Shown here piece after piece: positions 1 to 64,000 of a stretch of 64,000 bases of DNA. How positions within the stretch are numbered: position 1 is the stretch's first letter; each line of letters begins with the position of its first letter. The notes under the pieces are model-generated. The model was not told where the DNA came from and searched no databases. It was given only the letters and a program-made list of their open reading frames with translations. The DNA comes from Dyella lipolytica. GTDB taxonomy: Bacteria; Pseudomonadota; Gammaproteobacteria; Xanthomonadales; Rhodanobacteraceae. Where the stretch lies: assembly GCF_030160075.1 (NCBI RefSeq), contig NZ_BSNQ01000003.1:800625-864624 (forward strand). The letters run 5' to 3'. Position numbers and translations under genes: made by a program.

Positions 1-851
1 CCTGGCAGAGCACCCTATGCAAGCGCGCGTTGGACGAAGGCCGGTTTTATACCGACGATGTCGCAGGTCAGTGGGGTGACTGCGAAGTGGGCCGAACGTT
101 GGGGCTGGTCACCTATGTGAGCGCCCCGATCCGCGGCAAAGGCGGCGAGCTTTTTGGAACCCTTTGCGCTGCCAGCGACGAGCGCAAGCCACGCTCTGAA
201 ACGTCCACGCACGTCCTGGCACTCTTCGCGCAATTGATCGGTCAGCAGGTTGAACGGGAACAGTTGCTTGCCGCGCTACAACAAGCCAACAGTTCCCTCG
301 CGACGACGGCCCTGACCGATGCTTTGACGCAGTTACCCAATCGGCGTGCCCTGCTTGAGGAAATGCAGCGGCGACTTGCTTCCCAGCAAGAAAATCAGGC
401 CCTGATCGTGGCCTTTCTCGGCCTGGATAACTTCAAACCGATCAACGATCGATTTGGGCACGACGTCGGTGACCTGTTTCTGCAAGCAGTAGCGAAGCGA
501 CTTCGACGGATGCTACGCGACAGCGATATAGCTGCGCGCATGGGCGGCGATGAATTTGTGGTACTGGCCGTAGAGCAGCGGGAGAGGGCAGACGAGGCCG
601 CAGCAGCGTTATCCCGGCGACTGGAAAGCGCTACACGGGGGCGGTTTAAGTTGGACGCGGCACTTATCGACTATGACGGCGCTAGCGTGGGTGTGGTGGT
701 AGCCGAACCACGTTGCTCCAGTGCACAAGCACTTCTAAACAGAGCCGACGCCGCGATGAACGCCGTCAAACGGTCGCGGAAGCACAGTGCTGCATTACCT
801 GCGCCATCCGTTAGGACCATCGCTCGTTACGCATGGCCGATCATTGAGTGA
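1..851 (+). CDS. GAF-GGDEF sensor protein, 5' truncated by window edge
   Basis: The frame is open to the left edge, so the start lies outside the window. The visible part begins in a GAF-like domain (about the first 90 residues), then a short coiled linker and a GGDEF domain. The domain keeps the GGDEF loop (ARMGGDEF) and an RxxD inhibitory I-site five residues before it (RDSD). One oddity: the usual D-x-D-x-FK metal motif reads LGLDNFK, so the first aspartate, normally a Mg ligand in diguanylate cyclases such as PleD, is glycine. It may therefore be weak or inactive as a cyclase. The role in c-di-GMP signalling is inferred from the family. Confidence 0.85.
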   Translation, partial: WQSTLCKRALDEGRFYTDDVAGQWGDCEVGRTLGLVTYVSAPIRGKGGELFGTLCAASDERKPRSETSTHVLALFAQLIGQQVEREQLLAALQQANSSLATTALTDALTQLPNRRALLEEMQRRLASQQENQALIVAFLGLDNFKPINDRFGHDVGDLFLQAVAKRLRRMLRDSDIAARMGGDEFVVLAVEQRERADEAAAALSRRLESATRGRFKLDAALIDYDGASVGVVVAEPRCSSAQALLNRADAAMNAVKRSRKHSAALPAPSVRTIARYAWPIIE

Positions 852-1026
852 TGCCGCCTCCGACATCGCATTCCAATCCGTAAAGATCCTGCTAGGGCAA
901 TAACTGGATTTATAACGATTTCCTTGGCTTGCGGCTAAGGCAACGGGTCGCCATGGATTCGCTGCTTGACTCGGCAATTCGCGCGGCGTAAGAAGCGGAT
1001 TGCCGAACTGTCACAAGGAGAGGGAA

Positions 1027-1557
1027 GTGCGAGCATTACTGTTTTCCACCTTGATCGTCGCGTTGCTGGGCAGTACGAGTGCCTTTGCCGACGGGCCGTC
1101 AACGCTTGGCTACGCTGATAACCACAGTATCGAACCGGTGCTTGTGTACGTAAATGCGCACGGCCAGGTGACTGATTTCACGCCGGCTTATTCGCTTACC
1201 CCAGAGCTCATGCGCTTGCTGCGCGCCAACTTGAACGACATGATCCATACGCCTGCTACCGACAAAAATGGCAAGCCGGTGTCCACCCAGTTCGTCATCA
1301 ATGTGAGTTTGCAGACCACCCCGCGTAGCTCGGGCGGCTACGACGCTCAATTCACTTACGTCTCGGCCAACCCGGTACCAGCCGGCAAATGGTATTGGTC
1401 ACACGACTCCACGGGTCGGTTGGGGCTGGCCAGTCGAGACGTTGCGGCGGCCTTCCAGGGAATCAGCGATGGCCCCCCCATGACGGCGAATAATGGGGGG
1501 TTCAACCCTCCTCATACCTCATCGGGCGGCGGGTCTTCGGGTGGCGGGCACCATTAG
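1027..1557 (+). CDS. Secreted protein of unknown function with Gly/Ser/His tail
   Basis: A GTG start at 1027 is preferred over the longer in-frame TTG at 1000 because an AAGGAG-type ribosome site sits about 7 nt before it and translation from there gives a clean signal peptide (LLFSTLIVALLGSTSAFA, cleavage near ADG). The mature protein is about 155 residues, with a basic and polar middle and a C-terminal tail rich in Gly, Ser and His ending GGGHH. I do not recognise a family. Export to the periplasm is well supported; function is unknown. Downstream is a hairpin repeat and an unrelated gene. Confidence 0.75.
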   Translation: MRALLFSTLIVALLGSTSAFADGPSTLGYADNHSIEPVLVYVNAHGQVTDFTPAYSLTPELMRLLRANLNDMIHTPATDKNGKPVSTQFVINVSLQTTPRSSGGYDAQFTYVSANPVPAGKWYWSHDSTGRLGLASRDVAAAFQGISDGPPMTANNGGFNPPHTSSGGGSSGGGHH

Positions 1558-1764
1558 GGACGCGCTGATTAGCTATAGCGCTAACGGCATCACGCTCAAA
1601 AGGTTCTTGGATTGCCTTGCGTCTTGCTCAGACTAGTTGTCTGGGCAAGACGTATGTGCCGATAGCGGCCGCCAGAAAGATCGCGGTGCTTGCAAGTCAT
1701 CATCCATCGACGTCCTCGATGCCAGATAGATGGCTGATGCCGAGCCGCGTTATGTTTGTCGCAA

Positions 1765-1792
1765 TGACCGCTTTCGACCCAAAGCGGACCTT
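1765..1792. repeat. Dispersed hairpin repeat, copy 1
   Basis: GACCGCTTTCGACCCAAAGC plus GGACC: two arms (GnCCGCTTT and AAAGCGGnC) around a CGACC loop. It lies in the gap before the gene at 1854 and is a diverged member of the family best preserved at 2552-2581. Confidence 0.7.
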
Positions 1793-1853
1793 GGAAACCC
1801 CAGTTTTGCGAGCCTTTCAAGTCTCCCTCTCGACTGGGCCAAAGGAGGTAGTG

Positions 1854-2525
1854 ATGCCTCAACCCAAGATTCGCTCACCACTCATTGCCGGACTCGGGTT
1901 ACGCGCGTTCAAAGGTGGTGCCGTCGCGGTTGGTGTCACCGCTGCGGAGGGAAAGCCCTGCGTCGTCCTCTCTGCGGTTCTCGAAACGTCTACCGATGGC
2001 GACCGGCTTTCCTTTGAGCCGTACCGACTGGCCGCCGAAACGCAGCACGAGTCCTCAGGAAGCTCCGCGCATGAAGCCGCGGCCATCGTGGCAGAGGGGC
2101 GCAGGCGTCAGAGTCAGCTGGCGACGAACAGCCTGCAAGGCATCATCCATCGACTGGATGCAGCGGGATGCAACCTGGCTGTCGTCGCGTTGCTCGTCAA
2201 CCGCGCCGGTTGGATTACCGATCTCCTCGAATACAGCCTTGCCTGGGCCGAACACGTCCCGGTTGCCGAAAACCTGGCCGTGCGCGAAGCGCTTCGGTTC
2301 GCGGCTGGCCAATGTGCTGTCGACGTGGTCGATCAGGACGAGAAATCGCTGCTCGAACTCGCCACCAAGGTGCTCGGCGTATCTTCGGCGGAGTTGGATG
2401 GCCGGCTGAAAGCGTTGGGTGCGCCCATAGGGAAACCTTGGCGGAAAGAGCAGAAGCTTGCTTGCCTGTCCGCTTGGGTTGCGCTTGCGAGTCGGCCCGT
2501 CGTCGAAATCGACCAGCCTGGTTAA
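1854..2525 (+). CDS. Protein of unknown function, 223 aa
   Basis: The frame is open from 1617, but the start is placed at ATG 1854. An AAAGGAGG ribosome site lies about 6 nt before it, and the upstream extension runs through a copy of the hairpin repeat. The protein has a mixed alpha/beta composition with no signal peptide or membrane segment. Its first half contains an Ala/Gly-rich stretch (GLRAFKGGAVAVGVTAAEGK) and the C-terminal half is mostly helical. I do not recognise a family. It is followed immediately by repeat copy 2 and then by the convergent CocE-like gene. Confidence 0.6.
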   Translation: MPQPKIRSPLIAGLGLRAFKGGAVAVGVTAAEGKPCVVLSAVLETSTDGDRLSFEPYRLAAETQHESSGSSAHEAAAIVAEGRRRQSQLATNSLQGIIHRLDAAGCNLAVVALLVNRAGWITDLLEYSLAWAEHVPVAENLAVREALRFAAGQCAVDVVDQDEKSLLELATKVLGVSSAELDGRLKALGAPIGKPWRKEQKLACLSAWVALASRPVVEIDQPG

Positions 2526-2551
2526 TCGTCCTGACGAGCGTGAAGTCGAGT

Positions 2552-2581
2552 AATGTCCGCTTTCGATCCAAAGCGGACATT
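2552..2581. repeat. Dispersed hairpin repeat, copy 2 (best copy)
   Basis: Perfect 12-bp inverted repeat: AATGTCCGCTTT, loop CGATCC, AAAGCGGACATT. It lies 27 bp after the stop of the gene ending at 2525 and between convergent genes. It could act as a bidirectional RNA hairpin, but there is no U-tract. Confidence 0.85.
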
Positions 2582-2619
2582 GCACATTCCGCACTCTCAT
2601 GCACATGTGGATTCGCCCA

Positions 2620-4857
2620 CTAGTGCCGTTGCGCAAAATCTGGGGCGCCTCTGATTCCAAGCTCAACGTAGCTGTCCGCGGACCAGCGAATGCGCAACGG
2701 TGCTCCTGCGTCTGCTATCGATTCACTACTCACGTCGCCGCCAGTGCCGTAATTGATCTGGATATCCGGAACTTTAGGGACGCCTATCACAGCGACGATC
2801 CGGCTTCCCTGCGTCAACAAGCGAGATGTCAATGTCTGGCTCTGGAACTCGAGGACGCGCGGTTGCCCGGGTTGCAGCAGTTGGCGATGCGTGCGGTCCT
2901 GCATGTAGCTCACCCGGCCAAGATAGGAGGCCAGGTCAAGATATCGCCCGTCCGGCGTCAGCTCGAAAAAGTTGACCGACAGATCGAAGTCACGCTTATT
3001 GGCGGTGACCACAAATCGCCCTTGAAACAAGCCGTCAACTTCCAGTGGCTCTTTAAGCGGCTCCGTTTCGAATACCAGCGCGTTGCGCGTATCGGCCATA
3101 CCAGGTGGCGGTTGAAAATCCACGTCACCGCGATAGGTGAAATCGACCACGAGTTCCGGTGCCGATTGGGTGTCCGGGGCGTTGCCGAGCAGCAATGGTT
3201 TCGCGTCATGATGCCCCGTGAGATAGAAGCGCGCATGGCTGGTGGCCATGTCGGCGAGCGTTGGTACATGTCGCCAGCTATCGGCTCCCATCACTTCGAA
3301 GTTGATCTGGTCGCTGAGCAGTGCTGGCAGCGGCGCTCCGTGAAAAACGTGGTCGAACCAAGCCAGCCGCAATTCTTGAAGATCGATCAATGCAGCCTTG
3401 TCCACCTGATATCCATCGACCTTAGCCAATACGCCGGTTTGCATGGCGACGTGGTGATACGGGCCGACGATCATTCGGTCATTGGCGGCGGGACGATACT
3501 TGAGGTGTTGTTGGAAATAGTAGAGCGCACCTACCATGCCCCCATCGTAGTAACCGGTCTCCACGAATACCGGAATGTCGATACTGGCAAACTCGCGGCC
3601 ATACGGGATCAAGCGTTGCCAATAGGCATCGTAGGCAGGGTGCTCGAGCCACGTATCGAAGACGGGATTGAGTTTGCCGTCGATCTTGTCGAGGTCGCGA
3701 TACGCTCTGCCACTTACGTACCATTTCTTTTCGAGCCCGATCCAGCGGGCTCTATCGTCATAGGTTTTGTCGTCTAGGGCCTTGATGTCCGTGGTGTAGA
3801 AGGGCCACGGATAGATGAAGCTTTGGAACACGTTGCCTTGCATCGGCGTATCGATGCCAGGCGCATTGGTAGCGTTGGTGGCGATGGCCTTCAGCGCGGA
3901 AGGATGATGCTTGGTGGCAGCCCATTGCGTGAAACCGTTATAGCTTCCGCTGAACATGCCGACGCGGCCGTCACTCCAAGGCTGATGGGAGAGCCATCCG
4001 ATGACGGTCGCGGCGTCCTCTCCGTCATGGACATAAGGGACGACCGCATCAGGGCTTCGTCCCTTGCCCCGCGTGTAAGCCACGACACCTGCGTAGCCAT
4101 GGGCAGCCATCGTCACTGCGTCGCTCATGCTCCAAGTGTCCTTCGCGTAAATCGTGAAGTTCAGCAACGCGGTGAGCTTGGTTTTCCCCGCGGAGCGGGG
4201 GCGTACCACTAGCGCGGCGATCTTCGCGCCATCGGGCGTCGGAATAAGCACTTGGTCGTCGATCAGGTATCGACGTTCCATATCGGCTTTGAGCAAGGGC
4301 GCCGACGCTTGCATGAGGTAGGTCAGGGCGATGTTTTCCTCATGCGCGCGAATGAGATTCGCCGCTGAAGCACAGCGTGCCAGTGGCATTCCTGCACATA
4401 TCTTTGCCTGCGCTGCTTCGTCCGCACGAAGGCTATCGATGTCTGCGCTGTACCAAGGCAGCACGGCGGCCGCCTGGCTGCTGGGCAGCGAGCTGTAGAG
4501 TTCGGAAAATGCGTGAGCCAATGCGTCGGGTGCTGTTTTCCCAGCCGCCTCGTAGGCTTTGGATCGGGCATAGATCCGCCATGGCACCACATTGGGGACA
4601 AGCCTCGGTTCGCTCGAACGGTAAACCGCCTCTAGGCGGTCCAGCGTCGCCTCCGCATCGGCGAGCCGTCCGGCTGCGAGCTGGAGGTTATAGAGGATGG
4701 CCAGGCTTTTTGCGCTTTGCTCCGAGGCATAGGCGGGAATCAACTTGGCCGCGACGACCGATAGCTGTTCATCCTGGAGGGGTGTGGCGGGAGCGGCTGT
4801 GGCGATGGAAGCACACACGCTCACGACGAGCAGCATGGATGTGGCGAAGATGTTCAT
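2620..4857 (-). CDS. CocE/NonD-family alpha/beta hydrolase, secreted
   Basis: The X-Pro dipeptidyl-peptidase/cocaine esterase family cleaves acyl or peptidyl bonds with a Ser-Asp-His triad. The nucleophile motif GSYNGF is near residue 303, the acid is in TGYYDGG and the histidine in GPYHH. The C-terminal third is the family's beta jelly-roll domain (around DVDFQPPPG and onward). The start is set at ATG 4857, which gives a signal peptide (LLVVSVCASIATA), rather than the frame start at 4956, which adds an unconvincing leader. At about 745 residues it is near the usual length for secreted members. It stands alone, convergent with the gene at 1854. Substrate unknown. Confidence 0.85.
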   Translation of the reverse strand: MNIFATSMLLVVSVCASIATAAPATPLQDEQLSVVAAKLIPAYASEQSAKSLAILYNLQLAAGRLADAEATLDRLEAVYRSSEPRLVPNVVPWRIYARSKAYEAAGKTAPDALAHAFSELYSSLPSSQAAAVLPWYSADIDSLRADEAAQAKICAGMPLARCASAANLIRAHEENIALTYLMQASAPLLKADMERRYLIDDQVLIPTPDGAKIAALVVRPRSAGKTKLTALLNFTIYAKDTWSMSDAVTMAAHGYAGVVAYTRGKGRSPDAVVPYVHDGEDAATVIGWLSHQPWSDGRVGMFSGSYNGFTQWAATKHHPSALKAIATNATNAPGIDTPMQGNVFQSFIYPWPFYTTDIKALDDKTYDDRARWIGLEKKWYVSGRAYRDLDKIDGKLNPVFDTWLEHPAYDAYWQRLIPYGREFASIDIPVFVETGYYDGGMVGALYYFQQHLKYRPAANDRMIVGPYHHVAMQTGVLAKVDGYQVDKAALIDLQELRLAWFDHVFHGAPLPALLSDQINFEVMGADSWRHVPTLADMATSHARFYLTGHHDAKPLLLGNAPDTQSAPELVVDFTYRGDVDFQPPPGMADTRNALVFETEPLKEPLEVDGLFQGRFVVTANKRDFDLSVNFFELTPDGRYLDLASYLGRVSYMQDRTHRQLLQPGQPRVLEFQSQTLTSRLLTQGSRIVAVIGVPKVPDIQINYGTGGDVSSESIADAGAPLRIRWSADSYVELGIRGAPDFAQRH

Positions 4858-5005
4858 AAGGCCATTTCTCTCCGGCGCGTTAGTGAGGGCGTCGTTTATC
4901 GAGCTAGGTATCGCTCGGCGGAGAGATGATCCGGAAGCTCGGCGAGAAAAGGCCAAAAGATCGGTGAACGAACACTTTCAATCGGCGAATGACATCGGTG
5001 GACGG

Positions 5006-5902
5006 TCAAATGACCCGGCCACGCAATAACTTGGCACCTGTACGGCTGGTCGAAATGATCTGGCCTGTCTCCATGTGCAGGAGCAAGCGCCCACCGCCGG
5101 CGGCTTCTGCCCGGGCGATATGGTGAACGTTGACGATCCAGGAGCGATGAACACGAACGTACTTCGCGGGGTCGAGGGACTTGGTAAATTCCGATAGCGT
5201 CACGCGGACAAGATGTTTGCCGGAAAGCGTCCTTATTTCCGAATAATCGTCCGCACCGCTGATGCTGATCACAGTGTCCATATCGATGGGTCGAAATTCA
5301 TCGCCGATCCGTACGAAATAGCGGGACGGCGCCGCTTCGGCTCGAATCTGGGTGCTCTCTGTTGGCGCATTCCCCATCGGAGTGGGAACGACGTGGCCAG
5401 CTTCCGCGTTGAGATCGTCGGGCACGGCAGCTGTGCTTGCTTTCTGGTTTTCTACCGCGACATCGGCGTTATCGCGGCGCGGCATCACCGGGTGATCGCT
5501 TTGGGCCTGCAAATACGAAATGGCCGCAATCAGCGCGTAAGTCGTTACATTTTCCAATGACTGCCAGACCGTTCCACCGGACGATAAAGGCTTCACGACG
5601 AAGCCCGACGGGCCGCCGCCGTACAGCAAGCCCAACAGGACTATCAACAACACATAGGAAAGGAAAGCAAATGCCGCACACAACAGGATGTGCGCGACCC
5701 ATTGGATCAGGACTGCCTTTCCGATCAGCCTTACCTGGATTATGCGACGCACGATCGCTCCGAAGATGACCACGGGAACGGTGTTCGCAGCCCCACCTAG
5801 CAGGCTCTCGCGATAGTCGGAATGCAAAGCCAGCCGGAGCGTAATTGAATAGGCCAGAAAGATGCCGACGACCGCCAGCAAGTCAAAACTGCGTCGTTTC
5901 AT
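5006..5902 (-). CDS. Membrane-anchored LytTR-family transcription regulator
   Basis: The N-terminal half has about four hydrophobic helices (FDLLAVVGIFLAYSITL and others up to about residue 150), then a charged linker and a C-terminal LytTR DNA-binding domain (RYFVRIGDEFRPID ... KYVRVHRSWIVNVHHI). LytTR proteins with N-terminal membrane helices and no receiver domain are common in Xanthomonadales; they are thought to sense at the membrane. The ATG at 5902 is favoured over TTG at 5926 because AGGA lies 6 nt before it. It has no obvious operon partner. Targets unknown. Confidence 0.85.
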   Translation of the reverse strand: MKRRSFDLLAVVGIFLAYSITLRLALHSDYRESLLGGAANTVPVVIFGAIVRRIIQVRLIGKAVLIQWVAHILLCAAFAFLSYVLLIVLLGLLYGGGPSGFVVKPLSSGGTVWQSLENVTTYALIAAISYLQAQSDHPVMPRRDNADVAVENQKASTAAVPDDLNAEAGHVVPTPMGNAPTESTQIRAEAAPSRYFVRIGDEFRPIDMDTVISISGADDYSEIRTLSGKHLVRVTLSEFTKSLDPAKYVRVHRSWIVNVHHIARAEAAGGGRLLLHMETGQIISTSRTGAKLLRGRVI

Positions 5903-6162
5903 CCATTTTCCTAGCTGCCGCTTCAAGTCCGGACTCGAAGGGTGCAGGGTTATGGGGCCGCTTTCAAGACTCTCGCTAAAGTGGCTCCAAACGGCTCGAG
6001 CAATCGTAACTTTGGCCTCAAGCCAACTGTCTGTGGTGATTTGGAGTCGCGATGTGGACGGCGTTACGCTATATCCCGGCTCGTCACGCCACCTTGTTAT
6101 AGAGCCGGTGTGTCACCACGCGGCCGCATCCATCGCAGCATCCATCGCAAAGGAGTGAGTAA

Positions 6163-6615
6163 ATGGCAGTGAAGTCGATCTTCGTGCTGTGCATGGGATT
6201 TCTCTTGATAGCTAGTTCGGCTGAAGCCGCGCCTGCCGTGCCCGCCGGACATGTCACCGGCGTAGGCGGTGTGTTTTTCAAGGCGAAAGATCCGAAGGCA
6301 CTTGCGGCGTGGTATCGCGACGTACTGGGACTGCCGATAGAAGCCTGGGGCGGTGCGGCGCTACGCTACGACACGCCAAAGCATCCTCCGGTGGTGGCGT
6401 GGAACGCATTCCCGGCCTCGACGAGCTACTTCGCACCATCGACCAGTGCATTCATGATCAACTACGCAGTCGACGACATGGACGCTTTAGTCGCGCGGTT
6501 GCATGCAAAGGGCGTCGCCATTCTGAAACGCGACGACAGCGACCCCAACGGCCGCTTCGCGTGGATTCTTGATCCCGAAGGCAACAAGATCGAGCTTTGG
6601 GAGCCGAAACACTAG
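6163..6615 (+). CDS. VOC/glyoxalase-fold protein with a signal peptide
   Basis: ATG 6163 follows an AAAGGAGTGAG ribosome site. Residues 1-22 form a signal peptide (VLCMGFLLIASSAEA). The rest is one VOC module: GVFFKAKDPKALAAWYRDVLGL at the front and FAWILDPEGNKIELWEP at the end, the latter holding the usual C-terminal Glu metal ligand. VOC proteins include glyoxalases, dioxygenases and antibiotic-binding proteins and are normally cytosolic, so the export signal is unusual. Function unknown. Confidence 0.85.
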   Translation: MAVKSIFVLCMGFLLIASSAEAAPAVPAGHVTGVGGVFFKAKDPKALAAWYRDVLGLPIEAWGGAALRYDTPKHPPVVAWNAFPASTSYFAPSTSAFMINYAVDDMDALVARLHAKGVAILKRDDSDPNGRFAWILDPEGNKIELWEPKH

Positions 6616-6637
6616 GCACTTCCTCATCGACCAGTCA

Positions 6638-6666
6638 AACGTCCGCTTTCGACTCAAGGCGGACTC
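6638..6666. repeat. Dispersed hairpin repeat, copy 3
   Basis: ACGTCCGCTTTCGACTCAAG followed by GCGGACT, about 20 bp after the stop of the VOC gene. Same fold as copy 2 with one arm change. Confidence 0.7.
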
Positions 6667-6696
6667 ACGGTTTGACGTTGCCACTTCGGAACCACT

Positions 6697-7155
6697 ATGT
6701 ACATTCGAACACTCCGCACACATGATCTTGACCTCGTTTGTAGGCACCGCGAAGAAATGTTTCGGGATGCAGGTACAAGCGATGATGTGTTGATGCTCAT
6801 GACCGAGCATTTCCGTGAATGGGTCAGACCACGTTTGCTGGATGGATCGTATTTTGGCTATGTGATGCTGGACGATGACGTTCCTGTTGCTGGAATCGGC
6901 CTGATGCTGATCGATTGGCCACCGCATCCCATGCATCCAACGCGGGATAAACGCGGATATGTCCTGAATGTCTTTGTTGAACCCGACTACAGAAATCGCG
7001 GACTGGCCCGTGAACTGATGAACCTTGCCGATGCAGAGTTTGTCAGGCGTGGAGCTTGCTATGCCGTTCTACATGCAACGGAAAAAGGCAAGCCGCTATA
7101 TCAGGGGTTAGGCTGGAACGGCACCACCGAAATGGCGAAAACGCTAAATATGTAG
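6697..7155 (+). CDS. GNAT-family N-acetyltransferase
   Basis: A 152-residue single-domain protein of the GNAT fold, which transfers an acyl group from acyl-CoA to an amine. The core motif A is visible as LNVFVEPDYRNRGLARELM, with the R/QxxGxG/A-type CoA loop (RNRGLA). The C-terminal strand (LYQGLGW) also fits. The substrate cannot be read from sequence. It is flanked by two hairpin repeats and looks like a single-gene unit. Confidence 0.88.
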   Translation: MYIRTLRTHDLDLVCRHREEMFRDAGTSDDVLMLMTEHFREWVRPRLLDGSYFGYVMLDDDVPVAGIGLMLIDWPPHPMHPTRDKRGYVLNVFVEPDYRNRGLARELMNLADAEFVRRGACYAVLHATEKGKPLYQGLGWNGTTEMAKTLNM

Positions 7156-7219
7156 TCATAGAAGAGATTGGCAGAAACACAATGTAAGGCGGCAGCGGGG
7201 TAGAGCGGAACACCTTTGT

Positions 7220-7249
7220 AATCTCCGCTTTCGACCCATGGCGACTGTT
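7220..7249. repeat. Dispersed hairpin repeat, copy 4
   Basis: AATCTCCGCTTTCGACCC followed by ATGGCGACTGTT: the left arm is intact and the right arm diverged. It lies between the GNAT gene and the SLOG gene and overlaps the spurious upstream extension of the latter. Confidence 0.6.
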
Positions 7250-7279
7250 GAGAATGCGACCTCAAACGCAAGGACAGAC

Positions 7280-7807
7280 ATGACCAACGCTATTCGCCAA
7301 CCTCAAGTATGTGTGCTGGGAAGTGCGGAGCCAGGCTCGAAGGCTTACGAGTTGGCTGGGCAGGCCGGGGAACTGCTCGCTCGTTTAGGAATTACGGTGA
7401 TCAGTGGGTGCGGAAGTCCAGCGACCCGTGTAGCAGCGCAACGCGCGCAAGCTGCTGGCGGTCTGGTTGTTAGCATCACAACGAATGCCGATATGCCAGC
7501 ACCGGATTGGCCAGCGACGGTTGTCATACCATGCGGAATGGGTGACGCAAGAAATCTGATAATGGCACTTGCCGGTGACGCATGTATTGTCATCGGAGGG
7601 CGTGCTGGCACTATCTCGGAAGTTTGCCTTGCGTGGCTGCATCATCGGCCACTGTTACCTCTCGTAGGTTGCGGCGGTTGGTCTGATGGACTGCTCCAGA
7701 ACCCGCCGGACGAACGGCAAAATTCACCTATCTTGCCGTGGGGTTCCCTGGAGGCTCTCGAAAGCCAACTCAACACGATTGGCTTGCTCAAGCCGGAGGG
7801 TCGCTAA
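7280..7807 (+). CDS. TIGR00725/SLOG-family putative nucleotide-binding protein
   Basis: A 175-residue Rossmann-like protein of the SLOG/LOG superfamily. The family's PGGxGTxxE signature appears as IGGRAGTISEV, and an N-terminal Gly loop (VLGSAEPGSKAYELAG) fits nucleotide or nucleotide-sugar binding. The start is ATG 7280, with AAGGA 5 nt upstream. The longer frame start at 7238 lies inside repeat copy 4. Related proteins are cytokinin-riboside phosphoribohydrolases or ligand sensors; this branch has no settled function. Confidence 0.8.
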   Translation: MTNAIRQPQVCVLGSAEPGSKAYELAGQAGELLARLGITVISGCGSPATRVAAQRAQAAGGLVVSITTNADMPAPDWPATVVIPCGMGDARNLIMALAGDACIVIGGRAGTISEVCLAWLHHRPLLPLVGCGGWSDGLLQNPPDERQNSPILPWGSLEALESQLNTIGLLKPEGR

Positions 7808-7819
7808 ATTCACGGATGT

Positions 7820-7849
7820 AATGTCCGCTTCCGACCCATAGCGGGCACT
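7820..7849. repeat. Dispersed hairpin repeat, copy 5
   Basis: AATGTCCGCTTCCGACCC followed by ATAGCGGGCACT, 13 bp after the SLOG gene stop. Confidence 0.65.
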
Positions 7850-7931
7850 CAGAACCAGCACGAAAATCACACCATTTCAGCGCATGCCACCGCCAAGACC
7901 AGCGCGCCCTCGGGTGTGCCTGGAGTAAGCT

Positions 7932-9563
7932 TTGGCACTATCGATATCTGTTGCGGATGTCATGAGCCAAATCGGAAAGCCAGCCTGCGATGACGGCGTC
8001 ATCTTGCACGGTGATGTGCCACGGCCTTGCTCCGCACCTTCGCGTCGCTGGACGCTTGTCGCAGCGATTCTCGGTTCGAGCATGGCGTTCATCGATGGCA
8101 CCATCGTCAATGTGGCGCTGCCGGCCATTCAAAGAGAGCTGAGTGCCACCACGTCCGAAGCGCAATGGGTCATGGAGTCGTACGCGCTTTTCTTGGCTTC
8201 GCTGTTGCTCGTGGGCGGTGTGCTTGGCGATCGTTTTGGGCGAAGACGCATCTTCATGATCGGCGCTGCCCTGTTTGCGGTTTCATCGATGGGGTGCTCG
8301 TTGTCCTCTGACGTGGGTCAACTCATCGTTGCACGAGCCGTGCAAGGCATGGGTGCCGCTCTGCTGGTACCCGGAAGCCTTGCGCTTATCAGCGCCACCT
8401 TCCCACAGTCGGAGCGAGGCGCTGCGATTGGAACGTGGTCCGCATTCAGTGGTATCACGGCGGCTATTGGGCCGGTGATTGGCGGCTTCCTCGTCGAGCA
8501 CTATTCGTGGACCTGGGCTTTTCTTGTGAATGTACCCGTGGGTGTCGTGCTTCTGCTGATCTGCGCGACTAAGGTGCCAGAGAGTCGGGGCTCGGGTGAC
8601 CGCAATCCTATCGATGTGCTTGGTGCATGCCTGGCCACGATCGGGTTGGCGGGTGTGGTGTTTGCTCTTATCGAAGCGCCGTCCCGAGGTTGGAAGGCGA
8701 TGCCCGTTTGGGTGGCTGCCGGCGTCGGTATCGGTGCGCTCGCCTTGTTCATTCGAGTGGAGGCTCGCAGCGCTGCTCCCATGATGCAACTATCGCTCTT
8801 TCGCGAACGCAATTTCGCCGGAGCCAATCTTCTGACTTTGCTGCTCTATGCGGCGCTCGGGGGAAGCCTATTCTTTCTCCCGCTCAACCTGATCCAGGTT
8901 CAAGGTTACGGCGCCACGGCTGCCGGAGCGGCGTTGCTCCCGTTTATTGCCATCATGTTCGCCTTGTCGCGTTGGGCCGGAACCTTGGTCGACGTGTTAG
9001 GTTCGAAGCTGCCGCTCGTTATCGGCCCCGTTGTAGCGGCCGTTGGATTTGTGATGTTCGCGGTGCCGTCCATCAACAGCGATTACTGGACGACATTTTT
9101 CCCGGCGATTTGCATCCTCGGTCTTGGTATGAGCGTTACCGTGGCGCCATTGACCACGACGGTCATGAACGCCGTAGGCTCTGAGTTCGCAGGTACGGCC
9201 TCCGGCATCAACAACGCGGTGTCTCGCACCGCGGCATTGCTGGCCATCGCGATCTTCGGCATCGTCCTGACGTGGGCGTTCAATGTCACGCTGAGCAACG
9301 AACTTGCCCGTCTACAGGCGCCGGCAGCGCTCGTATCCGCCGTCACGTCGCAACGTGCGAGGCTGGCTGGCATGGTCATCCCCAGCGGCTACTCAGCTTC
9401 GGTTACCGCCGCATTGAGGCATACGATTGGCATGTCGTTTGTCGCGGGCTTTCGATGGGTCATGCTGGTATCTGCTGCGCTTGCACTGCTCAGCGCGGTG
9501 AGCGCTTGGCTTCTCATTAGAGGAAAAGAGATCGTAGCTTCTCCCGCCCGTCGGAGCGATTGA
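7932..9563 (+). CDS. DHA2-family MFS drug exporter (14 TM helices)
   Basis: A proton-driven inner-membrane exporter of about 540 residues. Family motifs seen: an N-terminal helix with FIDGTIVNVALPAIQREL, motif A GDRFGRRRIF after helix 2, the antiporter motif C region (GPVIGGFL) in helix 5, and a long even spread of hydrophobic segments to the C-terminus. The best fit is EmrB/QacA-type exporters of the DHA2 family. The start is uncertain: TTG 7932 has GGAG about 7 nt upstream, while ATG 7962 lacks a clear ribosome site. There is no adjacent membrane-fusion or regulator gene, so it probably acts alone. Confidence 0.85.
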   Translation: MALSISVADVMSQIGKPACDDGVILHGDVPRPCSAPSRRWTLVAAILGSSMAFIDGTIVNVALPAIQRELSATTSEAQWVMESYALFLASLLLVGGVLGDRFGRRRIFMIGAALFAVSSMGCSLSSDVGQLIVARAVQGMGAALLVPGSLALISATFPQSERGAAIGTWSAFSGITAAIGPVIGGFLVEHYSWTWAFLVNVPVGVVLLLICATKVPESRGSGDRNPIDVLGACLATIGLAGVVFALIEAPSRGWKAMPVWVAAGVGIGALALFIRVEARSAAPMMQLSLFRERNFAGANLLTLLLYAALGGSLFFLPLNLIQVQGYGATAAGAALLPFIAIMFALSRWAGTLVDVLGSKLPLVIGPVVAAVGFVMFAVPSINSDYWTTFFPAICILGLGMSVTVAPLTTTVMNAVGSEFAGTASGINNAVSRTAALLAIAIFGIVLTWAFNVTLSNELARLQAPAALVSAVTSQRARLAGMVIPSGYSASVTAALRHTIGMSFVAGFRWVMLVSAALALLSAVSAWLLIRGKEIVASPARRSD

Positions 9564-9572
9564 GAAGCTTGT

Positions 9573-9600
9573 GTCGTCCACTTTCACCCAAAGCGGACCT
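9573..9600. repeat. Dispersed hairpin repeat, copy 6
   Basis: GTCGTCCACTTTCACCCA followed by AAGCGGACCT, 10 bp after the MFS stop. It has a degraded left arm. This is the last recognisable copy in the window. Confidence 0.6.
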
Positions 9601-9702
9601 TGCGAGCTCAGTACCAGTCACTCCGTAGGCCGAATGTCAGCTTACCGCCGCGGGGGACATTCGCTAGCATCAACCGACAATGATCGGACAGGCTGCGAAG
9701 CG

Positions 9703-11304
9703 ATGCGATATTTCTTGGTTGATCAGTTGCCCTTTTTGGATGGGAAATGGCGCCTCGCGCAGCAGCGTCGTTTGCTAAAGCGTGTACTTTCAACCGTCAT
9801 GCTGTTTGCGTTAAGCCTGGTCGCGACTGCGCAGGCCGACACGCCGGAGGCGGCGCGCTGGCACCGTGAGGCGCAGGCGGTCACCATCACGCGCGATGAT
9901 TGGGGTATTGCCCATGTGCACGGCAAGACCGATGCCGACGCCGTGTTCGGCATGGCCTACGCGCAGGCGGAAGACGACTTCAATCGTGTCGAGACCAACT
10001 ACCTCAACGCCATGGGCCGCCTTGCCGAGGCCGAAGGCGAATCGGCAATCTGGCGTGATCTGCGCATGAAGTTGTTTATCGATCCCGCCGAGCTGCAGCG
10101 ACAATACGCCCGCTGCCCAGGCTGGCTTCAGGCGTTGATGAATGCATGGGCCGACGGCTTGAACGACTACCTCGCCACACATCCGGAAGTGCATCCACAC
10201 GTGATCAAGCACTTCGAGCCGTGGATGGCCTTGAGTTTCAGTGAAGGCAGCATCGGCGGCGACATCGAACGCGCGGCGCTCGATCCCTTGGCGGCGTTTT
10301 ATGGGCATGACGCGGAAACGACGGCGAGCGTAGCGATGCCATCGAGCTGGGCCGAGCCGTCCGGCTCGAACGGCATCGCTATCGCACCCAAGCTCACCGT
10401 GAACGGTCATGCATTGCTGCTGATCAATCCGCACACGTCCTTCTACTTCCGCTCGGAACTGCAGATGTCGAGCGATGCGGGCCTCGATGCGTACGGAGCC
10501 GTCACCTGGGGGCAATTCTTTGTCTACCAGGGTTTCAACCCGCACATCGGCTGGATGCATACGTCCACTACCGCCGATGCGGTGGATGAATTCGCCGAAA
10601 CCATCGTGCAGCAGGGCGGCAAGCTGTTCTATCGTTACGGCAATACGTTGCGTCCGGTAAGCGTGCGCCAGATCAGCGTGCCGTATCGCAAACCAGATGG
10701 CACGATGGCCGAACGGCGTTTCACCGTCTACGCGACCCATCATGGCCCGATCGTGCGTGAGCAGGATGGGAAGTGGATGGCGATGGCGTTGATGAACAAG
10801 CCCACGCAGGCGTTGGAACAAAGTTGGTTGCGCACCAAGGCCAGTGATTACGCCAGCTACATGAAGGTCGCGGCGCTGCAGGCCAACTCGTCGAACAACA
10901 CCATCTTCGCGGATGACAAGGGCGAGATCGCCTATTTGCATCCGCAGTTCATTCCTCGCCGCGACGATCGCTTCGATTACACCAAGCCGGTCGATGGCAG
11001 CGATCCCGCGACCGACTGGAAAGGCCTGCACGTGCTCAACGAACTGCCGCGCGTGCTCAACCCGCCAAACGGCTGGATCATGAACACGAACGACTGGCCG
11101 TACTCGGCGGCAGGTCCGTACAGCCCCAAGCGCGCGGACTATCCGCGCTACATGGACACCGTCGGCGAGAATCCGCGCGGCATTCACGCGACCATGCTGC
11201 TGACCGGCCAGAGAGACTTCACGCTCGCATCGCTGATCACCCTCGCGTTCGACTCGTATCTGCCGGAATTCGCGCATCAGATTCCGATTCTGGTGGCCGA
11301 CTAG
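9703..11304 (+). pseudogene. Penicillin-acylase-family Ntn hydrolase, C-terminally truncated
   Basis: Secreted acylases of this family hydrolyse amide bonds (beta-lactam side chains, acyl-homoserine lactones) after self-cleavage. The ORF has a signal peptide (VMLFALSLVATAQA), the alpha-chain start (AVTITRDDWGIAHVHGKTD) and the beta-chain N-terminal serine in SGSNGIAIAP. It stops after about 533 residues at ILVAD-TAG, where family members continue for roughly 150-200 residues. Sequence after 11304 is AT-rich and unrelated, and a Tn3 transposase follows, so a rearrangement has probably removed the 3' end. The start at ATG 9703 is tentative; the longer frame start at 9571 lies in repeat copy 6. 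Activity is doubtful. Confidence 0.75.
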
Positions 11305-11461
11305 GTGCTGGCTTGATTTAGCTGCAAATAGTAACGCCTGAGTGGCAGTAATTATCTTATTGATTTGTATGGGTAAGTTCACCTTTCCGACTTGCAACTT
11401 ACGTAAAATCAAGGGTTGCTGTTAGGCTCCGTACGTCTCCCCAGACATGCAGGAGGTCGGC

Positions 11462-14395
11462 ATGCGGTACTGGCAAAAGCCCTATCTAGGGCTGCGAGCC
11501 GTCCCCAAGGAGCTCAACCAATTCGAGCTCAATGCCTTCTTCACCTATTCAGCGAAAGAGCGAAAAGTCATCTTCGGGAAGCGCGAGGCGCTGCATCGAC
11601 TTGGCTTGGCCTTGCAGATCGGATTTATCCGGATGACTGGTAGCGTGCTTGGGGGCATCAAAGTCGTACCTGCCGAACTTTGGGCACATCTGGGAGAGAC
11701 GCTGGACATCCCCACGCCAGACATCGCCTCCCTCCGATCTCTGTATCGTCGTCGTCCCACTCTGTATGCACACCAAAATACGGCCATTGAGACGTTGGGA
11801 TTTGCTCGCATGTCCGAACACCAGCGCCGTGCACTTGTGCGCTATCTCCGTGTAGAGGTGTTGTCTGAATTCGATCGCCACCGGCTGATGACGCAGATCA
11901 AGATATGGCTCTATGAAAATGGTCTTCTTATTGAAGGCGAGCGTCCTCTAAAGAGTGCTGTAGACGCGGCGTTGAAATTGGCGGAGGAAGAACTCGGTAC
12001 GGTGATTCAGAAACATGTTTCTGAGGAGGTGCTGGATACGTGGAGGCAAGCGTGTGACCAACCCCATCATTCAGGCATCTCGTTTCAAGAATGGCTCTCC
12101 CAGGCACCGCGTAAGCAGTCGCTTCCCCAAATTCGCGAGCAGTTTCATCATATCCGTGAGCTGCTAGATCTAGGGGTCGCGGCACATCCCTTGTCTGCCA
12201 TATCGGACCACATCAAGCGGCACTACGCTCAGACGATGGCGGACCGTCCACCTTCCATAAGCAAACGCGTAACAGACTCGCGTCGGACCCTCGAGGTGGC
12301 GTGCTTTCTTCAGGCTGCGCTTTGTACTTCAACGGATAGGCTGCTTGCCATGACACGCCAGCACATTGCCGATCTTTGGAGAAACGGCATGCGCGCGGTT
12401 GTTCAATCGGCGGAGGCGCGAGCACGAACGTTGGTCACGTTCGCAAAAGAAATTCGCGAGCTTGCACTCAATCGCTCGCTGGCGGAGGACGATCTTCGGA
12501 CGGCTTTGTTGCAGGCCGTTGAGAAAATCGGGGGAACAAAGCGGATCACTCGAGCAAGGCTAACACGCGAACAATTGCTTGTTCAAAATAGTCAACATTC
12601 GCGTTCGCTGCTTAAAATGCTTTGCGAACTAAATTTTGAAAGCATGACGCCGCATCCTGTTTTGCAGGCGTTGGATGCATTGCGAGAGATATATCGGCAG
12701 CGTAAACCCACGCTTCCCGCGGAAATCTCCGTTCACCTCGGCAAAGTCTGGGACGATATGTTGTCTGATTCCGATCGGCAACGGGCATTGCGGGCGTTTG
12801 AAGTAGCGACCCTGTTAGCCATGCGCCGTGCGCTCAAAAGCGGCAGTGTTTATATCGTTCACAGTTTCAGCTTCCGTAACCGCGAAAGCATGCTGATTCC
12901 TACGGACGAGTGGGCCACGCAGAAATCTCATCACTACGCGCGGTTGAATTTGCCGCGAGATGCCAAGGAATTCACGGAGCCGCTGGTGGAGCAGGTGGTG
13001 CTGCAGCTCAATGCGTTGAGTGAGGCCGGACGGGATGGCATTGTTTCGGTTGACAAGGATGGCGTACATCTGGACAAGCTCCCGGCTGAAGACGTCCCCA
13101 AGGCGGTCATCGCTCTTCGCGGTGCACTCATGGAACGCATAGGGGCCGAGGAGCTGCCGGGCGTTATGATGGAGGTGGATAGCTATACGCGATTCAGTTG
13201 GACGCTACTGGGGCGTGAGCCTCGCTCGATTGATGAGTTGCGCCTTGTCTATGCTGGGCTTCTTGCCCATGGCACTGCTCTATCAGCGGCCGACACCGCG
13301 CGCATGATGCCGGGACTTTCAGCCGATGCCGTTGGACAGAGCATGCGTTGGATTGCTCAAGAGAAACGGCTGCGCGAAGCCAATACAACGGTCTTCGAAT
13401 TTATGCATAGCCACCCCATCACCGAGTGTTGGGGACGTGCAGACCTTGCATCGGCAGACATGATGAGCCGGGAGATCGTCAAGCATATACATCTTGCCCG
13501 ACGCGACCCGCGAACCAAGAAACCATCGATCGGCATCTATACGCACATCCATGATCGCTGGGGCATCTTTAACGATCAGCCGGTCGTGGTCGGGGACCGG
13601 CAGGCTGGCGTGGCGCTCGAAGGCGTGTTACGCCAACATGCCGTCGCCATAAGACAACTGGCGGTCGATACGCACGGTCAAACTGAATTCAGCATTTTCT
13701 TAGGCAAACTCGTACAGCGCGATATTTGCCCACGTCTGCGTGATGCGAGTGGGCACAAACTTTATGTGACGCCCTCGATCACCGTGCCAGAGAACCTGGC
13801 TGGCATCATCGCCAGGCAGCGCATCGACATAGCAAAGGTGGAGCCCATTTGGGATGAATGCGTTCGCTTGGCGGCATCCACCTACATGGGCAAGGCGAGC
13901 GCTGTGGATGTCTTGTCGCGTTTTGGATCCGCCGCAGCGGGCGAGCAACTCTACGATGCCGGCGTCCAAATAGGGCGGTTGCTGCTGACGCTGTATTTGT
14001 GCCGATGGTTCACCTTGCCAGATTTCCGCCGCGAGATTCTTCGTACACTCAACCACGGCGAACGCGTCCATGTATTGGAGCATGCGCTGGAAACGGGCAG
14101 GGTGCCGAGGCATCAGCTAAACACGGCGTCGCGGATCCAGGGAGTGTCCTCATCCATTACGCTTTTGAGCAATATCGTTATGGCATGGACCACTGCGCGC
14201 ATGCAGCAATCGCTCACCGCATTGCCTGCGGAACTTGCTGCCCATGCCATACCTGAGAACCTTCGCCACATTGCGCCCATCCAAGAAGGACTCATTAATT
14301 TCCGCGGACTCTTCGTTTTCCCGGTTGAACGCTATATGGCGCGGTTGCTCCCAGGACTGCAACCAGTCAAGTCCGTCATACGGAGTATTCGATGA
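11462..14395 (+). CDS. tnpA: Tn3-family transposase TnpA
   Basis: At about 977 residues this is the normal full length for Tn3-family DDE transposases, which drive replicative transposition. The N-terminal DUF4158-like DNA-binding region (QFELNAFFTYSAKERKVIFG) is present. Catalytic residues are visible: D near 573 in EVDSYTRFSW, D near 665 in DLASADMM, and E near 867 in LNHGE. The conserved block HIHDRWGIFNDQPVVVGDRQ also fits. ATG 11462 is chosen over 11447 because AGGAGGT lies 4-5 nt before it. The frame is intact. No tnpR resolvase is adjacent; the nearest candidate resolution genes are the recombinase and KfrA-like genes at 54.4-56.7 kb. Confidence 0.93.
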   Translation: MRYWQKPYLGLRAVPKELNQFELNAFFTYSAKERKVIFGKREALHRLGLALQIGFIRMTGSVLGGIKVVPAELWAHLGETLDIPTPDIASLRSLYRRRPTLYAHQNTAIETLGFARMSEHQRRALVRYLRVEVLSEFDRHRLMTQIKIWLYENGLLIEGERPLKSAVDAALKLAEEELGTVIQKHVSEEVLDTWRQACDQPHHSGISFQEWLSQAPRKQSLPQIREQFHHIRELLDLGVAAHPLSAISDHIKRHYAQTMADRPPSISKRVTDSRRTLEVACFLQAALCTSTDRLLAMTRQHIADLWRNGMRAVVQSAEARARTLVTFAKEIRELALNRSLAEDDLRTALLQAVEKIGGTKRITRARLTREQLLVQNSQHSRSLLKMLCELNFESMTPHPVLQALDALREIYRQRKPTLPAEISVHLGKVWDDMLSDSDRQRALRAFEVATLLAMRRALKSGSVYIVHSFSFRNRESMLIPTDEWATQKSHHYARLNLPRDAKEFTEPLVEQVVLQLNALSEAGRDGIVSVDKDGVHLDKLPAEDVPKAVIALRGALMERIGAEELPGVMMEVDSYTRFSWTLLGREPRSIDELRLVYAGLLAHGTALSAADTARMMPGLSADAVGQSMRWIAQEKRLREANTTVFEFMHSHPITECWGRADLASADMMSREIVKHIHLARRDPRTKKPSIGIYTHIHDRWGIFNDQPVVVGDRQAGVALEGVLRQHAVAIRQLAVDTHGQTEFSIFLGKLVQRDICPRLRDASGHKLYVTPSITVPENLAGIIARQRIDIAKVEPIWDECVRLAASTYMGKASAVDVLSRFGSAAAGEQLYDAGVQIGRLLLTLYLCRWFTLPDFRREILRTLNHGERVHVLEHALETGRVPRHQLNTASRIQGVSSSITLLSNIVMAWTTARMQQSLTALPAELAAHAIPENLRHIAPIQEGLINFRGLFVFPVERYMARLLPGLQPVKSVIRSIR

Positions 14396-14475
14396 ATCGT
14401 AGGGCTTAGCGCCTGCCTTGACCGCCACCAATCCTGATACGCACAAGCCCCCATCAGCCCTGGATGGCTGTTTTA

Positions 14476-15246
14476 CTAGTGTTGCGATATGCCGGGGCGT
14501 TGATAGAACGGTGTCATGCCGGCCTGTGCCAAGCCTTCACGATGTGAGGGCTCATCTGGCAAGAAGCGGACAATGAAGGAAGCGGCCTCCATGCCGGCTT
14601 CAATCGCTATCGTTTTTAGCGTATCTGCCAGCACTTTGTCGGCGGGCACCCCCAATCCCAAAACGATCTCGGTGCGTGACTCCCTGCCTCTTGTGAGCTC
14701 GTAGAGGAACGCCTGATCGACCCGCCCCGTTGCGTTAAACCATTCCACCAGTTTGACCGCGACGGGATAGAGTGAATCGTCGGGTAATCGAAATATCCAG
14801 GGTGCCTCCAGGGAAGGCCATTCGGCATCGTGATGCGCTTGCGCGATATAGCGACGCAGCAGTCCTCGCCGTTTCACCTGCAGCTCGAAGGGTGCCTCTG
14901 ATAGCGGGTTGACGATGTACGTTTGCTCGCCACCCGCTGCCATCAGCACGCGCATAAGAACGTGCACCAGCTTGGCCGGTGCGGGCAGCGCGAAGGGAAG
15001 GCGGTTGGCGCGGGTAAAGATGGGTATAAACGTCACGCCATCGGTCTCGCGCCGCCACTGCACAAGGTTACGTTCGGGTGCGGCGTCGCCTGCTCCCGGA
15101 GGTTGTCGCAGGATGACGAATATGCGCCGGCCGCTCAACTCGTGTAAGAAGGTCGCCTCAGCATAGGCATCGAGGTTGGCCTCAAGCCAGAGTGTGTCTA
15201 ACCGCTCTTCTTCCAGGCGACCGTCATGCTTTTGCTGCTCAGTCAT
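14476..15246 (-). CDS. SseB-family protein
   Basis: A 256-residue soluble protein with the two-part layout of SseB-like proteins. The N-terminal domain contains FLHELSGRRIFVILRQPP and FIPIFTRANRLPFALP, and the C-terminal domain begins near GRVDQAFLYELTRG. E. coli SseB is linked to serine sensitivity, but biochemical function is unsettled. It is followed upstream, on the same strand, by the unknown gene at 15278 with a 31-bp gap, so the two are likely co-transcribed. Lying between the transposase and an XRE gene, it may be a passenger of the Tn3-like element. Confidence 0.7.
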   Translation of the reverse strand: MTEQQKHDGRLEEERLDTLWLEANLDAYAEATFLHELSGRRIFVILRQPPGAGDAAPERNLVQWRRETDGVTFIPIFTRANRLPFALPAPAKLVHVLMRVLMAAGGEQTYIVNPLSEAPFELQVKRRGLLRRYIAQAHHDAEWPSLEAPWIFRLPDDSLYPVAVKLVEWFNATGRVDQAFLYELTRGRESRTEIVLGLGVPADKVLADTLKTIAIEAGMEAASFIVRFLPDEPSHREGLAQAGMTPFYQRPGISQH

Positions 15247-15277
15247 TTATTCGAAGGACGCATCGTTGGCAGTGACA

Positions 15278-16072
15278 TCAATGCAGCGTGCGATGCCGTG
15301 TCATGGCGTTGGCGAGCGCTTCGGCTGACGGGCGGACCGTTAGGTACTCGTCATCCAATCGTGTGACCTCGTGCGCAAAGATCAAGGCAAGGGTGCTCAT
15401 TGGTAAACCGGCGGGCCGGGTCATGCCACGGATGGCCCAACCTTCAACCTGGGCGCGTCGGGCATAGTTGCCGACCGCATCTGCGAAGACCAGGCTCAAC
15501 CGCGTGGCATCCATACCGCCTTGCTGATGTGTCATCGCCAGTGTGCGCATCGCTAGATAGATCAAATACATCACCTGGCCGACGCTGAAGTCTTCCAGTG
15601 CCCGGCGCAATGCATCAACGGCCTGATCCGTCCATTCGGGGTTATAGCCCGACTTGGCCAAGGTCCATCGCGCATATTGGGTGACTTCCGCTAATGCGAG
15701 GTCTTCCCACAGCGCCAAGAGTGCCTGAGAGGTGTCCTCGGAGAATTCGATATCACGGAGCAATTCCTTGACTTCCTCATGTTGCCGGCGGCAGTCGCGT
15801 GGCGTCCAACGAATTCGCCACGCGATGCTGTCAAACCCATGCCGCATCCAGTCTCGCGCAAGCAGCCAGTCCTCGGCATGAGACTGAGATACCTCCGGCT
15901 CGATGATCCCTAGCGCGTGAAGCGACAGCAGTACGCGCTGTGAATAGTTGCCGTGCGGAGCCAGTGGTTTGTTGAGAGCATCCAGGGGCAGCAGGCGTGT
16001 CAGGGCGATATCTGCCCCTACCCGTACGGCCGCCGAGAAGAAGAGGCTGGCGGTCAGATCGGTTGGATTCAC
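15278..16072 (-). CDS. Unknown helical protein, 264 aa
   Basis: A GTG start with AAAGGG 5 nt upstream. The composition is mostly helical and rich in Leu, Ala, Arg and Trp (for example RDWMRHGFDSIAWRIRWT), with no signal peptide or membrane segment. I do not recognise a family. It probably forms a two-gene unit with the SseB-like gene and is divergent from the XRE regulator at 16222, a layout that suggests the regulator may control it. Confidence 0.6.
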   Translation of the reverse strand: MNPTDLTASLFFSAAVRVGADIALTRLLPLDALNKPLAPHGNYSQRVLLSLHALGIIEPEVSQSHAEDWLLARDWMRHGFDSIAWRIRWTPRDCRRQHEEVKELLRDIEFSEDTSQALLALWEDLALAEVTQYARWTLAKSGYNPEWTDQAVDALRRALEDFSVGQVMYLIYLAMRTLAMTHQQGGMDATRLSLVFADAVGNYARRAQVEGWAIRGMTRPAGLPMSTLALIFAHEVTRLDDEYLTVRPSAEALANAMTRHRTLH

Positions 16073-16221
16073 GTCAACCCTTTAAGTCGTTGAATTGGAG
16101 GAAGCATGAAGGGAGTGTGACCTTGCCCCTGCGATAGCCTGCCTATACTAAGGAAGTCTTAGTATGCAGGCAAATCCATGCCATCGAAGCTTCTCGCAAC
16201 GCAGCGAGGGCGACGGAACTG

Positions 16222-16545
16222 GTGGCACGCGGAGGTAAAAAGGAGGCGGTGGTTGCTATACGCCTGCGGGAGGCCAGGACGGTCACCGGGCTGTCCCAGC
16301 GAGAGCTGGGTGTGCGCGCAGGTTTAGATCCTTCCGTGGCTTCTCCACGAATCAATCAGTACGAACAGGGCAAACATACGCCAGATACCAGCACGCTGGC
16401 CAAGCTCGGCGAAGTACTCGATGTGCCGGTTGCTTATTTTTTTGCCAGTGATGATGACCTGGCTTTCCTGATTACGACTTTTCACCGGCTTTCATCGGTC
16501 CGCAAGCGCCGAATAATGGGTGCCCTAAATCAGTCCGGCCGTTAA
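16222..16545 (+). CDS. XRE-family helix-turn-helix regulator
   Basis: A 107-residue protein. The Cro/CI-type HTH spans about residues 10-70: IRLREARTVTGLSQRELGVRAGL, then RINQYEQGKHTPDTSTLAKLGEVLDVPVAYFF. The C-terminal tail is short, with no ligand domain. The start is uncertain: GTG 16222 has no good ribosome site, while AAAGGAGG at about 16239 sits too close to the next GTG. It is divergent from the 15278-16072 gene across about 150 bp, so autoregulation and control of that pair are plausible. Confidence 0.85.
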   Translation: MARGGKKEAVVAIRLREARTVTGLSQRELGVRAGLDPSVASPRINQYEQGKHTPDTSTLAKLGEVLDVPVAYFFASDDDLAFLITTFHRLSSVRKRRIMGALNQSGR

Positions 16546-17031
16546 AGCCTTCCGCCCTGATACCCCTTAACCGCAAGGTTCAGCGGGCGGGTGTGCTTGC
16601 AAGAAGCAGAGGGGCTATCGAAGGGGTAAACGACAGGCTCCCCGGTGCCTAAGGTCTCAGTAAATGAGACGAGAAGCCCCCACGGTGGTGCTGATTTCAA
16701 AATTTGTTGCGCAGTTCATTGAAATGCGAAAGACCTTTGTGGCGACAGTGTCTGGCATATATCAACACGGTCATAATCCAGAATATTTTGGCGGATAAGC
16801 GGTGACGACACCGTATGAGGGCGGTTGATCTGCGGGTGTTGTTCCCCCTGATCTATGTGCACTTCCGTCCATATAGACGCTTCGACTTAGATATGGACGA
16901 ACAACTTGCGCTGGACAGCCACGGACTTGCAGTAGCCTGAGGCGAGAAGAAGGTCGTTATCGTCTCTCATCATGCCGGTTGCATGATGGCTTTTGTCTCG
17001 CATGGTGCGCTGTCTCACAGGCTGTCATTCG
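16546..17031. other. Gene-free stretch with inverted repeat
   Basis: No convincing gene. It contains a 9-bp perfect inverted repeat, CGTCCATAT at 16866-16874 and ATATGGACG at 16891-16899, and a small dyad GTCTCA/TGAGAC at 16654-16670. No match to the missing acylase 3' end was seen here. Confidence 0.5.
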
Positions 17032-17060
17032 TGCATCCGTTGTCTCTTAGCTCTCGTATA
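17032..17060 (+). promoter_or_regulatory. Predicted ECF promoter, fasciclin gene
   Basis: TGCATCC at 17032-17038, 16-bp spacer, CGTATA at 17055-17060. The transcript would start about 40 nt before the fasciclin ATG. This is one of six sites in the window with the same two boxes and identical spacing. Confidence 0.75.
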
Positions 17061-17106
17061 TATCCATGCTTCCTGTCGGAAGTCTAATGGACGAAGGAGA
17101 CTTGTC

Positions 17107-17691
17107 ATGCAAATGAATCGTCGGATGCTTTTCCGGCTCCTTGTGACTGCTTTCCTGATGGGAACGACAGTTGCCACAGCTACCGCCATGGCGGGGTCGA
17201 TGGATTCACACGACAGCGTGATGGTGGGTGGCGCTGCTATGTATCCGTCCCGCAACATCATCCAGAACGCCGTAAACTCGAAAGATCACACCACCCTGGT
17301 AGCTGCCGTCAAAGCGGCCGGTTTGGTCGACACGTTGTCCGGTCCTGGCCCATTTACGGTCTTTGCGCCGACCAATGAGGCCTTCGCAGCGTTACCCGCA
17401 GGTACAGTCGACACCCTGCTTAAGCCCGAAAACAAAGCTACACTCATCAAAATTCTCACGTATCACGTGGTTCCCGGACGTCTGAGCGCAGAAGATCTGG
17501 CCGCCAAGGTTGCCGCGGCCGGCGGCAAAGCCGAGCTCAAGACGGTGGAAGGTGAGTCGATTACGGTCAGTAAAGACGGAGACCAATGGGCTATTACTGA
17601 TGCGAAGGGCAATACAGCACACGTCACGATCGGAAACGTGTTTCAGTCCAACGGTGTCATTCACGTGATTGACAAGGTATTGATGCCTTGA
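17107..17691 (+). CDS. Secreted fasciclin (FAS1) domain protein
   Basis: ATG 17107 has AAGGAG about 8 nt upstream; the frame extends back to 16993 without support. Residues 1-30 form a signal peptide (LLVTAFLMGTTVATATAMA). One FAS1 domain follows: H1 box GPGPFTVFAPTNEAFAALP and H2-like TYHVVPGRLSAEDL, ending NGVIHVIDKVLMP, so the domain is complete. FAS1 proteins act in adhesion or as small extracytoplasmic binding proteins. It is preceded by a predicted ECF promoter and followed by a strong terminator and then a SigK-type sigma gene. Confidence 0.92.
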   Translation: MQMNRRMLFRLLVTAFLMGTTVATATAMAGSMDSHDSVMVGGAAMYPSRNIIQNAVNSKDHTTLVAAVKAAGLVDTLSGPGPFTVFAPTNEAFAALPAGTVDTLLKPENKATLIKILTYHVVPGRLSAEDLAAKVAAAGGKAELKTVEGESITVSKDGDQWAITDAKGNTAHVTIGNVFQSNGVIHVIDKVLMP

Positions 17692-17744
17692 GTGTGTCGA
17701 TCCTGCGCGCGAGCCTCCCCTCGGCGCAGTGCAGGCCTCACTCT

Positions 17745-17774
17745 ACCGCCCCTGTTAAACGGGGCGGCTTTTTA
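17745..17774 (+). terminator. Rho-independent terminator after fasciclin gene
   Basis: CCGCCCC, loop TGTTAAAC, GGGGCGG, then CTTTTT: a GC-rich stem with a T-tract, 54 bp past the stop. It separates the fasciclin transcript from the sigma-factor operon. Confidence 0.88.
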
Positions 17775-17947
17775 TGCTCATAAACCCGTGAAAATCTCTC
17801 GATCGCCCTGCCGAACGGGCAGAGAATTGGACTTGTCATGCTCTCTCGCAAGCAGCATGCTCGGTCGCATGAGCGACGCCCGATGTCACGCGATGTGGTG
17901 ACGTTGCTGCAGATGATGAGTCGAGCCGGACCTTCCAAGGAATACAC

Positions 17948-18508
17948 ATGATCCAGGGCAACGACGAACGTGAACACTTGACGCGACTGCTGACTCAGGC
18001 CGGTAACGGTGATCAGCAAGCCTTTGCACAGGTATATCAAATCACCTCGTCGACCCTGTTCGGTATGTGCCTGCGCATGCTGCGGGATCGCAGCGACGCG
18101 GAAGAAGTACTTCAAGAGATCTACACGACGGTGTGGCTTCGCGCGAAAAGCTTTGACGCTAAGCGGGCCAGTGCATTTACATGGCTCGCTGCCTTGACGC
18201 GCAACAAGGCTATCGATCGGCTTCGGCAGCATCGCGAGAGCCTACTAGAGGATCCAGTCGATTTAGATCAGGTGATCGACGAACAACAACCTACGCCTGC
18301 CGGGAATGCGCAGCGTAGCCAGGACTATCAGCGCCTACAGCGATGCTTGGAAATGTTGGAGGCTAAACAGCGACACGCGGTGCGTGAAGCCTTTTTCTCG
18401 GGAGCTACGTATAACGAACTGGCAGCACGCTGCAAGGTTCCGCTTGGAACCATGAAAAGTTGGATCCGCCGCAGTTTGCTGCAACTTCGCACGTGCTTGG
18501 AATCATGA
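17948..18508 (+). CDS. sigK: ECF sigma factor, SigK-like
   Basis: A 186-residue sigma-70 family protein with regions 2 (LFGMCLRMLRDRSDAEEVLQEIY ... FTWLAALTRNKAIDRLR) and 4 (CLEMLEAKQRHAVREAFFSGATYNELA ... LGTMKSWIRRSLLQLR) and no region 3, the ECF layout. Its stop overlaps the start of the anti-sigma gene by 4 nt (ATGA at 18505-18508), so the two are coupled. In mycobacteria SigK with RskA controls FAS1-domain antigens MPT70/MPT83; here a FAS1 gene lies directly upstream. Which promoters it reads is not shown. No TGCATCC/CGTA site was found in front of it. Confidence 0.88.
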   Translation: MIQGNDEREHLTRLLTQAGNGDQQAFAQVYQITSSTLFGMCLRMLRDRSDAEEVLQEIYTTVWLRAKSFDAKRASAFTWLAALTRNKAIDRLRQHRESLLEDPVDLDQVIDEQQPTPAGNAQRSQDYQRLQRCLEMLEAKQRHAVREAFFSGATYNELAARCKVPLGTMKSWIRRSLLQLRTCLES

Positions 18509-19308
18509 ATACGCCTCTCCACGACGACAACGCAAACCTTCGTTACGCCGAGTACGTGCTGGGCGTGCTGGATGCGGACGCACGAGCCGCGGTAGCGCGT
18601 GACGTGCGCACGAACGAGCAGGCCGCCACGGCTGTAGCGCTGTGGGAAAGCCGCCTGTTGCCGCTTAGCGAAGACGTAGCGCCAAGCGATCCGCCGCCCT
18701 ATGTATGGGCGCGCATCCGACATGCGCTTCAACTCGACGTGTCGACGCGGAGGACAGACCCCGTTGCGCGTCCGCGCCTCTGGAACAACCTTCGCTTCTG
18801 GCAGGGGTTGGGGCTCGGCGCTGGCGTGCTGGCTGCGGGCTGTCTGGTGTTACTGCTGACACCCGCGCGTCACGCACCATTGCCGATACGGCCCGCCATT
18901 CCCTACATGGCCTCGACCATAGTTCAGAGCGATGGCCATGTTGGTTGGACCGCCACCATGGATATCCAACAAGCACGCATCGTCGTGGTACCTGTCACAC
19001 CGCAAGGCCTCACTCTGGGGCGTGCGCCCGAGCTGTGGTTAATTCCCGAAGGTAAAAAGCCGATTGCCGTCGGGATGATCGATAGTCATAACCCAACAAC
19101 CCTTACGTTGGACCGTGCACAACTTGCACATGTGGGTCCCACGGCTGTCTTGGCGGTGTCGGTGGAGCCGGTAGGGGGATCACCGACCGGTCAACCCACA
19201 GGACCCGTCATTGCCAAAGGCGCGATCGGTGCCGCACCTGAGAATGGCAGTTCCGTCAAGAGCGTCACATTGCGGTTCACACCCAGCCATGGGCGACGGA
19301 TAGTTTGA
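18505..19308 (+). CDS. rskA: RskA-family membrane anti-sigma factor
   Basis: About 267 residues: an N-terminal anti-sigma domain (YAEYVLGVLDADARAAV ... VALWESRLLPLSE), one membrane helix near residues 95-115 (GLGLGAGVLAAGCLVLLL), and a periplasmic RskA domain ending with a C-terminal LRF strand. The N-terminal part lacks a CxxC zinc motif. RskA proteins hold SigK at the membrane and release it after regulated proteolysis. The ATG at 18505 is inside the sigK stop, and the frame's earlier start at 18460 is not needed. Confidence 0.88.
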   Translation: MNTPLHDDNANLRYAEYVLGVLDADARAAVARDVRTNEQAATAVALWESRLLPLSEDVAPSDPPPYVWARIRHALQLDVSTRRTDPVARPRLWNNLRFWQGLGLGAGVLAAGCLVLLLTPARHAPLPIRPAIPYMASTIVQSDGHVGWTATMDIQQARIVVVPVTPQGLTLGRAPELWLIPEGKKPIAVGMIDSHNPTTLTLDRAQLAHVGPTAVLAVSVEPVGGSPTGQPTGPVIAKGAIGAAPENGSSVKSVTLRFTPSHGRRIV

Positions 19309-19804
19309 AGGGATGCAGACGTCACCGATTTCACTAATCCCGTGCGCGTACAATTCGCCAGACATGGCCGCTCTGAAAGCTGCCGATGCATAGCTGCAAT
19401 AGTTGCTGTCGATAGACACTACGACTGCACATGCGTCCAATGGTATGAACACATGTGCAAGCTCGTCACCGTCGATTCCTTGGTATATGCATTGCGCGTG
19501 CGAGCAGCGGACTGAAACGTGCGCCCAGAATCGACCCATCCATCACAATGAGTGGGTAGCGAATGTCAGCAACAGTATTGATCACTAGAGTGAGCGCATC
19601 GTTGTGTTTGCATGACTCACTTTTTCATTGCACGGCGGACTCGATAACATTTCAATCCCTTGTGTTATTTCGGTCTACCTCAAGGCTTGATCCGTTGATA
19701 CAGCGCAGTATGGGCCGGAAGGCTACTTTGTATCCGGGCATGGGTTTTCGCAAACTTATCAAAGTGACTGATCTGAGTTCGTGAGGAGCACTCTCTTAAC
19801 GAAA
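19309..19804. other. Gene-free convergent gap
   Basis: Lies between the ends of rskA and the hupE-like gene. Only short unconvincing ORFs are present. A weak hairpin (AGTGAG at 19589-19594, CTCACT at 19616-19621) is followed by a run of T and may terminate rightward transcription. Confidence 0.5.
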
Positions 19805-21064
19805 TCAACTGGGAACGATCGCACTGAATCCGGGAATGAGCACGTCAAAGGCCCGCTGGACGAACCAGCCGATCGCCAAAGCCACGATCAACAACGATCC
19901 GCATCGAAACATCAGCCGTTGGTAGAGCCATGTCGTGCGCAGCAGGTAGGCCAAAGGCAGGAAAGCGAGCACGATGGCTTCCTGACCGACCTCCACCCCG
20001 ACGCTGAACCCGCCGAGTGACGCGGCCATGGCGCCGGCGGGCAGTTGCAGGCCAGAGAGCGCGCTGGCAAAACCTAACCCGTGGATGAAACCGAAGGCAA
20101 AGGCGATCAGCCAGACACGCTTGTTCACGAGGGGATAGAGGTTGTTGAGCGCCGCGACCATCACCGAGAGCGCGATACCGGACTCGACCAGACGACTGGG
20201 CACATGCACGATGCCCAATACCGCGAGCGATAACGTCACCGAGTGCGACAAACTGAAGGCGGAGACCACCTTGATGACGTCGAGACATGGCGGCCAAAAC
20301 CGAGTCGCTGCCTCCCAACGATAACGGGGGCGTGGAGTCATCGCGGCCATGAGCGCACCCGTGGTCTCGGTCAACAAGGCACCTTTTCGCCAGGGCGAAT
20401 GATCTGAGAACGCGCGACGCCGGACCAGTACAGCCGGCAACAACAGGGAGAGCAGAAACAGGATGTGGTCGACACCCGTCCAAATGTGCCAGATGCCGTC
20501 GGTTACAAAACTCTTGAATTCTCCCCAGCGATCCGGCACACGCAGATTCAAGCTGGCCGAGGGGTTACTTGGTCCCAGTACCGCCCCCGCAATTTTTTCA
20601 CCAGCATGAATCGTCACGATGCCGCGGTGGTACGGATCCAGGTCATACATCAACTGATAGACGACCGTTAACGTGCTTGGGATGTTCTTATCGCAAACCG
20701 CATCGAACAGAATGACGCCATAGGTACCATCGGTATGGTCGTCGATCATCTGTCCCGTCGGCTGCAAGGCGCAAGTGAGGCCATCGCCCTTGATCGTCAG
20801 TCGGGACAGGGCATAGCTCTCAATGGCCGCACGGTGCGACTGCACCTCACCCCACGTGATAGCACCGTCATGGTTGGTATCGATTCCAATTGCAAAATCG
20901 AGATCGCGCAACGCAATGTCCCATTGGGCATGCATGATGTGGTCGTTGCGTGGATCGATCTGCAAGGTTAGGTAGGCATCGCTCTCCTTGTGTGCGAATG
21001 CATTCAATGACACCACGCCCATGATCAAGCCAAACAAAGAGATCAACAGGCGGCGCGCGCTCAT
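19805..21064 (-). CDS. HupE/UreJ-family membrane protein with EF-hand-like loop
   Basis: 419 residues with a signal peptide and a periplasmic N-terminal domain that holds a calcium-type loop DTNHDGAITWGE (residues about 62-73). The membrane part then has the family motif GIWHIWTGVDHILFLLSLLLP and SLSHSVTLSLAVLG, LNNLYPLV, GFIHGLGFASAL. HupE/UreJ proteins are thought to move nickel or other metals, but this long N-terminally extended branch is uncharacterised. Its start overlaps the TPR gene stop by 4 nt. It is the last gene of a three-gene operon. Confidence 0.85.
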   Translation of the reverse strand: MSARRLLISLFGLIMGVVSLNAFAHKESDAYLTLQIDPRNDHIMHAQWDIALRDLDFAIGIDTNHDGAITWGEVQSHRAAIESYALSRLTIKGDGLTCALQPTGQMIDDHTDGTYGVILFDAVCDKNIPSTLTVVYQLMYDLDPYHRGIVTIHAGEKIAGAVLGPSNPSASLNLRVPDRWGEFKSFVTDGIWHIWTGVDHILFLLSLLLPAVLVRRRAFSDHSPWRKGALLTETTGALMAAMTPRPRYRWEAATRFWPPCLDVIKVVSAFSLSHSVTLSLAVLGIVHVPSRLVESGIALSVMVAALNNLYPLVNKRVWLIAFAFGFIHGLGFASALSGLQLPAGAMAASLGGFSVGVEVGQEAIVLAFLPLAYLLRTTWLYQRLMFRCGSLLIVALAIGWFVQRAFDVLIPGFSAIVPS

Positions 21065-22362
21065 GGGCCACGACCCAAAGCGTTGGATTGTGCCGAATTC
21101 GTTGGCGAAGACTGCAGCTGTGCAACCAACGGATTGATCGTGACATCGTCCAGGTGCGTGCGGGCGACGAAGTCGAGCACCGGTGTGGCAGCGGCTCGGT
21201 CATGGTTGGCCAACGCGGCTTCGAGATAAACCCGTACGTCTTTCGGAGATCGCTGCACTTGCCAATTTTGTTTCGCTAGATCGAGCGCCGCTTTTGGATG
21301 GTGCAATACATGCAAGGTGTAACTGGATCGCTCGCGCATAAAAACTTCATCGCCGCGTTGGTCCATGGATTGGAAACGTGCGTTCATTTCCGTAATGTCC
21401 TCTTCAGCCTGCGGTGTCCCCAATGCATGTTCCGCCGTTACCCGTATCAGAAAGGACGTGTCCGACTGCGTATCGTCACCGACCAGAGCGATCGCATCCT
21501 GCGCACGCCCCTGGTCCAGCAGGAACTCGCCGTAGTCGGCCAGCAGGAAGTTATCGCCGGGTGTCCATTGCAAGGCCTGCTTGAAATGCGCGTCGGCGAT
21601 ATCTGGTTTGCCCATGCGTGCAGCCATGTCGGCCATGAGCCCTTCCACCCAGGCCCTAATCACTGGCGGCGCCTTGGGGCCGGGATCCTCTACGAAAGAG
21701 AGCAGCGCGTAGGCTTGAACGGTGTGTCCGGTAAGTGTGCGCAGCGCAGCGGTGCACAGGATCCCCATGAAATCGCTGCTGGCATTGGCGAGATGAACAC
21801 AGGCGTCGTTTGCTATCGCATCCTCGCCTTGGACCATCGCTACCGTGGCCAGCGTTAGCCACGCCTGGGCATTGTTGGGATCGCGCTTGAGGATCTGCGT
21901 TAGCTCGTTGCGTGATGCCTGAAAGGCATGTCGGCTTTGCTGGATCGTAGCGTGTACCAGCAGCACCGAAATGGGCGGGGTGGGTTGTTGCATGTACGGT
22001 GTGATAACCGCCATGGCGCGACCTAAAAATCGGGCATCGCCTGTTGACCGTCCGTAATCGATATAGGCCTGCGCAAGCGCGACGGCCTTCGTGACGTCGT
22101 TCGGGTGTCGCTGCAGATCCGCACGCAACTGATTGAATTGGCGGACGCGGGGATCGGTAGTGGGTGGTACGAGCTGAAGTACAACGGTCGTATTGACCGG
22201 CAGGTAGGGCGTCGTGTGATTTGCATAGACGGCGCAGCTCAATAGAAGTGCGATCCCACAAGAGAAAAAACGCCGTGCACCATAACCGGTATACGAGTGG
22301 TGCACGGCGCCAGAACCGTCTCCGTGTTCGAGGCTCATGCGGGAGATGCGAAGACGGTTCAT
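21061..22362 (-). CDS. TPR-rich exported protein
   Basis: About 433 residues. A hydrophobic stretch (FFSCGIALLLSCAVYA, residues about 32-47) acts as signal or anchor; the real start may be ATG 22338 or later. Helical repeats typical of tetratricopeptide repeats follow (for example LTQILKRDPNNAQAWLTLA and FKQALQWTPGDNFLLADYG), suited to binding a partner protein in the periplasm. It sits 9 nt after the DUF4331 stop and overlaps the hupE-like start by 4 nt. A scaffold or assembly role for its neighbours is inferred. Confidence 0.75.
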   Translation of the reverse strand: MNRLRISRMSLEHGDGSGAVHHSYTGYGARRFFSCGIALLLSCAVYANHTTPYLPVNTTVVLQLVPPTTDPRVRQFNQLRADLQRHPNDVTKAVALAQAYIDYGRSTGDARFLGRAMAVITPYMQQPTPPISVLLVHATIQQSRHAFQASRNELTQILKRDPNNAQAWLTLATVAMVQGEDAIANDACVHLANASSDFMGILCTAALRTLTGHTVQAYALLSFVEDPGPKAPPVIRAWVEGLMADMAARMGKPDIADAHFKQALQWTPGDNFLLADYGEFLLDQGRAQDAIALVGDDTQSDTSFLIRVTAEHALGTPQAEEDITEMNARFQSMDQRGDEVFMRERSSYTLHVLHHPKAALDLAKQNWQVQRSPKDVRVYLEAALANHDRAAATPVLDFVARTHLDDVTINPLVAQLQSSPTNSAQSNALGRGP

Positions 22363-22371
22363 GGCCAGAAC

Positions 22372-23895
22372 TCAGTTGGCGGCCACGCCATTTACGCCGT
22401 TAGGCGAACCCGGAAGCGGCGTCATCAGGTAAGGAAATTGAGGGAGGTAAGTGTCGGCCGGGTATTCGTCTCCCATCAGCTTTTCGGTGGCGACGGTGGG
22501 TCCCGGTGAGCGCGCGCCGTCGGTAAACGGAGCCCCGCTATTGGGGTCCTTGGTCTCATCACCACACACCCCGATCGAAGGACCGCATAAAGCACCTTCC
22601 TCCACACGCAGCGCGATATCGACCACATCATCGTAAGGACGGCGACCGTTGGGGAATCCGGCCAAATCACCGCCAAGCACGCCCAGATCGTTTTGCTTGG
22701 CCGGCGGGGTCGGCGGGGTGCTTGTATTCAGGCGTAGTTCTTCTGAAGGCGTGACATGCGCAGGCTGATTGAGGCCGGGTACACCGGTCAGGAATACCGT
22801 GATCAGGTCGTAACGCGGAGTATGTGGAACCGCCGCGCCAAACAGCGCGTTAACCAGCACGGGTAGCGTGGGATTCGTAACATATTTCAGGAACTGAGCG
22901 TCGTTGTGCGGGTGACTACCGTTGAACTTATCCTTGTCGGGCAAGCCGATCACCAGCTCGTTGACCAAAGGTTGCCCCAGTCGTGACACCTGCACATAGT
23001 CTTTCGACCACTCGTTAGACGCGTTGGCCAATGAGTCATCGTGGTCGGGATCAATCTCGCGATGCCGCGGGATGCTGGCTGTCGTCCAGGCGCCGATGAC
23101 GGGACTCCCTTGGCTATCTCGTAGACAGGCCGCCGGTATTTCGAGTGCGAGGGTATCGACGTTCTTATCCGTCAGCGCATTGTGAGTGGATTCGCGCGAT
23201 CCCAATGGATTGAGGTTGACCAAGTCGAAGATTTCACCCAAATCGGCGACAAAACCATCCTTGCGTTGTCCGGCGAATACCCGTCCATGTCCCGAGCATC
23301 CAGGAATGACCACGTCATACACGTAGTTATTAGCGTAGTTGGCATAGTCGTTGATCGACTTGAAGCCGATGTTGTCGACCGGTTTGGTGAAAACGGGGGA
23401 ACCGCCCATGCTGCTAACGAGTGGCCGGCCTCTCGCGGTTTCGGGATTGCCATCAATGAGCTCGACCGTATACGTTTCAATGCGATTGAGTGCATTTTGA
23501 TTAGTGCTGGAAATTCCACCGATGTTGAGTAACGGCACCGCAATTGGTTGGCCGTTAGCCCCGGTCGGAACCGCAAGATTTTTGTAGGTATTTGTGAAGC
23601 GGAACCGGAAGGTTAGATCTGATCGAGCATGTCCCGCGTTGTCGATATGAATGTCGTAGTACGCATTCGGGTCAAGTGCGTAAAAATTGGGGCCGCCACC
23701 GGGGGTTTGTAAGGGGTTGTAGTTGGCGAGGAAGGTGACGTATCCCTGACGTCCGGTCTCGTAACTCATGAACATGTAGAAGTCGCTTCCGTCGACTTGG
23801 GGCATCGTGCTAATGAAGGGTGCTTCACGATGGCTCGAGGCGATCGCTAACACCGGCACTAGGGTAAGAGCCAGAAAAAGTGGTTTGAGTTTCAT
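22372..23895 (-). CDS. DUF4331 secreted protein
   Basis: 507 residues, starting with a signal peptide (LFLALTLVPVLAIA) and the hallmark mature N-terminus SSHREAP. The pattern GSDFYMFMSYE, then beta-rich sequence with NPLQTPGGGPNFY and conserved Asp/His positions, fits DUF4331 along its full length. No biochemical function is established for the family. It is the first gene of the DUF4331-TPR-HupE operon, a grouping seen in other proteobacteria. A predicted ECF promoter lies about 225 bp upstream, giving a long leader. Confidence 0.9.
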   Translation of the reverse strand: MKLKPLFLALTLVPVLAIASSHREAPFISTMPQVDGSDFYMFMSYETGRQGYVTFLANYNPLQTPGGGPNFYALDPNAYYDIHIDNAGHARSDLTFRFRFTNTYKNLAVPTGANGQPIAVPLLNIGGISSTNQNALNRIETYTVELIDGNPETARGRPLVSSMGGSPVFTKPVDNIGFKSINDYANYANNYVYDVVIPGCSGHGRVFAGQRKDGFVADLGEIFDLVNLNPLGSRESTHNALTDKNVDTLALEIPAACLRDSQGSPVIGAWTTASIPRHREIDPDHDDSLANASNEWSKDYVQVSRLGQPLVNELVIGLPDKDKFNGSHPHNDAQFLKYVTNPTLPVLVNALFGAAVPHTPRYDLITVFLTGVPGLNQPAHVTPSEELRLNTSTPPTPPAKQNDLGVLGGDLAGFPNGRRPYDDVVDIALRVEEGALCGPSIGVCGDETKDPNSGAPFTDGARSPGPTVATEKLMGDEYPADTYLPQFPYLMTPLPGSPNGVNGVAAN

Positions 23896-24127
23896 AGGTC
23901 ATCTCGTCACGCGTAAGTGATCAATTTCCGCTGAAGTCCTTCGGGCTTGACGCAAAGTGACTTCGCACGGCTCCGTCGTACGGATCCCGCTCCCGAGTTC
24001 GACTTTCGACGTGAAATAAGGTGGTTGCCTACGCAAGCGCACCTATCGGGACGCTCTCACGCGCATGACGAGTACGCTTCTTCACCATCGCCCCTGACCA
24101 GCCTCGCTTCCTTGCAAGATACAAAGA

Positions 24128-24156
24128 GATACGAGTGTCAGGGCGATGCGGATGCA
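24128..24156 (-). promoter_or_regulatory. Predicted ECF promoter, DUF4331 operon
   Basis: Read on the minus strand: TGCATCC (24156-24150), 16-bp spacer, CGTATC (24133-24128). It points at the DUF4331 operon. The leader to ATG 23895 would be about 225 nt and holds only a 19-codon ORF. Confidence 0.65.
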
Positions 24157-24472
24157 CCACGCAGCAAATGTCATGTAAGCACGTGATTGTCGCGTGCCTT
24201 TAACGTAAAAATTACGCTTGCTCTTACGTCTTTCTTAAGTGAGTTGAAATCCTGCGACGCTTGAAGATAAGCCCCAGCCGCTTATCGAAATATCGCTAGC
24301 GATTAGCATCTTGCATGCCGACAGCAGGATGATGTTTGTTCATGACACATGGGTTCAGCCAATTCGCGTGCAACGCCAACATCATCCATCGGATGGGGCG
24401 CCACTCAAGGCTATAAAACGTTCAACGATCAAGCCGAAGCGTGTTGAATAGTTGTTCTCACGCCATAACACT
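24157..24472. other. Gene-free stretch between GST and ECF promoter
   Basis: AT-richer than the flanks. Nothing supported beyond the adjacent promoter. This is the 3' side of the GST gene. Confidence 0.45.
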
Positions 24473-25144
24473 TTAACGTAAGAGATCGTAGGGACCGCCG
24501 CGTTCCAGCGCACGCTGATAAGCGGGTCGCTGTTGGATGCGCGTGATGAAAGTGGCCACGTGAGGAAATAGTTCGCCCACACCGCCGCGTGCCAAAGCAG
24601 CCTCCAGAGGGAAGCTCATCTGAATGTCTGCAGCACTGAAAGCGTCGCCGACAAACCATCCGGTGGTGGCAAGCGCTTTATCCATGTAAGACAGATGCAG
24701 TTGAAGCTGAGGGTCGATGAAGCTTGATTGGAGTTTTGCGGAGATCTTGCGCGCAACAAATTTGGCAAAGAAGGGGGTGGGGGCCGTCGCGATGCGTGTG
24801 GCGATCAGCTTCAGTAGTAGGGGTGGCATCGCCGAACCCTCTGCGTAGTGTAGCCAGTACGTATAACGAAGGCGTTCGGGGGTATGCGTGGGTGGTGCCA
24901 GACGGTTATCGCCGTAGCGCTCAATGAGGTATTCAATAATGGCACCAGATTCTGCAAGTATCCGCCCATCGTCTACAACGACCGGCGACTTACCCAATGC
25001 ATGAATACTACGTAGTTCAGGCGGCGCAAGCATCGTTCTTGGGTCGCGCTGATAATGACAAATTTCGTAGGGTACACCGAGTTCTTCAAGCAGCCAGAGC
25101 ACGCGTTGCGAACGGGAGTTGTTCAAGTGATGAACGGTAAGCAT
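24473..25144 (-). CDS. Glutathione S-transferase family protein
   Basis: 223 residues. The N-terminal thioredoxin-like domain has VHHLNNSRSQRVLWLLEEL, with a Ser at the usual catalytic turn, and the glutathione-binding signature GKSPVVVDDGRILAESGAIIEYL. The C-terminal all-helical domain ends with FPHVATFITRIQQRPAYQRAL. The start is ATG 25144; the frame extends to 25195 without support. It lies about 280 bp downstream of the lipid operon on the same strand, so it may be co-regulated but probably has its own promoter. Substrate unknown. Confidence 0.9.
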   Translation of the reverse strand: MLTVHHLNNSRSQRVLWLLEELGVPYEICHYQRDPRTMLAPPELRSIHALGKSPVVVDDGRILAESGAIIEYLIERYGDNRLAPPTHTPERLRYTYWLHYAEGSAMPPLLLKLIATRIATAPTPFFAKFVARKISAKLQSSFIDPQLQLHLSYMDKALATTGWFVGDAFSAADIQMSFPLEAALARGGVGELFPHVATFITRIQQRPAYQRALERGGPYDLLR

Positions 25145-25424
25145 AAAGTTAACCCGTCTGAGGAAGTCATTCGGTTGCCGGGAGGCCCATGTCAAGGGCG
25201 GTTACCGGGAAAATCAAATCCAATCACGCTGATCGATTCGACATGGACGAAGACATAGGCCAACCAGAATTCAGCATGTTCTGACTTGCTAAAAAATCAT
25301 GGCTCATGATGGAGTCACCTCGGTTTACGCGATGACGACCCACGCACGGCTAACACCCGCTCATTACATGCGCGCCAGAGGAGCAACCTGTCTATCGATA
25401 GCTTGGCGGTGAAGCGTCCGCATC
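25145..25424. other. Gap between lipocalin and GST genes
   Basis: No gene and no copy of the TGCATCC/CGTA promoter seen here. A short dyad ATCATGGCTCATGAT occurs near 25297-25311. Confidence 0.4.
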
Positions 25425-25991
25425 TTATTTAACTCCTACCGGGTCGTCACTACCGTTTGACCACTGCTGCGGTACATTTCGAATTTTCGAAATGTCGTAC
25501 CCCAATGCTTTCACTTTGTTGATGAGTATCACGTAGTCGTGAGGGGAAACATTAGGCGTGCGTGCCATGATCCACGTGTAATCGCGGGCATCGCGCGCGA
25601 CGATAGTCTCGCTGTAGTCCTGGCTTAAGTACGCCACGATGTATTGGGCCCGCAACGGCCAGAATAACTGCACGCCCCATACCGCGTTACCTGTATTGGC
25701 TTTGACGATGCCAAGCGAGTGGATCTTTTTTTCGGGAGCGCTAAAGCTGCCGTTATTGAAGCGGAACGCGGTGTAGACGTTGCCGTCGGACTGCAGCGTA
25801 TACGTTTCCACTGCGTTGTAGGCATTCTTTTCGAAACGCGTTGGAATCGTCGCAATCACGTACCACGAACCCATGAAGCGGGTGAGATCCACGTGGCTGA
25901 CTGGCTGGATCGGTGGGAGATCGCTTGCGCAGCCATTCATCGAAGCCAGCATGAATCCGCAGGAGGCAAGCAGTGTCTTAGACATTCGCAT
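25425..25991 (-). CDS. Lipocalin (Blc-like), end of lipid operon
   Basis: 188 residues. N-terminal signal peptide with a probable lipobox (SMNGC). Lipocalin signature FMGSWYVIATIPTRFEKN, then strands matching YTAFRFNN and WIMARTPNVS, the family's C-terminal motif. Blc-type lipocalins bind fatty acids or lysolipids at the outer membrane. ATG 25991 has GAGGAAT about 8 nt upstream; the longer frame to 26279 runs into the methyltransferase gene. It lies 29 nt after that gene and is probably the last gene of the operon, fitting a role in handling modified lipids. Confidence 0.88.
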   Translation of the reverse strand: MRMSKTLLASCGFMLASMNGCASDLPPIQPVSHVDLTRFMGSWYVIATIPTRFEKNAYNAVETYTLQSDGNVYTAFRFNNGSFSAPEKKIHSLGIVKANTGNAVWGVQLFWPLRAQYIVAYLSQDYSETIVARDARDYTWIMARTPNVSPHDYVILINKVKALGYDISKIRNVPQQWSNGSDDPVGVK

Positions 25992-26020
25992 AATGAGATT
26001 CCTCAACGTAACGGAAAACC

Positions 26021-27100
26021 TTATCGACGGATGAAGCGATAATGAGCGATCTGCCACTCCTGTCCGTCGGCATAGCCGAACAACTCCGCACAGGCCATCC
26101 AGAACATGCGCCAGCGCTGAAACCACCGTGTCGCGTTGGCGCCATATGCATGGGTGAGGACCTCCATGACTTTGCCTCGCTGGCGATCTTGGCGCTCCAG
26201 CCACTGGTTGGCGGTGCGTTGGTAGTGGGTGCCATCGACGAGCCAACGTTGTTCCAACGACAGATCGCGCTGAAACCACAGCAAGGCATCAGCAGACGGC
26301 ATCACGCCGCCGGTAAAAAAATGCCGTCCCATCCAGTTGTCGTCACCGGCTGTTTCGAACGGATACATCAGCGTGCGATGAACAAAGATGTGCACGAAAA
26401 ACTTGCCACTCGGTTTTAACCATGACGCAATGCGTCCCATCAGCTGCTCGTAGTTGCGCATGTGCTCGAACATTTCCACCGAAACGCAGCGATCGAACTG
26501 CGCCGGTTCGAGTTGCAAGGTGGTTACGTCGTGCGTGATTACTTGTACATTGAACAAGCCACGCTTGAGGCACTCGCCTTCGATATGCAGCCGCTGCCGA
26601 TGCGAGTTGGATACGGCGATGATGCGAGAGGCGGGATAACGTTCCGCCATCCACAATGTCAGCGAACCCCAGCCGCAACCCAGCTCAAGAATCGATTGAC
26701 CGTTGGCAAGTTCGGCGCGTTCACCATAGAGCGTGAGCATGGCCCGTTCGGCTTCCTCCAGGGATTCCTCTCCCGTCGGGTAATAACAACCCGAGTATTT
26801 AAGGTTCGGCCCGAGACACAGCTTGAAGAAATCAGCCGGCAGTTCGTAATGCTGCGCATTGGCCGCATCGGTGTGAATAGCGATAGGGCTGTGCCGAAGC
26901 TCTTCAATGAATAACTGAAAACGTTGCGCCTGTGCACCGACGCCACCGGTACGTTCCTGACGCAGGCGTTGCGCACAGAGCTGACGGATGCCATGGCGCA
27001 GCAGGGTGTCTGGAATCAGGCCGCGCTCGGCGAGCCCCAGCAGGCCGGAAGCCGGATGATCGGCGGCCCGCGACGGAGCGTCGATAGACAAGGTATTCAT
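26021..27100 (-). CDS. SAM methyltransferase, cyclopropane-synthase/CNMT-like
   Basis: About 359 residues. The SAM-binding motif ILELGCGWGSLTLWMAERYP and post-motifs VSVEMFEHMRNYEQLM place it in the cyclopropane fatty acid synthase superfamily, in the branch resembling coclaurine N-methyltransferases. The region LKYSGCYYP corresponds to the synthase substrate pocket. It differs clearly from the second family member at 28433. ATG 27100 overlaps the DUF1295 stop by 4 nt; the frame's apparent 642-residue length upstream is a shadow of DUF1295. A second lipid methylation step is inferred. Confidence 0.85.
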   Translation of the reverse strand: MNTLSIDAPSRAADHPASGLLGLAERGLIPDTLLRHGIRQLCAQRLRQERTGGVGAQAQRFQLFIEELRHSPIAIHTDAANAQHYELPADFFKLCLGPNLKYSGCYYPTGEESLEEAERAMLTLYGERAELANGQSILELGCGWGSLTLWMAERYPASRIIAVSNSHRQRLHIEGECLKRGLFNVQVITHDVTTLQLEPAQFDRCVSVEMFEHMRNYEQLMGRIASWLKPSGKFFVHIFVHRTLMYPFETAGDDNWMGRHFFTGGVMPSADALLWFQRDLSLEQRWLVDGTHYQRTANQWLERQDRQRGKVMEVLTHAYGANATRWFQRWRMFWMACAELFGYADGQEWQIAHYRFIRR

Positions 27101-27891
27101 ACGCGGGATCCTTTGCGAGCAGATTTGGGGAACCATGGAAACAACATCGATGTGCTTTGCTGGTAACGGCGATAGGCATCGCCACGTGTGCGTAGCGCCT
27201 GCGCCTCCGTAAACGGAATCCCGCTGATCCAACGCAGGAACACGAACATCACGATCGGTCCAGCCCAAGCTAGCCACGCCAACGGCGAGCCCATGGCCAG
27301 TAATACGTATGCAAACCAGTGCAGCCATTCGAAGAAGTAGTTGGGATGCCGCGAATAACACCATAAACCGTTGTTGCAAATGCCTCCGCGATTCGCCGGG
27401 TTGGCACGAAAGCGAGCGAGTTGACGATCGGCGATCGCCTCGCCCAAGACCGACACGATCCAGATCACGATGCCGCCGACCCAGCTCAGAATGCTCAGGG
27501 CTGTATTGGCAGCCACCGCCAGAAAGGGCAGGGCGAATAGCACCACTAACAACGCTTGAAACTGAAAGAAGCCGAAGAATTTGCCTTGACTGCCCTGCCA
27601 GTGCGCTCGCAGAGAGTGATACCGCCCATCTTCGTTTTCGCTGCGTACACGCCGCCATAGATGTACGGCTAAGCGTAGTCCCCAGGTTCCGCCGAGGATG
27701 GCCACCGTCACGCGTGGCGTGGTTGCGCCGCGACCCAGCAACGCCAGCAGAATGGCACTCGCCGCCAAGCCTGATGCCCACAGTACATCGACGATACCTG
27801 CGTTGGTGTGCTTTACTTGCCAACGCCAACCGAACGTCATCATTGCCGCGGCGAGTAACCAGAGGAGCAATAACGTAGCCGATGTGTTCAT
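27097..27891 (-). CDS. DUF1295 membrane protein (steroid-reductase-like fold)
   Basis: About 264 residues with 6-7 hydrophobic helices. C-terminal signature of the isoprenylcysteine methyltransferase/steroid 5-alpha-reductase-like group: GLWCYSRHPNYFFEWLHW and RRYQQSTSMLFPWFPK. Relatives reduce or methylate lipid substrates in the membrane, so it could be a NADPH-dependent lipid reductase. Both ends overlap neighbours by 4 nt (ATGA). Confidence 0.88.
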   Translation of the reverse strand: MNTSATLLLLWLLAAAMMTFGWRWQVKHTNAGIVDVLWASGLAASAILLALLGRGATTPRVTVAILGGTWGLRLAVHLWRRVRSENEDGRYHSLRAHWQGSQGKFFGFFQFQALLVVLFALPFLAVAANTALSILSWVGGIVIWIVSVLGEAIADRQLARFRANPANRGGICNNGLWCYSRHPNYFFEWLHWFAYVLLAMGSPLAWLAWAGPIVMFVFLRWISGIPFTEAQALRTRGDAYRRYQQSTSMLFPWFPKSARKGSRV

Positions 27892-28436
27892 AAGGCACTC
27901 CGATGCTGCGCGCGTGACGTGGCAGTGGCCTGCGTCCAGCGACGCGCAAGCGTCGTGAGCAGTGGCAATGCCAAGCCCCAGCCCACCGCTAATGCACACC
28001 AGGCGTGCCAGGACGGGGATATCACATGGGCCGCGTGCCAGCCATCGGATGCGGCGGCGTACGAAAGCGGCCCACCGATAGCGCCGAACAGGGCGGCCAA
28101 CCATGGACGCGACTGCAAATAGCCGAACAGCGGCAAGATGGTGAATGCAAAACACGCCCAGAGAGCGAGGATCCATGCCGGCGCGGGCAACAGCGACCAG
28201 GTTGCGGTGTACGTAATCCAGCCTGCACGCACCCAGAACGTCTCCATCGCTGCACCTAGCACCAGGGATACAGCTAGCAGGCGACATTCGACAGCGACGT
28301 GCCGCGACACGAAGAGACGCCATGTGACGAATACGGCAGCAGCCAATACGCCGGGCCACGCAAGACCGTGACCGGCACCGCTTACCGTGCAAAACCACAC
28401 GGCTTCATAAGCGAATAGCGTCAACCAGAACATCAT
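27888..28436 (-). CDS. DUF2878 membrane protein
   Basis: 182 residues with about five hydrophobic segments (for example MMFWLTLFAYEAVWF and FAFTILPLFGYL) and the family pattern GAAMETFWVRAGWITY. No known activity. DUF2878 genes are typically found beside cyclopropane-synthase-like and DUF1295 genes, as here. It overlaps both neighbours by 4 nt. Confidence 0.88.
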   Translation of the reverse strand: MMFWLTLFAYEAVWFCTVSGAGHGLAWPGVLAAAVFVTWRLFVSRHVAVECRLLAVSLVLGAAMETFWVRAGWITYTATWSLLPAPAWILALWACFAFTILPLFGYLQSRPWLAALFGAIGGPLSYAAASDGWHAAHVISPSWHAWCALAVGWGLALPLLTTLARRWTQATATSRAQHRSAL

Positions 28437-29713
28437 CCATGCACTCCGTGCGCCTGCCTGCTTTGCGGGCCGCGATAGCCCGGCTTGGCGAGCACGAAAT
28501 GTGCGACACCGATCGAGCGTTCACGGAATCCGCCTTCGCAATAGGCGAGATAGAACTCCCACATACGAACGAAGCGTTCGTCAAAGCCTTGTTGTCGAAC
28601 GCATTCGCGCTGCCTCAGAAAGCGCTCTCGCCATGCTTGCAACGTCTTGGCGTACGAGAGGCCAAAGTCGCTAAGTTCGATAAGCGCCAGGTCGCTGCTA
28701 CGCGTCTTGGCGTCCAGCATTGCCTGAATCGATGGTATGAAGCTGCCGGGAAAGATAAAACGTTTGATGAAATCGACCGACTTCAACGCTTGCTCAAAGC
28801 GATGATCTTCGATCGTGATGGCCTGCAGCACCGCAAGTCCGTCTGGTTTCAGAAGGCGCGCGCATTGCGCGAAATACGTATCGAGAAATTCCGCACCGAT
28901 GGCCTCGACCATTTCGATCGAGACAAGCTTGTCGTACTGCCCATCGAGATCACGGTAGTCCTTCAGCAGTACGGTGATCTTGTCGGACAGGCCGGACTCT
29001 GCCACCCGCATCGTTGCCAGTGCGTGCTGCTCTTGCGAGATCGTGGTCGTGGTGACACAACAGCCGTAATGGGTCGCCGCATGCAGTGCGAAACCACCCC
29101 AGCCCGTGCCGATTTCCATCACATGATCGCTCGATCTCAGTTGCAGTCGCTCGCAAATACGATGGAGTTTCCGGCTCGACGCGGCTTCCAACGTGGCTAT
29201 ATCGTCCTCCCATAACGCCGAGGAATACATCAGGTCCGACGAGAGAAAAAGCTGGAAGAAATCGTTGCCGAGATCGTAATGAGCAGCGATATTGCGCCGG
29301 CTGCCCTGGCGTGTATTGCGTCGTAATGCATGCCATGCGCGCATCGCAACGCCGGCGAGGCGAGCGAGACCCGTTTCCATGCCGTCGAGTAGATCGCGGT
29401 TGCGTACCAGCAATTGCACTAATGCAACCAAATCGTCGCACTCCCACAACCCATCCATATAGGCTTCGCCCGCGCCAACACTTCCGTGCGTGGCCACCAT
29501 GCGGTAGAAGTCCATGTCCTTGACGTGCACATGCACCGACAGATCAGGATGCTGCGAAGCGGGCGTCCCGAATTCCTCCATGCCCAGGGCGTCGTGCACT
29601 AGCAGCTGGCCGTGACGCAACTGTGCCATCTGCTTGAGGATTCCTCCTCGCAAAAGGCGGAGCGCGGTACCGACTTCAGGTAAGCGCGGGCTATCAACGA
29701 CGGCATTCATCAT
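28433..29713 (-). CDS. Cyclopropane-fatty-acyl-phospholipid synthase family protein
   Basis: 426 residues, the length of the proteobacterial CfaA/UfaM group. Motifs: SAM-binding VMEIGTGWGGFALHAATHYG, SIEMVEAIGAEFLDTYF (catalytic Glu), ITIEDHRFEQ (His) and FIKRFIFPGSFIPS. The Cys found in E. coli Cfa (YSC) is Ser here (LMYSSALWED), usual for this subgroup. It methylates unsaturated chains of intact phospholipids, forming cyclopropane or branched products. Its place beside the FAD and DUF1365 genes in an ECF/ChrR locus matches the Rhodobacter cfaA and RSP1091-type genes induced by singlet oxygen. Confidence 0.92.
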   Translation of the reverse strand: MMNAVVDSPRLPEVGTALRLLRGGILKQMAQLRHGQLLVHDALGMEEFGTPASQHPDLSVHVHVKDMDFYRMVATHGSVGAGEAYMDGLWECDDLVALVQLLVRNRDLLDGMETGLARLAGVAMRAWHALRRNTRQGSRRNIAAHYDLGNDFFQLFLSSDLMYSSALWEDDIATLEAASSRKLHRICERLQLRSSDHVMEIGTGWGGFALHAATHYGCCVTTTTISQEQHALATMRVAESGLSDKITVLLKDYRDLDGQYDKLVSIEMVEAIGAEFLDTYFAQCARLLKPDGLAVLQAITIEDHRFEQALKSVDFIKRFIFPGSFIPSIQAMLDAKTRSSDLALIELSDFGLSYAKTLQAWRERFLRQRECVRQQGFDERFVRMWEFYLAYCEGGFRERSIGVAHFVLAKPGYRGPQSRQAHGVHG

Positions 29714-30504
29714 GAACCTCGCGAAAGATGGGGATGGTCATAGACCGGATTACGTTTGAGCCATAACCGCAGCGCATGCCAACGAATGGCACCGACGACT
29801 TGCATCGTCATCAAGGGATAACGCCACAGCACGGTGGCCAGCGCGCGGTCATCCAGCGGGCGTCGGGACAGGCTGAGATGTGCATCGAATTCGCGCTGCC
29901 CTTCTTTCAGTACATCCATGTGAACGTGCAGGCTCTCGCCCGGTGCGGTGAAACGCCAGGCATACTCTCGATTCATCGGCATGAAGGGCGATACGTGGAA
30001 GGATTTAGCGAACTCCCAGGCCAGCGTGCGTCCGCGCCGTTGTGCAGCAGCGACGGGCAACACATACGCATGACGCTCTTTCCATGGGGTGTTCGTGATT
30101 TCGGCAACGATCGTCACTAACGTGTCGCCATCGGTGGCATAGCAGTAATAGAACGTAACCGGATTGAACACATGGCCGAAGTAACGCACATGCGTGAGCA
30201 TGCGTATCGGCCCGGTTGGACGTTCGCCTAGGGCGTTTTCGACGGTGCAACGCACCGCTTCGGAAAGGGATTGATCGGCCGGGCCGAGGTAATCGCTGCG
30301 GCGAAACTCTGCGAGATTGCGGCGATTCACTGACCACAGCCGAGATGCCGCGAATACGTGATCGATCTCGTCCAGGTCCAGATAGAGCTGTGCGATGCGA
30401 TAGTGAAATGCATGCGGATGCGGTGCCAGACGCCGGTGTTGCACGACGCCTTCGTACACGGCGCTGGCCGGACGGCGCTCGTCGTTCCTCAAACCCACGT
30501 TCAT
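29710..30504 (-). CDS. DUF1365 protein
   Basis: 264 residues. Family landmarks: VYEGVVQHRRLAPHPHAFHYRI at the N-terminus, FGHVFNPVTFYYCY in the middle and PLMTMQVVGAIRWHALRLWLK at the end. No activity has been proven; the gene is almost always between an FAD-dependent oxidoreductase and a cyclopropane-synthase-like gene, and is taken as part of a lipid-modifying complex. 4-nt overlaps at both ends imply coupled translation. Confidence 0.92.
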   Translation of the reverse strand: MNVGLRNDERRPASAVYEGVVQHRRLAPHPHAFHYRIAQLYLDLDEIDHVFAASRLWSVNRRNLAEFRRSDYLGPADQSLSEAVRCTVENALGERPTGPIRMLTHVRYFGHVFNPVTFYYCYATDGDTLVTIVAEITNTPWKERHAYVLPVAAAQRRGRTLAWEFAKSFHVSPFMPMNREYAWRFTAPGESLHVHMDVLKEGQREFDAHLSLSRRPLDDRALATVLWRYPLMTMQVVGAIRWHALRLWLKRNPVYDHPHLSRGS

Positions 30505-31790
30505 AGCGCATGCTCCATGGCCACGGCACTTATGGCCTGCTCAGCGGCCGGCCAGGAAACGCCAAGCCCACGGGCCACTTCGACGGCACTGCGCATGCCG
30601 TCTTCGTGAAACCCCCAGCCCCAGTACGCACCCGCGAACCAGGTGCGCTGTGGGCCCTGGATCTCCGCCTTACGTTGCCGCGCCGCGACGGAGGCGCGGG
30701 TATAGACCGGATGGTGGTAATGCATGCGGCGCAATATTTTGGCCGGGTCGATCACGTCCGTGCGGTTGAGCGTGACCACGAGTGGTTCCGGCGCGTCGAT
30801 CCCTTGCAGCAGATTCATGCAGTAGCTAACCGTACAGGCGTCATCCCTGCGCTTTGGAACGAACGCATTCCACGCAGCCCAGGCCTTTTTCCTACGCGGT
30901 AACAAGGACGCATCGGTGTGGAGCACCACATCGTTGGCTTGATAGGGGATGGCGCCCAAGATGCTGCGTTCACTGGGGGTGGGATCGGCCAGCGTGCCCA
31001 GTGCCTGATCGCTATGGCACGCCATCACGACATGATCGTAACGATCGACGCCTTCGTGCGTGCGAATCGCCACGCCATCCGGTCGACGATGCACACAGAG
31101 CACTGGACAATTGAGGCGTTCTTGCACGAGCCAGCGATGGCGCATCGCGTGAATGTAACTATGCGATCCGCCTTTCACCACGCGCCATTCCGGCCTGCCG
31201 CTCACTTGCAGCATTTGATGATGGTGCATGAACTGCGCGAGATAGCGTGCCGGAAACGCCAAGATGTCCCGTGACGGCGACGACCACAGCGCCGACGCCA
31301 TCGGTACCAAGTGCTCATCGCGAAATGCAGCTCCGTAACGGTGTTCGGCGAGCCACTCGCCAAGCGTTGGATCGCTCGCGTCATCCTGCAGCAGAGAGGG
31401 CGCTTCGCGATAGAAGCGAAGAAGGTCTCGCACCATACCGATGAAGCGTGGAGAAATAAGATTCCGGCGTTGACAGAACAACGCGTCGAGTGACGTCGCG
31501 TTGTATTCCACGCCACTCGCTTCGCTATGCACCGAGAAGCTCATGGTGGTTGGCTGCGAGGCCACACCGAGCTCGGCGAACAAGCGGGTCAGCAGAGGGT
31601 AGTGCGTCGGATTGAAGACGATAAAACCGGTATCCACGGCGTAGTGCCGGCCGTGCAGTTCGATATCGTGCGTATGCGTGTGTCCGCCGAGGTACGCATT
31701 GGCCTCAAACAATGTGACCGAATATTTGCGAGATAGCAGCCACGCGGAAACCAACCCCGCGATGCCCGATCCGACCACGGCAATGCGCAT
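30501..31790 (-). CDS. FAD-dependent oxidoreductase (flavin amine-oxidase type)
   Basis: 429 residues. The N-terminal dinucleotide-binding motif is VVGSGIAGLVSAWLLSRKYSVTLFEA, followed by GGHTHTHDIELHGRHYAVDTGFIVFN. The C-terminal FAD segment is TWFAGAYWGWGFHEDGMRSAVEVA. It belongs to the family annotated beside cyclopropane-synthase genes in singlet-oxygen regulons; a related alphaproteobacterial protein acts in desaturating methylated chains on the route to furan fatty acids, but equivalence here is inferred. It overlaps DUF1365 by 4 nt and starts 3 nt after the desaturase stop. Confidence 0.9.
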   Translation of the reverse strand: MRIAVVGSGIAGLVSAWLLSRKYSVTLFEANAYLGGHTHTHDIELHGRHYAVDTGFIVFNPTHYPLLTRLFAELGVASQPTTMSFSVHSEASGVEYNATSLDALFCQRRNLISPRFIGMVRDLLRFYREAPSLLQDDASDPTLGEWLAEHRYGAAFRDEHLVPMASALWSSPSRDILAFPARYLAQFMHHHQMLQVSGRPEWRVVKGGSHSYIHAMRHRWLVQERLNCPVLCVHRRPDGVAIRTHEGVDRYDHVVMACHSDQALGTLADPTPSERSILGAIPYQANDVVLHTDASLLPRRKKAWAAWNAFVPKRRDDACTVSYCMNLLQGIDAPEPLVVTLNRTDVIDPAKILRRMHYHHPVYTRASVAARQRKAEIQGPQRTWFAGAYWGWGFHEDGMRSAVEVARGLGVSWPAAEQAISAVAMEHAL

Positions 31791-31793
31791 CGA

Positions 31794-32792
31794 TTATTTC
31801 CTCGTCCTTGTCGCCACCCACGCAGGTACCGGTCTGAGGTCATGCACCAGGCCCACCATCGCCATTGACCGCAGACCGTAGTAGGTCAAATCGATTTCCC
31901 ACCAACGAAATCCTTGTCGAGCTGAACCTGGATAAAAGTGATGGTTGTTATGCCAGCCTTCGCCGAAGGTGATCAGCGCTAACCACGGATTGTTGCGACT
32001 GTCATCCTGCGTATCGAAACGGCGCGATCCAAAACGATGTGCCAGCGAGTTGATCGTAACGGTCGCATGAAACAGCATCACGGTGGAGACAAAGAAACCC
32101 CAAACAAGCATCTGGCCGCCGTTGGTCCCAAGGTGGGGGGCCGTGTGATGCAGCAGCACACCCAAGCCGAATAAAAAGCTCGCGAGTGCGATGGGTACGA
32201 GTGTGTCGTAACGATCCAGCCAGCGCAGTTCCGGGTATTTCGCCAAATCCGGCACCCGTGTTGTGTCGGTACGAAATGCCTTGATCGTAAGGAACCAGCC
32301 CATGTGGCTCCAAAGAAAACCACGGATGCCCGGTGAATGCGGATCAAGCTGGGTGTCCGCATGACGGTGATGGTTCCGATGATGTGCCGCCCACCATAGC
32401 GGGCCGCGTTGCACGCACGCCGCTCCAATGAGCGCGAAGACAAACTGAACAGTACGCGAGGTTCGAAATGTCCGATGCGAGAAGTAGCGATGGTAGAAGC
32501 CTGTCAACGCGAACATGCGAATGGCGTATAGCGCCCCCGCGACCATCAACGCGATAGGTGACATACCCACCCAGATCACAGCAATGCAAGCGATGTGCAT
32601 GACGGCGAAGGGCAGGGCACGTAGCCAATCGATTTTTTCGTCGCGATCCGGGTTGGTGCCCGCGCTGGCTTCCGTATCAACCCATTGACGTAATGCCTTC
32701 AACAGAGTCGCTTTGCGAGCGCGCGTTTCGGCGCCCTCCGATAAATCTCCGCGGCCCGGTAGCGGTGCCTCGACGGGCTGGGGGATGCTCAT
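31794..32792 (-). CDS. Acyl-lipid/acyl-CoA delta-9-type fatty acid desaturase
   Basis: 332 residues, integral membrane di-iron desaturase. The three histidine boxes are present: HRYFSH, HRNHH and HNNHH (in EGWHNNHHFYPG), with hydrophobic helix pairs between them. It would make the double bond that the downstream methyltransferases use. It is the first gene of an eight-gene operon and has a predicted ECF promoter ending about 30 bp before ATG 32792. A desaturase leading this operon is not part of the Rhodobacter version as I know it. Confidence 0.92.
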   Translation of the reverse strand: MSIPQPVEAPLPGRGDLSEGAETRARKATLLKALRQWVDTEASAGTNPDRDEKIDWLRALPFAVMHIACIAVIWVGMSPIALMVAGALYAIRMFALTGFYHRYFSHRTFRTSRTVQFVFALIGAACVQRGPLWWAAHHRNHHRHADTQLDPHSPGIRGFLWSHMGWFLTIKAFRTDTTRVPDLAKYPELRWLDRYDTLVPIALASFLFGLGVLLHHTAPHLGTNGGQMLVWGFFVSTVMLFHATVTINSLAHRFGSRRFDTQDDSRNNPWLALITFGEGWHNNHHFYPGSARQGFRWWEIDLTYYGLRSMAMVGLVHDLRPVPAWVATRTRK

Positions 32793-32821
32793 AATGGGTA
32801 CCTATCGGGTCGTCATGGATA

Positions 32822-32850
32822 GATACGTAAATGCGGCGCTGCCGGATGCA
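32822..32850 (-). promoter_or_regulatory. Predicted ECF promoter, lipid operon
   Basis: Minus strand: TGCATCC (32850-32844), 16-bp spacer, CGTATC (32827-32822). The leader to the desaturase ATG would be about 22-25 nt. Confidence 0.8.
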
Positions 32851-32899
32851 GCACGATCCGAAACGCAGTGCTGAGGTGTTTCACCGGTTCGAGGCGTGC

Positions 32900-34318
32900 T
32901 TACGCCCCGCGCCAGGACTGAAAGGCGCTCAATGCTTCTTCGCGCGATGCTCTTACATCAACCATCGGTGATGGATAGCCGCTGCGCTTGAGGACAGACG
33001 GTTCATGCCATGGCTCATGCAGCAGATCGACAGGTAAATCCGCCAGTTCGGGTAACCAGCGACGCAGATAGGTTCCCTCCGGATCGAATTTTCGTGCCTG
33101 ACTGACGGGATTGAATACGCGAAAATAGGGCGCTGCATCGGCGCCACAACCCGCCACCCACTGCCAGCCGAGCGTATTGTTGGCGAGATCCGCATCAACC
33201 AAAGTGTCCCAAAACCATCGTGCGCCATGGGACCAATGCTGACGCAGATTCTTGGTCAAGAAACTGGCAACGATCATGCGGACGCGATTGTGCATCCATC
33301 CGGTATGCCACAGTTCGCGCATGCCTGCATCGACGAGCGGTATCCCCGTGCGTCCTTGCTGCCATCGCATCAACTGAGCATCGTTGGTCGGTGCCCAGGG
33401 GAAATTGGCGAAACGCGGGTTGAAGCTTTCGGTGGTCGTACGGGGAAAGTGATACAACAAGTGATAAGCAAACTCGCGCCAGCCCAATTCGCGTAAATAC
33501 GGCTCGATATCCGGTCGTCGGCGCGTATCCACGCGTTGCGTATGACGATGGATCGCATGATGGATTTGTCGCGGCGATATTTCGCCAAAGTGCAGATGCG
33601 GAGAAAGGCGCGATGTGCCGTGTCGCGCCGGCAGATCGCGTCCGGCCGCGTAATCGACGATTGCATCGTCGCAGAACAATTCCAGGGCGTCCTGAGCGCC
33701 GGCTTCACCAGGTCGCCATGTGTCGCCGAAGCCCTCGTCCCAGCGTATGCGCGGAAGCAGCTTGAGCGCCGCTAGGGTTAAGCCGGCTGGTAGCTCAACC
33801 CACTTAATACCGATGGGTTCCAACAATGGCGGCGTCACCGTAATAGAAGGACGCAGATTGCGCCAATACGGCGTGAATACACGATAGGGTTCGCCTTGTT
33901 TGGTTTCTACTTGCCACGGCTCTGACCATAAATTCGCGGAATAGGTGTGTACGGCGACCCCTTGCTCGCGCAAGGCGGCTTTGATTTGTGTATCCCGCGT
34001 GACGGCCGCGGGTTCATAACGACGGTTCCAATAAACCGCCGCAGCGCCGCTCCGCTCGATGACGTTACGCAGCACGTGAAGGGTATCGCCTTGCAGTAGA
34101 TGCAGGTTCGCTCCGCATCCTCGCAGACGTCGTTGCAGTGCTTCCAGTGAGTGATGCAGCCACCAATGGCTGGCCGCACCGGCATTCCACGGAGCCTCTT
34201 CATGATCGGCATGGATATAGAGCGGCAAGACCCTTGCATTCGTCTTGCAAGCCGCCGCCAGGGCAGTGTTATCGGTCAGCCGCAGATCGCGGCGAAAGAG
34301 CATGATCGCAATGGTCAT
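32900..34318 (-). CDS. phrB: Deoxyribodipyrimidine photolyase (class I CPD type)
   Basis: 472 residues with FAD and antenna domains. It starts IMLFRRDLRLTDNTALAAA and has the FAD-binding and lesion-contact region TGIPLVDAGMRELWHTGWMHNRVRM and DTLVDADLANNTLGWQWVAGCG. It repairs cyclobutane pyrimidine dimers using light. It lies 79 bp after chrR on the same strand, with no clear separate promoter, so it is probably in the sigma-chrR-phrB transcript, as phrA belongs to the sigma-E regulon of Rhodobacter sphaeroides. Confidence 0.95.
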   Translation of the reverse strand: MTIAIMLFRRDLRLTDNTALAAACKTNARVLPLYIHADHEEAPWNAGAASHWWLHHSLEALQRRLRGCGANLHLLQGDTLHVLRNVIERSGAAAVYWNRRYEPAAVTRDTQIKAALREQGVAVHTYSANLWSEPWQVETKQGEPYRVFTPYWRNLRPSITVTPPLLEPIGIKWVELPAGLTLAALKLLPRIRWDEGFGDTWRPGEAGAQDALELFCDDAIVDYAAGRDLPARHGTSRLSPHLHFGEISPRQIHHAIHRHTQRVDTRRRPDIEPYLRELGWREFAYHLLYHFPRTTTESFNPRFANFPWAPTNDAQLMRWQQGRTGIPLVDAGMRELWHTGWMHNRVRMIVASFLTKNLRQHWSHGARWFWDTLVDADLANNTLGWQWVAGCGADAAPYFRVFNPVSQARKFDPEGTYLRRWLPELADLPVDLLHEPWHEPSVLKRSGYPSPMVDVRASREEALSAFQSWRGA

Positions 34319-34397
34319 AACAAATGAAGCTTGATAAAGCGATCAGGTGGGTGCATGCCTTTGACTTTATCGTCCACGGTTGAGCCAGAAGGAAGAA

Positions 34398-35060
34398 CTA
34401 CAGTTTGATAAGGGGTTGCAGCATCCGAGCGACCCAGCCGTCGAAACGCAGAGGCGCATCGGTCGCTGCCACGCAGATACACGGTGAACCCGGTGACGTG
34501 ATGGGTTGGTGCGTGATGTCGCAATCGAGATCCGCCACATCGCCCGGGCTGAAATGTCCCAATGTATCGTCGTAAGAGCCGCGCAAAATCATCGTCAGCT
34601 CGTTTCCTTGATGGCTATGCATGGGCACACTTTTCCCGGGACCAATGCGCAATAGCATCAGATTGCCGTCCGTGACATGCGTGGCCCGAATGCGGTGAAC
34701 ACCTGGCGCAACCATACGCCAGCGTAACGCACTGAATGTGGAGCCGAAATAAGGATGCAAGGGCGAAGGAAGCGCGTCTGGATCGTTGTTGCGCAGATGG
34801 TCGTGATGCTGTCGCGGCTCGTCTTGTTGCGTGGTGGCCAGTTGAGCAAGCATCGCCTCGCGCGCCACCGTGGATGGCATGGTGGATGACTGTTGCTGTG
34901 CTAGCAATAGACCGCCGATGGCATCAGCGTTGCGCAAGCTTTCGCGACAGTTCTGGCAAATGCCCAAATGCGCTGCTGCCACCACGGCGAGCGCGGTCGG
35001 TAAAGCACCGGCCGAATAGCCGACGATGGTAACTTCGTCGAGATGGTGCCGAGGTGTCAC
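34398..35060 (-). CDS. chrR: ChrR-family zinc/cupin anti-sigma factor
   Basis: 220 residues. The N-terminal anti-sigma domain has the exact ChrR zinc ligand set H6, H31, C35 and C38 (HLGICQNC). The C-terminal cupin also keeps its metal ligands: H-x-H-x3-E in HSHQGNE, and the later His in ITHQP. In Rhodobacter, ChrR holds its ECF sigma until singlet oxygen or organic peroxide triggers release and degradation. It overlaps the sigma stop by 4 nt. Full conservation of both metal sites suggests a working sensor. Confidence 0.93.
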   Translation of the reverse strand: MTPRHHLDEVTIVGYSAGALPTALAVVAAAHLGICQNCRESLRNADAIGGLLLAQQQSSTMPSTVAREAMLAQLATTQQDEPRQHHDHLRNNDPDALPSPLHPYFGSTFSALRWRMVAPGVHRIRATHVTDGNLMLLRIGPGKSVPMHSHQGNELTMILRGSYDDTLGHFSPGDVADLDCDITHQPITSPGSPCICVAATDAPLRFDGWVARMLQPLIKL

Positions 35061-35692
35061 GGTGTAGCCCTCATGCTGTTCCGAAGCTTGCAGAACGCTC
35101 TTCTCAAATGTGATTTGACCGACCCCAGCGGCATATCCAGTTCTTGCGCGATTTCACTGTGACTCTTGGCTTCGAAGTACGACATACGGACTAATCTCGC
35201 TTGCACTGGCGACAATCCGTCGATGGCTTGCTTGAGACCGGCTTGATCGGTAAACGACTCCGTCATCGACTCCGAGGTGGAGAGCTCCTGCTCATCCATC
35301 CATTCCATGCCTTCTTGCATAGGTAGCCAGGTCGGTTCGCTGCGGGCATGGTCGATATACAAATTTCGCGCGACGCGAAAAAGCCACGTGGAAAGGCTGG
35401 CGCGCGCTGGATCAAACAGATCGGCGCGGCGCCATAAACGCAACATGGCTTCCTGCACCAGCTCTTGCCCCAACGCATCGTTCACACCGAGGCCAACCAG
35501 ATATCGCTGAAGGCGCGGCGCGAAATAGTCGTATATCCGCATGAAACTGTTGACATCGCGTCGCGTGGCTACCGCAACCATCTGGTCACACCAGTAGCGC
35601 GCATCGATAGCAGGTTGGTTTGCAATCGTGGACACGCGTCGTTTGGCCTCGAGAGGCGTAACCTTCATAGTAGTCCAGCCGATTGTCATCAT
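35057..35692 (-). CDS. rpoE: ECF sigma factor of the RpoE-ChrR type
   Basis: About 211 residues. Region 2: FMRIYDYFAPRLQRYLVGLGV ... ASLSTWLFRVARNLYID. Region 4: GLSPVQARLVRMSYFEAKSHSEIAQEL and PLGSVKSHLRRAFCKLR. The start is placed at ATG 35692 or 35689 (AAGG a few nt upstream); ATG 35668 is possible. The frame extends to 35851, past the predicted promoter, so the longer start is excluded if that promoter is real. It should direct the photo-oxidative stress regulon, including its own operon. Confidence 0.92.
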   Translation of the reverse strand: MMTIGWTTMKVTPLEAKRRVSTIANQPAIDARYWCDQMVAVATRRDVNSFMRIYDYFAPRLQRYLVGLGVNDALGQELVQEAMLRLWRRADLFDPARASLSTWLFRVARNLYIDHARSEPTWLPMQEGMEWMDEQELSTSESMTESFTDQAGLKQAIDGLSPVQARLVRMSYFEAKSHSEIAQELDMPLGSVKSHLRRAFCKLRNSMRATP

Positions 35693-35799
35693 AGCCTTAC
35701 TCAGAGCCAAACGTCGTTTTATCTGGCGTGGGTTTCCGTCAGCAATGACGAAAGGTTCCCTAGACGGCGAGCTGAACCCTGAGTGTCTTTGTAATGGCT

Positions 35800-35828
35800 T
35801 ATACGGAGGGCGCTGGCGATTGGATGCA
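35800..35828 (-). promoter_or_regulatory. Predicted ECF promoter, sigma-chrR operon (autoregulation)
   Basis: Minus strand: TGCATCC (35828-35822), 16-bp spacer, CGTATA (35805-35800), continuing as AG. It lies about 100 bp before the sigma ATG. Its presence here suggests the ChrR-linked sigma reads this motif. Confidence 0.78.
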
Positions 35829-35851
35829 CGCTTGACGATGATCCAAGACAC

Positions 35852-36600
35852 CTGAGTCGCATTTCACTGGAGTGTGGTAGCCATCGGAAAAGCATCGCAG
35901 TACACACGAGGAATTTGCGATTTGGCTCAAGGTGGCTCTACTTGTCTGCGACACGGTTCGTGACCCTTTCTAACGCGCGCGGATGAGGTGTACGGATGTG
36001 GTGCGGCATATCTGGCATCGTGCATATGGATCATCTCGATACTGAAACGAACGTCTTCGCCCTCGCGACGAATCGGACTCGTGGTAAATACATGGGTGCT
36101 TATCGATGAGCACACCTTCCAAGAGTTGGCCTTGCATTTGGCCTGGCAGATCAGAGGCAACGATCTCATTCATGCGGTGTCCGGAAATCTGAGCACTCGT
36201 CACCCTGGGCGACGTTTTTCTAAGCCCGGTTGGCGCGCAAGGACATCGCCGTCAGAACTGTTTGCCGTTGCCTTAAAGGCATTTCGGGAGCCCTTCGGCC
36301 GAGCGTTCACCTGATTTCACCCATGAGGCCATACCGGACTGGGCTCAAAGCCGGCTGCATCTGTTGACACCAAAATAGGTATATTCCGCGTACGGCGTCG
36401 GGCTCTAAGCCCCTTTAATATTTCATCGGTGACTTGATCGGTCATTGGAATGTTGCTGGGGCGCGGTGAAGGAGCAGGCACGAGTTGTAAGGTGTCCGCT
36501 TTTGGGAAAACAAAACTTATGCCTTATGCGAACCGGCACCAGCACAGCTGGGAGAGAGTAAAGCGTCACGTCGTTCTTACCCCAATACGGGAGGTGAGTC
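35852..36600. other. Gene-free stretch, about 750 bp
   Basis: Divergent gap between the sigma operon and the C-N hydrolase gene. Short ORFs on both strands lack ribosome sites and family features. A poor half-match to the ECF promoter (TGCATCT at 36356-36362) has no proper -10 at 16 bp. Confidence 0.5.
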
Positions 36601-37668
36601 ATGATGTTGCGTAAACGCACACTACTGATGGCATTCGGGGCTGTTTTGATGGTTGGTGGCATGGCCATGCAGCAGCCTGCCGATGCATGTACACGCCTGG
36701 TCTATCTGGGCGCCAATAAAGAAGTGATCACTGCGCGGTCAATGGATTGGAAGAGCGATGTCGCCACCAATTTATGGATTTTTCCACGCGGTATGAAGCG
36801 ATCCGGCGAGGCCGGCAAGAATTCGATCCAATGGACATCCAAGTACGGAAGTGTGATTGCGACGGGCTACGATATTTCGACGACGGATGGCATGAATGAA
36901 GCAGGATTGGTCGCGAATGTTCTCTGGCTGGTCGAGTCTTCCTATCCCAAATACGACGGTAAAAAGCCAGGTTTGACCATAGCGGCATGGGCGCAATACG
37001 TTCTTGATAGTTTCGCTACCGTCGACGAAGCGGTCGCTGCGCTCTCCAAAGAGCCTTTTACGGTTGTTACCGATAACGTTCCAGGTGAGAACCGTTTGGC
37101 GACACTGCATCTGGCTCTGTCCGACGCGAGCGGCGACAGTGCGGTCATCGAATACATCAACGGCCAGCAGGTCATTCATCATGGCAGGCAGTATCAGGTC
37201 ATGACCAACTCTCCAACGTTCGATGAGCAGCTCGCTCTTAACGAATATTGGAAGCAAATCGGGGGCACCGTGATGTTGCCAGGTACCAATCGTTCGGCCG
37301 ATCGGTTTGCGCGCGCTTCGTTCTACGTCAACGTTATTCCAAAATCAGAACAGCCGGATGAAGCTGTCGCCAGCGTATTCAGCGTCATTCGGAATGTTTC
37401 CGTTCCCTATGGCATCACCACGCCCGATCAACCGAATATCTCCTCCACACGCTGGCGCACCGTTGCAGACCACAAGCGGAAAATTTACTTCTTCGAGTCG
37501 GCGCTTACACCCAATGTCTTCTGGGTCGACCTCAAGAAAATCGATTTTTCTAGCGAAACGGGCAAGGTAAAAAAACTCGATCTTGGGCCGGATCAGAAGA
37601 ACACCTTCTCCGGTGGTGTAAACAACGACTTTGAAGAGAGTGCGCCGTTCAAGTTTCTCGGAATATAA
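36601..37668 (+). CDS. Secreted linear amide C-N hydrolase (choloylglycine/penicillin V acylase family)
   Basis: 355 residues. The signal peptide (LLMAFGAVLMVGGMAM) ends near ADA-CTRLVY, so processing exposes an N-terminal Cys, the Ntn-hydrolase nucleophile. Other family positions: R and D in ITARSMDWKSD, the N in TTDGMNEAGLVANVLWL, and MTNSPTFDEQL. Members cleave bile-salt amides, penicillin V or acyl-homoserine lactones; the substrate is unknown here. GGGAGGTGA precedes ATGATG at 36601. It has a single-gene transcript with a hairpin after the stop. Confidence 0.9.
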   Translation: MMLRKRTLLMAFGAVLMVGGMAMQQPADACTRLVYLGANKEVITARSMDWKSDVATNLWIFPRGMKRSGEAGKNSIQWTSKYGSVIATGYDISTTDGMNEAGLVANVLWLVESSYPKYDGKKPGLTIAAWAQYVLDSFATVDEAVAALSKEPFTVVTDNVPGENRLATLHLALSDASGDSAVIEYINGQQVIHHGRQYQVMTNSPTFDEQLALNEYWKQIGGTVMLPGTNRSADRFARASFYVNVIPKSEQPDEAVASVFSVIRNVSVPYGITTPDQPNISSTRWRTVADHKRKIYFFESALTPNVFWVDLKKIDFSSETGKVKKLDLGPDQKNTFSGGVNNDFEESAPFKFLGI

Positions 37669-37681
37669 GCACTAAGAAGAA

Positions 37682-37721
37682 ACGGGGTCAGCTTGCTTCT
37701 CAAAATCCAATCTGACCCCGT
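37682..37721. terminator. Hairpin between convergent genes
   Basis: Perfect 10-bp arms ACGGGGTCAG (37682-37691) and CTGACCCCGT (37712-37721) with a 20-nt loop, 14 bp after the hydrolase stop. The following CTTGCTCT is a poor U-tract, so a bidirectional terminator is likely but not certain. Confidence 0.6.
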
Positions 37722-37767
37722 CTTGCTCTAGAAAATGAGCTTTTAATGAATCCTGCTTTCAGGTGGC

Positions 37768-38091
37768 TCAATGTCCAGGCGAAGAGGTGGCCGGAGCAAC
37801 CTGACCACGTGTTAGATTTTGCTGGATGAAGGCGTGGACATCGGCTTTGGTCACGTAACCTTTTTGACCGGCATCCATCGCGTCAAAATGGTTGGCAATA
37901 AAAGGAGTGGCCCCCGATTGAGCCTCTTTCCGAGTGAGTTTGCCGTCACGGTTCTTATCGGCCACGTCAAAGTTCTTGTCGATTTGCCGCACGCTTCTGG
38001 CGACTTGATTGAGGCCTGTCTGGGCGATCGACGCGATGGGTAATCCGCTAAGAACGGTGGCAGTAATAATTACGATTGCTATGCGACGCAT
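37768..38091 (-). CDS. Small secreted EF-hand protein
   Basis: 107 residues: a signal peptide (IVIITATVLSGLPIASIAQ) and an EF-hand pair. The first loop is canonical (DVADKNRDGKLTRKEA, with D-N-D-K-T-E positions). The second (DAMDAGQKGYVTKADV) has a degraded loop. It should bind calcium outside the cytoplasm. AAAGGAGG lies about 9 nt before ATG 38091. Partner unknown; it is convergent with the C-N hydrolase. Confidence 0.85.
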   Translation of the reverse strand: MRRIAIVIITATVLSGLPIASIAQTGLNQVARSVRQIDKNFDVADKNRDGKLTRKEAQSGATPFIANHFDAMDAGQKGYVTKADVHAFIQQNLTRGQVAPATSSPGH

Positions 38092-38583
38092 ACTGATCCC
38101 TCCTTTGGGTTTGCACTGACTAAGGCTCCCACGTATGTCCGGGGCGAATCAATCACATGAAACGCTCTGACTGTCCTCACGGGAGAGAGTGACCGCACTG
38201 TAGTTTGTTGCTTTACCTGCCGATCGACCACTTCCTAAGGAGCAGTGGTCAAGGCGACCATGGGAAGTATGAGAGTCTTTTGATGTATCGCTTTAGCGAT
38301 GCCCTGTGAAACGATCGATGGCAACCCAGGCTCCAAATATCCTCATCAAGCCGATACAAAAGGATAGCCCTTCGGCGGATTGACGGCTAAGAAAGGTGAT
38401 GCTGGCGATCTGTGCCAGTAGAGGACACGCTGTCTAATAGCTAGCGAAATTATTTTTGTTGCCGAGGGAGTTGATGAAATCTTACTGGAAAGCACTATTT
38501 GATTGAGTATCGTTTCGTATAGCTTCCATAAGAACCTCATTGATCGGCTACCATTTTTCGTTAATTAGCCAAGAATGCGGAAC

Positions 38584-38613
38584 GTCAAACCAAACGACAT
38601 GGTTTGGTTTGAC
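38584..38613. repeat. Perfect 12-bp inverted repeat, operator-like
   Basis: GTCAAACCAAAC, spacer GACATG, GTTTGGTTTGAC. Both arms match exactly. AT content and lack of a T-tract suggest a protein-binding dyad rather than a terminator; no nearby gene explains it. Confidence 0.7.
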
Positions 38614-38923
38614 CGGCCGCCACCGCAATCGTGATCGCGCAAAGCGACACTTGCTCAAAAAACGAGTTCAGGTTGAGCGTTTAGTCCGCCCCATTTTCGC
38701 CGTGTTGATGGGCGGGTGCGCTGATCGAAAAGCAGTCCAGAACTGCCACAAATATCGGCAGCAGCTGGCGCACGTGGCCAGATCACGACCCACTGAGCAT
38801 TCGTTCCCAGGCCCGCACTTGGGAGATCTTCATTGTCGAAAAAGTTGTCGCGGCAGGCTCTTAAGCAGTAGGAGGTTAACGATACGTCGACATCGATAAA
38901 TGTCGAAGGATTTAAAGCTTATT

Positions 38924-38952
38924 CAGATCCAAACCATGCTGGACTGCGTATG
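38924..38952 (+). promoter_or_regulatory. Weak ECF-like promoter before second lipocalin
   Basis: CAGATCC (38924-38930), 16-bp spacer, CGTATG (38947-38952), about 75 bp before ATG 39029. The spacing and -10 fit the window's ECF motif, but the -35 keeps only ATCC. Confidence 0.3.
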
Positions 38953-39028
38953 TAGAGAGTTGGATACAAAGCAGGGGAGTTAGGGCGTGTCTTGACGGCA
39001 CGAAAACAGCTAACAAAGAGGAATCCCG

Positions 39029-39550
39029 ATGATTTCGTTCGCACTCATGATGATGCTATCGGTGCCTATGACAAGCCAGCTCGCGAATCAGCCAGTCGAA
39101 GTACTTGACCTTCAGCGATACGCGGGGCGATGGCATGAGATCGCACACCTTCCGATGTTTTTTCAAAGGCAGTGCCAAGATCAGATTACCGCTAGTTATG
39201 CATTGAATCGGGACGGGACGGTCCAGATTCTCAACGCCTGTCGCACAAAAAACGGCACCATGGATGAATCGATTGGCGTAGCGCGACCCGGCAAATGGCA
39301 AGGAGCGCTGGAAGTGCGCTTTGCGCCGCAATGGTTGGCGTGGCTGCCCATGGTATGGGCCGATTACTGGGTCGTGGATTTGGATCCCAATTATCAATGG
39401 GCCGTGGTTGGAAGCCCGTCCAAGAAATATCTTTGGATTCTTTCACGTACCCCGAGCATGCCATCACAACTCTTTGAACAGCTCACGCACCGCGCTGAAT
39501 TGCGCGGTTATGACATCAACAAGCTGGTAAGGAGCGCACCCTTGCAATGA
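39029..39550 (+). CDS. Second lipocalin family protein
   Basis: 173 residues. N-terminal signal (FALMMMLSVPMTSQLANQ), no lipobox. The lipocalin signature DLQRYAGRWHEIAHLPMFFQR is present, with RQCQ and a paired Cys (LNACRTKNG) as in plant temperature-induced and bacterial Blc lipocalins, and the C-terminal YLWILSRTPSM. AAAGAGGAATCCC precedes the ATG. It is clearly distinct from the lipocalin at 25425 and stands alone. Likely a periplasmic fatty-acid or lysolipid carrier, by family. Confidence 0.88.
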   Translation: MISFALMMMLSVPMTSQLANQPVEVLDLQRYAGRWHEIAHLPMFFQRQCQDQITASYALNRDGTVQILNACRTKNGTMDESIGVARPGKWQGALEVRFAPQWLAWLPMVWADYWVVDLDPNYQWAVVGSPSKKYLWILSRTPSMPSQLFEQLTHRAELRGYDINKLVRSAPLQ

Positions 39551-39701
39551 GTGTGTGAAAGGGAGCTTTAATTCTGTGATGCATCACTATGGCATCAGAT
39601 AAGCACGCATTTTACCTCAGCGTATTTGGGCCGCGTGCAGATTCATTTCAACTTAAATCAAAGGCCATCTTTAACATGACAAACTAACGTGGAGATTGAT
39701 C

Positions 39702-40316
39702 ATGAAATTTTTACAGCGCTTAGTGAGACTCTCTCTACCCATCGCCGCGTCAACAGCATTATTGGCCGCTCCAACTTACGCGGCGCCCACGGTAACGACC
39801 TACGCAGGCAACACGACGGTAAGCCTTTCCCAAGCTCTGTTATCTGCGCTCGCCAGCCTCCATGTAACGGCTAGTCGTGAATTTCCTGCCCAATTAAGTG
39901 GCAGTACCGCGAAGTTTCCAATTCCCAATGGTCAAATCGATTTGGCGGACGCGCATGGCGAAATCACGCATAGCGGGGGCCTCAATTTGATAGCAGGGAG
40001 TACGACGGTCACGCTGTCGGATTTCGTCATCGACACAACCGGATCCCAACCTGTGCTTACTGGCTTAGTGTTAGCCAACGGAAGCGTCGTAGGTCGACTG
40101 CCCCTTTTTAATCTCGCCTTAACCCAAGCCCCGCAGGTGCACAACTTTGGCTTCTCGGGCACGCTTCGCATCGCAGGCGTGGATCTTACGCTCACGGCAA
40201 CCGCCGCTGGCGCGCTCAATCAGGCTTTTAATGTTACAGCATTTTCTGCGGGCATTCCGATTGGAACAGCGTCTGTGGATGCGTTTACTTACAACCCCAC
40301 CCAAATTTGGTGGTAA
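39702..40316 (+). CDS. Secreted beta-rich protein of unknown function
   Basis: 204 residues from ATG 39702 (GTGGAG about 7 nt upstream). Signal peptide LSLPIAASTALLAAPTYAA. The mature part is Thr/Ser/Gly-rich and beta-patterned, with repeated stretches such as GLNLIAGSTTVTLSDFVIDT and LTGLVLANGSVVGRLPLFNL. The layout recalls HtaA-type or choice-of-anchor secreted domains, but I cannot assign one. No cysteines or obvious catalytic motif. Confidence 0.7.
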   Translation: MKFLQRLVRLSLPIAASTALLAAPTYAAPTVTTYAGNTTVSLSQALLSALASLHVTASREFPAQLSGSTAKFPIPNGQIDLADAHGEITHSGGLNLIAGSTTVTLSDFVIDTTGSQPVLTGLVLANGSVVGRLPLFNLALTQAPQVHNFGFSGTLRIAGVDLTLTATAAGALNQAFNVTAFSAGIPIGTASVDAFTYNPTQIWW

Positions 40317-40373
40317 GCGGGCTGTATACCTATCAGCACTCACGTTGCATAGCCTTGTCGGTTGAGCTATGCC

Positions 40374-40411
40374 GGCGATTGGCTTCTACAAAACTGTTGG
40401 AGCCAATCGCC
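40374..40411. terminator. Hairpin after secreted protein gene
   Basis: Perfect 11-bp arms GGCGATTGGCT (40374-40384) and AGCCAATCGCC (40401-40411), 16-nt loop, 58 bp after the stop. There is no T-tract, so the terminator role is tentative. Confidence 0.5.
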
Positions 40412-41465
40412 CTCGAAGGAAAGAGTGCGGTACCGATGCATTTGCTAATCGACTCAGATGCATCTTCGAACCCGTAGTGCGAAGTTCCAATAAAGGTCAC
40501 GAAGCGATTGGCCGAGTGCGAAAGACGTTTTCCTACATATGCGTCGCCATGCAGAAAATCGCACCATTTTAACTTCCTTGATAGCAACATCTGTGTCTAC
40601 GGAAAGGCCCCCAGCCATCAAAAGAAAACACACAACAGGGCTTATTCGATCTAGTTCATCCTTGCACGTCGGCCAATTCGTGTGACGCTATGCTTGATAG
40701 ATGATTTTCATAAGCGTTGACTGCGCTACATTGGTCCGCGGTAACACATCTTCATTCCAGCATGCGGACGAAAGACAGCTTGACAACTCGCATTATCCAA
40801 AAAACGAGGATGCTCACGTTTGATGCGATTCTGGATATTGCCGAACAGCTGCCCGTGGAGCGTGGCTATTTGCGGACCACGACAAACGTCGTTGCCGAAA
40901 GCCAAAGGTCGGCATTGGCTCGTTGTGTCAATAGGTCCCGACCAAGCAAGCACGGATTTTGGCCTTTCATGAGCGACACATCCAACATGTCTCCACGATC
41001 ATGGGAAGCGTCTTCGAACGCACAAAGTACGTGCGCCTTGATGAGCAGGTGGCGCATAACATCACCGCGAATTTTCGAATGCACCACAAGGTACTGAACC
41101 TTCACCAGACACGGGCCTTGGCGACAGTGTCTGTCTGTTCCGAAGCTCCGCAGCCAGGCGTTGCACACACAAGTCATCTGGCCATTACGGGGTCAGCTGC
41201 GATGGCATTCAGTCGGCAGAGCCACAACCCGCCAAGTGTATGCGGAGATGATTTTCGAGATGGTCGAGACCATCAGGCCGTTATGGATCGTGCGTTCACT
41301 GACGAGCGAGCAATTGCTCGCTCGAATGGTCATTTTGCTGCTGCCTTCAGACTAAGGCCGCTACCAAATTCAATGATGTGCTGGTAAGCGTTTCGGCAGT
41401 GCTCATTGTGGCTCTGGAAACTATCCATCCAGATATGGCCTCATCTCGGGCAGCACATACCATTC
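40412..41465. other. About 1 kb without a convincing gene; possible decayed gene
   Basis: ORFs on both strands (about 100-140 codons at 40717-41097 and 40959-41387 plus, 40866-41177 minus) overlap, lack ribosome sites and match nothing I know. A fragment LTFDAILDIAEQLPVE resembles the start of antitoxin-like proteins, but no downstream match follows. Contains the palindrome at 41303-41324. Confidence 0.4.
41303..41324. repeat. Perfect 22-bp palindrome
   Basis: Half-site CGAGCGAGCAA followed directly by its complement TTGCTCGCTCG, with no spacer. It could be a protein-binding site or cruciform seed. Confidence 0.7.
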
Positions 41466-42953
41466 CTACTGCACCGCGCTCGCCAAGCTGAGTGCCCTTT
41501 GCAATTCAGGATCGTGCCCTTGCTTAATGTCCTCGATCGTGGTCACGACGCGGATGTCCGGGTCGATCCCGGAATCGGGCTGCTTGACGACGGGAAATGT
41601 GCCGATCAATGGCAAATCCATCTCGAGTCCCGAATGCAGCAGTCTCACGAAAAAGAACGCACCGCCATTGATACCGCGGCGATTGCCGCCCGTTGGCTGT
41701 CCGACCAACATGCCCAGGTGTTGTGACTTCATGATGTCGGCAAACTGGAATGTCGCCGAACTGTTGGTTGGACCGATCAGAACGAAGACGCGCCCTGCGA
41801 AACGCGGGGAGAGGGCGGTGATGATCGTGCCGCGCGCATCGTCGTCGTACTTTGTGAGTCGGTAGAAGCGGTCGTTGTAAGGCCGTACCTTGGCGCCCCA
41901 ATCCTTGAATGATGCATCCCATGTATCGAGGTTGGGCAAGAGATCCCGCGGCACACTCTGATAGCGCACTAGGCGCAGGTAATTCGGCAACGCCAGATCG
42001 CGCTCGATAAGATGCGCCAAAATCACGTTACCGACATCATCACCACCTTCGTTTGCGCGAACGTCGATGATCAGTGAACGGACCTGTGTAGCTTGGAGTT
42101 TCGCGAAGACGTTACCGAGGTAGCGATGCCAGTCCCATGTGCGGTTGTACATTACCCAGGTCGGCATATCGAGCAGCGCAACACCGGGACTCGGAAACGT
42201 GAGTTCCCAGGGCGCCTCGGAGCCGGCGGCGGCTTTGGGTCGGAATGACAAGCGTTCTTTGTAAGAGAGCGCTGCGACGGAAGTTGTCCAGGCGACGCCG
42301 TTCGTATCGCTCGCCTTGAGCTTCATGATCGAGCCAGTCTGCGGATAGAACAACGGCAGGAAGATATCGAAGGCCTCGTAATCGTCGTTTCCTTGAACCT
42401 CCAGATAAGCGACGCGTTTAGCATCGTTAGCTCCGTCAGCACGCGCGACCGTCATCAGCGTCTTCAAGATTTGCGATGTCGCCACGCCATTGATAGCCAG
42501 AATCTCCGATCCCGGGCGCAGACGCTTATCGCTAGATAGGTTGCGCGTGATGATCATCCGCCCATCTATCCACCGAAAATAGAAGGGCACACGGTTAGTT
42601 CCATTGAACAATTCTGCCTGCACGGCGTGCGACTGGTTGTAAAAGTTGGCATAGGTATGGCCGCACTTTATGGTTGCAGCGAACTGCGAAAGGGCGATGA
42701 AAACAGAGGCGCGCGATTGATCGTGATCGAGTGCGCGGCGGAGCAACGCGAAATGTGCCTTGATTTCGTCGGGTGTGTTGTATCGAAGAAGGCCGGGATG
42801 AAGGGTTTCGTAGATACGCTGGAGGCTGTCGACATCTGCTTGAAGACCCGCCGTACCGATTACCTCGTGCCCCACCGATGGCTCGGACGCTCCCGCAGCA
42901 GTGCATCCGGCAACGACAGCACACAGAAACACCGCAATACAATGAAAGCGCAT
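41466..42953 (-). CDS. S41-family (tail-specific) peptidase, lipoprotein
   Basis: About 495 residues. Signal peptide with lipobox (AVFLCAVVAGC), an N-terminal helical domain, a PDZ-like segment (LRPGSEILAINGVATSQILKTL) and a TSPc catalytic domain: RSLIIDVRANEGGDD, then VFVLIGPTNSSATFQFADIMK with the likely nucleophile Ser, and TGGNRRGINGG. ATG 42953 is chosen because GAGGAG lies about 7 nt upstream; longer in-frame starts exist at 42977 and 43079. A predicted ECF promoter ends about 80 bp upstream. Envelope protein processing is inferred. Confidence 0.88.
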   Translation of the reverse strand: MRFHCIAVFLCAVVAGCTAAGASEPSVGHEVIGTAGLQADVDSLQRIYETLHPGLLRYNTPDEIKAHFALLRRALDHDQSRASVFIALSQFAATIKCGHTYANFYNQSHAVQAELFNGTNRVPFYFRWIDGRMIITRNLSSDKRLRPGSEILAINGVATSQILKTLMTVARADGANDAKRVAYLEVQGNDDYEAFDIFLPLFYPQTGSIMKLKASDTNGVAWTTSVAALSYKERLSFRPKAAAGSEAPWELTFPSPGVALLDMPTWVMYNRTWDWHRYLGNVFAKLQATQVRSLIIDVRANEGGDDVGNVILAHLIERDLALPNYLRLVRYQSVPRDLLPNLDTWDASFKDWGAKVRPYNDRFYRLTKYDDDARGTIITALSPRFAGRVFVLIGPTNSSATFQFADIMKSQHLGMLVGQPTGGNRRGINGGAFFFVRLLHSGLEMDLPLIGTFPVVKQPDSGIDPDIRVVTTIEDIKQGHDPELQRALSLASAVQ

Positions 42954-43034
42954 CTGTCGACTCCTCGATGGATTCATGGTGCCTGTGAGCTTGGCTTGTA
43001 AACGATCGCCAGTTGGGTTGCTATGACTCCAGTT

Positions 43035-43063
43035 CGTACGAAAAGCGCTTGGGCTTGGATGCT
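43035..43063 (-). promoter_or_regulatory. Predicted ECF promoter, S41 peptidase
   Basis: Minus strand: AGCATCC (43063-43057), 16-bp spacer, CGTACG (43040-43035). First base of the -35 differs from the other sites. It lies just before and overlaps nothing but the photolyase 3' gap. Confidence 0.65.
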
Positions 43064-43075
43064 TTCGTGCCGGTG

Positions 43076-44605
43076 TCATAGCTCGTCAAGCTTATTCAGC
43101 AATTCGGCCGCACGGTCCCGTAGCGCGGCAAGATGAGCTTGGGGCCGACGACCGAGCTGCCGATACGCGAGCGCGAGGCGAGGATTATCGGCTAACGTGC
43201 GGCGATGCCTTGCAAGGAAATCCCAATACAGTGCGTTGAACGGGCAGGCGTTCTCGCTGACTTGTTCGTCACGCCGGTACTGGCAGCCTCGACAGTAATC
43301 GCTCATGCGATGGATGTACGCCGCCGCCGAGACATACGGTTTGGTGGCGAGCAGGCCGCCGTCGGCATACTGGCTCATGCCCAGGGTGTTAGGTAGTTCC
43401 ACCCACTCGAACGCGTCGATGTAGATGCCGAGGTACCAGCGGTGCACCTGCTCGGGATCCAGCCCAGCCAACAGCGCGAAGTTGCCGGTTAGCATAAGCC
43501 GCTGGATGTGATGGGCATGGGCGTGCTCCAGCGAGTGCGTGATCGCGTGGTGCAGGCAATTCATCTTGGTTGCGCCGGTCCAGAACCACGCAGGCAGGTC
43601 GCGGTGGTGAGCGAAGGCGTTGCTTTTGGCATAGGCCGGCATGCGCGCCCAGTACACGCCGCGAACATATTCACGCCAACCCAGGATCTGGCGTATAAAG
43701 CCCTCGGCAGCGGCCAACGGCACGTTTCCTGCGCGCCATGCCGATTCGGCGCGGGCGATGACCTCGCGTGGCGACAGCATTTTGACGTTGAGGGCGAAGG
43801 ACAGCAGAGAGTGAAACAGGCGCTTTGCCTGTACGCTCATCGCGTCTTGGTAGTCGCCGAAATGCGGCAACCCAAATTGCACAAAAGCATCCAGCTGTTG
43901 TAAGGCCTCATCGCGATTCAAGGGCCAGCGGAAGTCCTCGGCATGCGGTTCGCCGAAACTCCGGATGCCAGCGGCGGCGATGGCAGACCACAGGATCCGG
44001 TGATCGTGGACGGGGCGCCTATCCGATGGTTCCTGCGGGATGCCTGGCCAGGACTTGCGATTCTCGGTATCGAAGTTCCAGCGCCCAGCCACAGGTTGCC
44101 GATTTGGCTCCATGAGCACGCTGTGTGCTGCGCGCATGTGGCGATAGAACGTTTCCATCCTCCAGTGCTTGCGTGCACCGAAGAGTCCCGCAGCGTCGTC
44201 GCGCTGGGTCAAGAAGTGCTCGCTGTCGACCATCCGTGCCGGGATCGCAAGAGTCTGTACGTAGTCGGCAAGTTGCTGGTCGAGGCGCCATTCGTCTGGT
44301 GCTTGATATTCGAGAATGGCTACCCGATGGTGGGCAATCAGGCGATCAAGGTTGGCAGGGATGTCGTGCAGATTCTCGGGATCGTCGATCGCGAGGTAAT
44401 ACACCCGGTGGCCTGACGATCGCAGTTGTCGCGCGAAATCGCGCATCGCAGCGAAGATGCCCAGAATCTTCTGGGCATGATGCAGGACGTAGTCGGTCTC
44501 TTGACGCACTTCCATCAGAATGTGGAGCACGCGTGGATCGACGACCTCGAACCAGGAGTGCCTAGGATTCAACTGATCACCCAGCAGCAGGCGCAGTATG
44601 GTCAT
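43076..44605 (-). CDS. FeS-type bacterial cryptochrome/(6-4) photolyase
   Basis: 509 residues of the CryPro/FeS-BCP group (PhrB of Agrobacterium type). Starts LRLLLGDQLNPRHSWF. The C-terminal FAD domain has EGFIRQILGWREYVRGVYW and GNFALLAGLDPEQVHRWYLG. Four Cys fit the [4Fe-4S] site: one in KMNCLHHAITH, and three in the C-terminal cluster YCRGCQYRRDEQVSENACPF. It repairs (6-4) photoproducts or acts in light signalling. It follows a 38-codon ORF by 6 nt, and a predicted ECF promoter lies 165 bp upstream, so it should be co-induced with phrB. Confidence 0.93.
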   Translation of the reverse strand: MTILRLLLGDQLNPRHSWFEVVDPRVLHILMEVRQETDYVLHHAQKILGIFAAMRDFARQLRSSGHRVYYLAIDDPENLHDIPANLDRLIAHHRVAILEYQAPDEWRLDQQLADYVQTLAIPARMVDSEHFLTQRDDAAGLFGARKHWRMETFYRHMRAAHSVLMEPNRQPVAGRWNFDTENRKSWPGIPQEPSDRRPVHDHRILWSAIAAAGIRSFGEPHAEDFRWPLNRDEALQQLDAFVQFGLPHFGDYQDAMSVQAKRLFHSLLSFALNVKMLSPREVIARAESAWRAGNVPLAAAEGFIRQILGWREYVRGVYWARMPAYAKSNAFAHHRDLPAWFWTGATKMNCLHHAITHSLEHAHAHHIQRLMLTGNFALLAGLDPEQVHRWYLGIYIDAFEWVELPNTLGMSQYADGGLLATKPYVSAAAYIHRMSDYCRGCQYRRDEQVSENACPFNALYWDFLARHRRTLADNPRLALAYRQLGRRPQAHLAALRDRAAELLNKLDEL

Positions 44606-44611
44606 CGTCAG

Positions 44612-44728
44612 TCATCCGCCCGCGGTCAGCGGCTGATCGGGTGCTGGCCCGGATGCGCTACCCGCAAGCGCGCTCCACGACAATACCGACAACAGGCTGA
44701 GTACTAGCAGCGTGCACGACAACTTCAT
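44612..44728 (-). CDS. Possible 38-aa secreted or membrane peptide
   Basis: Minus-strand ATG 44728 to TGA 44612. The peptide is a hydrophobic helix (LLVLSLLSVLSWSALA) after a short KLSC start, with a Gly/Pro-rich tail ending PLTAGG. Placed directly between the ECF promoter (about 40 bp upstream) and the FeS photolyase ATG (6 bp downstream). Ribosome site is weak (GGATC). It looks like a bare signal peptide, so it could be a tiny membrane protein or a leader for coupled translation. Confidence 0.45.
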   Translation of the reverse strand: MKLSCTLLVLSLLSVLSWSALAGSASGPAPDQPLTAGG

Positions 44729-44769
44729 GGTGGGTGATCCGGAGCGGTGGGCAAGGGCCTGCACATCGT

Positions 44770-44798
44770 CTTACGACGACGAGCCACCACTGGATGCA
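44770..44798 (-). promoter_or_regulatory. Predicted ECF promoter, small ORF and FeS photolyase
   Basis: Minus strand: TGCATCC (44798-44792), 16-bp spacer, CGTAAG (44775-44770). The leader to the small ORF would be about 35 nt. Confidence 0.75.
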
Positions 44799-45209
44799 GT
44801 GCCCTGGTGCCCGTGCTCCAATGAGGACAGATCCGCGAGTGCCTACTAAAAATAGGCCAAGTGCGAATTGAAGATATCGGTTGACGTGTGCTGAAGGCGG
44901 TAGGGCAGGTGAGGGCGAATTCGCGCCAGCCCGGTTTGCGCAGAGGTAGGGTTCAAGGTCGGGGCGGCACCCGGCGCCGTGAGCATCGCGGATGGGGTCT
45001 AACAAATAGGCTGTTAGCGCGAGGTCATTCTCGAGGGGGCGCCTTGAATTCTGATGGCTGCTCACCACGCTTCAAGCGCAGCGTGCATGAATGCAGTGGC
45101 GAAACGTGCAACGTGTCAACGCTTCCCGGACTTTGGCGTGACTGATCACCGCGAAAAGCCTTCCGCCACAAGGCCTGTAAAACATTATGCAACCTGTGGC
45201 GACCTTGGT
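44799..45209. other. Gene-free divergent gap
   Basis: About 410 bp between the photolyase promoter and the metal-repressor promoter. ORFs here (for example 44888-45145) lack ribosome sites and family features. Confidence 0.45.
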
Positions 45210-45252
45210 TTGATCAGTGTGCGGCAAGGCAATATACCCTAGTGGGGTATAT
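45210..45252 (+). promoter_or_regulatory. Promoter and CsoR/RcnR-type operator
   Basis: A sigma-70-like promoter, TTGATC at 45210-45215 and TATACC at 45233-45238 (17-bp spacer), overlapped by a dyad ATATACCC-TAGTG-GGGTATAT (45232-45252). G-tract dyads of this kind are typical operators of the CsoR/RcnR/FrmR repressors, and the repressor gene starts 44 bp downstream, so autorepression is expected. Confidence 0.75.
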
Positions 45253-45295
45253 GATATTCTTGAGTTGAGCCACGCTCCGTTGGCGGAGGATTGTC

Positions 45296-45571
45296 ATGTC
45301 ACACATAGCCAGGGAGAAGACCCGGCTGCTCAGCCGCGTCCGTCGTATCAGGGGCCAGGTGGAAGGTATCGAGCGCGCCTTGAATGACGAAAAAGACTGT
45401 GCCGAGATCCTGCGGCAGATCGCGGCTGCGCGCGGCGCAATCAACGGCCTGATGGCCAAGGTGGTGGAGGACCACATCGACATGCATGTGGCACACCCAA
45501 GCCTCGGTGAAGCCGAGCGCGCCCAAGGCGCGCGTGAGCTCGTCGAAGTCATTCATTCGTACATGAAGTAA
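45296..45571 (+). CDS. RcnR/FrmR/CsoR-family metal-sensing repressor
   Basis: 91 residues, the all-helical DUF156 fold that binds G-tract operators as a tetramer. Metal-ligand positions of RcnR are all present: H3, C35, H60 and H64 (SHIAREK, KDCAEIL, EDHIDMHV). The H3/C35/H60/H64 set points to Ni/Co-type or Zn sensing rather than Cu (CsoR) or formaldehyde (FrmR). GGAGGATTGTC precedes the ATG. Next gene is a P1B ATPase after 14 bp, and a CDF transporter remnant is further down, so metal derepression of efflux is the likely role. Confidence 0.9.
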   Translation: MSHIAREKTRLLSRVRRIRGQVEGIERALNDEKDCAEILRQIAAARGAINGLMAKVVEDHIDMHVAHPSLGEAERAQGARELVEVIHSYMK

Positions 45572-45585
45572 CCCAGGGCTTCACT

Positions 45586-47565
45586 ATGCCGACCTCCAAT
45601 TCCCCCCTCGAAAACGATTTGCCCGTTCAGGCTGCGCAACGCACGATCGTGCCCGCTGCGCATGATCACGACCATGACCACGCTTATGATGACCACGAGC
45701 ACGCTTTCGATGCAGTCGAAGCGCTTCGCATCGGTGCCGTGGCCTTGGCGGCCATCGCCGTCTGGTTTCAGTGGTGGGAACCGTGGCCACGCTTCAGCGT
45801 GATCGGCATCGCCGGACTGGCGATCGGCGGCTGGCCAATCTTCAAGGAGGCGTTAGAGAATCTGCTAGCACGGCGCATGACGATGGAGCTGTCGATGACC
45901 ATCGCGATCATCGCTGCCGCTGCGATTTCAGAGTTCTTCACGGCGCTGGTGATCACGCTGTTCGTACTGGTCGCTGAAGTGCTGGAAGGCATGACAGTGT
46001 CCCGGGGGCGGAAGGCAATCCGCGATCTTCTGGACTTCCTGCCGCGCGAGGTATCGGTTCGCCGTGGAGGTACGATCAGCGAAGTTCATAGCGACACGTT
46101 GGCCGTGGGCGAGACGGTGCTCGTTAATCCGGGTGGCCGCATTCCGGTGGACGGACAGGTGGTCGCCGGCCATTCGTTTGTCGACCAGGCCCGTATCACC
46201 GGCGAGTCGATGCCGGTGGAGAAGACCGCCGGTACCGATGTCTATGCCGGTTCCATCAACCAGTCCGGCGCGTTGGAAATCGTCGCCACACGTGTCGGCC
46301 GCGACACCAGCTATGGCAAGATTATTGAAGCGGTTGAGGAGGCGGAGCGCTCCCGGGCTCCGGTCCAGCGCCTGGCCGACCGTCTGGCCGGCTATCTGGT
46401 CTATTTCGCCCTCGCTGCCGCCGTGCTGACCTATCTGATCACCCACGATATCCGCGCCACCATTTCGGTCATTATCGTCGCGGGTGCGTGCGGCATCGCC
46501 GCGGGCACACCGCTGGCTATCCTCGGTGCCATCGGGCGCGCGGCGCGCAACGGCGCCATTATCAAGGGCGGCCTGTATCTCGAGCAGCTAGGCCGCGTGG
46601 ACACGGTGGTACTGGACAAGACCGGCACGCTGACCTACGGAGAGCCCGAAGTGCAGTCGTTGATGCTCGCGCCCGGTATTACGACCGAGGAAGCCTTGCA
46701 TTGGATCGCGTCGGCGGAACTACGTTCCGAGCATCCGCTGGGCAAAATGCTTGTGCGCTATGCCCGTGCGCAGGGTGTGACACCCATTGAGCCGGACGCC
46801 TTTCGATATATACCCGGCCTGGGCATTACCGCCACGGTTACGGGGGACAGCATTCTGGTCGGCAATGAGTCGCTGTTGCGCAACGAATGGGTCGTGCTTC
46901 CCGAAGACGTGCAGAGGAAACAACCCGAGGCTGCCAAGGTTTGGATGGCGCGCAACGGGCAATGGATCGGTACGGCCTTGGTGGTCGACACGATCCGCAG
47001 CGAGGCACGCCATGCGTTGCAAACCCTTCACGCGATGGGTCTGCGCACGGTGCTCCTGACCGGTGATGTAAAGACCGTCGCTGACGCGGTGGGTGCTCAG
47101 TTGGGTATCGACACCGTCGTGGCGGAGGTGTTGCCGGATGCGAAACTGGCTTACATCGAACAATTGGTCGCTCTCAAGGCCACGGTGGCCATGGTGGGTG
47201 ATGGCATCAACGATGCCCCCGCCCTGATGAAAGCGCAGGTCGGCGTGGCCATGGGCTCGGGTACCGATATCGCCCGCGAAAGCGCCGACGTGGTGTTGCT
47301 AGGCAATGACTTGTCCAAGTTTGCCCAGACACTGCAGCTAGCACGGCGCACGCGCGGCATCATTTGGCAGAACTTTACCGGGACGATCGTGGTGGATCTG
47401 CTAGGTATCGCGCTGGCCGCTGCCGGTCTGCTCAATCCGTTGTTCGCGGCCTTCATCCACGTTGCGTCCGAGCTGACCTTCATCCTCAATTCCGCGCGGT
47501 TATTGCCAGTGGCGGAGCGGAAAACCATCGCAAACGCGCTACAACCGACCGAGGAGCATGCCTGA
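45586..47565 (+). CDS. P1B-type heavy-metal ATPase with unusual GAC membrane motif
   Basis: 659 residues. No HMA domain; instead a His/Asp-rich N-terminus (residues about 26-39, HDHDHDHAYDDHEH) that may bind metal. Catalytic parts intact: TGES, phosphorylated D344 in DKTGTLTYGEP, SEHPLG, and GDGINDAPALM. The helix that normally carries CPC/SPC/CPH reads IVAGACGIAAGTPLAI, so the motif is G300-A301-C302 and lacks the usual proline. Metal choice cannot be read from known classes. It is probably co-transcribed with the RcnR-like repressor; the His-rich start and repressor type favour Ni, Co or Zn export. Confidence 0.9.
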   Translation: MPTSNSPLENDLPVQAAQRTIVPAAHDHDHDHAYDDHEHAFDAVEALRIGAVALAAIAVWFQWWEPWPRFSVIGIAGLAIGGWPIFKEALENLLARRMTMELSMTIAIIAAAAISEFFTALVITLFVLVAEVLEGMTVSRGRKAIRDLLDFLPREVSVRRGGTISEVHSDTLAVGETVLVNPGGRIPVDGQVVAGHSFVDQARITGESMPVEKTAGTDVYAGSINQSGALEIVATRVGRDTSYGKIIEAVEEAERSRAPVQRLADRLAGYLVYFALAAAVLTYLITHDIRATISVIIVAGACGIAAGTPLAILGAIGRAARNGAIIKGGLYLEQLGRVDTVVLDKTGTLTYGEPEVQSLMLAPGITTEEALHWIASAELRSEHPLGKMLVRYARAQGVTPIEPDAFRYIPGLGITATVTGDSILVGNESLLRNEWVVLPEDVQRKQPEAAKVWMARNGQWIGTALVVDTIRSEARHALQTLHAMGLRTVLLTGDVKTVADAVGAQLGIDTVVAEVLPDAKLAYIEQLVALKATVAMVGDGINDAPALMKAQVGVAMGSGTDIARESADVVLLGNDLSKFAQTLQLARRTRGIIWQNFTGTIVVDLLGIALAAAGLLNPLFAAFIHVASELTFILNSARLLPVAERKTIANALQPTEEHA

Positions 47566-47566
47566 C

Positions 47567-47761
47567 ATGGCACTTCCTTCACCCTGTAGCGAAGTTTGTC
47601 GCTTCAATCGCAAGACCGACTTGTGTGCCGGCTGCCTGCGCACGACGTCGGAGATCCGCCAATGGCGGAAACTCACCGATCACAAAAGGCATTTCATCCT
47701 GGCGGATCGTGGGCGGCGTCTGTCGAAACTAAACGCGAAAATCGGCCCTGCCAATCCCTAG
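47567..47761 (+). CDS. DUF1289 small cysteine-rich protein
   Basis: 64 residues. Family motif C-x3-C-x7-C-x2-C is present (PCSEVCRFNRKTDLCAGCLRT) followed by EIRQWRKL. Probably a small metal- or FeS-binding protein; function unknown. ATG 47567 has GAGGAG 10 nt upstream; ATG 47558 inside the ATPase end is the alternative. Part of the metal operon by position (1 bp after the ATPase stop). Confidence 0.85.
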   Translation: MALPSPCSEVCRFNRKTDLCAGCLRTTSEIRQWRKLTDHKRHFILADRGRRLSKLNAKIGPANP

Positions 47762-47770
47762 AGATATACG

Positions 47771-48050
47771 ATGAGTTCGCCTCTGCTTGATGCCTTGGGC
47801 CACGTTTCGCTACGGCGTAAGGTTCTTATCGTGGCACTGCTGAACTTCGGCTACTTCGGTATCGCATTAGCCGTTGCGCGATGTGGCGATCATGATCGTC
47901 GCTCTTGTCACAAGCTTCAGTCATTCGATGTGGCCTGACTTTATCGTGAGCCTAGCACCACAGCGTTGATCGTGGTTGTTCCGGTTTTCGTGCAATTTAT
48001 GGCGGTCTAGCCAAATCGCGTTGAAGCGCCGCTATTCCTATGCGTCCCGA
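47771..48050 (+). pseudogene. Remnant of a CDF-family cation efflux transporter
   Basis: ATG 47771 opens MSSPLLDALGHVSLRRKVLIVALLNFGYFGIA, the N-terminus and first helix of CDF-type cation transporters, then stops at 47938. In a second frame from about 47883 the sequence reads DVAIMIVALV and then SMWPDFIVSL, matching a later CDF helix, followed in a third frame by LWRSSQIALK. The middle (helices 2-4 with the metal-binding Asp/His residues) is missing. An internal deletion plus frameshifts explain this. It was probably the third pump gene of the metal operon. Confidence 0.65.
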
Positions 48051-48488
48051 ACGCCTTACCGGGGGCGTAAAATAACTAGGCCGGGACGTCAGGCGCCGAG
48101 GCGGGGCCCTGCCTCACGATGGATGACCGATAGGCCCGACCGTGCCGCCATTCTGGCGGCATGTTTGTTTTTGAAGGGTGTGAGCACCCATTCGTGGCAA
48201 CGCCATCGATTGCGCTTACTGTCTCCACCGAAAATGAAAACATGCTGTTGATAATGTGCCGATTCATGACGCGTCCTCAGTGACCAGCTGAGAGCTAGCA
48301 AAATTAATGCATGAGGTAGATGTCTTCGAAGGAGTCCAGACTGTCGGCCGGACAGGGTCGCCCAACTTAAACTCCAGAATCCAGCAGCGAAGGCGCCATC
48401 GCTCTAGGCGTTATCATCCAATCGTCTGAATGACACCATAGGCTCTTGTATCATCGGGGATGAACTTTCTCATTTGGAGTGACTCATC
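48051..48488. other. Gap between CDF remnant and cupin gene
   Basis: No gene seen. Probably further decayed DNA from the transporter side, then the cupin promoter region. Confidence 0.4.
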
Positions 48489-48863
48489 ATGAACACGGCC
48501 GACAACCGATACGATATCGACACCGATAGCGTCATGTTTGCCGGTGGCGAACCGTTTGATGTATCCGCCATCGGTGCCGCGCAGACACCTTGGTGGAATC
48601 GCACCTTGTGCGAAGTTAATAACGCTTGGGTGCGACTCGGTGTCATGGAAGGGGACTTTCATTGGCATAAGCACGACGACACCGACGAATTCTTCCTTGT
48701 CATGGAAGGCCATCTCGATATCGAGCTTGAGAATCAGATGATCAGCCTCACGCCGGGACAAGCCTTCACAGTTCCCAAGGGCATCATGCATTGCCCCCAT
48801 GCACGAGCACGCTCGGTGGTGCTGATGATCGAGCAGGCGGGCGTTGTTCCCACGGGCAATTAG
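48489..48863 (+). CDS. Small cupin-domain protein
   Basis: 124 residues, a single beta-barrel cupin. Motif 1: HWHKHDDTDEFFLVMEGHLDIEL, with H-x-H-x5-E metal ligands; motif 2: PGQAFTVPKGIMHCPHARARS with the fourth ligand His. Fits the short cupin_2-type metal proteins that act as isomerases, dioxygenases or binding proteins. GGAGTGACTCATC precedes ATG 48489. Single-gene unit, convergent with the efflux operon. Substrate unknown. Confidence 0.85.
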   Translation: MNTADNRYDIDTDSVMFAGGEPFDVSAIGAAQTPWWNRTLCEVNNAWVRLGVMEGDFHWHKHDDTDEFFLVMEGHLDIELENQMISLTPGQAFTVPKGIMHCPHARARSVVLMIEQAGVVPTGN

Positions 48864-48912
48864 CGCCACAAAGCTGCCAGTGTTCGTCAAGCGCCCTCGA
48901 TGGGGTCACCGC

Positions 48913-50343
48913 TTACCATTCGCCACCCAACGATTGAAAGAGTGCCGTCGTGTCGGCCAACCGACTGGCTTGTGCTTGTGTCCGATACAGTTTGGTTTGT
49001 AACGCCTGGCGTTCGGCATCCAGTCGTCCGAACTGACTGATCCCGCCGACGGAATACTGGGTCTGCGCGATGGCCAGGCTTGCCTGCGCCTGTTGTGCGG
49101 CGTCATCGCGGGCTTGTAACTCACTCGCATCGTTTTGCAAGGCTGTCAGGGTGTCTGCGACCTGCTGCAGGCCCTGCAACACCGTTTGTTGATAGCCGGC
49201 GAGTGCCGCGTCATAAGCGGCTTGCGCGGAACGCTTTTTCGCACGCAGCTCGCCGCCATGGAAAATCGGCTGCGTGAGATTCAGACCGGCATTCCAGATG
49301 TTGAGACCCTTCACGATGTCCCGGATACGCGGCCGCTCCGACCCCACACCGCCGGCGAGAGTGAATTGCGGATACAGATTGGCGGTCGCCACCCCAACAT
49401 TGGCACTAGCCTGATGCAGTAATGCTTCCGACGCACGAATATCGGGCCGCTCACGCGCGAGTGTCGAGGGTAAGGTAAGTGGCACGCGCTTAGGCAGGTG
49501 CAACGCATCGAGGGTCAGATCACCGAAATCTGCCTTCGAGGGCGGCTCACCAAGCAGGATGGCGAGTTGATGATCGGCTTGCGCGAGTTGGGTAGCGAGC
49601 GGCGGCAGAGATGCACGCGTCTGTGCCAGCAACGTGCGTTGGCTGTGCACGTCGAGCTGTGCCACGCCGCCTGCTGCGAAGCGCTTTTCAGTGATGGCCA
49701 GCTGCTGCGCCTGAGTGTCGGCCAGGCGTTGTGTCAAGGTGATTTGCTGTTGCAGCGAAGCACGCCGAATGGCGGTGGACACCACATTCCCTGCGAGCGT
49801 GAGACGCGCGGCGTCGAATTCGTACGCTTGATAGTCGACTTGTGCCTTCAGCGCTTCGAGCGCCCGACGATTAGCACCGAAGACATCGAGCGTGTAGGTC
49901 ACGCTGACCGAGGCGTCGTACAAGGTAAAGGGGCCGGGATTGGGAATATTCGGAATGCCGAACTGGGCAATGTCCACCTTCTGTCGTTCACCCGACAGCT
50001 TGGCATCGATCGCGGGGTATTCGGTCGCTCCGGCTTCTGCGGCGTAGTCTTCCCGCGCCTGGAGGAGTTTCGCGCGTGCCTGCGCCAGTGTCGGACTTTG
50101 CTGCAAGGCGGTGTCGACGAAACGATTGAGGGGATCCGAGTGAAACTGCGTCCACCACATGGTGGGGGCTTTTTCTATCGGGACAAATGTCTGCGCGGTG
50201 CCGTTAGCCGCGACGGTCGTCGCGGGCTGGGCGTCGTGCGTGTAGGTCGACGTGTCCGGCGCCGCGGGCGCACGGAAACTTGGTCCGACCGCGCAACCGG
50301 CCAGCGTCAGTACTCCCATCAAAGCAAGTGGCTTCATCGACAT
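48913..50343 (-). CDS. Outer-membrane efflux lipoprotein (OprM/NodT family)
   Basis: About 476 residues. Lipobox LTLAGC at the N-terminus, then two outer-membrane-efflux repeats (for example WWTQFHSDPLNRFVDTALQQSPTL, and the second from IRASEALLHQASANVGVATANLYPQFTL). It forms the trimeric exit channel for the export system encoded upstream. ATG 50343 lies 5 bp after the permease stop; the frame beyond it is a shadow. Last gene of a five-gene operon. Confidence 0.92.
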   Translation of the reverse strand: MSMKPLALMGVLTLAGCAVGPSFRAPAAPDTSTYTHDAQPATTVAANGTAQTFVPIEKAPTMWWTQFHSDPLNRFVDTALQQSPTLAQARAKLLQAREDYAAEAGATEYPAIDAKLSGERQKVDIAQFGIPNIPNPGPFTLYDASVSVTYTLDVFGANRRALEALKAQVDYQAYEFDAARLTLAGNVVSTAIRRASLQQQITLTQRLADTQAQQLAITEKRFAAGGVAQLDVHSQRTLLAQTRASLPPLATQLAQADHQLAILLGEPPSKADFGDLTLDALHLPKRVPLTLPSTLARERPDIRASEALLHQASANVGVATANLYPQFTLAGGVGSERPRIRDIVKGLNIWNAGLNLTQPIFHGGELRAKKRSAQAAYDAALAGYQQTVLQGLQQVADTLTALQNDASELQARDDAAQQAQASLAIAQTQYSVGGISQFGRLDAERQALQTKLYRTQAQASRLADTTALFQSLGGEW

Positions 50344-50348
50344 TCCCG

Positions 50349-51491
50349 CTAGTCCAGCGTGCGTCGGTAGAAACGCAACGCGATGCCCATCATCACGACC
50401 ATGAACACGGCCATCGGCCACACCGATGGCCACAGGTCGATCCAGCCGTTGCCCTTGAGCAGAATGCCGCGGATCAACCGGTTGAAATACGTCAGCGGCA
50501 ACAGGTTGCCGATAAACCGCGCCCACACTGGCATGCCCGCAAACGGAAACATGAAGCCCGATAGCAGCAGACTCGGCAGAAAATAAAACATCGTCAATTG
50601 CATCGCCTGCAATTGGCTCTGGGCGAGCGATGACAGCGTGATGCCCACCGTCAACGTGGCGGCGATAAAGAGCAATGCTGCCAGGTAGATCGCGATCAGG
50701 CTTCCCTCGAAGGGCACATGAAAAACGAAATAAGCCGCGGCCAGGATGATCGTCACCTGGATCAGCCCGATGGCGACATACGGCACGATCTTGCCGGTCA
50801 TCACCTCGATCGGCAGCACGGGGGTGGCCAGCAGGTTTTCCATCGTGCCACGTTCGCGTTCGCGGGTGATGGCGAGCCCGGTCATCATCACCATCGTCAT
50901 CGTGAGAATCACGCCCATCAAGCCCGGCACCACGTTGTACTGTGTGATGGCCTCGGGGTTGTACAGACTGTGCACCTGGACATCGAAGGCGGCCGGGGCG
51001 CCATTCAGATGCGCGAGCGGTCCGGTGAGGTCCTTCTCGACGACCGGTTGCACCAAGCCAGGCAAGGCCGCGACCGCGGACCCCGTCGCGGTGGGGTCGG
51101 TGGCGTCCGCCTCCAGTAGCAACGACGGATGCTCGCCGCGCAACAGCCGACGCGAAAAGTCGGCCGGCACGTTCAGCACAAACAGAACCTGCCCCTGGGC
51201 GAGCGCACGCCGACCGGCGGTTTCATCAGGCAGCGTCTCGACGATGTTGAAATAGTCGGAATTCTTCATCGCCGCGACGAAGCTGCGCGAGAACGGGCTT
51301 TGCTCGCCAAGGATGACTGCGGTCGGTAATTGTTTCGGGTTGGTGTTGATCGCATAGCCGAACAGCGCGAGCTGGACGATCGGCAAGACGGCGATCATCG
51401 CGAACGTGATGCGATCGCGCTTCAGTTGCAAGAACTCCTTGAGCACGACACTCCACCAACGCGGCAGCGAAAACAGGGCGTGTGTGGTCAT
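50349..51491 (-). CDS. ABC-2 type transporter permease (YbhR/YhhJ-like)
   Basis: 380 residues. N-terminal helix (ITFAMIAVLPIVQLALFGYAI), a large periplasmic loop, then about five helices including LMGVILTMTMVMMTGLAITRERERGTMENLL, the ABC-2 signature region. It pairs with the ATPase encoded just before it (4-nt ATGA overlap). Only one permease gene is present, whereas E. coli has two (ybhS and ybhR), so it probably works as a homodimer. Confidence 0.92.
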   Translation of the reverse strand: MTTHALFSLPRWWSVVLKEFLQLKRDRITFAMIAVLPIVQLALFGYAINTNPKQLPTAVILGEQSPFSRSFVAAMKNSDYFNIVETLPDETAGRRALAQGQVLFVLNVPADFSRRLLRGEHPSLLLEADATDPTATGSAVAALPGLVQPVVEKDLTGPLAHLNGAPAAFDVQVHSLYNPEAITQYNVVPGLMGVILTMTMVMMTGLAITRERERGTMENLLATPVLPIEVMTGKIVPYVAIGLIQVTIILAAAYFVFHVPFEGSLIAIYLAALLFIAATLTVGITLSSLAQSQLQAMQLTMFYFLPSLLLSGFMFPFAGMPVWARFIGNLLPLTYFNRLIRGILLKGNGWIDLWPSVWPMAVFMVVMMGIALRFYRRTLD

Positions 51492-52432
51492 GAGGGCATG
51501 CCGTAGTTGTCGGAGGAGCGGCTCATCATGTAGATGAAGACGTCTTCCAGTCCGGTGTCGATGGGCTCGATGCGCAGATCTTTGCCTGCTGCCGCCTGTT
51601 GGACGGCCTTTTCGAGAGCAGCATGGTCCTTGCCGCTGGCATGCAAGGCGGAGCCAAACACGACGGTCTGGTCGACACCCGGCATCGTGCGTAGTTGCTC
51701 CGATAGTTCACTCAGCCGGTCGCCGTGGATAGCCCAGGTGGTCAGGTCTTGCGAATCGATGACTTCCTTCGCCGTGCCCTGTGCAATCAATTTTCCATAA
51801 GCGATGTAAGCGAGTTTGTGGCAGCGCTCGGCTTCATCCATGTAGTGGGTACTGACCAATACGGAAATACCCTGCGCGGCGAGCCGATGCAGCTCCTCCC
51901 AGAAATCGCGCCGCGCGGTGGGGTCGACGCCCGCCGTCGGTTCATCGAGGAGCAACAGCTTCGGCTTGTGCAGCATGCAGGCGGCCAGCGCGAGTCGTTG
52001 TTTCCAACCGCCCGACAGCGCGCCGGTCAATTGGTCCGCGCGGCTGGCAAGGCCCAACGATTCGAGCGCGTGATCGACCGTCTCGCGGCGGTTGGGCATG
52101 TCGTAGAGCCGGGCTATGAAGTCAAGATTCTCGCGGATTGTTAGGTCGTCCCAGTAGGAGAACCGCTGCGTCATGTAGCCGACGTTACGTTTGATCTGGG
52201 CGCTTTCGCGGATGATGTCATAGCCCAGGCAGGTGCCGGTGCCCGAATCGGGGGTCAGCAGACCGCACATCAGGCGGATCGAGGTCGTTTTACCGCTGCC
52301 GTTCGGCCCCAGAAAGCCGAAGATCTCACCGTGCGCCACCTGCAGCGACACATCGTTGACGACGTGCTTGTCGCCGAAGTGCTTGTTGAGTTTCTGCACG
52401 TCGATGGCGTATTCGGTTGCCGACGGATTCAT
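51488..52432 (-). CDS. ABC transporter ATP-binding protein (YbhF half-type)
   Basis: 314 residues. Walker A GPNGSGKTTS, signature LSGGWKQRLALAACMLHKPKLLLLDEPTAG, H-loop STHYMDEAERC. One nucleotide-binding domain, unlike the two-domain E. coli YbhF. ATG 52432 overlaps the HlyD stop by 4 nt; the longer frame to 52738 runs in HlyD coding sequence. Drives export with the permease at 50349. Confidence 0.93.
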   Translation of the reverse strand: MNPSATEYAIDVQKLNKHFGDKHVVNDVSLQVAHGEIFGFLGPNGSGKTTSIRLMCGLLTPDSGTGTCLGYDIIRESAQIKRNVGYMTQRFSYWDDLTIRENLDFIARLYDMPNRRETVDHALESLGLASRADQLTGALSGGWKQRLALAACMLHKPKLLLLDEPTAGVDPTARRDFWEELHRLAAQGISVLVSTHYMDEAERCHKLAYIAYGKLIAQGTAKEVIDSQDLTTWAIHGDRLSELSEQLRTMPGVDQTVVFGSALHASGKDHAALEKAVQQAAAGKDLRIEPIDTGLEDVFIYMMSRSSDNYGMPS

Positions 52433-53397
52433 AGCATGCTCACCGAAACCGGCTGGCCGGGATGCAGCTTGATGGCGTCCGCCGCGGATGGATGCGCTTC
52501 GATCAGAAACACTAGCTTGGCGCGGTTTTCGTTGCTGTAGATCACCGGTGGGGTGTATTCCGCTTGACTCGACACGTACGTGATTGTCGCCGGGATGTCG
52601 GCCGCACAGCCGTCGCAATGGAGCGTGACGTCGCGACCTAGCACGATGCCGCCGACCGCCGTCTCCGGTACGAAGAAGCGCACCTTCACATTCTGCGGCG
52701 GCAGCATCTGTACGACGGGATTGCCGGCTTGTACCCATTCACCGACGCGATACAGCGTGTCGTACACCAGCCCTGCAGCGGGCGCATGCACGCGTTTTTG
52801 GTCGAGCTTCCATTGGGCTTGCGCGACGGTTGCCTGTGCGGCGTCGACCTGCGCCGCTTGCGCGCTGAGCTGTTGCGGACGGCCCGGGAGCCGGGCGACA
52901 TCGACCTGGTTAATCAGTTCGCGCACCTGCGCGGCGGTCGAATCGGCGGATGCACGCGAGTCGTCCAGTTGGGCCTTCGCAATGCCGCCCACCCGAAACT
53001 GCACTTCATCGCGCGCTAGCTGCAACGCCGCTTTGTGCGCATTGGCGATGGCCTGGGCAAGCTGTGCCTGGGTGACCTTGATTTCAGGCAGGCGCTTGCC
53101 GGTCTGGAGGTCGGCTAACTGTGCGCGTGCGGCGACGAGCTGTTGTTGCGCCTGTTGCAGCGCGGCGGTTTCGTCGACGGACTCGAGCGAGAACATGGGC
53201 GCAGCCGCAATAACGGCCTGGCCGCGTGCGACCGACAACTGCACGAGCGTGCCGGACTGTGACGAGCCTAGGTAAACAAACTCGCCTTCGACATAGCCTT
53301 GATACGTGTGGTCAGTGTGGTGCGAGCAACCCACCAACACGACAACGATGGCCAGCAGAACCCAGCGGAGAGACAATGCAGGGAATAAACGGCTCAT
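52429..53397 (-). CDS. HlyD-family periplasmic adaptor lipoprotein
   Basis: 322 residues. Hydrophobic start with lipobox (AIVVVLVGC), lipoyl-like half motifs (GTLVQLSVARGQAV and VHAPAAGLVYDTLYRVGEWV), a long coiled-coil hairpin between them rich in Ala/Gln, and a beta-barrel domain. Links the ABC permease to the outer-membrane channel, as YbhG does. Overlaps TetR stop and ATPase start by 4 nt each. Confidence 0.92.
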   Translation of the reverse strand: MSRLFPALSLRWVLLAIVVVLVGCSHHTDHTYQGYVEGEFVYLGSSQSGTLVQLSVARGQAVIAAAPMFSLESVDETAALQQAQQQLVAARAQLADLQTGKRLPEIKVTQAQLAQAIANAHKAALQLARDEVQFRVGGIAKAQLDDSRASADSTAAQVRELINQVDVARLPGRPQQLSAQAAQVDAAQATVAQAQWKLDQKRVHAPAAGLVYDTLYRVGEWVQAGNPVVQMLPPQNVKVRFFVPETAVGGIVLGRDVTLHCDGCAADIPATITYVSSQAEYTPPVIYSNENRAKLVFLIEAHPSAADAIKLHPGQPVSVSML

Positions 53398-54095
53398 GAT
53401 TTGCTCCGTGAGGCGGCGTGGGGCTTCGTTGGTGGCGAACGCCGTGGCGGCTGCATGCCGCCCATCAGTAAGGCCGACACATGCCGATGCAACATGTCGC
53501 GCTCCACCGCCGGTATACCCGGTACGTTTTGCAATATCTTCGCGGTGGCAAGGGGCAACATCACTAACGCCAAAATCGAGTTGAACAACAAGCCTGCCTC
53601 CAGATCCGGATTGACGGTTCCTTCACTCTGAGCCTTGGTCAACGTAACGCTAAAGCGTTGAACACTGTCGAAGGGAAGGCGCTTGATCATCCGACTACGC
53701 AGCAAGCCGCCTTCGTTGACGATTTCACGCAGCCACAGCGAGGGGAGCCACGGCATACGATTCGTCACGTCGAACAGGCGATCAATGAACGTCTGAGCAA
53801 GCACAAACGGGTCACGGTTCGTTTCTTCGGTAGCGGGTTGCCACACAAAAGCCGCTGTGGGGGCGACACGCTCATCGACGATCGCATCGAGCAGCTTTTC
53901 GCGATTGGTGAAGTAGTAGTGCACCATCGCTGTGGCGACGCCGGCCGCGTTCGCAATTTGCGCGACCGTCGTGGCCGCGACGCCTTGATCGGAAAACAGC
54001 TGCGTCGTCACGTCGAGCAGATGCTCGCGCACATCAACGATGGCGTCGGCAGGGCGGCGACCGCGAGGTTTCCTCGGGCTGGATTTCGAGGTCAT
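53394..54095 (-). CDS. TetR-family regulator of the efflux operon
   Basis: 233 residues. N-terminal HTH: REHLLDVTTQLFSDQGVAATTVAQIANAAGVATAMVHYYFTNREKLLDAI. C-terminal ligand domain helical. ATG 54095 preferred over GTG 54101. First gene of the operon and coupled to hlyD by a 4-nt overlap, so it is likely autoregulated through the dyad upstream. The arrangement is like CecR (YbiH) with ybhG-ybhFSR in E. coli, which responds to antibiotics. Confidence 0.92.
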   Translation of the reverse strand: MTSKSSPRKPRGRRPADAIVDVREHLLDVTTQLFSDQGVAATTVAQIANAAGVATAMVHYYFTNREKLLDAIVDERVAPTAAFVWQPATEETNRDPFVLAQTFIDRLFDVTNRMPWLPSLWLREIVNEGGLLRSRMIKRLPFDSVQRFSVTLTKAQSEGTVNPDLEAGLLFNSILALVMLPLATAKILQNVPGIPAVERDMLHRHVSALLMGGMQPPRRSPPTKPHAASRSKS

Positions 54096-54104
54096 TCTCA
54101 CAAG

Positions 54105-54127
54105 CTAATTGATTAGTTAGTTAATTA
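54105..54127 (-). promoter_or_regulatory. Candidate TetR operator
   Basis: A 22-bp imperfect dyad, TAATTGATTAG/TTAGTTAATTA, matching 8 of 11 positions, starts about 10 bp upstream of the tetR start in an AT-rich pocket. Confidence 0.55.
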
Positions 54128-54434
54128 CAAGATAGTACCCGCACTTATGTGCGTGTTGCGCACAGAACTCCAAATCGCAGTGCTACCCAAAACCGGGGGA
54201 GCATCGCTCGACACCCGCACATGTATGAGTATCTCCATTCGCGGCACTCGTCCCTCCCAGGAAGGAGGGACGACTCTCACGTTCGAAACAGCTCGTCACA
54301 CTTACCATCTGTCTCTTGTGGCAAGCCCTCGGTCCCATGACTCGAGGGGAGGGGCAGCAAAGGGAGCGCACGATGTCACGATCGCGGCGATGCTATGGCC
54401 CTTTGATTATTTCACTCTTAAAAGGTGGGTCACT
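54128..54434. other. Gap between tetR and recombinase
   Basis: About 300 bp. Contains a perfect 10-bp hairpin, TCGTCCCTCC (54248-54257) and GGAGGGACGA (54264-54273), without a T-tract. No gene. The left limit of the mobile module probably lies here, but I saw no terminal repeat. Confidence 0.45.
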
Positions 54435-55607
54435 TCAGGCCGTGCCGTCTTTATCGTACGGATCGTGCGACGCGCCGGCATGGGCCTTAGTAGTGCTGGC
54501 ATGCCGTGCGTCTTCTTCGGCATGCAAATAGATCGAGGTAGTGGCGATGGAGCTGTGCCGGAGGTTGTGTTGGATGTGGTGCACCGGATTGCCCGCTTCG
54601 GCCTGATGGGTCGCGGCGGTGTGCCTCAGCCAATGGGTCGAAGCTTGCCTTAATCGAGCAGCCCCCACAGGGTCAGCCGGCTCTAGGGCATCCGCGACAC
54701 GTACCAAAGCATCCTTGACCACCAAATACACCGCCGTCGCAGTCAGTGGAGTGGTTCGTCCGGCGATGCCGAGAATCAGCGGACACCTACCGTTACTGTT
54801 CGGCGTGGGTAGCAAGCCATAGAACGTCCGGTATCGCGCGAAGTCCGCCATCAGCGCATCACTGACGGGCACGTCACCCTCGACACCGCCTTTTCCTGTC
54901 ACGTGCAGCCACCATCGGCCGCGCCGATGCCGCAGGTCGCCCTCGTTGGCCTGCGCCGCTTCGGTAGCCCGCAAGGCGGTTTCGTAGAGGACGCGCAGAA
55001 CCCATCGCGCACGTTCGTAGCGTTGCTTCTCGCGGGGACTGGTTTGCGGCCATTGTTCCACCTTGGCGAGGACGTCCTGCCACAGAGCACGCTCCAGGTA
55101 GCGCTCGATCGTTCGACGGGTGCCGCGGGCGCCGCGTCGACGTGGCTGCAGCGCGAACGGCGTACCAGCCAGATAGCCGGCGCGCACGAGGTAGTTGAAC
55201 AGCCCCGCTAGGATGCCGAGGGCCTGCCGCCGGCTGCGGTCGGACAACGGGCCCGTAAAGAGCCGGCGATGATAACCGTGGCGAGCCAGCGCATCGTCGC
55301 ACCAGGTCGGCAGAGGCGCTGCCAAGAAGGCCTCGTAGGCCAGGACATCCTCACGCATCAGGCTAGAGACCGCTTTACCACGCAGCTGGGTCGCCCACAG
55401 CAACAGCCGTTCGGCCTCCTTGCGGTAGCTGCGGAAGGTGTGCGGCGAGCTGTGATATTCGGCCAGCCACAAGCCTATGGCGGCGACATCGTCGTTCGCC
55501 TCGATTTGCCGAGTAACACCGGTCGAGGCGCGATTGGTGCCCACGATCCCCGACAGGGTGGGCGGGAGGGCTTGAGGCACGACGGTGCTTAATGGGTGGT
55601 CGCTCAC
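54435..55607 (-). CDS. Tyrosine recombinase (TnpS/integrase-like)
   Basis: About 390 residues from GTG 55607 (frame open to GTG 55649). N-terminal core-binding domain (HTFRSYRKEAERLLLWA), then the catalytic domain with Arg I in ALRATEAAQA, the HxLRH box HWLRHTAATHQ, and LRHSSIATTSIYLH containing the Tyr nucleophile. It is divergent from a KfrA-type gene across an AT-rich palindromic gap. This matches the tnpS-tnpT cointegrate-resolution modules of Tn4651/TnXax1-type Tn3 transposons; a plain integrase is the alternative. Confidence 0.88.
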   Translation of the reverse strand: MSDHPLSTVVPQALPPTLSGIVGTNRASTGVTRQIEANDDVAAIGLWLAEYHSSPHTFRSYRKEAERLLLWATQLRGKAVSSLMREDVLAYEAFLAAPLPTWCDDALARHGYHRRLFTGPLSDRSRRQALGILAGLFNYLVRAGYLAGTPFALQPRRRGARGTRRTIERYLERALWQDVLAKVEQWPQTSPREKQRYERARWVLRVLYETALRATEAAQANEGDLRHRRGRWWLHVTGKGGVEGDVPVSDALMADFARYRTFYGLLPTPNSNGRCPLILGIAGRTTPLTATAVYLVVKDALVRVADALEPADPVGAARLRQASTHWLRHTAATHQAEAGNPVHHIQHNLRHSSIATTSIYLHAEEDARHASTTKAHAGASHDPYDKDGTA

Positions 55608-55775
55608 TGGCTTTCCGATGTCACGGCGGCACGAAATTGCAGCGTACACCCAAAATACTTTTGATTATGAGAATTATCATAAATTTCTATGCAATACCGT
55701 TATACATATAACGTAATACTGTGATATACAGGCACTGTGCAGCGCCTTTTCGCCCTTTGAGCTACGTGAGTTGCC
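55608..55775. promoter_or_regulatory. AT-rich divergent gap with palindromes (candidate res/operator site)
   Basis: Contains CGTTATA-CA-TATAACG (55698-55713, perfect 7-bp arms) and TTATGA/TCATAA (55665-55682), plus further GTAATAC/GATATAC half-sites. It is much more AT-rich than the two genes it separates. Fits a recombination core site and/or autoregulatory operators. Confidence 0.6.
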
Positions 55776-56735
55776 ATGAGCCGCGCCAGTGATACCCGGA
55801 CACGTACCCGTGAAGCCGCTGCCGAGCTGGTTGCGCAAGGTCGGCGCCCGCATGAGCTGACGGTCGATCAGATCTACGAGGTCATCCGTCAAGGCAGCCG
55901 CACGACGATCAATGACGAACTCAAGCTCTGGAAGGACGCGCGCGCCAAGGCCGATGTTCTGGCAGGTACGCTGCCACCGGCCATTGCGGATGCGATGCGC
56001 AGTCTATGGGCTGCTGCCGTCGATCAAGGGGCCGCGCAGTTCGCCGTCGAGCGCGAAGCGCTGACTGAAGCAGCCGCGTCAGCACAGGCCCAGGCTCAGC
56101 AACACGCGGCAGATAGCGAAGCACGTGGTAAGGAATGCGCCGCGCTAACCGAGCAAGTGGCGACATTAACCGAAACGCTGGAAGCCTTACGTCTTGATTT
56201 GGCGAGCGTCGATGCAACGCGGGCAGCATCCGTTGTAGAGGTTGCCACCCTGCGCAGCGAATTGGAGCAGGCTCGAGGCGACGCGCAGCGCGAGCGATCG
56301 GAAGCCCGGGCGTCCTACCAAGTTGCGTTAGCCGAACGTGACGGGATCTTTCGACGCGAGCTGGATCAGACCACTGAACGACTGCAGCGCACCGAGGCGC
56401 AGATGCTCAAACAGGTGGACGACGCACGCGTTGCACAGCGGCGCATCGAAACAACTCTGACCAAGGTACAGGAGCATAACGCCAGCCTGCGCACCGAATT
56501 GGCGGAACTACGCCAACGCGCGGGGCGTGATCAACACGACCTTGCCGCGGCACGGCAGGCGCTCAATGCCGCGCAAACGCGTGCCGCACAGCTGGAAGTG
56601 GTGGCGACCGAGCGAGACCGCGCGTTGATAAGTACGACCGCACAGTACGAAGCCGCTAACCGAATGATTGGCACGTTGGAAGCGACGCTCAAGGGCACTT
56701 CACGTCGTCCGCGTTCGCGAGCGGATCCACGTTGA
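55776..56735 (+). CDS. KfrA-N-domain coiled-coil DNA-binding protein (TnpT-like)
   Basis: 319 residues. Residues about 8-60 fit the KfrA N-terminal DNA-binding domain (AAAELVAQGRRPHELTVDQIYEVIRQGSRTTINDELKLWKDARAK). The rest, about residues 95-305, is one long Ala/Glu/Gln/Arg-rich coiled coil. KfrA proteins are plasmid-stability repressors; the same layout is found in TnpT, the helper of the TnpS recombinase. Divergent placement from the recombinase favours TnpT. Confidence 0.82.
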   Translation: MSRASDTRTRTREAAAELVAQGRRPHELTVDQIYEVIRQGSRTTINDELKLWKDARAKADVLAGTLPPAIADAMRSLWAAAVDQGAAQFAVEREALTEAAASAQAQAQQHAADSEARGKECAALTEQVATLTETLEALRLDLASVDATRAASVVEVATLRSELEQARGDAQRERSEARASYQVALAERDGIFRRELDQTTERLQRTEAQMLKQVDDARVAQRRIETTLTKVQEHNASLRTELAELRQRAGRDQHDLAAARQALNAAQTRAAQLEVVATERDRALISTTAQYEAANRMIGTLEATLKGTSRRPRSRADPR

Positions 56736-56792
56736 GGCCGCGGCTTACGAAGTGAGACTCAACCTCGTTAGGCTTAAGCGAAGAGGCATGTC

Positions 56793-57545
56793 ATGACTAC
56801 GACGTCACGGATCGAATGGACCGAGCAGACCTGGAACCCAACGATTGGGTGTACCAAGGTGTCGGCCGGTTGCAAGCATTGCTACGCCGAAACGTTAGCC
56901 AAGCGCTTGAAAGCGATGGGGGCGGAAGCGTATCGCCAAGGATTTCGCCTAAAGCTTTTATCGGAGCGGCTGGATGAGCCGCGGCAGCGCAAGAAGCCGA
57001 CCATCTATTTCGTCAATTCGATGAGCGACCTGTTCCACGAGCGGATCCCGGACGCTTTCATCGATGCGGTTATGGGCGTGATTGCCGACACACCTCAGCA
57101 TCGCTACCAGATTCTTACCAAGCGTCATGAACGGCTTGGTACCTACTTTGCGCATCGAAAGGTGCCCAGTAACGTCTGGCTTGGGGTGTCCGTGGAGAAT
57201 CAGCGCCACGGCGTACCACGTATCGACGTGCTGCGACGCATTCCAGCCAAGATTCGTTTTCTATCTTGCGAGCCTTTACTCGAAGACTTAGGTCCGCTGA
57301 ATCTGGATGGCATCCATTGGGTGATCGTAGGCGGCGAGTCCGGTCCGAAAGCCCGGCCGATGCATCCGGACTGGGCACGCTCCATTCGACTCGAATGTGA
57401 AAATCAGGGTGCGACCTTCTTCTTCAAACAGTGGGGAGGGTGGGGAGCCGATGGCAAGCGACGTTCCAAAAAGGCGAATGGTCGGGAACTCGATGGTCGT
57501 CAGTGGAATGGCATGCCCGATTCGAAAGTGGCCGCCATGGGCTAA
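56793..57545 (+). CDS. DUF5131 / phage Gp37-Gp68 family three-Cys protein
   Basis: 250 residues. N-terminal IEWTEQTWNPTIGCTKVSAGCKHCYAE carries the three-Cys motif C-x6-C-x2-C, radical-SAM-like in layout, then YFVNSMSDLFHERIP and ILTKRHERL, and the C-terminal VIVGGESGPKARPMHPDWARSIR and FFFKQWGGWG. The family occurs in phages and mobile elements and is usually paired with TcmP, as here. Its reaction is unknown; an FeS/SAM chemistry is inferred. Confidence 0.9.
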   Translation: MTTTSRIEWTEQTWNPTIGCTKVSAGCKHCYAETLAKRLKAMGAEAYRQGFRLKLLSERLDEPRQRKKPTIYFVNSMSDLFHERIPDAFIDAVMGVIADTPQHRYQILTKRHERLGTYFAHRKVPSNVWLGVSVENQRHGVPRIDVLRRIPAKIRFLSCEPLLEDLGPLNLDGIHWVIVGGESGPKARPMHPDWARSIRLECENQGATFFFKQWGGWGADGKRRSKKANGRELDGRQWNGMPDSKVAAMG

Positions 57546-57604
57546 AGCAGAGACGCCACGAGGTCGTTACATCTCAGGTGCCGTCGATTAACCAAGGATG
57601 CAGC

Positions 57605-58786
57605 ATGAAGCCACGTCCCGCGCGCGAAGCCCTCAAACATTACGAAGATCGTGAGCATTCGCTCATCAAGCACATCATTTTGGAGTCGTATCTGGAGCGG
57701 CTCCTCATGATTATTGGGCAATGGTCCACCAAGATCGCTTATATCGATTGCTTTGCGGGTCCCTGGAAGTCAGCTGCAGCCGATCTCTCTGACACCTCTC
57801 CGGGTATCGCCATCCGCACCATGGGCGCTTGCCAGGCCAACCTGCAAAGTAAACTCGGCAAAACAGTGCGTTTGCGTTCCGTGTTTTTGGAAACAGACGA
57901 CGAGCGCGCATCCCTGTTGGAAGCCCATGTGCAGAACGCACCTCAAAACATCGTGCAGCCTGAAGTTTGGCGCAAGCCCTTTAATGATGCGATTCCGGAC
58001 ATCATCAGATGGCTGGAAAAGGATGAGTTTGCATTCGTATTTGTGGACCCGTTTGGCTGGAAGAATCTGATTGAACCTGCAGTTCTGGCCCCTTTTTTAC
58101 GACGGCCTCGCACAGAACTACTCATCAATTTCATGTGGAATTTCATCAATCTAGCGACCGGGCACGAAGAGCAGCACGCGAACCTTGAAGCCGTTTTTGG
58201 CAAGGACTGGCGTGACGCTACCGCGGGCAATGCAGACGTCAAGCAACGCGAACTCATGAAGCTTTACCGACAACTGCTTGTAGATACCTGCAATGGCCAC
58301 ATCCCTAAACCACTGCGCACGGCCATGCTGCCTGTTGAATATGTGGATAAGAAGAAAGTCATTTTCTATCTGGTCTATGCCACTCACAATGCAACCGGGC
58401 TAGTGACCTTTCGTGAAGAAGCCGAGCAGGTTGCCATCGAACAAACGCGTCTGAAGTTGCAGCATCGCCTGGATGCGGTGGCTAAACAGAAAGGGCAGGG
58501 CGATTTTTTCAGTGCTGACACGCATGAAGATGCACCAAAGCCCCCCTCACAAGAAGTCAAAGACCTGTGGCTGCGCCAAATGCCCACGATTGGCAATACG
58601 CTAACGGTGGATTCGGAGCTGATGGCGGATCTGATCGAAGACTCGGACGTTTTGTTATCCGAGCTACAAGCGGCGCTAGCCGTGTTGATCTACGACGGGA
58701 TAGTCGAGAACACGGCGGCTAAACGGCTTCGCCCTAAATTTCCGGTGAACTATAAAAAGAAGGAAATGCTCCGCCGCATCAAATAA
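57605..58786 (+). CDS. tcmP: Three-Cys-motif partner protein TcmP
   Basis: 393 residues from ATG 57605, 59 bp after the DUF5131 stop; the frame extends back to 57431 inside that gene. Family pattern: HSLIKHIILESYLERLL, IAYIDCFAGPW, and FAFVFVDPFGWKNL, a methyltransferase-like Rossmann core (DPFGW at a DPPY-like position). The C-terminal half is helical with a winged-helix-like tail. Its known partner is the DUF5131 protein next door. The pair may modify a nucleic acid or nucleotide, possibly in phage defence; this is inference. Confidence 0.88.
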   Translation: MKPRPAREALKHYEDREHSLIKHIILESYLERLLMIIGQWSTKIAYIDCFAGPWKSAAADLSDTSPGIAIRTMGACQANLQSKLGKTVRLRSVFLETDDERASLLEAHVQNAPQNIVQPEVWRKPFNDAIPDIIRWLEKDEFAFVFVDPFGWKNLIEPAVLAPFLRRPRTELLINFMWNFINLATGHEEQHANLEAVFGKDWRDATAGNADVKQRELMKLYRQLLVDTCNGHIPKPLRTAMLPVEYVDKKKVIFYLVYATHNATGLVTFREEAEQVAIEQTRLKLQHRLDAVAKQKGQGDFFSADTHEDAPKPPSQEVKDLWLRQMPTIGNTLTVDSELMADLIEDSDVLLSELQAALAVLIYDGIVENTAAKRLRPKFPVNYKKKEMLRRIK

Positions 58787-59026
58787 CCGATTGTCGGTTT
58801 TCAGCGTGGGTCAGCGATCGCAAACGTAGCTCTATACGACCTCTATCGGACGCACCCCTCTATGCGATCTGGACTCGACTCTCGCCATGGCGGAGTACCA
58901 CGCTCTCACGAAAAATAATTACGCAAACGGCATCGCGAAGCCCATGTAATGAACGATGGCGAGAAAGGAATCGGGAATCACCTAAAATGAGCTTAGTCAC
59001 CACACCGCACTGATGGAGAAACCCAC

Positions 59027-59695
59027 ATGGATGTTGTTATCGAGATGAGCCGCACGCTGTCACCGGCGGAGTATGGTCCGGAGGCGATTCTGGCTGAATA
59101 CAGCGGCAACATACTGCGCATGGATGACGAGCGGAAAGTTGGACGTGTGCGTGCGTACGTGGCCGACATCGAACGAGCCCGGCAGCATGGCTATGATGCA
59201 TTGGAGTTTCTCGACGTAGACGGTTCAACCTGGCCCTACAACACACTGCTATCGCGTCGAAAGGCAGGTTCGTTTACGGCAGGTGTGAATCGCGCCCTGG
59301 GCATTGACGAAGTGTATAGCCAGAACTTGCTGATTATCGATCGCGTCGAAATTTTGCCGCGATACCGCGGCCACGACTACGGATTGCAGGCTATGCATCT
59401 CATGCTCGGCCACCTTGCTCTGGGTTGTCGCCTTGCCGCTATCAAGCCTTATCCGCTGCAATTTGAGGGAAATAATCCACTGGGTGAATCGCATGCCTGG
59501 CGTCAACGGCTACGCTTGGAAAAACTATCGCGAAACGAAGCGGCGTCCACACGACGACTGCAGCGGCATTACGGGCGACTCGGTTTCGTGCCAGTCAAAG
59601 GCACCGAGTTAATGGTGCTAGATCTCGATGAGGGTTACAGCCGGCCATGGTCCGACGTACCAGAATCTTCGGCTACCGCCATCGGTGCCGTCTAG
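59027..59695 (+). CDS. GNAT-like acyltransferase
   Basis: 222 residues. The core RVEILPRYRGHDYGLQAMHLML fits GNAT motif A (R/QxxGxG/A as RGHDYG), and LQRHYGRLGFVPVKGTELMVLDL fits motif B. N-terminal part (about 90 residues) is longer than simple GNATs and unassigned. GGAG lies 8 nt before ATG 59027. Single gene; substrate unknown. Confidence 0.7.
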   Translation: MDVVIEMSRTLSPAEYGPEAILAEYSGNILRMDDERKVGRVRAYVADIERARQHGYDALEFLDVDGSTWPYNTLLSRRKAGSFTAGVNRALGIDEVYSQNLLIIDRVEILPRYRGHDYGLQAMHLMLGHLALGCRLAAIKPYPLQFEGNNPLGESHAWRQRLRLEKLSRNEAASTRRLQRHYGRLGFVPVKGTELMVLDLDEGYSRPWSDVPESSATAIGAV

Positions 59696-59726
59696 CCGCG
59701 TTTTTCCGAGAAATGAAACGAGACAC

Positions 59727-60275
59727 TCAAGCTACGGCGCGCGCGTTGCAGCCGCACCATAACGATAATCTGGGGTGCCAATCACACGAAGTGCTTCGGC
59801 TCTCGCCAAGAGGAGTCATTGCATTGATCTGCTTGTTGAGGATAACGCGTGTATCGAGCATATGGCGGCGCAGTCGTTGGATAAATGCGGGCACCGATGT
59901 TGCAAAGAAGTGGGTGTCTGCATGGGTGTGGCATTCGCCTTGGATAGATGCGACGTGCCGAGGGTGGACATGAAAGTGCGCGTGCGTGATGCAAGGCACG
60001 TCGGGACTGTGGGTGGATTGCCAGACGCACATGCCATCTCCGGGGAATTCTTGGTCGATGCAATGGACGGCACGTTTGACGGCGAGGAAAACGGCGTCGA
60101 TGGCGGCTTCGTCCATCTCTCGAATATCCGTGTAGTGATGCCGCGGCGCGATAAGCAAGTAGCCGTGCCGGTGCTCGCCCAGATCCAGTAGGGTAATGGT
60201 GTGTGCATCCTGGGCAACGACACCTGCGTTGGGTTCACCCGCTTCGATGGCACAAAAGATACAAGCTGTGTTCAT
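59727..60275 (-). CDS. HIT-family nucleotide hydrolase/transferase
   Basis: 182 residues. N-terminal zinc-type CIFCAIEAGE, LLDLGEHRHGYLLIAPRHH, and the catalytic histidine triad HAHFHVHPR. HIT proteins hydrolyse or transfer nucleotide monophosphates (AMP-N, dinucleoside polyphosphates). The C-terminal extension of about 50 residues is not typical. Located upstream (opposite strand) of the small stress genes. Confidence 0.9.
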   Translation of the reverse strand: MNTACIFCAIEAGEPNAGVVAQDAHTITLLDLGEHRHGYLLIAPRHHYTDIREMDEAAIDAVFLAVKRAVHCIDQEFPGDGMCVWQSTHSPDVPCITHAHFHVHPRHVASIQGECHTHADTHFFATSVPAFIQRLRRHMLDTRVILNKQINAMTPLGESRSTSCDWHPRLSLWCGCNARAVA

Positions 60276-60356
60276 GGATGCGTGCTCGTGCGAAGGATGA
60301 ATGTTCCGACGGCGCTTCCGGCGCTTTCCGTTTGAAAGCGGAAAAAGCCGTATGTG

Positions 60357-60440
60357 TCAGAGCAAATGCGTAAAGAGGTAAATAAGAATAAGCAGCCCCA
60401 CGGGGACGCCAAGCAGCCAAGCCAATAGGTATTTCCGCAT
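60357..60440 (-). CDS. 27-aa membrane peptide
   Basis: ATG 60440 to TGA 60357. Sequence is one basic-start helix: MRKYLLAWLLGVPV followed by a Leu/Ile-rich stretch and THLL. GGAGA sits 8 nt before the ATG. Single-pass inner-membrane peptide by composition. It lies between the HIT and CsbD genes and downstream of csbD on the same strand, so it may belong to the stress operon. Confidence 0.65.
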   Translation of the reverse strand: MRKYLLAWLLGVPVGLLILIYLFTHLL

Positions 60441-60493
60441 AAACGTTTCTCCATCATGGAAGGCGGCGCGATGACCGCCCTCCATCGGGTCGA

Positions 60494-60691
60494 TTACAGG
60501 TGCTTATCGAATTCCTTGATCTGCTTTTCGGCTTCTTCTTTGGCAATGCCGTAGCGCTCTTGCAGTTTGCCGGCGAGATATTCGCGATTGCCTTCGGCGA
60601 TCTTGAGATCGTCGTCGGTCAGCTTGCCCCACTTCTCCTGGAGCTTGCCGCTGAGTTGTTTCCATTGGCCTTTGATCTTGTCTTCGTTCAT
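60494..60691 (-). CDS. CsbD-family stress protein
   Basis: 65 residues, ATG 60691 with GGAG 6 nt upstream. Whole length fits CsbD: MNEDKIKGQWKQLSGKLQEKWGKLTDDD, then GNREYLAGKLQERYG. Small, hydrophilic, helical; induced by general and osmotic stress in many bacteria. Next to BON and small hydrophilic genes on the same strand. Confidence 0.92.
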   Translation of the reverse strand: MNEDKIKGQWKQLSGKLQEKWGKLTDDDLKIAEGNREYLAGKLQERYGIAKEEAEKQIKEFDKHL

Positions 60692-60737
60692 AGCGCACTC
60701 CTTTTCATACACAGTTCTACGAGATGATGGATGTGGT

Positions 60738-61082
60738 TCAGTCTTTGGATCTCAGGCCCGAAGCATCGACTTTCTTGACGCCCTTGACGCTCTGGGCGAC
60801 CGCAACAGCCTTTTGCACAGCGATGTCATTGGCCAATACGCCGGTCAGGGTGACGACGCCATTGATGGTCGTGACGGAAACATCCATGCTTTTCACGCCA
60901 TCGGTCGATGCCAGTTCGGCTTTCACCTTGGTAGTTATCCAGCTGTCGGTGACCGGTTGGTTGGAGCCCATCGAACTATCGTCGGCTGGGGGGTTCTGCA
61001 CGGCAGCGTGGCTGGCAACCACGCCACCCAGCGACAAGAGGGTCGTAAGAGTGAGCGCCGATAAGGTGATTGGCGACTTCAT
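60738..61082 (-). CDS. BON-domain periplasmic protein
   Basis: 114 residues. Signal peptide (LSALTLTTLLSLGGVVASHA) and one BON domain: DSWITTKVKAELASTDGVKSMDVSVTTINGVVTLTGVLAND, with the family Gly in VVTLTG. ATG 61082 is 6 nt after AAAGGAG; ATG 61088 is too close. OsmY-like envelope-stress protein by family. Confidence 0.92.
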   Translation of the reverse strand: MKSPITLSALTLTTLLSLGGVVASHAAVQNPPADDSSMGSNQPVTDSWITTKVKAELASTDGVKSMDVSVTTINGVVTLTGVLANDIAVQKAVAVAQSVKGVKKVDASGLRSKD

Positions 61083-61125
61083 GAACATCTCCTTTTACGG
61101 TTGCATCGCATAGATCGTTGGCGCG

Positions 61126-61293
61126 TTACTTCTTGTGCGGCGCGTTGCGATCCTTGTCACGGTCATGATGGCCTTCCCTTTCTGGGGTGGTGGGCTTGGG
61201 TTGGCCGGGACGCTGCTTGTGGTCATCGTGTTGCGGATCCGTCGGTTTGCGTTCATGCGATTGCGAAGAAGTAGTTTTCTGTGCCGTGCTCAT
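61126..61293 (-). CDS. Small hydrophilic protein, 55 aa
   Basis: ATG 61293 (or 61296) to TAA 61126, GGAG about 7 nt upstream. Composition is almost wholly polar: Lys, His, Asp, Pro, Gln, Thr (for example KPTDPQHDDHKQRPGQPKP), predicted disordered. No family assigned. Precedes the BON gene by about 44 bp on the same strand, consistent with a stress operon of four small genes. Confidence 0.6.
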   Translation of the reverse strand: MSTAQKTTSSQSHERKPTDPQHDDHKQRPGQPKPTTPEREGHHDRDKDRNAPHKK

Positions 61294-61479
61294 CATGATC
61301 TCCAGAGGGATTGGAAAAGCCCACCGACCTTCGGTGGTGAAACAAGGCTAGGCGCCGCACAACCGAGCGCACAGAGTTGGCTGTACTAGTCGATCTAGTA
61401 CTTTTGGGCCGAGCGTGGCGGCGCTTGCCATGGTCATGCAGAAAGGTGCTACATATCATCTTGTCATCGCGGAGCAGTC

Positions 61480-62952
61480 ATGGACGCAACGAGTACCAGA
61501 CCTCAAGTCGACCGCCGTCAGTTGCAGCAGATCATTGCGGGTCTGACAGAAGGCATCGTGCTAATCGATCCGGATCATTCGATCGTCTGGGCGAATGAAA
61601 CGGCGTTGGCGATCCATGGTGTCGAAGAGCTGGTCGATCTTGGCGCCGATGCCGCGCAGTACCGGAAGAAGTTCATCCTGAAATATCGCAATAACCATCC
61701 TTTGAAACCGAAGCAATATCCGATCGAACGCGTCCTCGCCGGTCAGTTGTTTCGCGATGTGATCGTCGCGGTGACGCGTACGGACGACGAAGCGTTTCGC
61801 CGTGTCCATCAAGTTCGCAGCCTTATCCTGACCAATGCGGCAGAAGTAGGGGAGTCGATGGTGCTGGTGATCCAGGATGTCACCGATCGTTTCAGTGCCG
61901 AGGAACGGTTTGAGAAAACTTTCAACGCGAACCCTGCGCCGGCACTGATCTGTCAGCTTTCGGATCTGCGATATATCAAGGTGAACCAGGGGTTCTTGGA
62001 CATGACCGGTTATGAGCGCGATGCCGTGATGGACCGCTCCATCTACGAAGTAGACGTGCTAGAGAGTGCGGAGAATCGCGAGGAAGCCGTGCAGGCGCTT
62101 CACGAGGGAAGCACGATCCCGCAACGAGAGGCGGTACTGCGGCTACCTAATGGTGATGGCAAGTTCGTCATCGTGGCGGGCCAGCCTATCGAGGTGGCCG
62201 AGCAGGATTGCATGCTGTTTACCTTTATTGATCTGGAAGCGCGCAAGAAAGCCGAGATATCGCTGAGCCAAAGCGAAGAGCGTTTTTCCAAAGCATTTCG
62301 TCTGGCGCCGGTGCCGATGATGGTTTGTGCATTGCCCGAGCTGAGGGTGATCGAGGTCAATACCGCGTTTACGAAAGCGACGGGATATGCGGCCGATGAC
62401 ATGCTCGGCAAGGCCACATCGGACGTCAATTTATGGAAAGACGTCAAAATGTATCGCGAATTTCAAGCCAAGCTGGATGCGCACGAAGCGGTGCGCAATT
62501 TCGAGATCCCGATGCGCACCCGTGAAGGCGTGATGATCGACTGCATGCTTTCTGCCGAGCACGTGGTGATCCAGGATGAGGACTGCATCTTATGCGTGGT
62601 GCAAGACATCACCGAGTACAAACGATCAGAGATGGACCTTATCGCGGCGATCGAGGCGGTGATGAAGGATACGTCGTGGTTCAGTCGAACAGTGATGGAG
62701 AAGCTCGCTCAGATTCGGCACCCCGATGCGAGCAATAAAGCAAAAAGCGAATTGAGCGATCTGACACCGCGCGAAAGGGAAGTGTTGATTTTGATCTGTA
62801 AGGGGCACAGCGATGAGGACATTTCTGAGATACTGAAGCTATCTCGCAACACCGTCCGTAACCACGTGTCGACACTATACAGCAAGATGGGCGTAAATCG
62901 ACGCAGCGCTGCCGTGGTATGGGGGCGGGAACGGGGTGTAGTCAGTTACTGA
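61480..62952 (+). CDS. Multi-PAS LuxR-family regulator
   Basis: 490 residues: three PAS-like domains (about residues 15-130, 145-265 and 275-400) and a C-terminal LuxR HTH (SDLTPREREVLILICKGHSDEDISEILKLSRNTVRNHVSTLYSKMGVNRRSAAV). No receiver or kinase domain, so it is likely a one-component sensor that binds ligand or cofactor in PAS. A clear heme or FAD motif is not seen. Divergent from the small stress operon, which it may control. Confidence 0.9.
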   Translation: MDATSTRPQVDRRQLQQIIAGLTEGIVLIDPDHSIVWANETALAIHGVEELVDLGADAAQYRKKFILKYRNNHPLKPKQYPIERVLAGQLFRDVIVAVTRTDDEAFRRVHQVRSLILTNAAEVGESMVLVIQDVTDRFSAEERFEKTFNANPAPALICQLSDLRYIKVNQGFLDMTGYERDAVMDRSIYEVDVLESAENREEAVQALHEGSTIPQREAVLRLPNGDGKFVIVAGQPIEVAEQDCMLFTFIDLEARKKAEISLSQSEERFSKAFRLAPVPMMVCALPELRVIEVNTAFTKATGYAADDMLGKATSDVNLWKDVKMYREFQAKLDAHEAVRNFEIPMRTREGVMIDCMLSAEHVVIQDEDCILCVVQDITEYKRSEMDLIAAIEAVMKDTSWFSRTVMEKLAQIRHPDASNKAKSELSDLTPREREVLILICKGHSDEDISEILKLSRNTVRNHVSTLYSKMGVNRRSAAVVWGRERGVVSY

Positions 62953-63198
62953 ATGGTGGTGCCCAAATTTGAAAGGCGCGTTACACGCCAAATTGGGCAG
63001 CGGCGTACCGATCCCTAATCGAATCACTGATTGCACTTCACCGCATCGTCCAAGTCAGTAAGTGTCTCAACGCGGTCACGATTCACAAACCGATAAACCT
63101 GATCGCGCTCGTCAAAAAATATCCTTATGGTCGATTCGCTGGCTTTGAAGCCAGCGTCCCAATTGCGCGTGGCTCGATTGTTTCGAACTTGACAGAGC
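62953..63198. other. Gap before alcohol dehydrogenase
   Basis: No gene or strong structure seen between the two convergent stops. Confidence 0.4.
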
Positions 63199-64000
63199 TC
63201 AGAGCGTCACGACGAGTTTACCGGCTGACACACCGCCCTTTCTGTGTCGCTCTAGTGCGTTCGGTATCGCCTCCAACCCGGCGCCTGCCATGATCGGCTC
63301 TGGCGATGAACGGAACTGCCCGGAGGCAAGGGCCCCCGGCAGGAATTCGGTAAAGATCATACGTCCCACGCCATCGTTTAGAAGTGACGATCCATTAACG
63401 AAACCAGAGTGAACGCCTTTGAGGCGGCCACGCAGCATGACGCCCACCGTGCCGCGCACCATTCGGAACAACTTGCCGGCAAGCCATGGTCCGCGCCGAC
63501 CATGTTCCGGTGCGTCGTCAAACGAAACCGGTGGACTCGCGATCGCGACGTATTTCCTGCCGGTACAAGCCCCCATGATGGCGACGCATAGTGGCGCCGA
63601 TCCAGCTCCGATTGCCACAGCGCCAGCGAGCGTCTTTCCCTTAAGGAATTGCACGATGTCGCGCACGACGGTCCGACTCTTATAGTCAAAAACGGCGGAC
63701 GCACCAAGTTGCCGCACATAAGCATGATTGCGGGGCGATGCGGTCGTTACGACCTCGTAGCCAGCCGCCACGGCGAGCTGGATGGCGTTGCTCCCCACGC
63801 TGGTCGACCCGCCCCAAATGAGCACTGTCTTTCCGTTTGAGTGGGGCGAAACGGTCGGCGGATCGAGGGCGAGGTGAGCGGACTGGAACAGGCAGCATGC
63901 TGCCGTCGAGATTGCGAGCGGTAACACGGCAGCCTGTTCCCAAGTCAGCGACGGCGGAATAGGTGTCGCCATGTGATCGCGAAGGAGGGGGTGATGTTGG
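63199..64000 (-). CDS. MDR/zinc-type alcohol dehydrogenase-like oxidoreductase, 5' end outside window
   Basis: The minus-strand frame is open through the right edge, so the N-terminus is missing; an internal ATG at 63972 is probably not the start. Visible part: SLTWEQAAVLPLAISTAACCLF, the nucleotide-binding motif VLIWGGSTSVGSNAIQLAVAAGYEVVTTAS, and the C-terminal PNALERHRKGGVSAGKLVVTL. Fits quinone oxidoreductase/enoyl-reductase members of the MDR family, lacking a visible structural-zinc Cys cluster. Substrate unknown. Confidence 0.88.
   Translation of the reverse strand, partial: QHHPLLRDHMATPIPPSLTWEQAAVLPLAISTAACCLFQSAHLALDPPTVSPHSNGKTVLIWGGSTSVGSNAIQLAVAAGYEVVTTASPRNHAYVRQLGASAVFDYKSRTVVRDIVQFLKGKTLAGAVAIGAGSAPLCVAIMGACTGRKYVAIASPPVSFDDAPEHGRRGPWLAGKLFRMVRGTVGVMLRGRLKGVHSGFVNGSSLLNDGVGRMIFTEFLPGALASGQFRSSPEPIMAGAGLEAIPNALERHRKGGVSAGKLVVTL

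Follow-up and report, generated by a model that had tools for sequence, protein, structure and literature searches.

A predicted RpoE/ChrR-type operon of Dyella lipolytica, probably for dimethyl-furan fatty acid synthesis, with DUF1295 as a candidate furan-lipid enzyme

The analyzed window, a stretch of 64,000 nucleotides of Dyella lipolytica, harbors eight genes on the minus strand between positions 25425 and 32792, from a desaturase to a lipocalin. An ORF and Pfam check backed the common strand and each of the gene names that an earlier note on this DNA had given:

31794..32792, minus strand: fatty acid desaturase (PF00487, Pfam E 3.9e-23), which leads the operon in most relatives
30501..31790, minus strand: FAD oxidoreductase, UfaD-like dehydrogenase (Amino_oxidase 3.1e-23; order as ufaD-ufaO-ufaM)
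29710..30504, minus strand: DUF1365 protein, UfaO-like, for the O2-dependent furan step (PF07103 7.6e-84)
28433..29713, minus strand: MT1, UfaM-type fatty acyl methyltransferase (CMAS 2.3e-79; active-site signature; tree clade)
27888..28436, minus strand: DUF2878 membrane protein (PF11086 2.3e-29)
27097..27891, minus strand: DUF1295 membrane protein of reductase/ICMT-type fold (PF06966 1.4e-67; Steroid_dh 2.5e-8, above cut-off)
26021..27100, minus strand: MT2, FufM/CNMT-type methyltransferase (PDB match, tree clade, identity)
25425..25991, minus strand: Blc-like lipocalin, corrected start (Lipocalin_2 3.8e-35; Blc model 3.8e-21, below the Blc cut-off)

Five successive ATGA overlaps had also been described, and all were located where claimed (30501-30504, 29710-29713, 28433-28436, 27888-27891, and 27097-27100). 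The run is nevertheless unremarkable in itself, because five further 4-nt overlaps between same-strand pairs, some with unsure starts, occur in the same window (21061-21064, 35057-35060, 43076-43079, 51488-51491, and 53394-53397). Out of 80 loci, 66 had all five upstream genes found, and within these the stop codon lay in ATGA, GTGA, or TTGA at five junctions in 22 loci, four in 29, three in 10, two in four, and one in one, a count that scores the stop codon context and not the start of the next gene; the 4-nt overlaps thus appear to be largely retained in relatives. The lipocalin ORF was listed from 26279, and its true start is the ATG at 25991, giving 188 aa, so that it does not overlap MT2. 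For the structure model of DUF2878 (pLDDT 95.7), a fold comparison with the PDB gave nothing at E <= 0.001, the best hit having an E of 1.4.

The joint presence of the FAD enzyme (UfaD), the DUF1365 protein (UfaO), and a UfaM-type CMAS in the operon agrees with the furan synthesis core proposed earlier, and homology, gene order, and clade identify the three as UfaD-UfaO-UfaM. In the characterized system, UfaM, UfaD (RSP1091), and UfaO (RSP1090) produce a monomethyl furan (PMC7380195). The DUF1365 protein AT1G30130 has likewise been likened to UfaO. In the methyltransferase tree, from which the wrong-frame ORF L120_2662 was left out, MT1 was placed within a UfaM-type clade of 37 sequences (SH-aLRT 99), being only 39-40% identical to the alphaproteobacterial UfaM-type proteins. 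The active-site alignment revealed Ser, Glu, and Gln in MT1 where the canonical CFA synthase has Cys139, Gly236, and His266 (E. coli numbering), positions with a ligand role. Equivalents of these three residues were kept in 18/18 ordinary CMAS, with Gly and His in all 18 at the last two positions, including the separate CFA synthase of this genome (the set comprises at least 18 proteins from retrieved loci, among 120 genomes, with eight MT2-type rows counted apart). Conversely, Glu and Gln occupied the G236/H266 positions in 26/26 homologues adjoining DUF1365. Among 32 DUF1365 genomes, five carry FAD-DUF1365 with no adjoining CMAS, and all five encode a protein with the signature elsewhere. 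The Glu/Gln pair is not exclusive to such settings, being also present in a CMAS away from DUF1365 (L196 of genome G020), which still has His following the catalytic Glu and is placed by the tree outside the UfaM-type clade. The signature helps to separate UfaM-type methyltransferases from CFA synthases; by this signature and by clade, MT1 is of the UfaM type, and its assignment as a canonical cyclopropane synthase was rejected, the CFA active-site signature being absent.

The best PDB match of MT2 was coclaurine N-methyltransferase (6.7e-74). In the tree, MT2 grouped with the FufM-like proteins of genomes G407 and G428 (SH-aLRT 100), apart from both UfaM and CFA, and this separation of clades confirms the two different kinds of methyltransferase noted before. 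Gene position and sequence identity pointed to the FufM reference, a protein of G407 (probable Rhodopseudomonas) encoded at the RPA0924-like position. MT2 shares 46% identity with this protein, which in turn is 26% identical to a Rhodobacteraceae-like UfaM, the same 26% as published for RPA0924 and UfaM (PMC7380195). By clade, MT2 is FufM-type with a predicted role in furan methylation, and the predicted product is therefore a dimethyl-furan fatty acid.

Two other readings were weighed against these data. As annotated in Stenotrophomonas maltophilia (CfaS1 and CfaS2; PMC11832516), both methyltransferases could be CFA synthases of an operon making cyclopropane fatty acids, and indeed both match Pfam CMAS; yet MT1 lacks the three equivalents kept in every ordinary CMAS examined, and MT2 is far nearer the CNMT enzymes (252 bits, vs 101 bits on the CFA side), which makes this reading quite improbable. 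It is unlikely, although less so, that the core yields a monomethyl furan, with MT2 and DUF1295 acting separately, for instance by N-methylating a membrane aminolipid. MT2 does resemble N-methyltransferases, its top PDB matches being plant alkaloid enzymes of this kind, its Glu-His pair is retained, and ICMT-like folds are found among the DUF1295 matches; against this, the MT2 clade contains FufM-like proteins, and FufM (RPA0924) methylates the furan acid to the dimethyl furan (PMC7380195). Moreover, DUF1365 is present in 8/9 MT2 genomes of one set and in 7/7 of the alphaproteobacterial set.

The surroundings of the operon exhibit the features expected of a photo-oxidative setting, as the earlier note had supposed:

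35057..35692, minus strand: ECF sigma factor (sigma70-ECF 2e-23, 82.9 bits vs cut-off 42.9; start inferred, ORF listed to 35851)
34398..35060, minus strand: ChrR anti-sigma factor (TIGR02451, 174.7 bits vs cut-off 124.5)
32900..34318, minus strand: DNA photolyase between chrR and the operon (FAD_binding_7 1e-85)
32824..32850, minus strand: predicted ECF promoter of the operon (TGCATCC-N16-CGTA; the desaturase ATG follows after about 30 nt)
35802..35828, minus strand: predicted ECF promoter of sigma-chrR (motif scan)
19805..23895, minus strand: DUF4331 - TPR - HupE/UreJ_2 genes, predicted co-regulated (motif upstream, 24130-24156)
17107..17691, plus strand: fasciclin-domain protein, predicted co-regulated (motif upstream, 17032-17058)
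43076..44605, minus strand: photolyase-related (DPRP) protein, predicted co-regulated (motif upstream, 44772-44798)
39029..39550, plus strand: second lipocalin (weaker motif upstream, AGATCC-N16-CGTA; ATCC part 38927-38950)

An ECF sigma factor gene followed by chrR is thus accompanied by matching promoters before both the operon and the sigma gene. The motif TGCATCC-N16-CGTA occurs five times in the window against 0.10 expected, and these five are among only seven copies in the whole genome, where the reversed-pattern control gave 0. With desaturase starts set by alignment, the exact motif was found in 43/67 desaturase upstream regions and was absent from 24/67, compared with 0/67 gene-internal controls and 1/67 for twelve other spacers together; a looser pattern reached 57/67 (control 2/67), and 7-mer counts placed TGCATCC itself in 28/67. 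In the distant loci, sites of a looser pattern carry no inference, since 36 matches arose even in shuffled sequence; ahead of the DUF1295-FufM pair there were none in G407, G428, and G435. A match at 43037 in the window is internal to an ORF and probably a chance hit. A scan with an R. sphaeroides-like spacing found no match in the five upstream regions of the window. The -10 element and the spacer are the same as in the ChIP-derived RpoE/ChrR consensus of Pseudomonas syringae, TGATCC-N16-CGTA, whereas the -35 is TGATCC there and TGCATCC here; the P. syringae PSPTO_1043/1042 regulon likewise depends on an RpoE/ChrR-type pair and also includes a photolyase and a cfa cluster (PMC5507510). A fasciclin gene, RSP_1409, belongs to the listed R. 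sphaeroides RpoE regulon. The sigma-chrR pair and the matching promoters make this a candidate RpoE-ChrR (ECF11) regulon.

We consider it fairly likely that this operon, under predicted ECF/ChrR control, makes a dimethyl-furan phospholipid fatty acid acting as a singlet oxygen scavenger. Of the products suggested before, the doubly methylated furan stands as the likeliest, and a cyclopropane product is unsupported, given the missing CFA-synthase signature of MT1 and the different clade of MT2. Singlet oxygen or lipid peroxide stress would free the RpoE/ChrR-type sigma factor from ChrR, and the freed sigma would transcribe the operon from TGCATCC-N16-CGTA. The desaturase would then supply a cis-monoenoic acyl chain, with speculative position specificity, whose double bond MT1 (UfaM) would methylate; the FAD enzyme (UfaD) would form a conjugated diene, DUF1365 (UfaO) would complete the furan ring with oxygen taken from O2, and the second methyl group would come from MT2 (FufM-type). 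These steps up to the dimethyl furan are inferred from characterized homologues. More speculatively, DUF1295 probably reduces a C=C bond in the furan lipid or its oxidation product, DUF2878 may be a membrane partner, and the lipocalin may handle lipids at the outer membrane.

The operon itself is not a new find: its gene order has been published for S. maltophilia, and many Xanthomonadales share it, as do some Achromobacter. The smlt2375-smlt2367 cluster, a sigma-Ec/ChrR regulon, comprises in the same order a desaturase, a FAD enzyme, a hypothetical protein, CFA, two inner-membrane hypotheticals, CFA, and a lipocalin, and adjoins an ECF sigma-ChrR pair as it does here (PMC11832516). In strain SJTL3 these hypotheticals matched DUF1365, DUF2878, and DUF1295. 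In S. maltophilia the cluster starts with an additional, ninth gene, chrA is also present, and the sigma operon is divergent (PMC11832516), whereas in D. lipolytica sigma, chrR, and a photolyase lie ahead of the operon on its own strand. In a chrR mutant, the nine-gene cluster rose 165- to 697-fold in a sigma-dependent manner (one RNA-seq run), and the sigma factor affected superoxide and beta-lactam phenotypes, while tolerance to singlet oxygen stayed unchanged (PMC11832516). This paper, the single study found on the operon, proposes membrane lipid modification and reads it as cyclopropane synthesis; we found no mention of furan lipids in the accessible part of its text (PMC11832516). Nor did the accessible literature yield a lipid analysis of the operon for D. 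lipolytica or S. maltophilia, and in a literature search on furan fatty acids in Xanthomonadales, none of the 20 matches listed, out of 2,305, contained that term. With the Ufa pathway of Rhodobacter sphaeroides and Rhodopseudomonas palustris the operon has in common the three-enzyme core and, as predicted here, RpoE/ChrR-type control, to which it adds the desaturase, DUF2878, DUF1295, the FufM-type MT2, and the lipocalin (PMC7380195). Judged by its gene number, fufM of R. palustris is not linked to ufaM-ufaO-ufaD, whereas here the FufM-type gene lies inside the operon. What we offer is a sharper reading of a known operon, with the DUF1295 link as its most novel part. Should the reading be correct, many soil and plant bacteria (candidate carriers being Dyella, Rhodanobacter, Luteibacter, Lysobacter, Stenotrophomonas, and Xanthomonas) would hold a complete dimethyl-furan fatty acid operon, and the furan lipid would be a prediction open to direct testing in bacteria that do not photosynthesize.

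The structure model of DUF1295 (pLDDT 94.7) gave VIA Z-scores of 14.3 to the delta14-sterol reductase 4quv, 13.4 to 7c83, and 12.6 to 7bw1, over 205-229 residues, and of 11.0-11.4 to ICMT and AtTam46, with the next unrelated row at 7.5; for helical bundles, such scores can arise by chance below about 13. Alignment with PbSRD5A matched two invariant residues, an Asp and an Asn, which we take to have an NADPH role. The model therefore suggests that DUF1295 shares the SRD5A/sterol-reductase/ICMT superfamily fold over the whole protein, as a sterol/steroid-reductase-like protein that could be a reductase or a methyltransferase. DUF1295 was found in 7/7 alphaproteobacterial genomes with a FufM-type gene, against 27/193 overall, and in five probable Rhodopseudomonas genomes its gene immediately precedes fufM. 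In Chlamydomonas, singlet oxygen co-induces DUF1295 with CFA, CNMT, and DUF1365 genes. A role solely as FufM's partner was rejected, MT2 being absent from 20 of the 27 alphaproteobacterial DUF1295 genomes.

The reductase-like fold and the position of the gene directly upstream of MT2 would also suit a branch parallel to the furan one, in which MT2 places a methyl group on an acyl double bond and a saturated methyl-branched acid results from reduction by DUF1295. We regard this as very improbable, given that FufM alone suffices for the dimethyl furan in vitro (PMC7380195) and that DUF1295 also adjoins DUF1365 without MT2 (G284). Returning to the dimethyl furan, DUF1295 may be an overlooked furan-lipid enzyme; that it is an unrecognized furan fatty acid enzyme common to Alpha- and Gammaproteobacteria and green algae, working with FufM-type methyltransferases, is a tentative and rather doubtful proposal. 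Acting as an ene-reductase in the membrane, it may reduce the reactive enedione left after the furan lipid quenches singlet oxygen, or alternatively a conjugated C=C arising during synthesis. The link would give a testable role to an uncharacterized family that is singlet-oxygen-induced in an alga too, and, on the enedione reading, the operon would serve both to make the dimethyl-furan scavenger and to remove it once spent. Also speaking against a role solely as FufM's partner, 35 aligned DUF1295 proteins (L051 and L060, which contain stops, were left out) differ after an NYF motif, some continuing with FE/FQ and others with GD/GE, and a GE-type protein also lies beside MT2, in G013.

The operon and the furan fatty acid pathway have each already been published, which makes the operon ordinary as an object; in the literature searched, we found no report joining this operon to dimethyl-furan synthesis, nor DUF1295 to it, and the sequence comparisons below argue with moderate confidence for a dimethyl-furan operon of which DUF1295 would form part. 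The gene content proposed in the earlier note was borne out, all eight minus-strand genes (desaturase, FAD gene, DUF1365, MT1, DUF2878, DUF1295, MT2, and lipocalin) lying exactly where it had placed them and the five ATGA overlaps being confirmed at their positions, whereas the lipocalin start had to be corrected to 25991. The FAD gene begins 3 nt beyond the desaturase end, and directly upstream lie:

34318-32900, same strand as the operon, photolyase
35060-34398, same strand as the operon, ChrR
upstream of the operon with ChrR and the photolyase, same strand, ECF sigma factor

According to PMC7380195, cis-vaccenate is methylated in R. sphaeroides by UfaM, the methylated diene is formed by UfaD (RSP1091) and the furan by UfaO (RSP1090), and a second methyl is added by R. 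palustris FufM (RPA0924). By sequence, the FAD-DUF1365-MT1 core is assigned to UfaD-UfaO-UfaM. We examined the 32 of 120 Pseudomonadota with DUF1365 (31 fetched surroundings plus the window), adding fetched loci of the cyclopropane-synthase family (CMAS) and labelling CMAS proteins solely by neighbourhood; this gave 53 ORFs, namely 26 beside DUF1365, 18 ordinary (those in fetched loci, a subset of these genomes' CMAS), 8 MT2-type, and 1 in a wrong frame. All 26 DUF1365-adjacent proteins replace E. coli Gly236 with Glu, His266 with Gln, and Cys139 with Ser, Ala or Gly, and have Ala (25) or Arg (one) following the catalytic Glu, whereas 18/18 ordinary CMAS keep Gly, His and Cys as well as His after the catalytic Glu. 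We take the residues at these three positions to be the bicarbonate site of CFA synthase; the solved hydroxymycolate synthase MmaA4 (SIEAFEHFG) likewise has Glu at the Gly236 place. The signature predicted that FAD-DUF1365 genomes devoid of an adjacent CMAS would hold a signature protein elsewhere, and one was found in all five such genomes (G083, G099, G075, G020, and G119). An extra CMAS of G020, L196, counts against a perfect split, as it combines Glu and Gln with His after the catalytic Glu and falls outside the UfaM-type clade. In the phylogeny (a quick method with SH-aLRT support and no bootstrap), 37 UfaM-type proteins including MT1 (28433-29713) formed one clade (SH-aLRT 99) separate from ordinary CMAS. 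Where the UfaM-type gene lies apart from FAD-DUF1365 (the same five genomes; L192-L195, L197), a photolyase-like fragment directly adjoins it, much as phrA (RSP_2143) and RSP_2144 carry consecutive gene numbers in R. sphaeroides.

MT2 (26021-27100) is classed, on sequence, as FufM-type. Genome G407 of genus g246 carries its MT2-type gene at 1.036 Mb; a FAD-DUF1365-CMAS cluster lies at 2.88 Mb, and both presumably fall near the positions expected by gene number for RPA0924 and RPA2569-2571. Against the UfaM-type protein of G083, the MT2-type protein of G407 shows 26.0% identity, the figure that PMC7380195 gives for RPA0924 and R. sphaeroides UfaM. G083 is regarded as Rhodobacteraceae-like, since an ECF sigma/anti-sigma pair (sigma-ChrR) lies next to its FAD-DUF1365 pair. 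From gene position and identity, we infer that the G407 protein is FufM. MT2 is 46% identical to it and shares its clade in the tree with support of 100. The top solved relatives of MT2 are coclaurine and other plant N-methyltransferases, and FufM is given as 38% identical to Arabidopsis AT4G33110 (PMC10940516).

Among 120 Pseudomonadota, MT2-type genes (>300 bits) occurred in 9 and full-length DUF1295 (E <= 5.4e-53) in 11, with both in 8 (hypergeometric 1.7e-9). Among 193 Alphaproteobacteria, MT2 occurred in 7, DUF1295 in 27, and DUF1365 in 102; all seven MT2 genomes held both DUF1295 (p 5.0e-7) and DUF1365, and DUF1365 was present in 24/27 DUF1295 genomes vs 78/166 others (p 4e-5), the two samples overlapping in genomes and the p values ignoring relatedness. 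DUF1295 adjoins MT2 directly in five of the seven (G111, G133, G142, G208, and G288), lies <=8 kb away in G156, and is elsewhere in G020; it is also immediately 5' of the FufM-like gene in 5/5 genomes examined of g246, a genus in G111's family (single-contig genomes, 5.0-5.3 Mb). In G142, an apparent sigma-ChrR-DUF1295-MT2 operon diverges from FAD-DUF1365-MT1, and G284 has the order FAD-DUF1365-DUF1295-sigma-ChrR. Furan lipids were not linked with DUF1295 in the literature found by a DUF1295 word search, judged by listing. The SAK1-dependent singlet oxygen genes of Chlamydomonas include, going by their names, CFA1, CFA2 (also called coclaurine N-methyltransferase, CPLD27), a DUF1365 gene, and a DUF1295 gene (PMC4067076).

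The DUF1295 model (pLDDT 94.7) best fitted delta14-sterol reductase (Z 14.3) and steroid 5-alpha-reductases (13.4 and 12.6), followed by ICMT (11.4), with unrelated rows at <= 7.5. Pfam Steroid_dh exceeded its cut-off, and the profile search agreed weakly (superfamily E 8e-5 to 0.24; top match the plastid protein AtTam46, E 3.2e-5). Together, these matches make a C=C reductase role possible for DUF1295; a methyltransferase role is a possible alternative. For the DUF2878 protein (27888-28436, minus strand), a membrane protein was modelled with very high confidence (pLDDT 95.7), and no solved structure resembled it at E <= 0.001.

The closest MT2 relative is from Dyella monticola (85%; named genome collection, the window genome's own records possibly excluded), which makes Dyella or a near genus the probable source of the window. 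The best 80 of at least 583 loci from one scan with MT2 were mostly Xanthomonadales by record title, plus unnamed proteobacterial bins, four Achromobacter, two Aquabacterium, and two oddly labelled. Sixty-five loci had sufficient flank; under strict thresholds, 27 of them kept the full eight-gene order, a further 16 did so with no lipocalin over threshold, and 22 showed other patterns, some probably sorting artefacts from stop-to-stop ORFs. The overlaps are conserved among relatives: scored by stop codon position, the stop fell inside ATGA/GTGA/TTGA at 5, 4, 3, 2, and 1 junctions in 22, 29, 10, 4, and 1 of 66 loci. Xanthomonad-like copies on contigs titled Bacillus subtilis and Eremiobacteraeota (L070 and L019) probably reflect contamination or misbinning. 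The operon, whole or only in its 3' portion, is present in the Achromobacter genomes (L020, L031, L049, and L051), where MT2 identity is 66-73%; this suggests transfer between Xanthomonadales and Burkholderiales.

In S. maltophilia, Ku et al. (2025) described smlt2375-2367, with the same gene order as the window operon; a chrR mutant expresses these genes 165- to 697-fold higher (one RNA-seq run), an increase that reverts without the sigma factor, and both methyltransferases are termed CFA synthases (PMC11832516). Deletion of the nine genes nearly undoes the mutant's menadione tolerance and ceftazidime susceptibility. Singlet oxygen tolerance was unaltered in that work, which counts against a simple scavenger role there.

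The motif TGCATCC-N15-17-CGTA has five sites in the window (0.10 expected), all N16, preceding the desaturase, the sigma gene, a DUF4331-TPR-HupE set, a fasciclin gene, and a photolyase-related gene; the N16 form has 7 copies in the 4.05-Mb genome, 5 of them within the window (reversed control, 0). Across the 80 related loci, N16 accounted for 82/87 matches, with none in one mononucleotide shuffle; the motif preceded 43/67 desaturases vs 0/67 gene-internal controls, and any of twelve other spacers 1/67. These counts, with the ChIP-seq-derived consensus TGATCC-N16-CGTA of the RpoE/ChrR-type sigma PSPTO_1043 of P. syringae (PMC5507510), point to a probable ECF promoter belonging to the operon itself, ~30 nt 5' of the desaturase ATG. 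The same motif lies upstream of the DUF4331, TPR, and HupE/UreJ_2 genes (19805-23895, minus strand) and is absent from the glutathione S-transferase gene that closely follows the operon (24473-25195, minus strand). A second lipocalin gene (39029-39550, plus strand; 38927-39550 with its upstream site) stands behind a weaker, P. syringae-like AGATCC-N16-CGTA. Just past the motif-bearing fasciclin gene is a second ECF sigma with an RskA-type anti-sigma (17948-19308, plus strand); a pair compared with SigK-RskA has been proposed as the RpoE-ChrR counterpart of R. capsulatus (PMC7074977).
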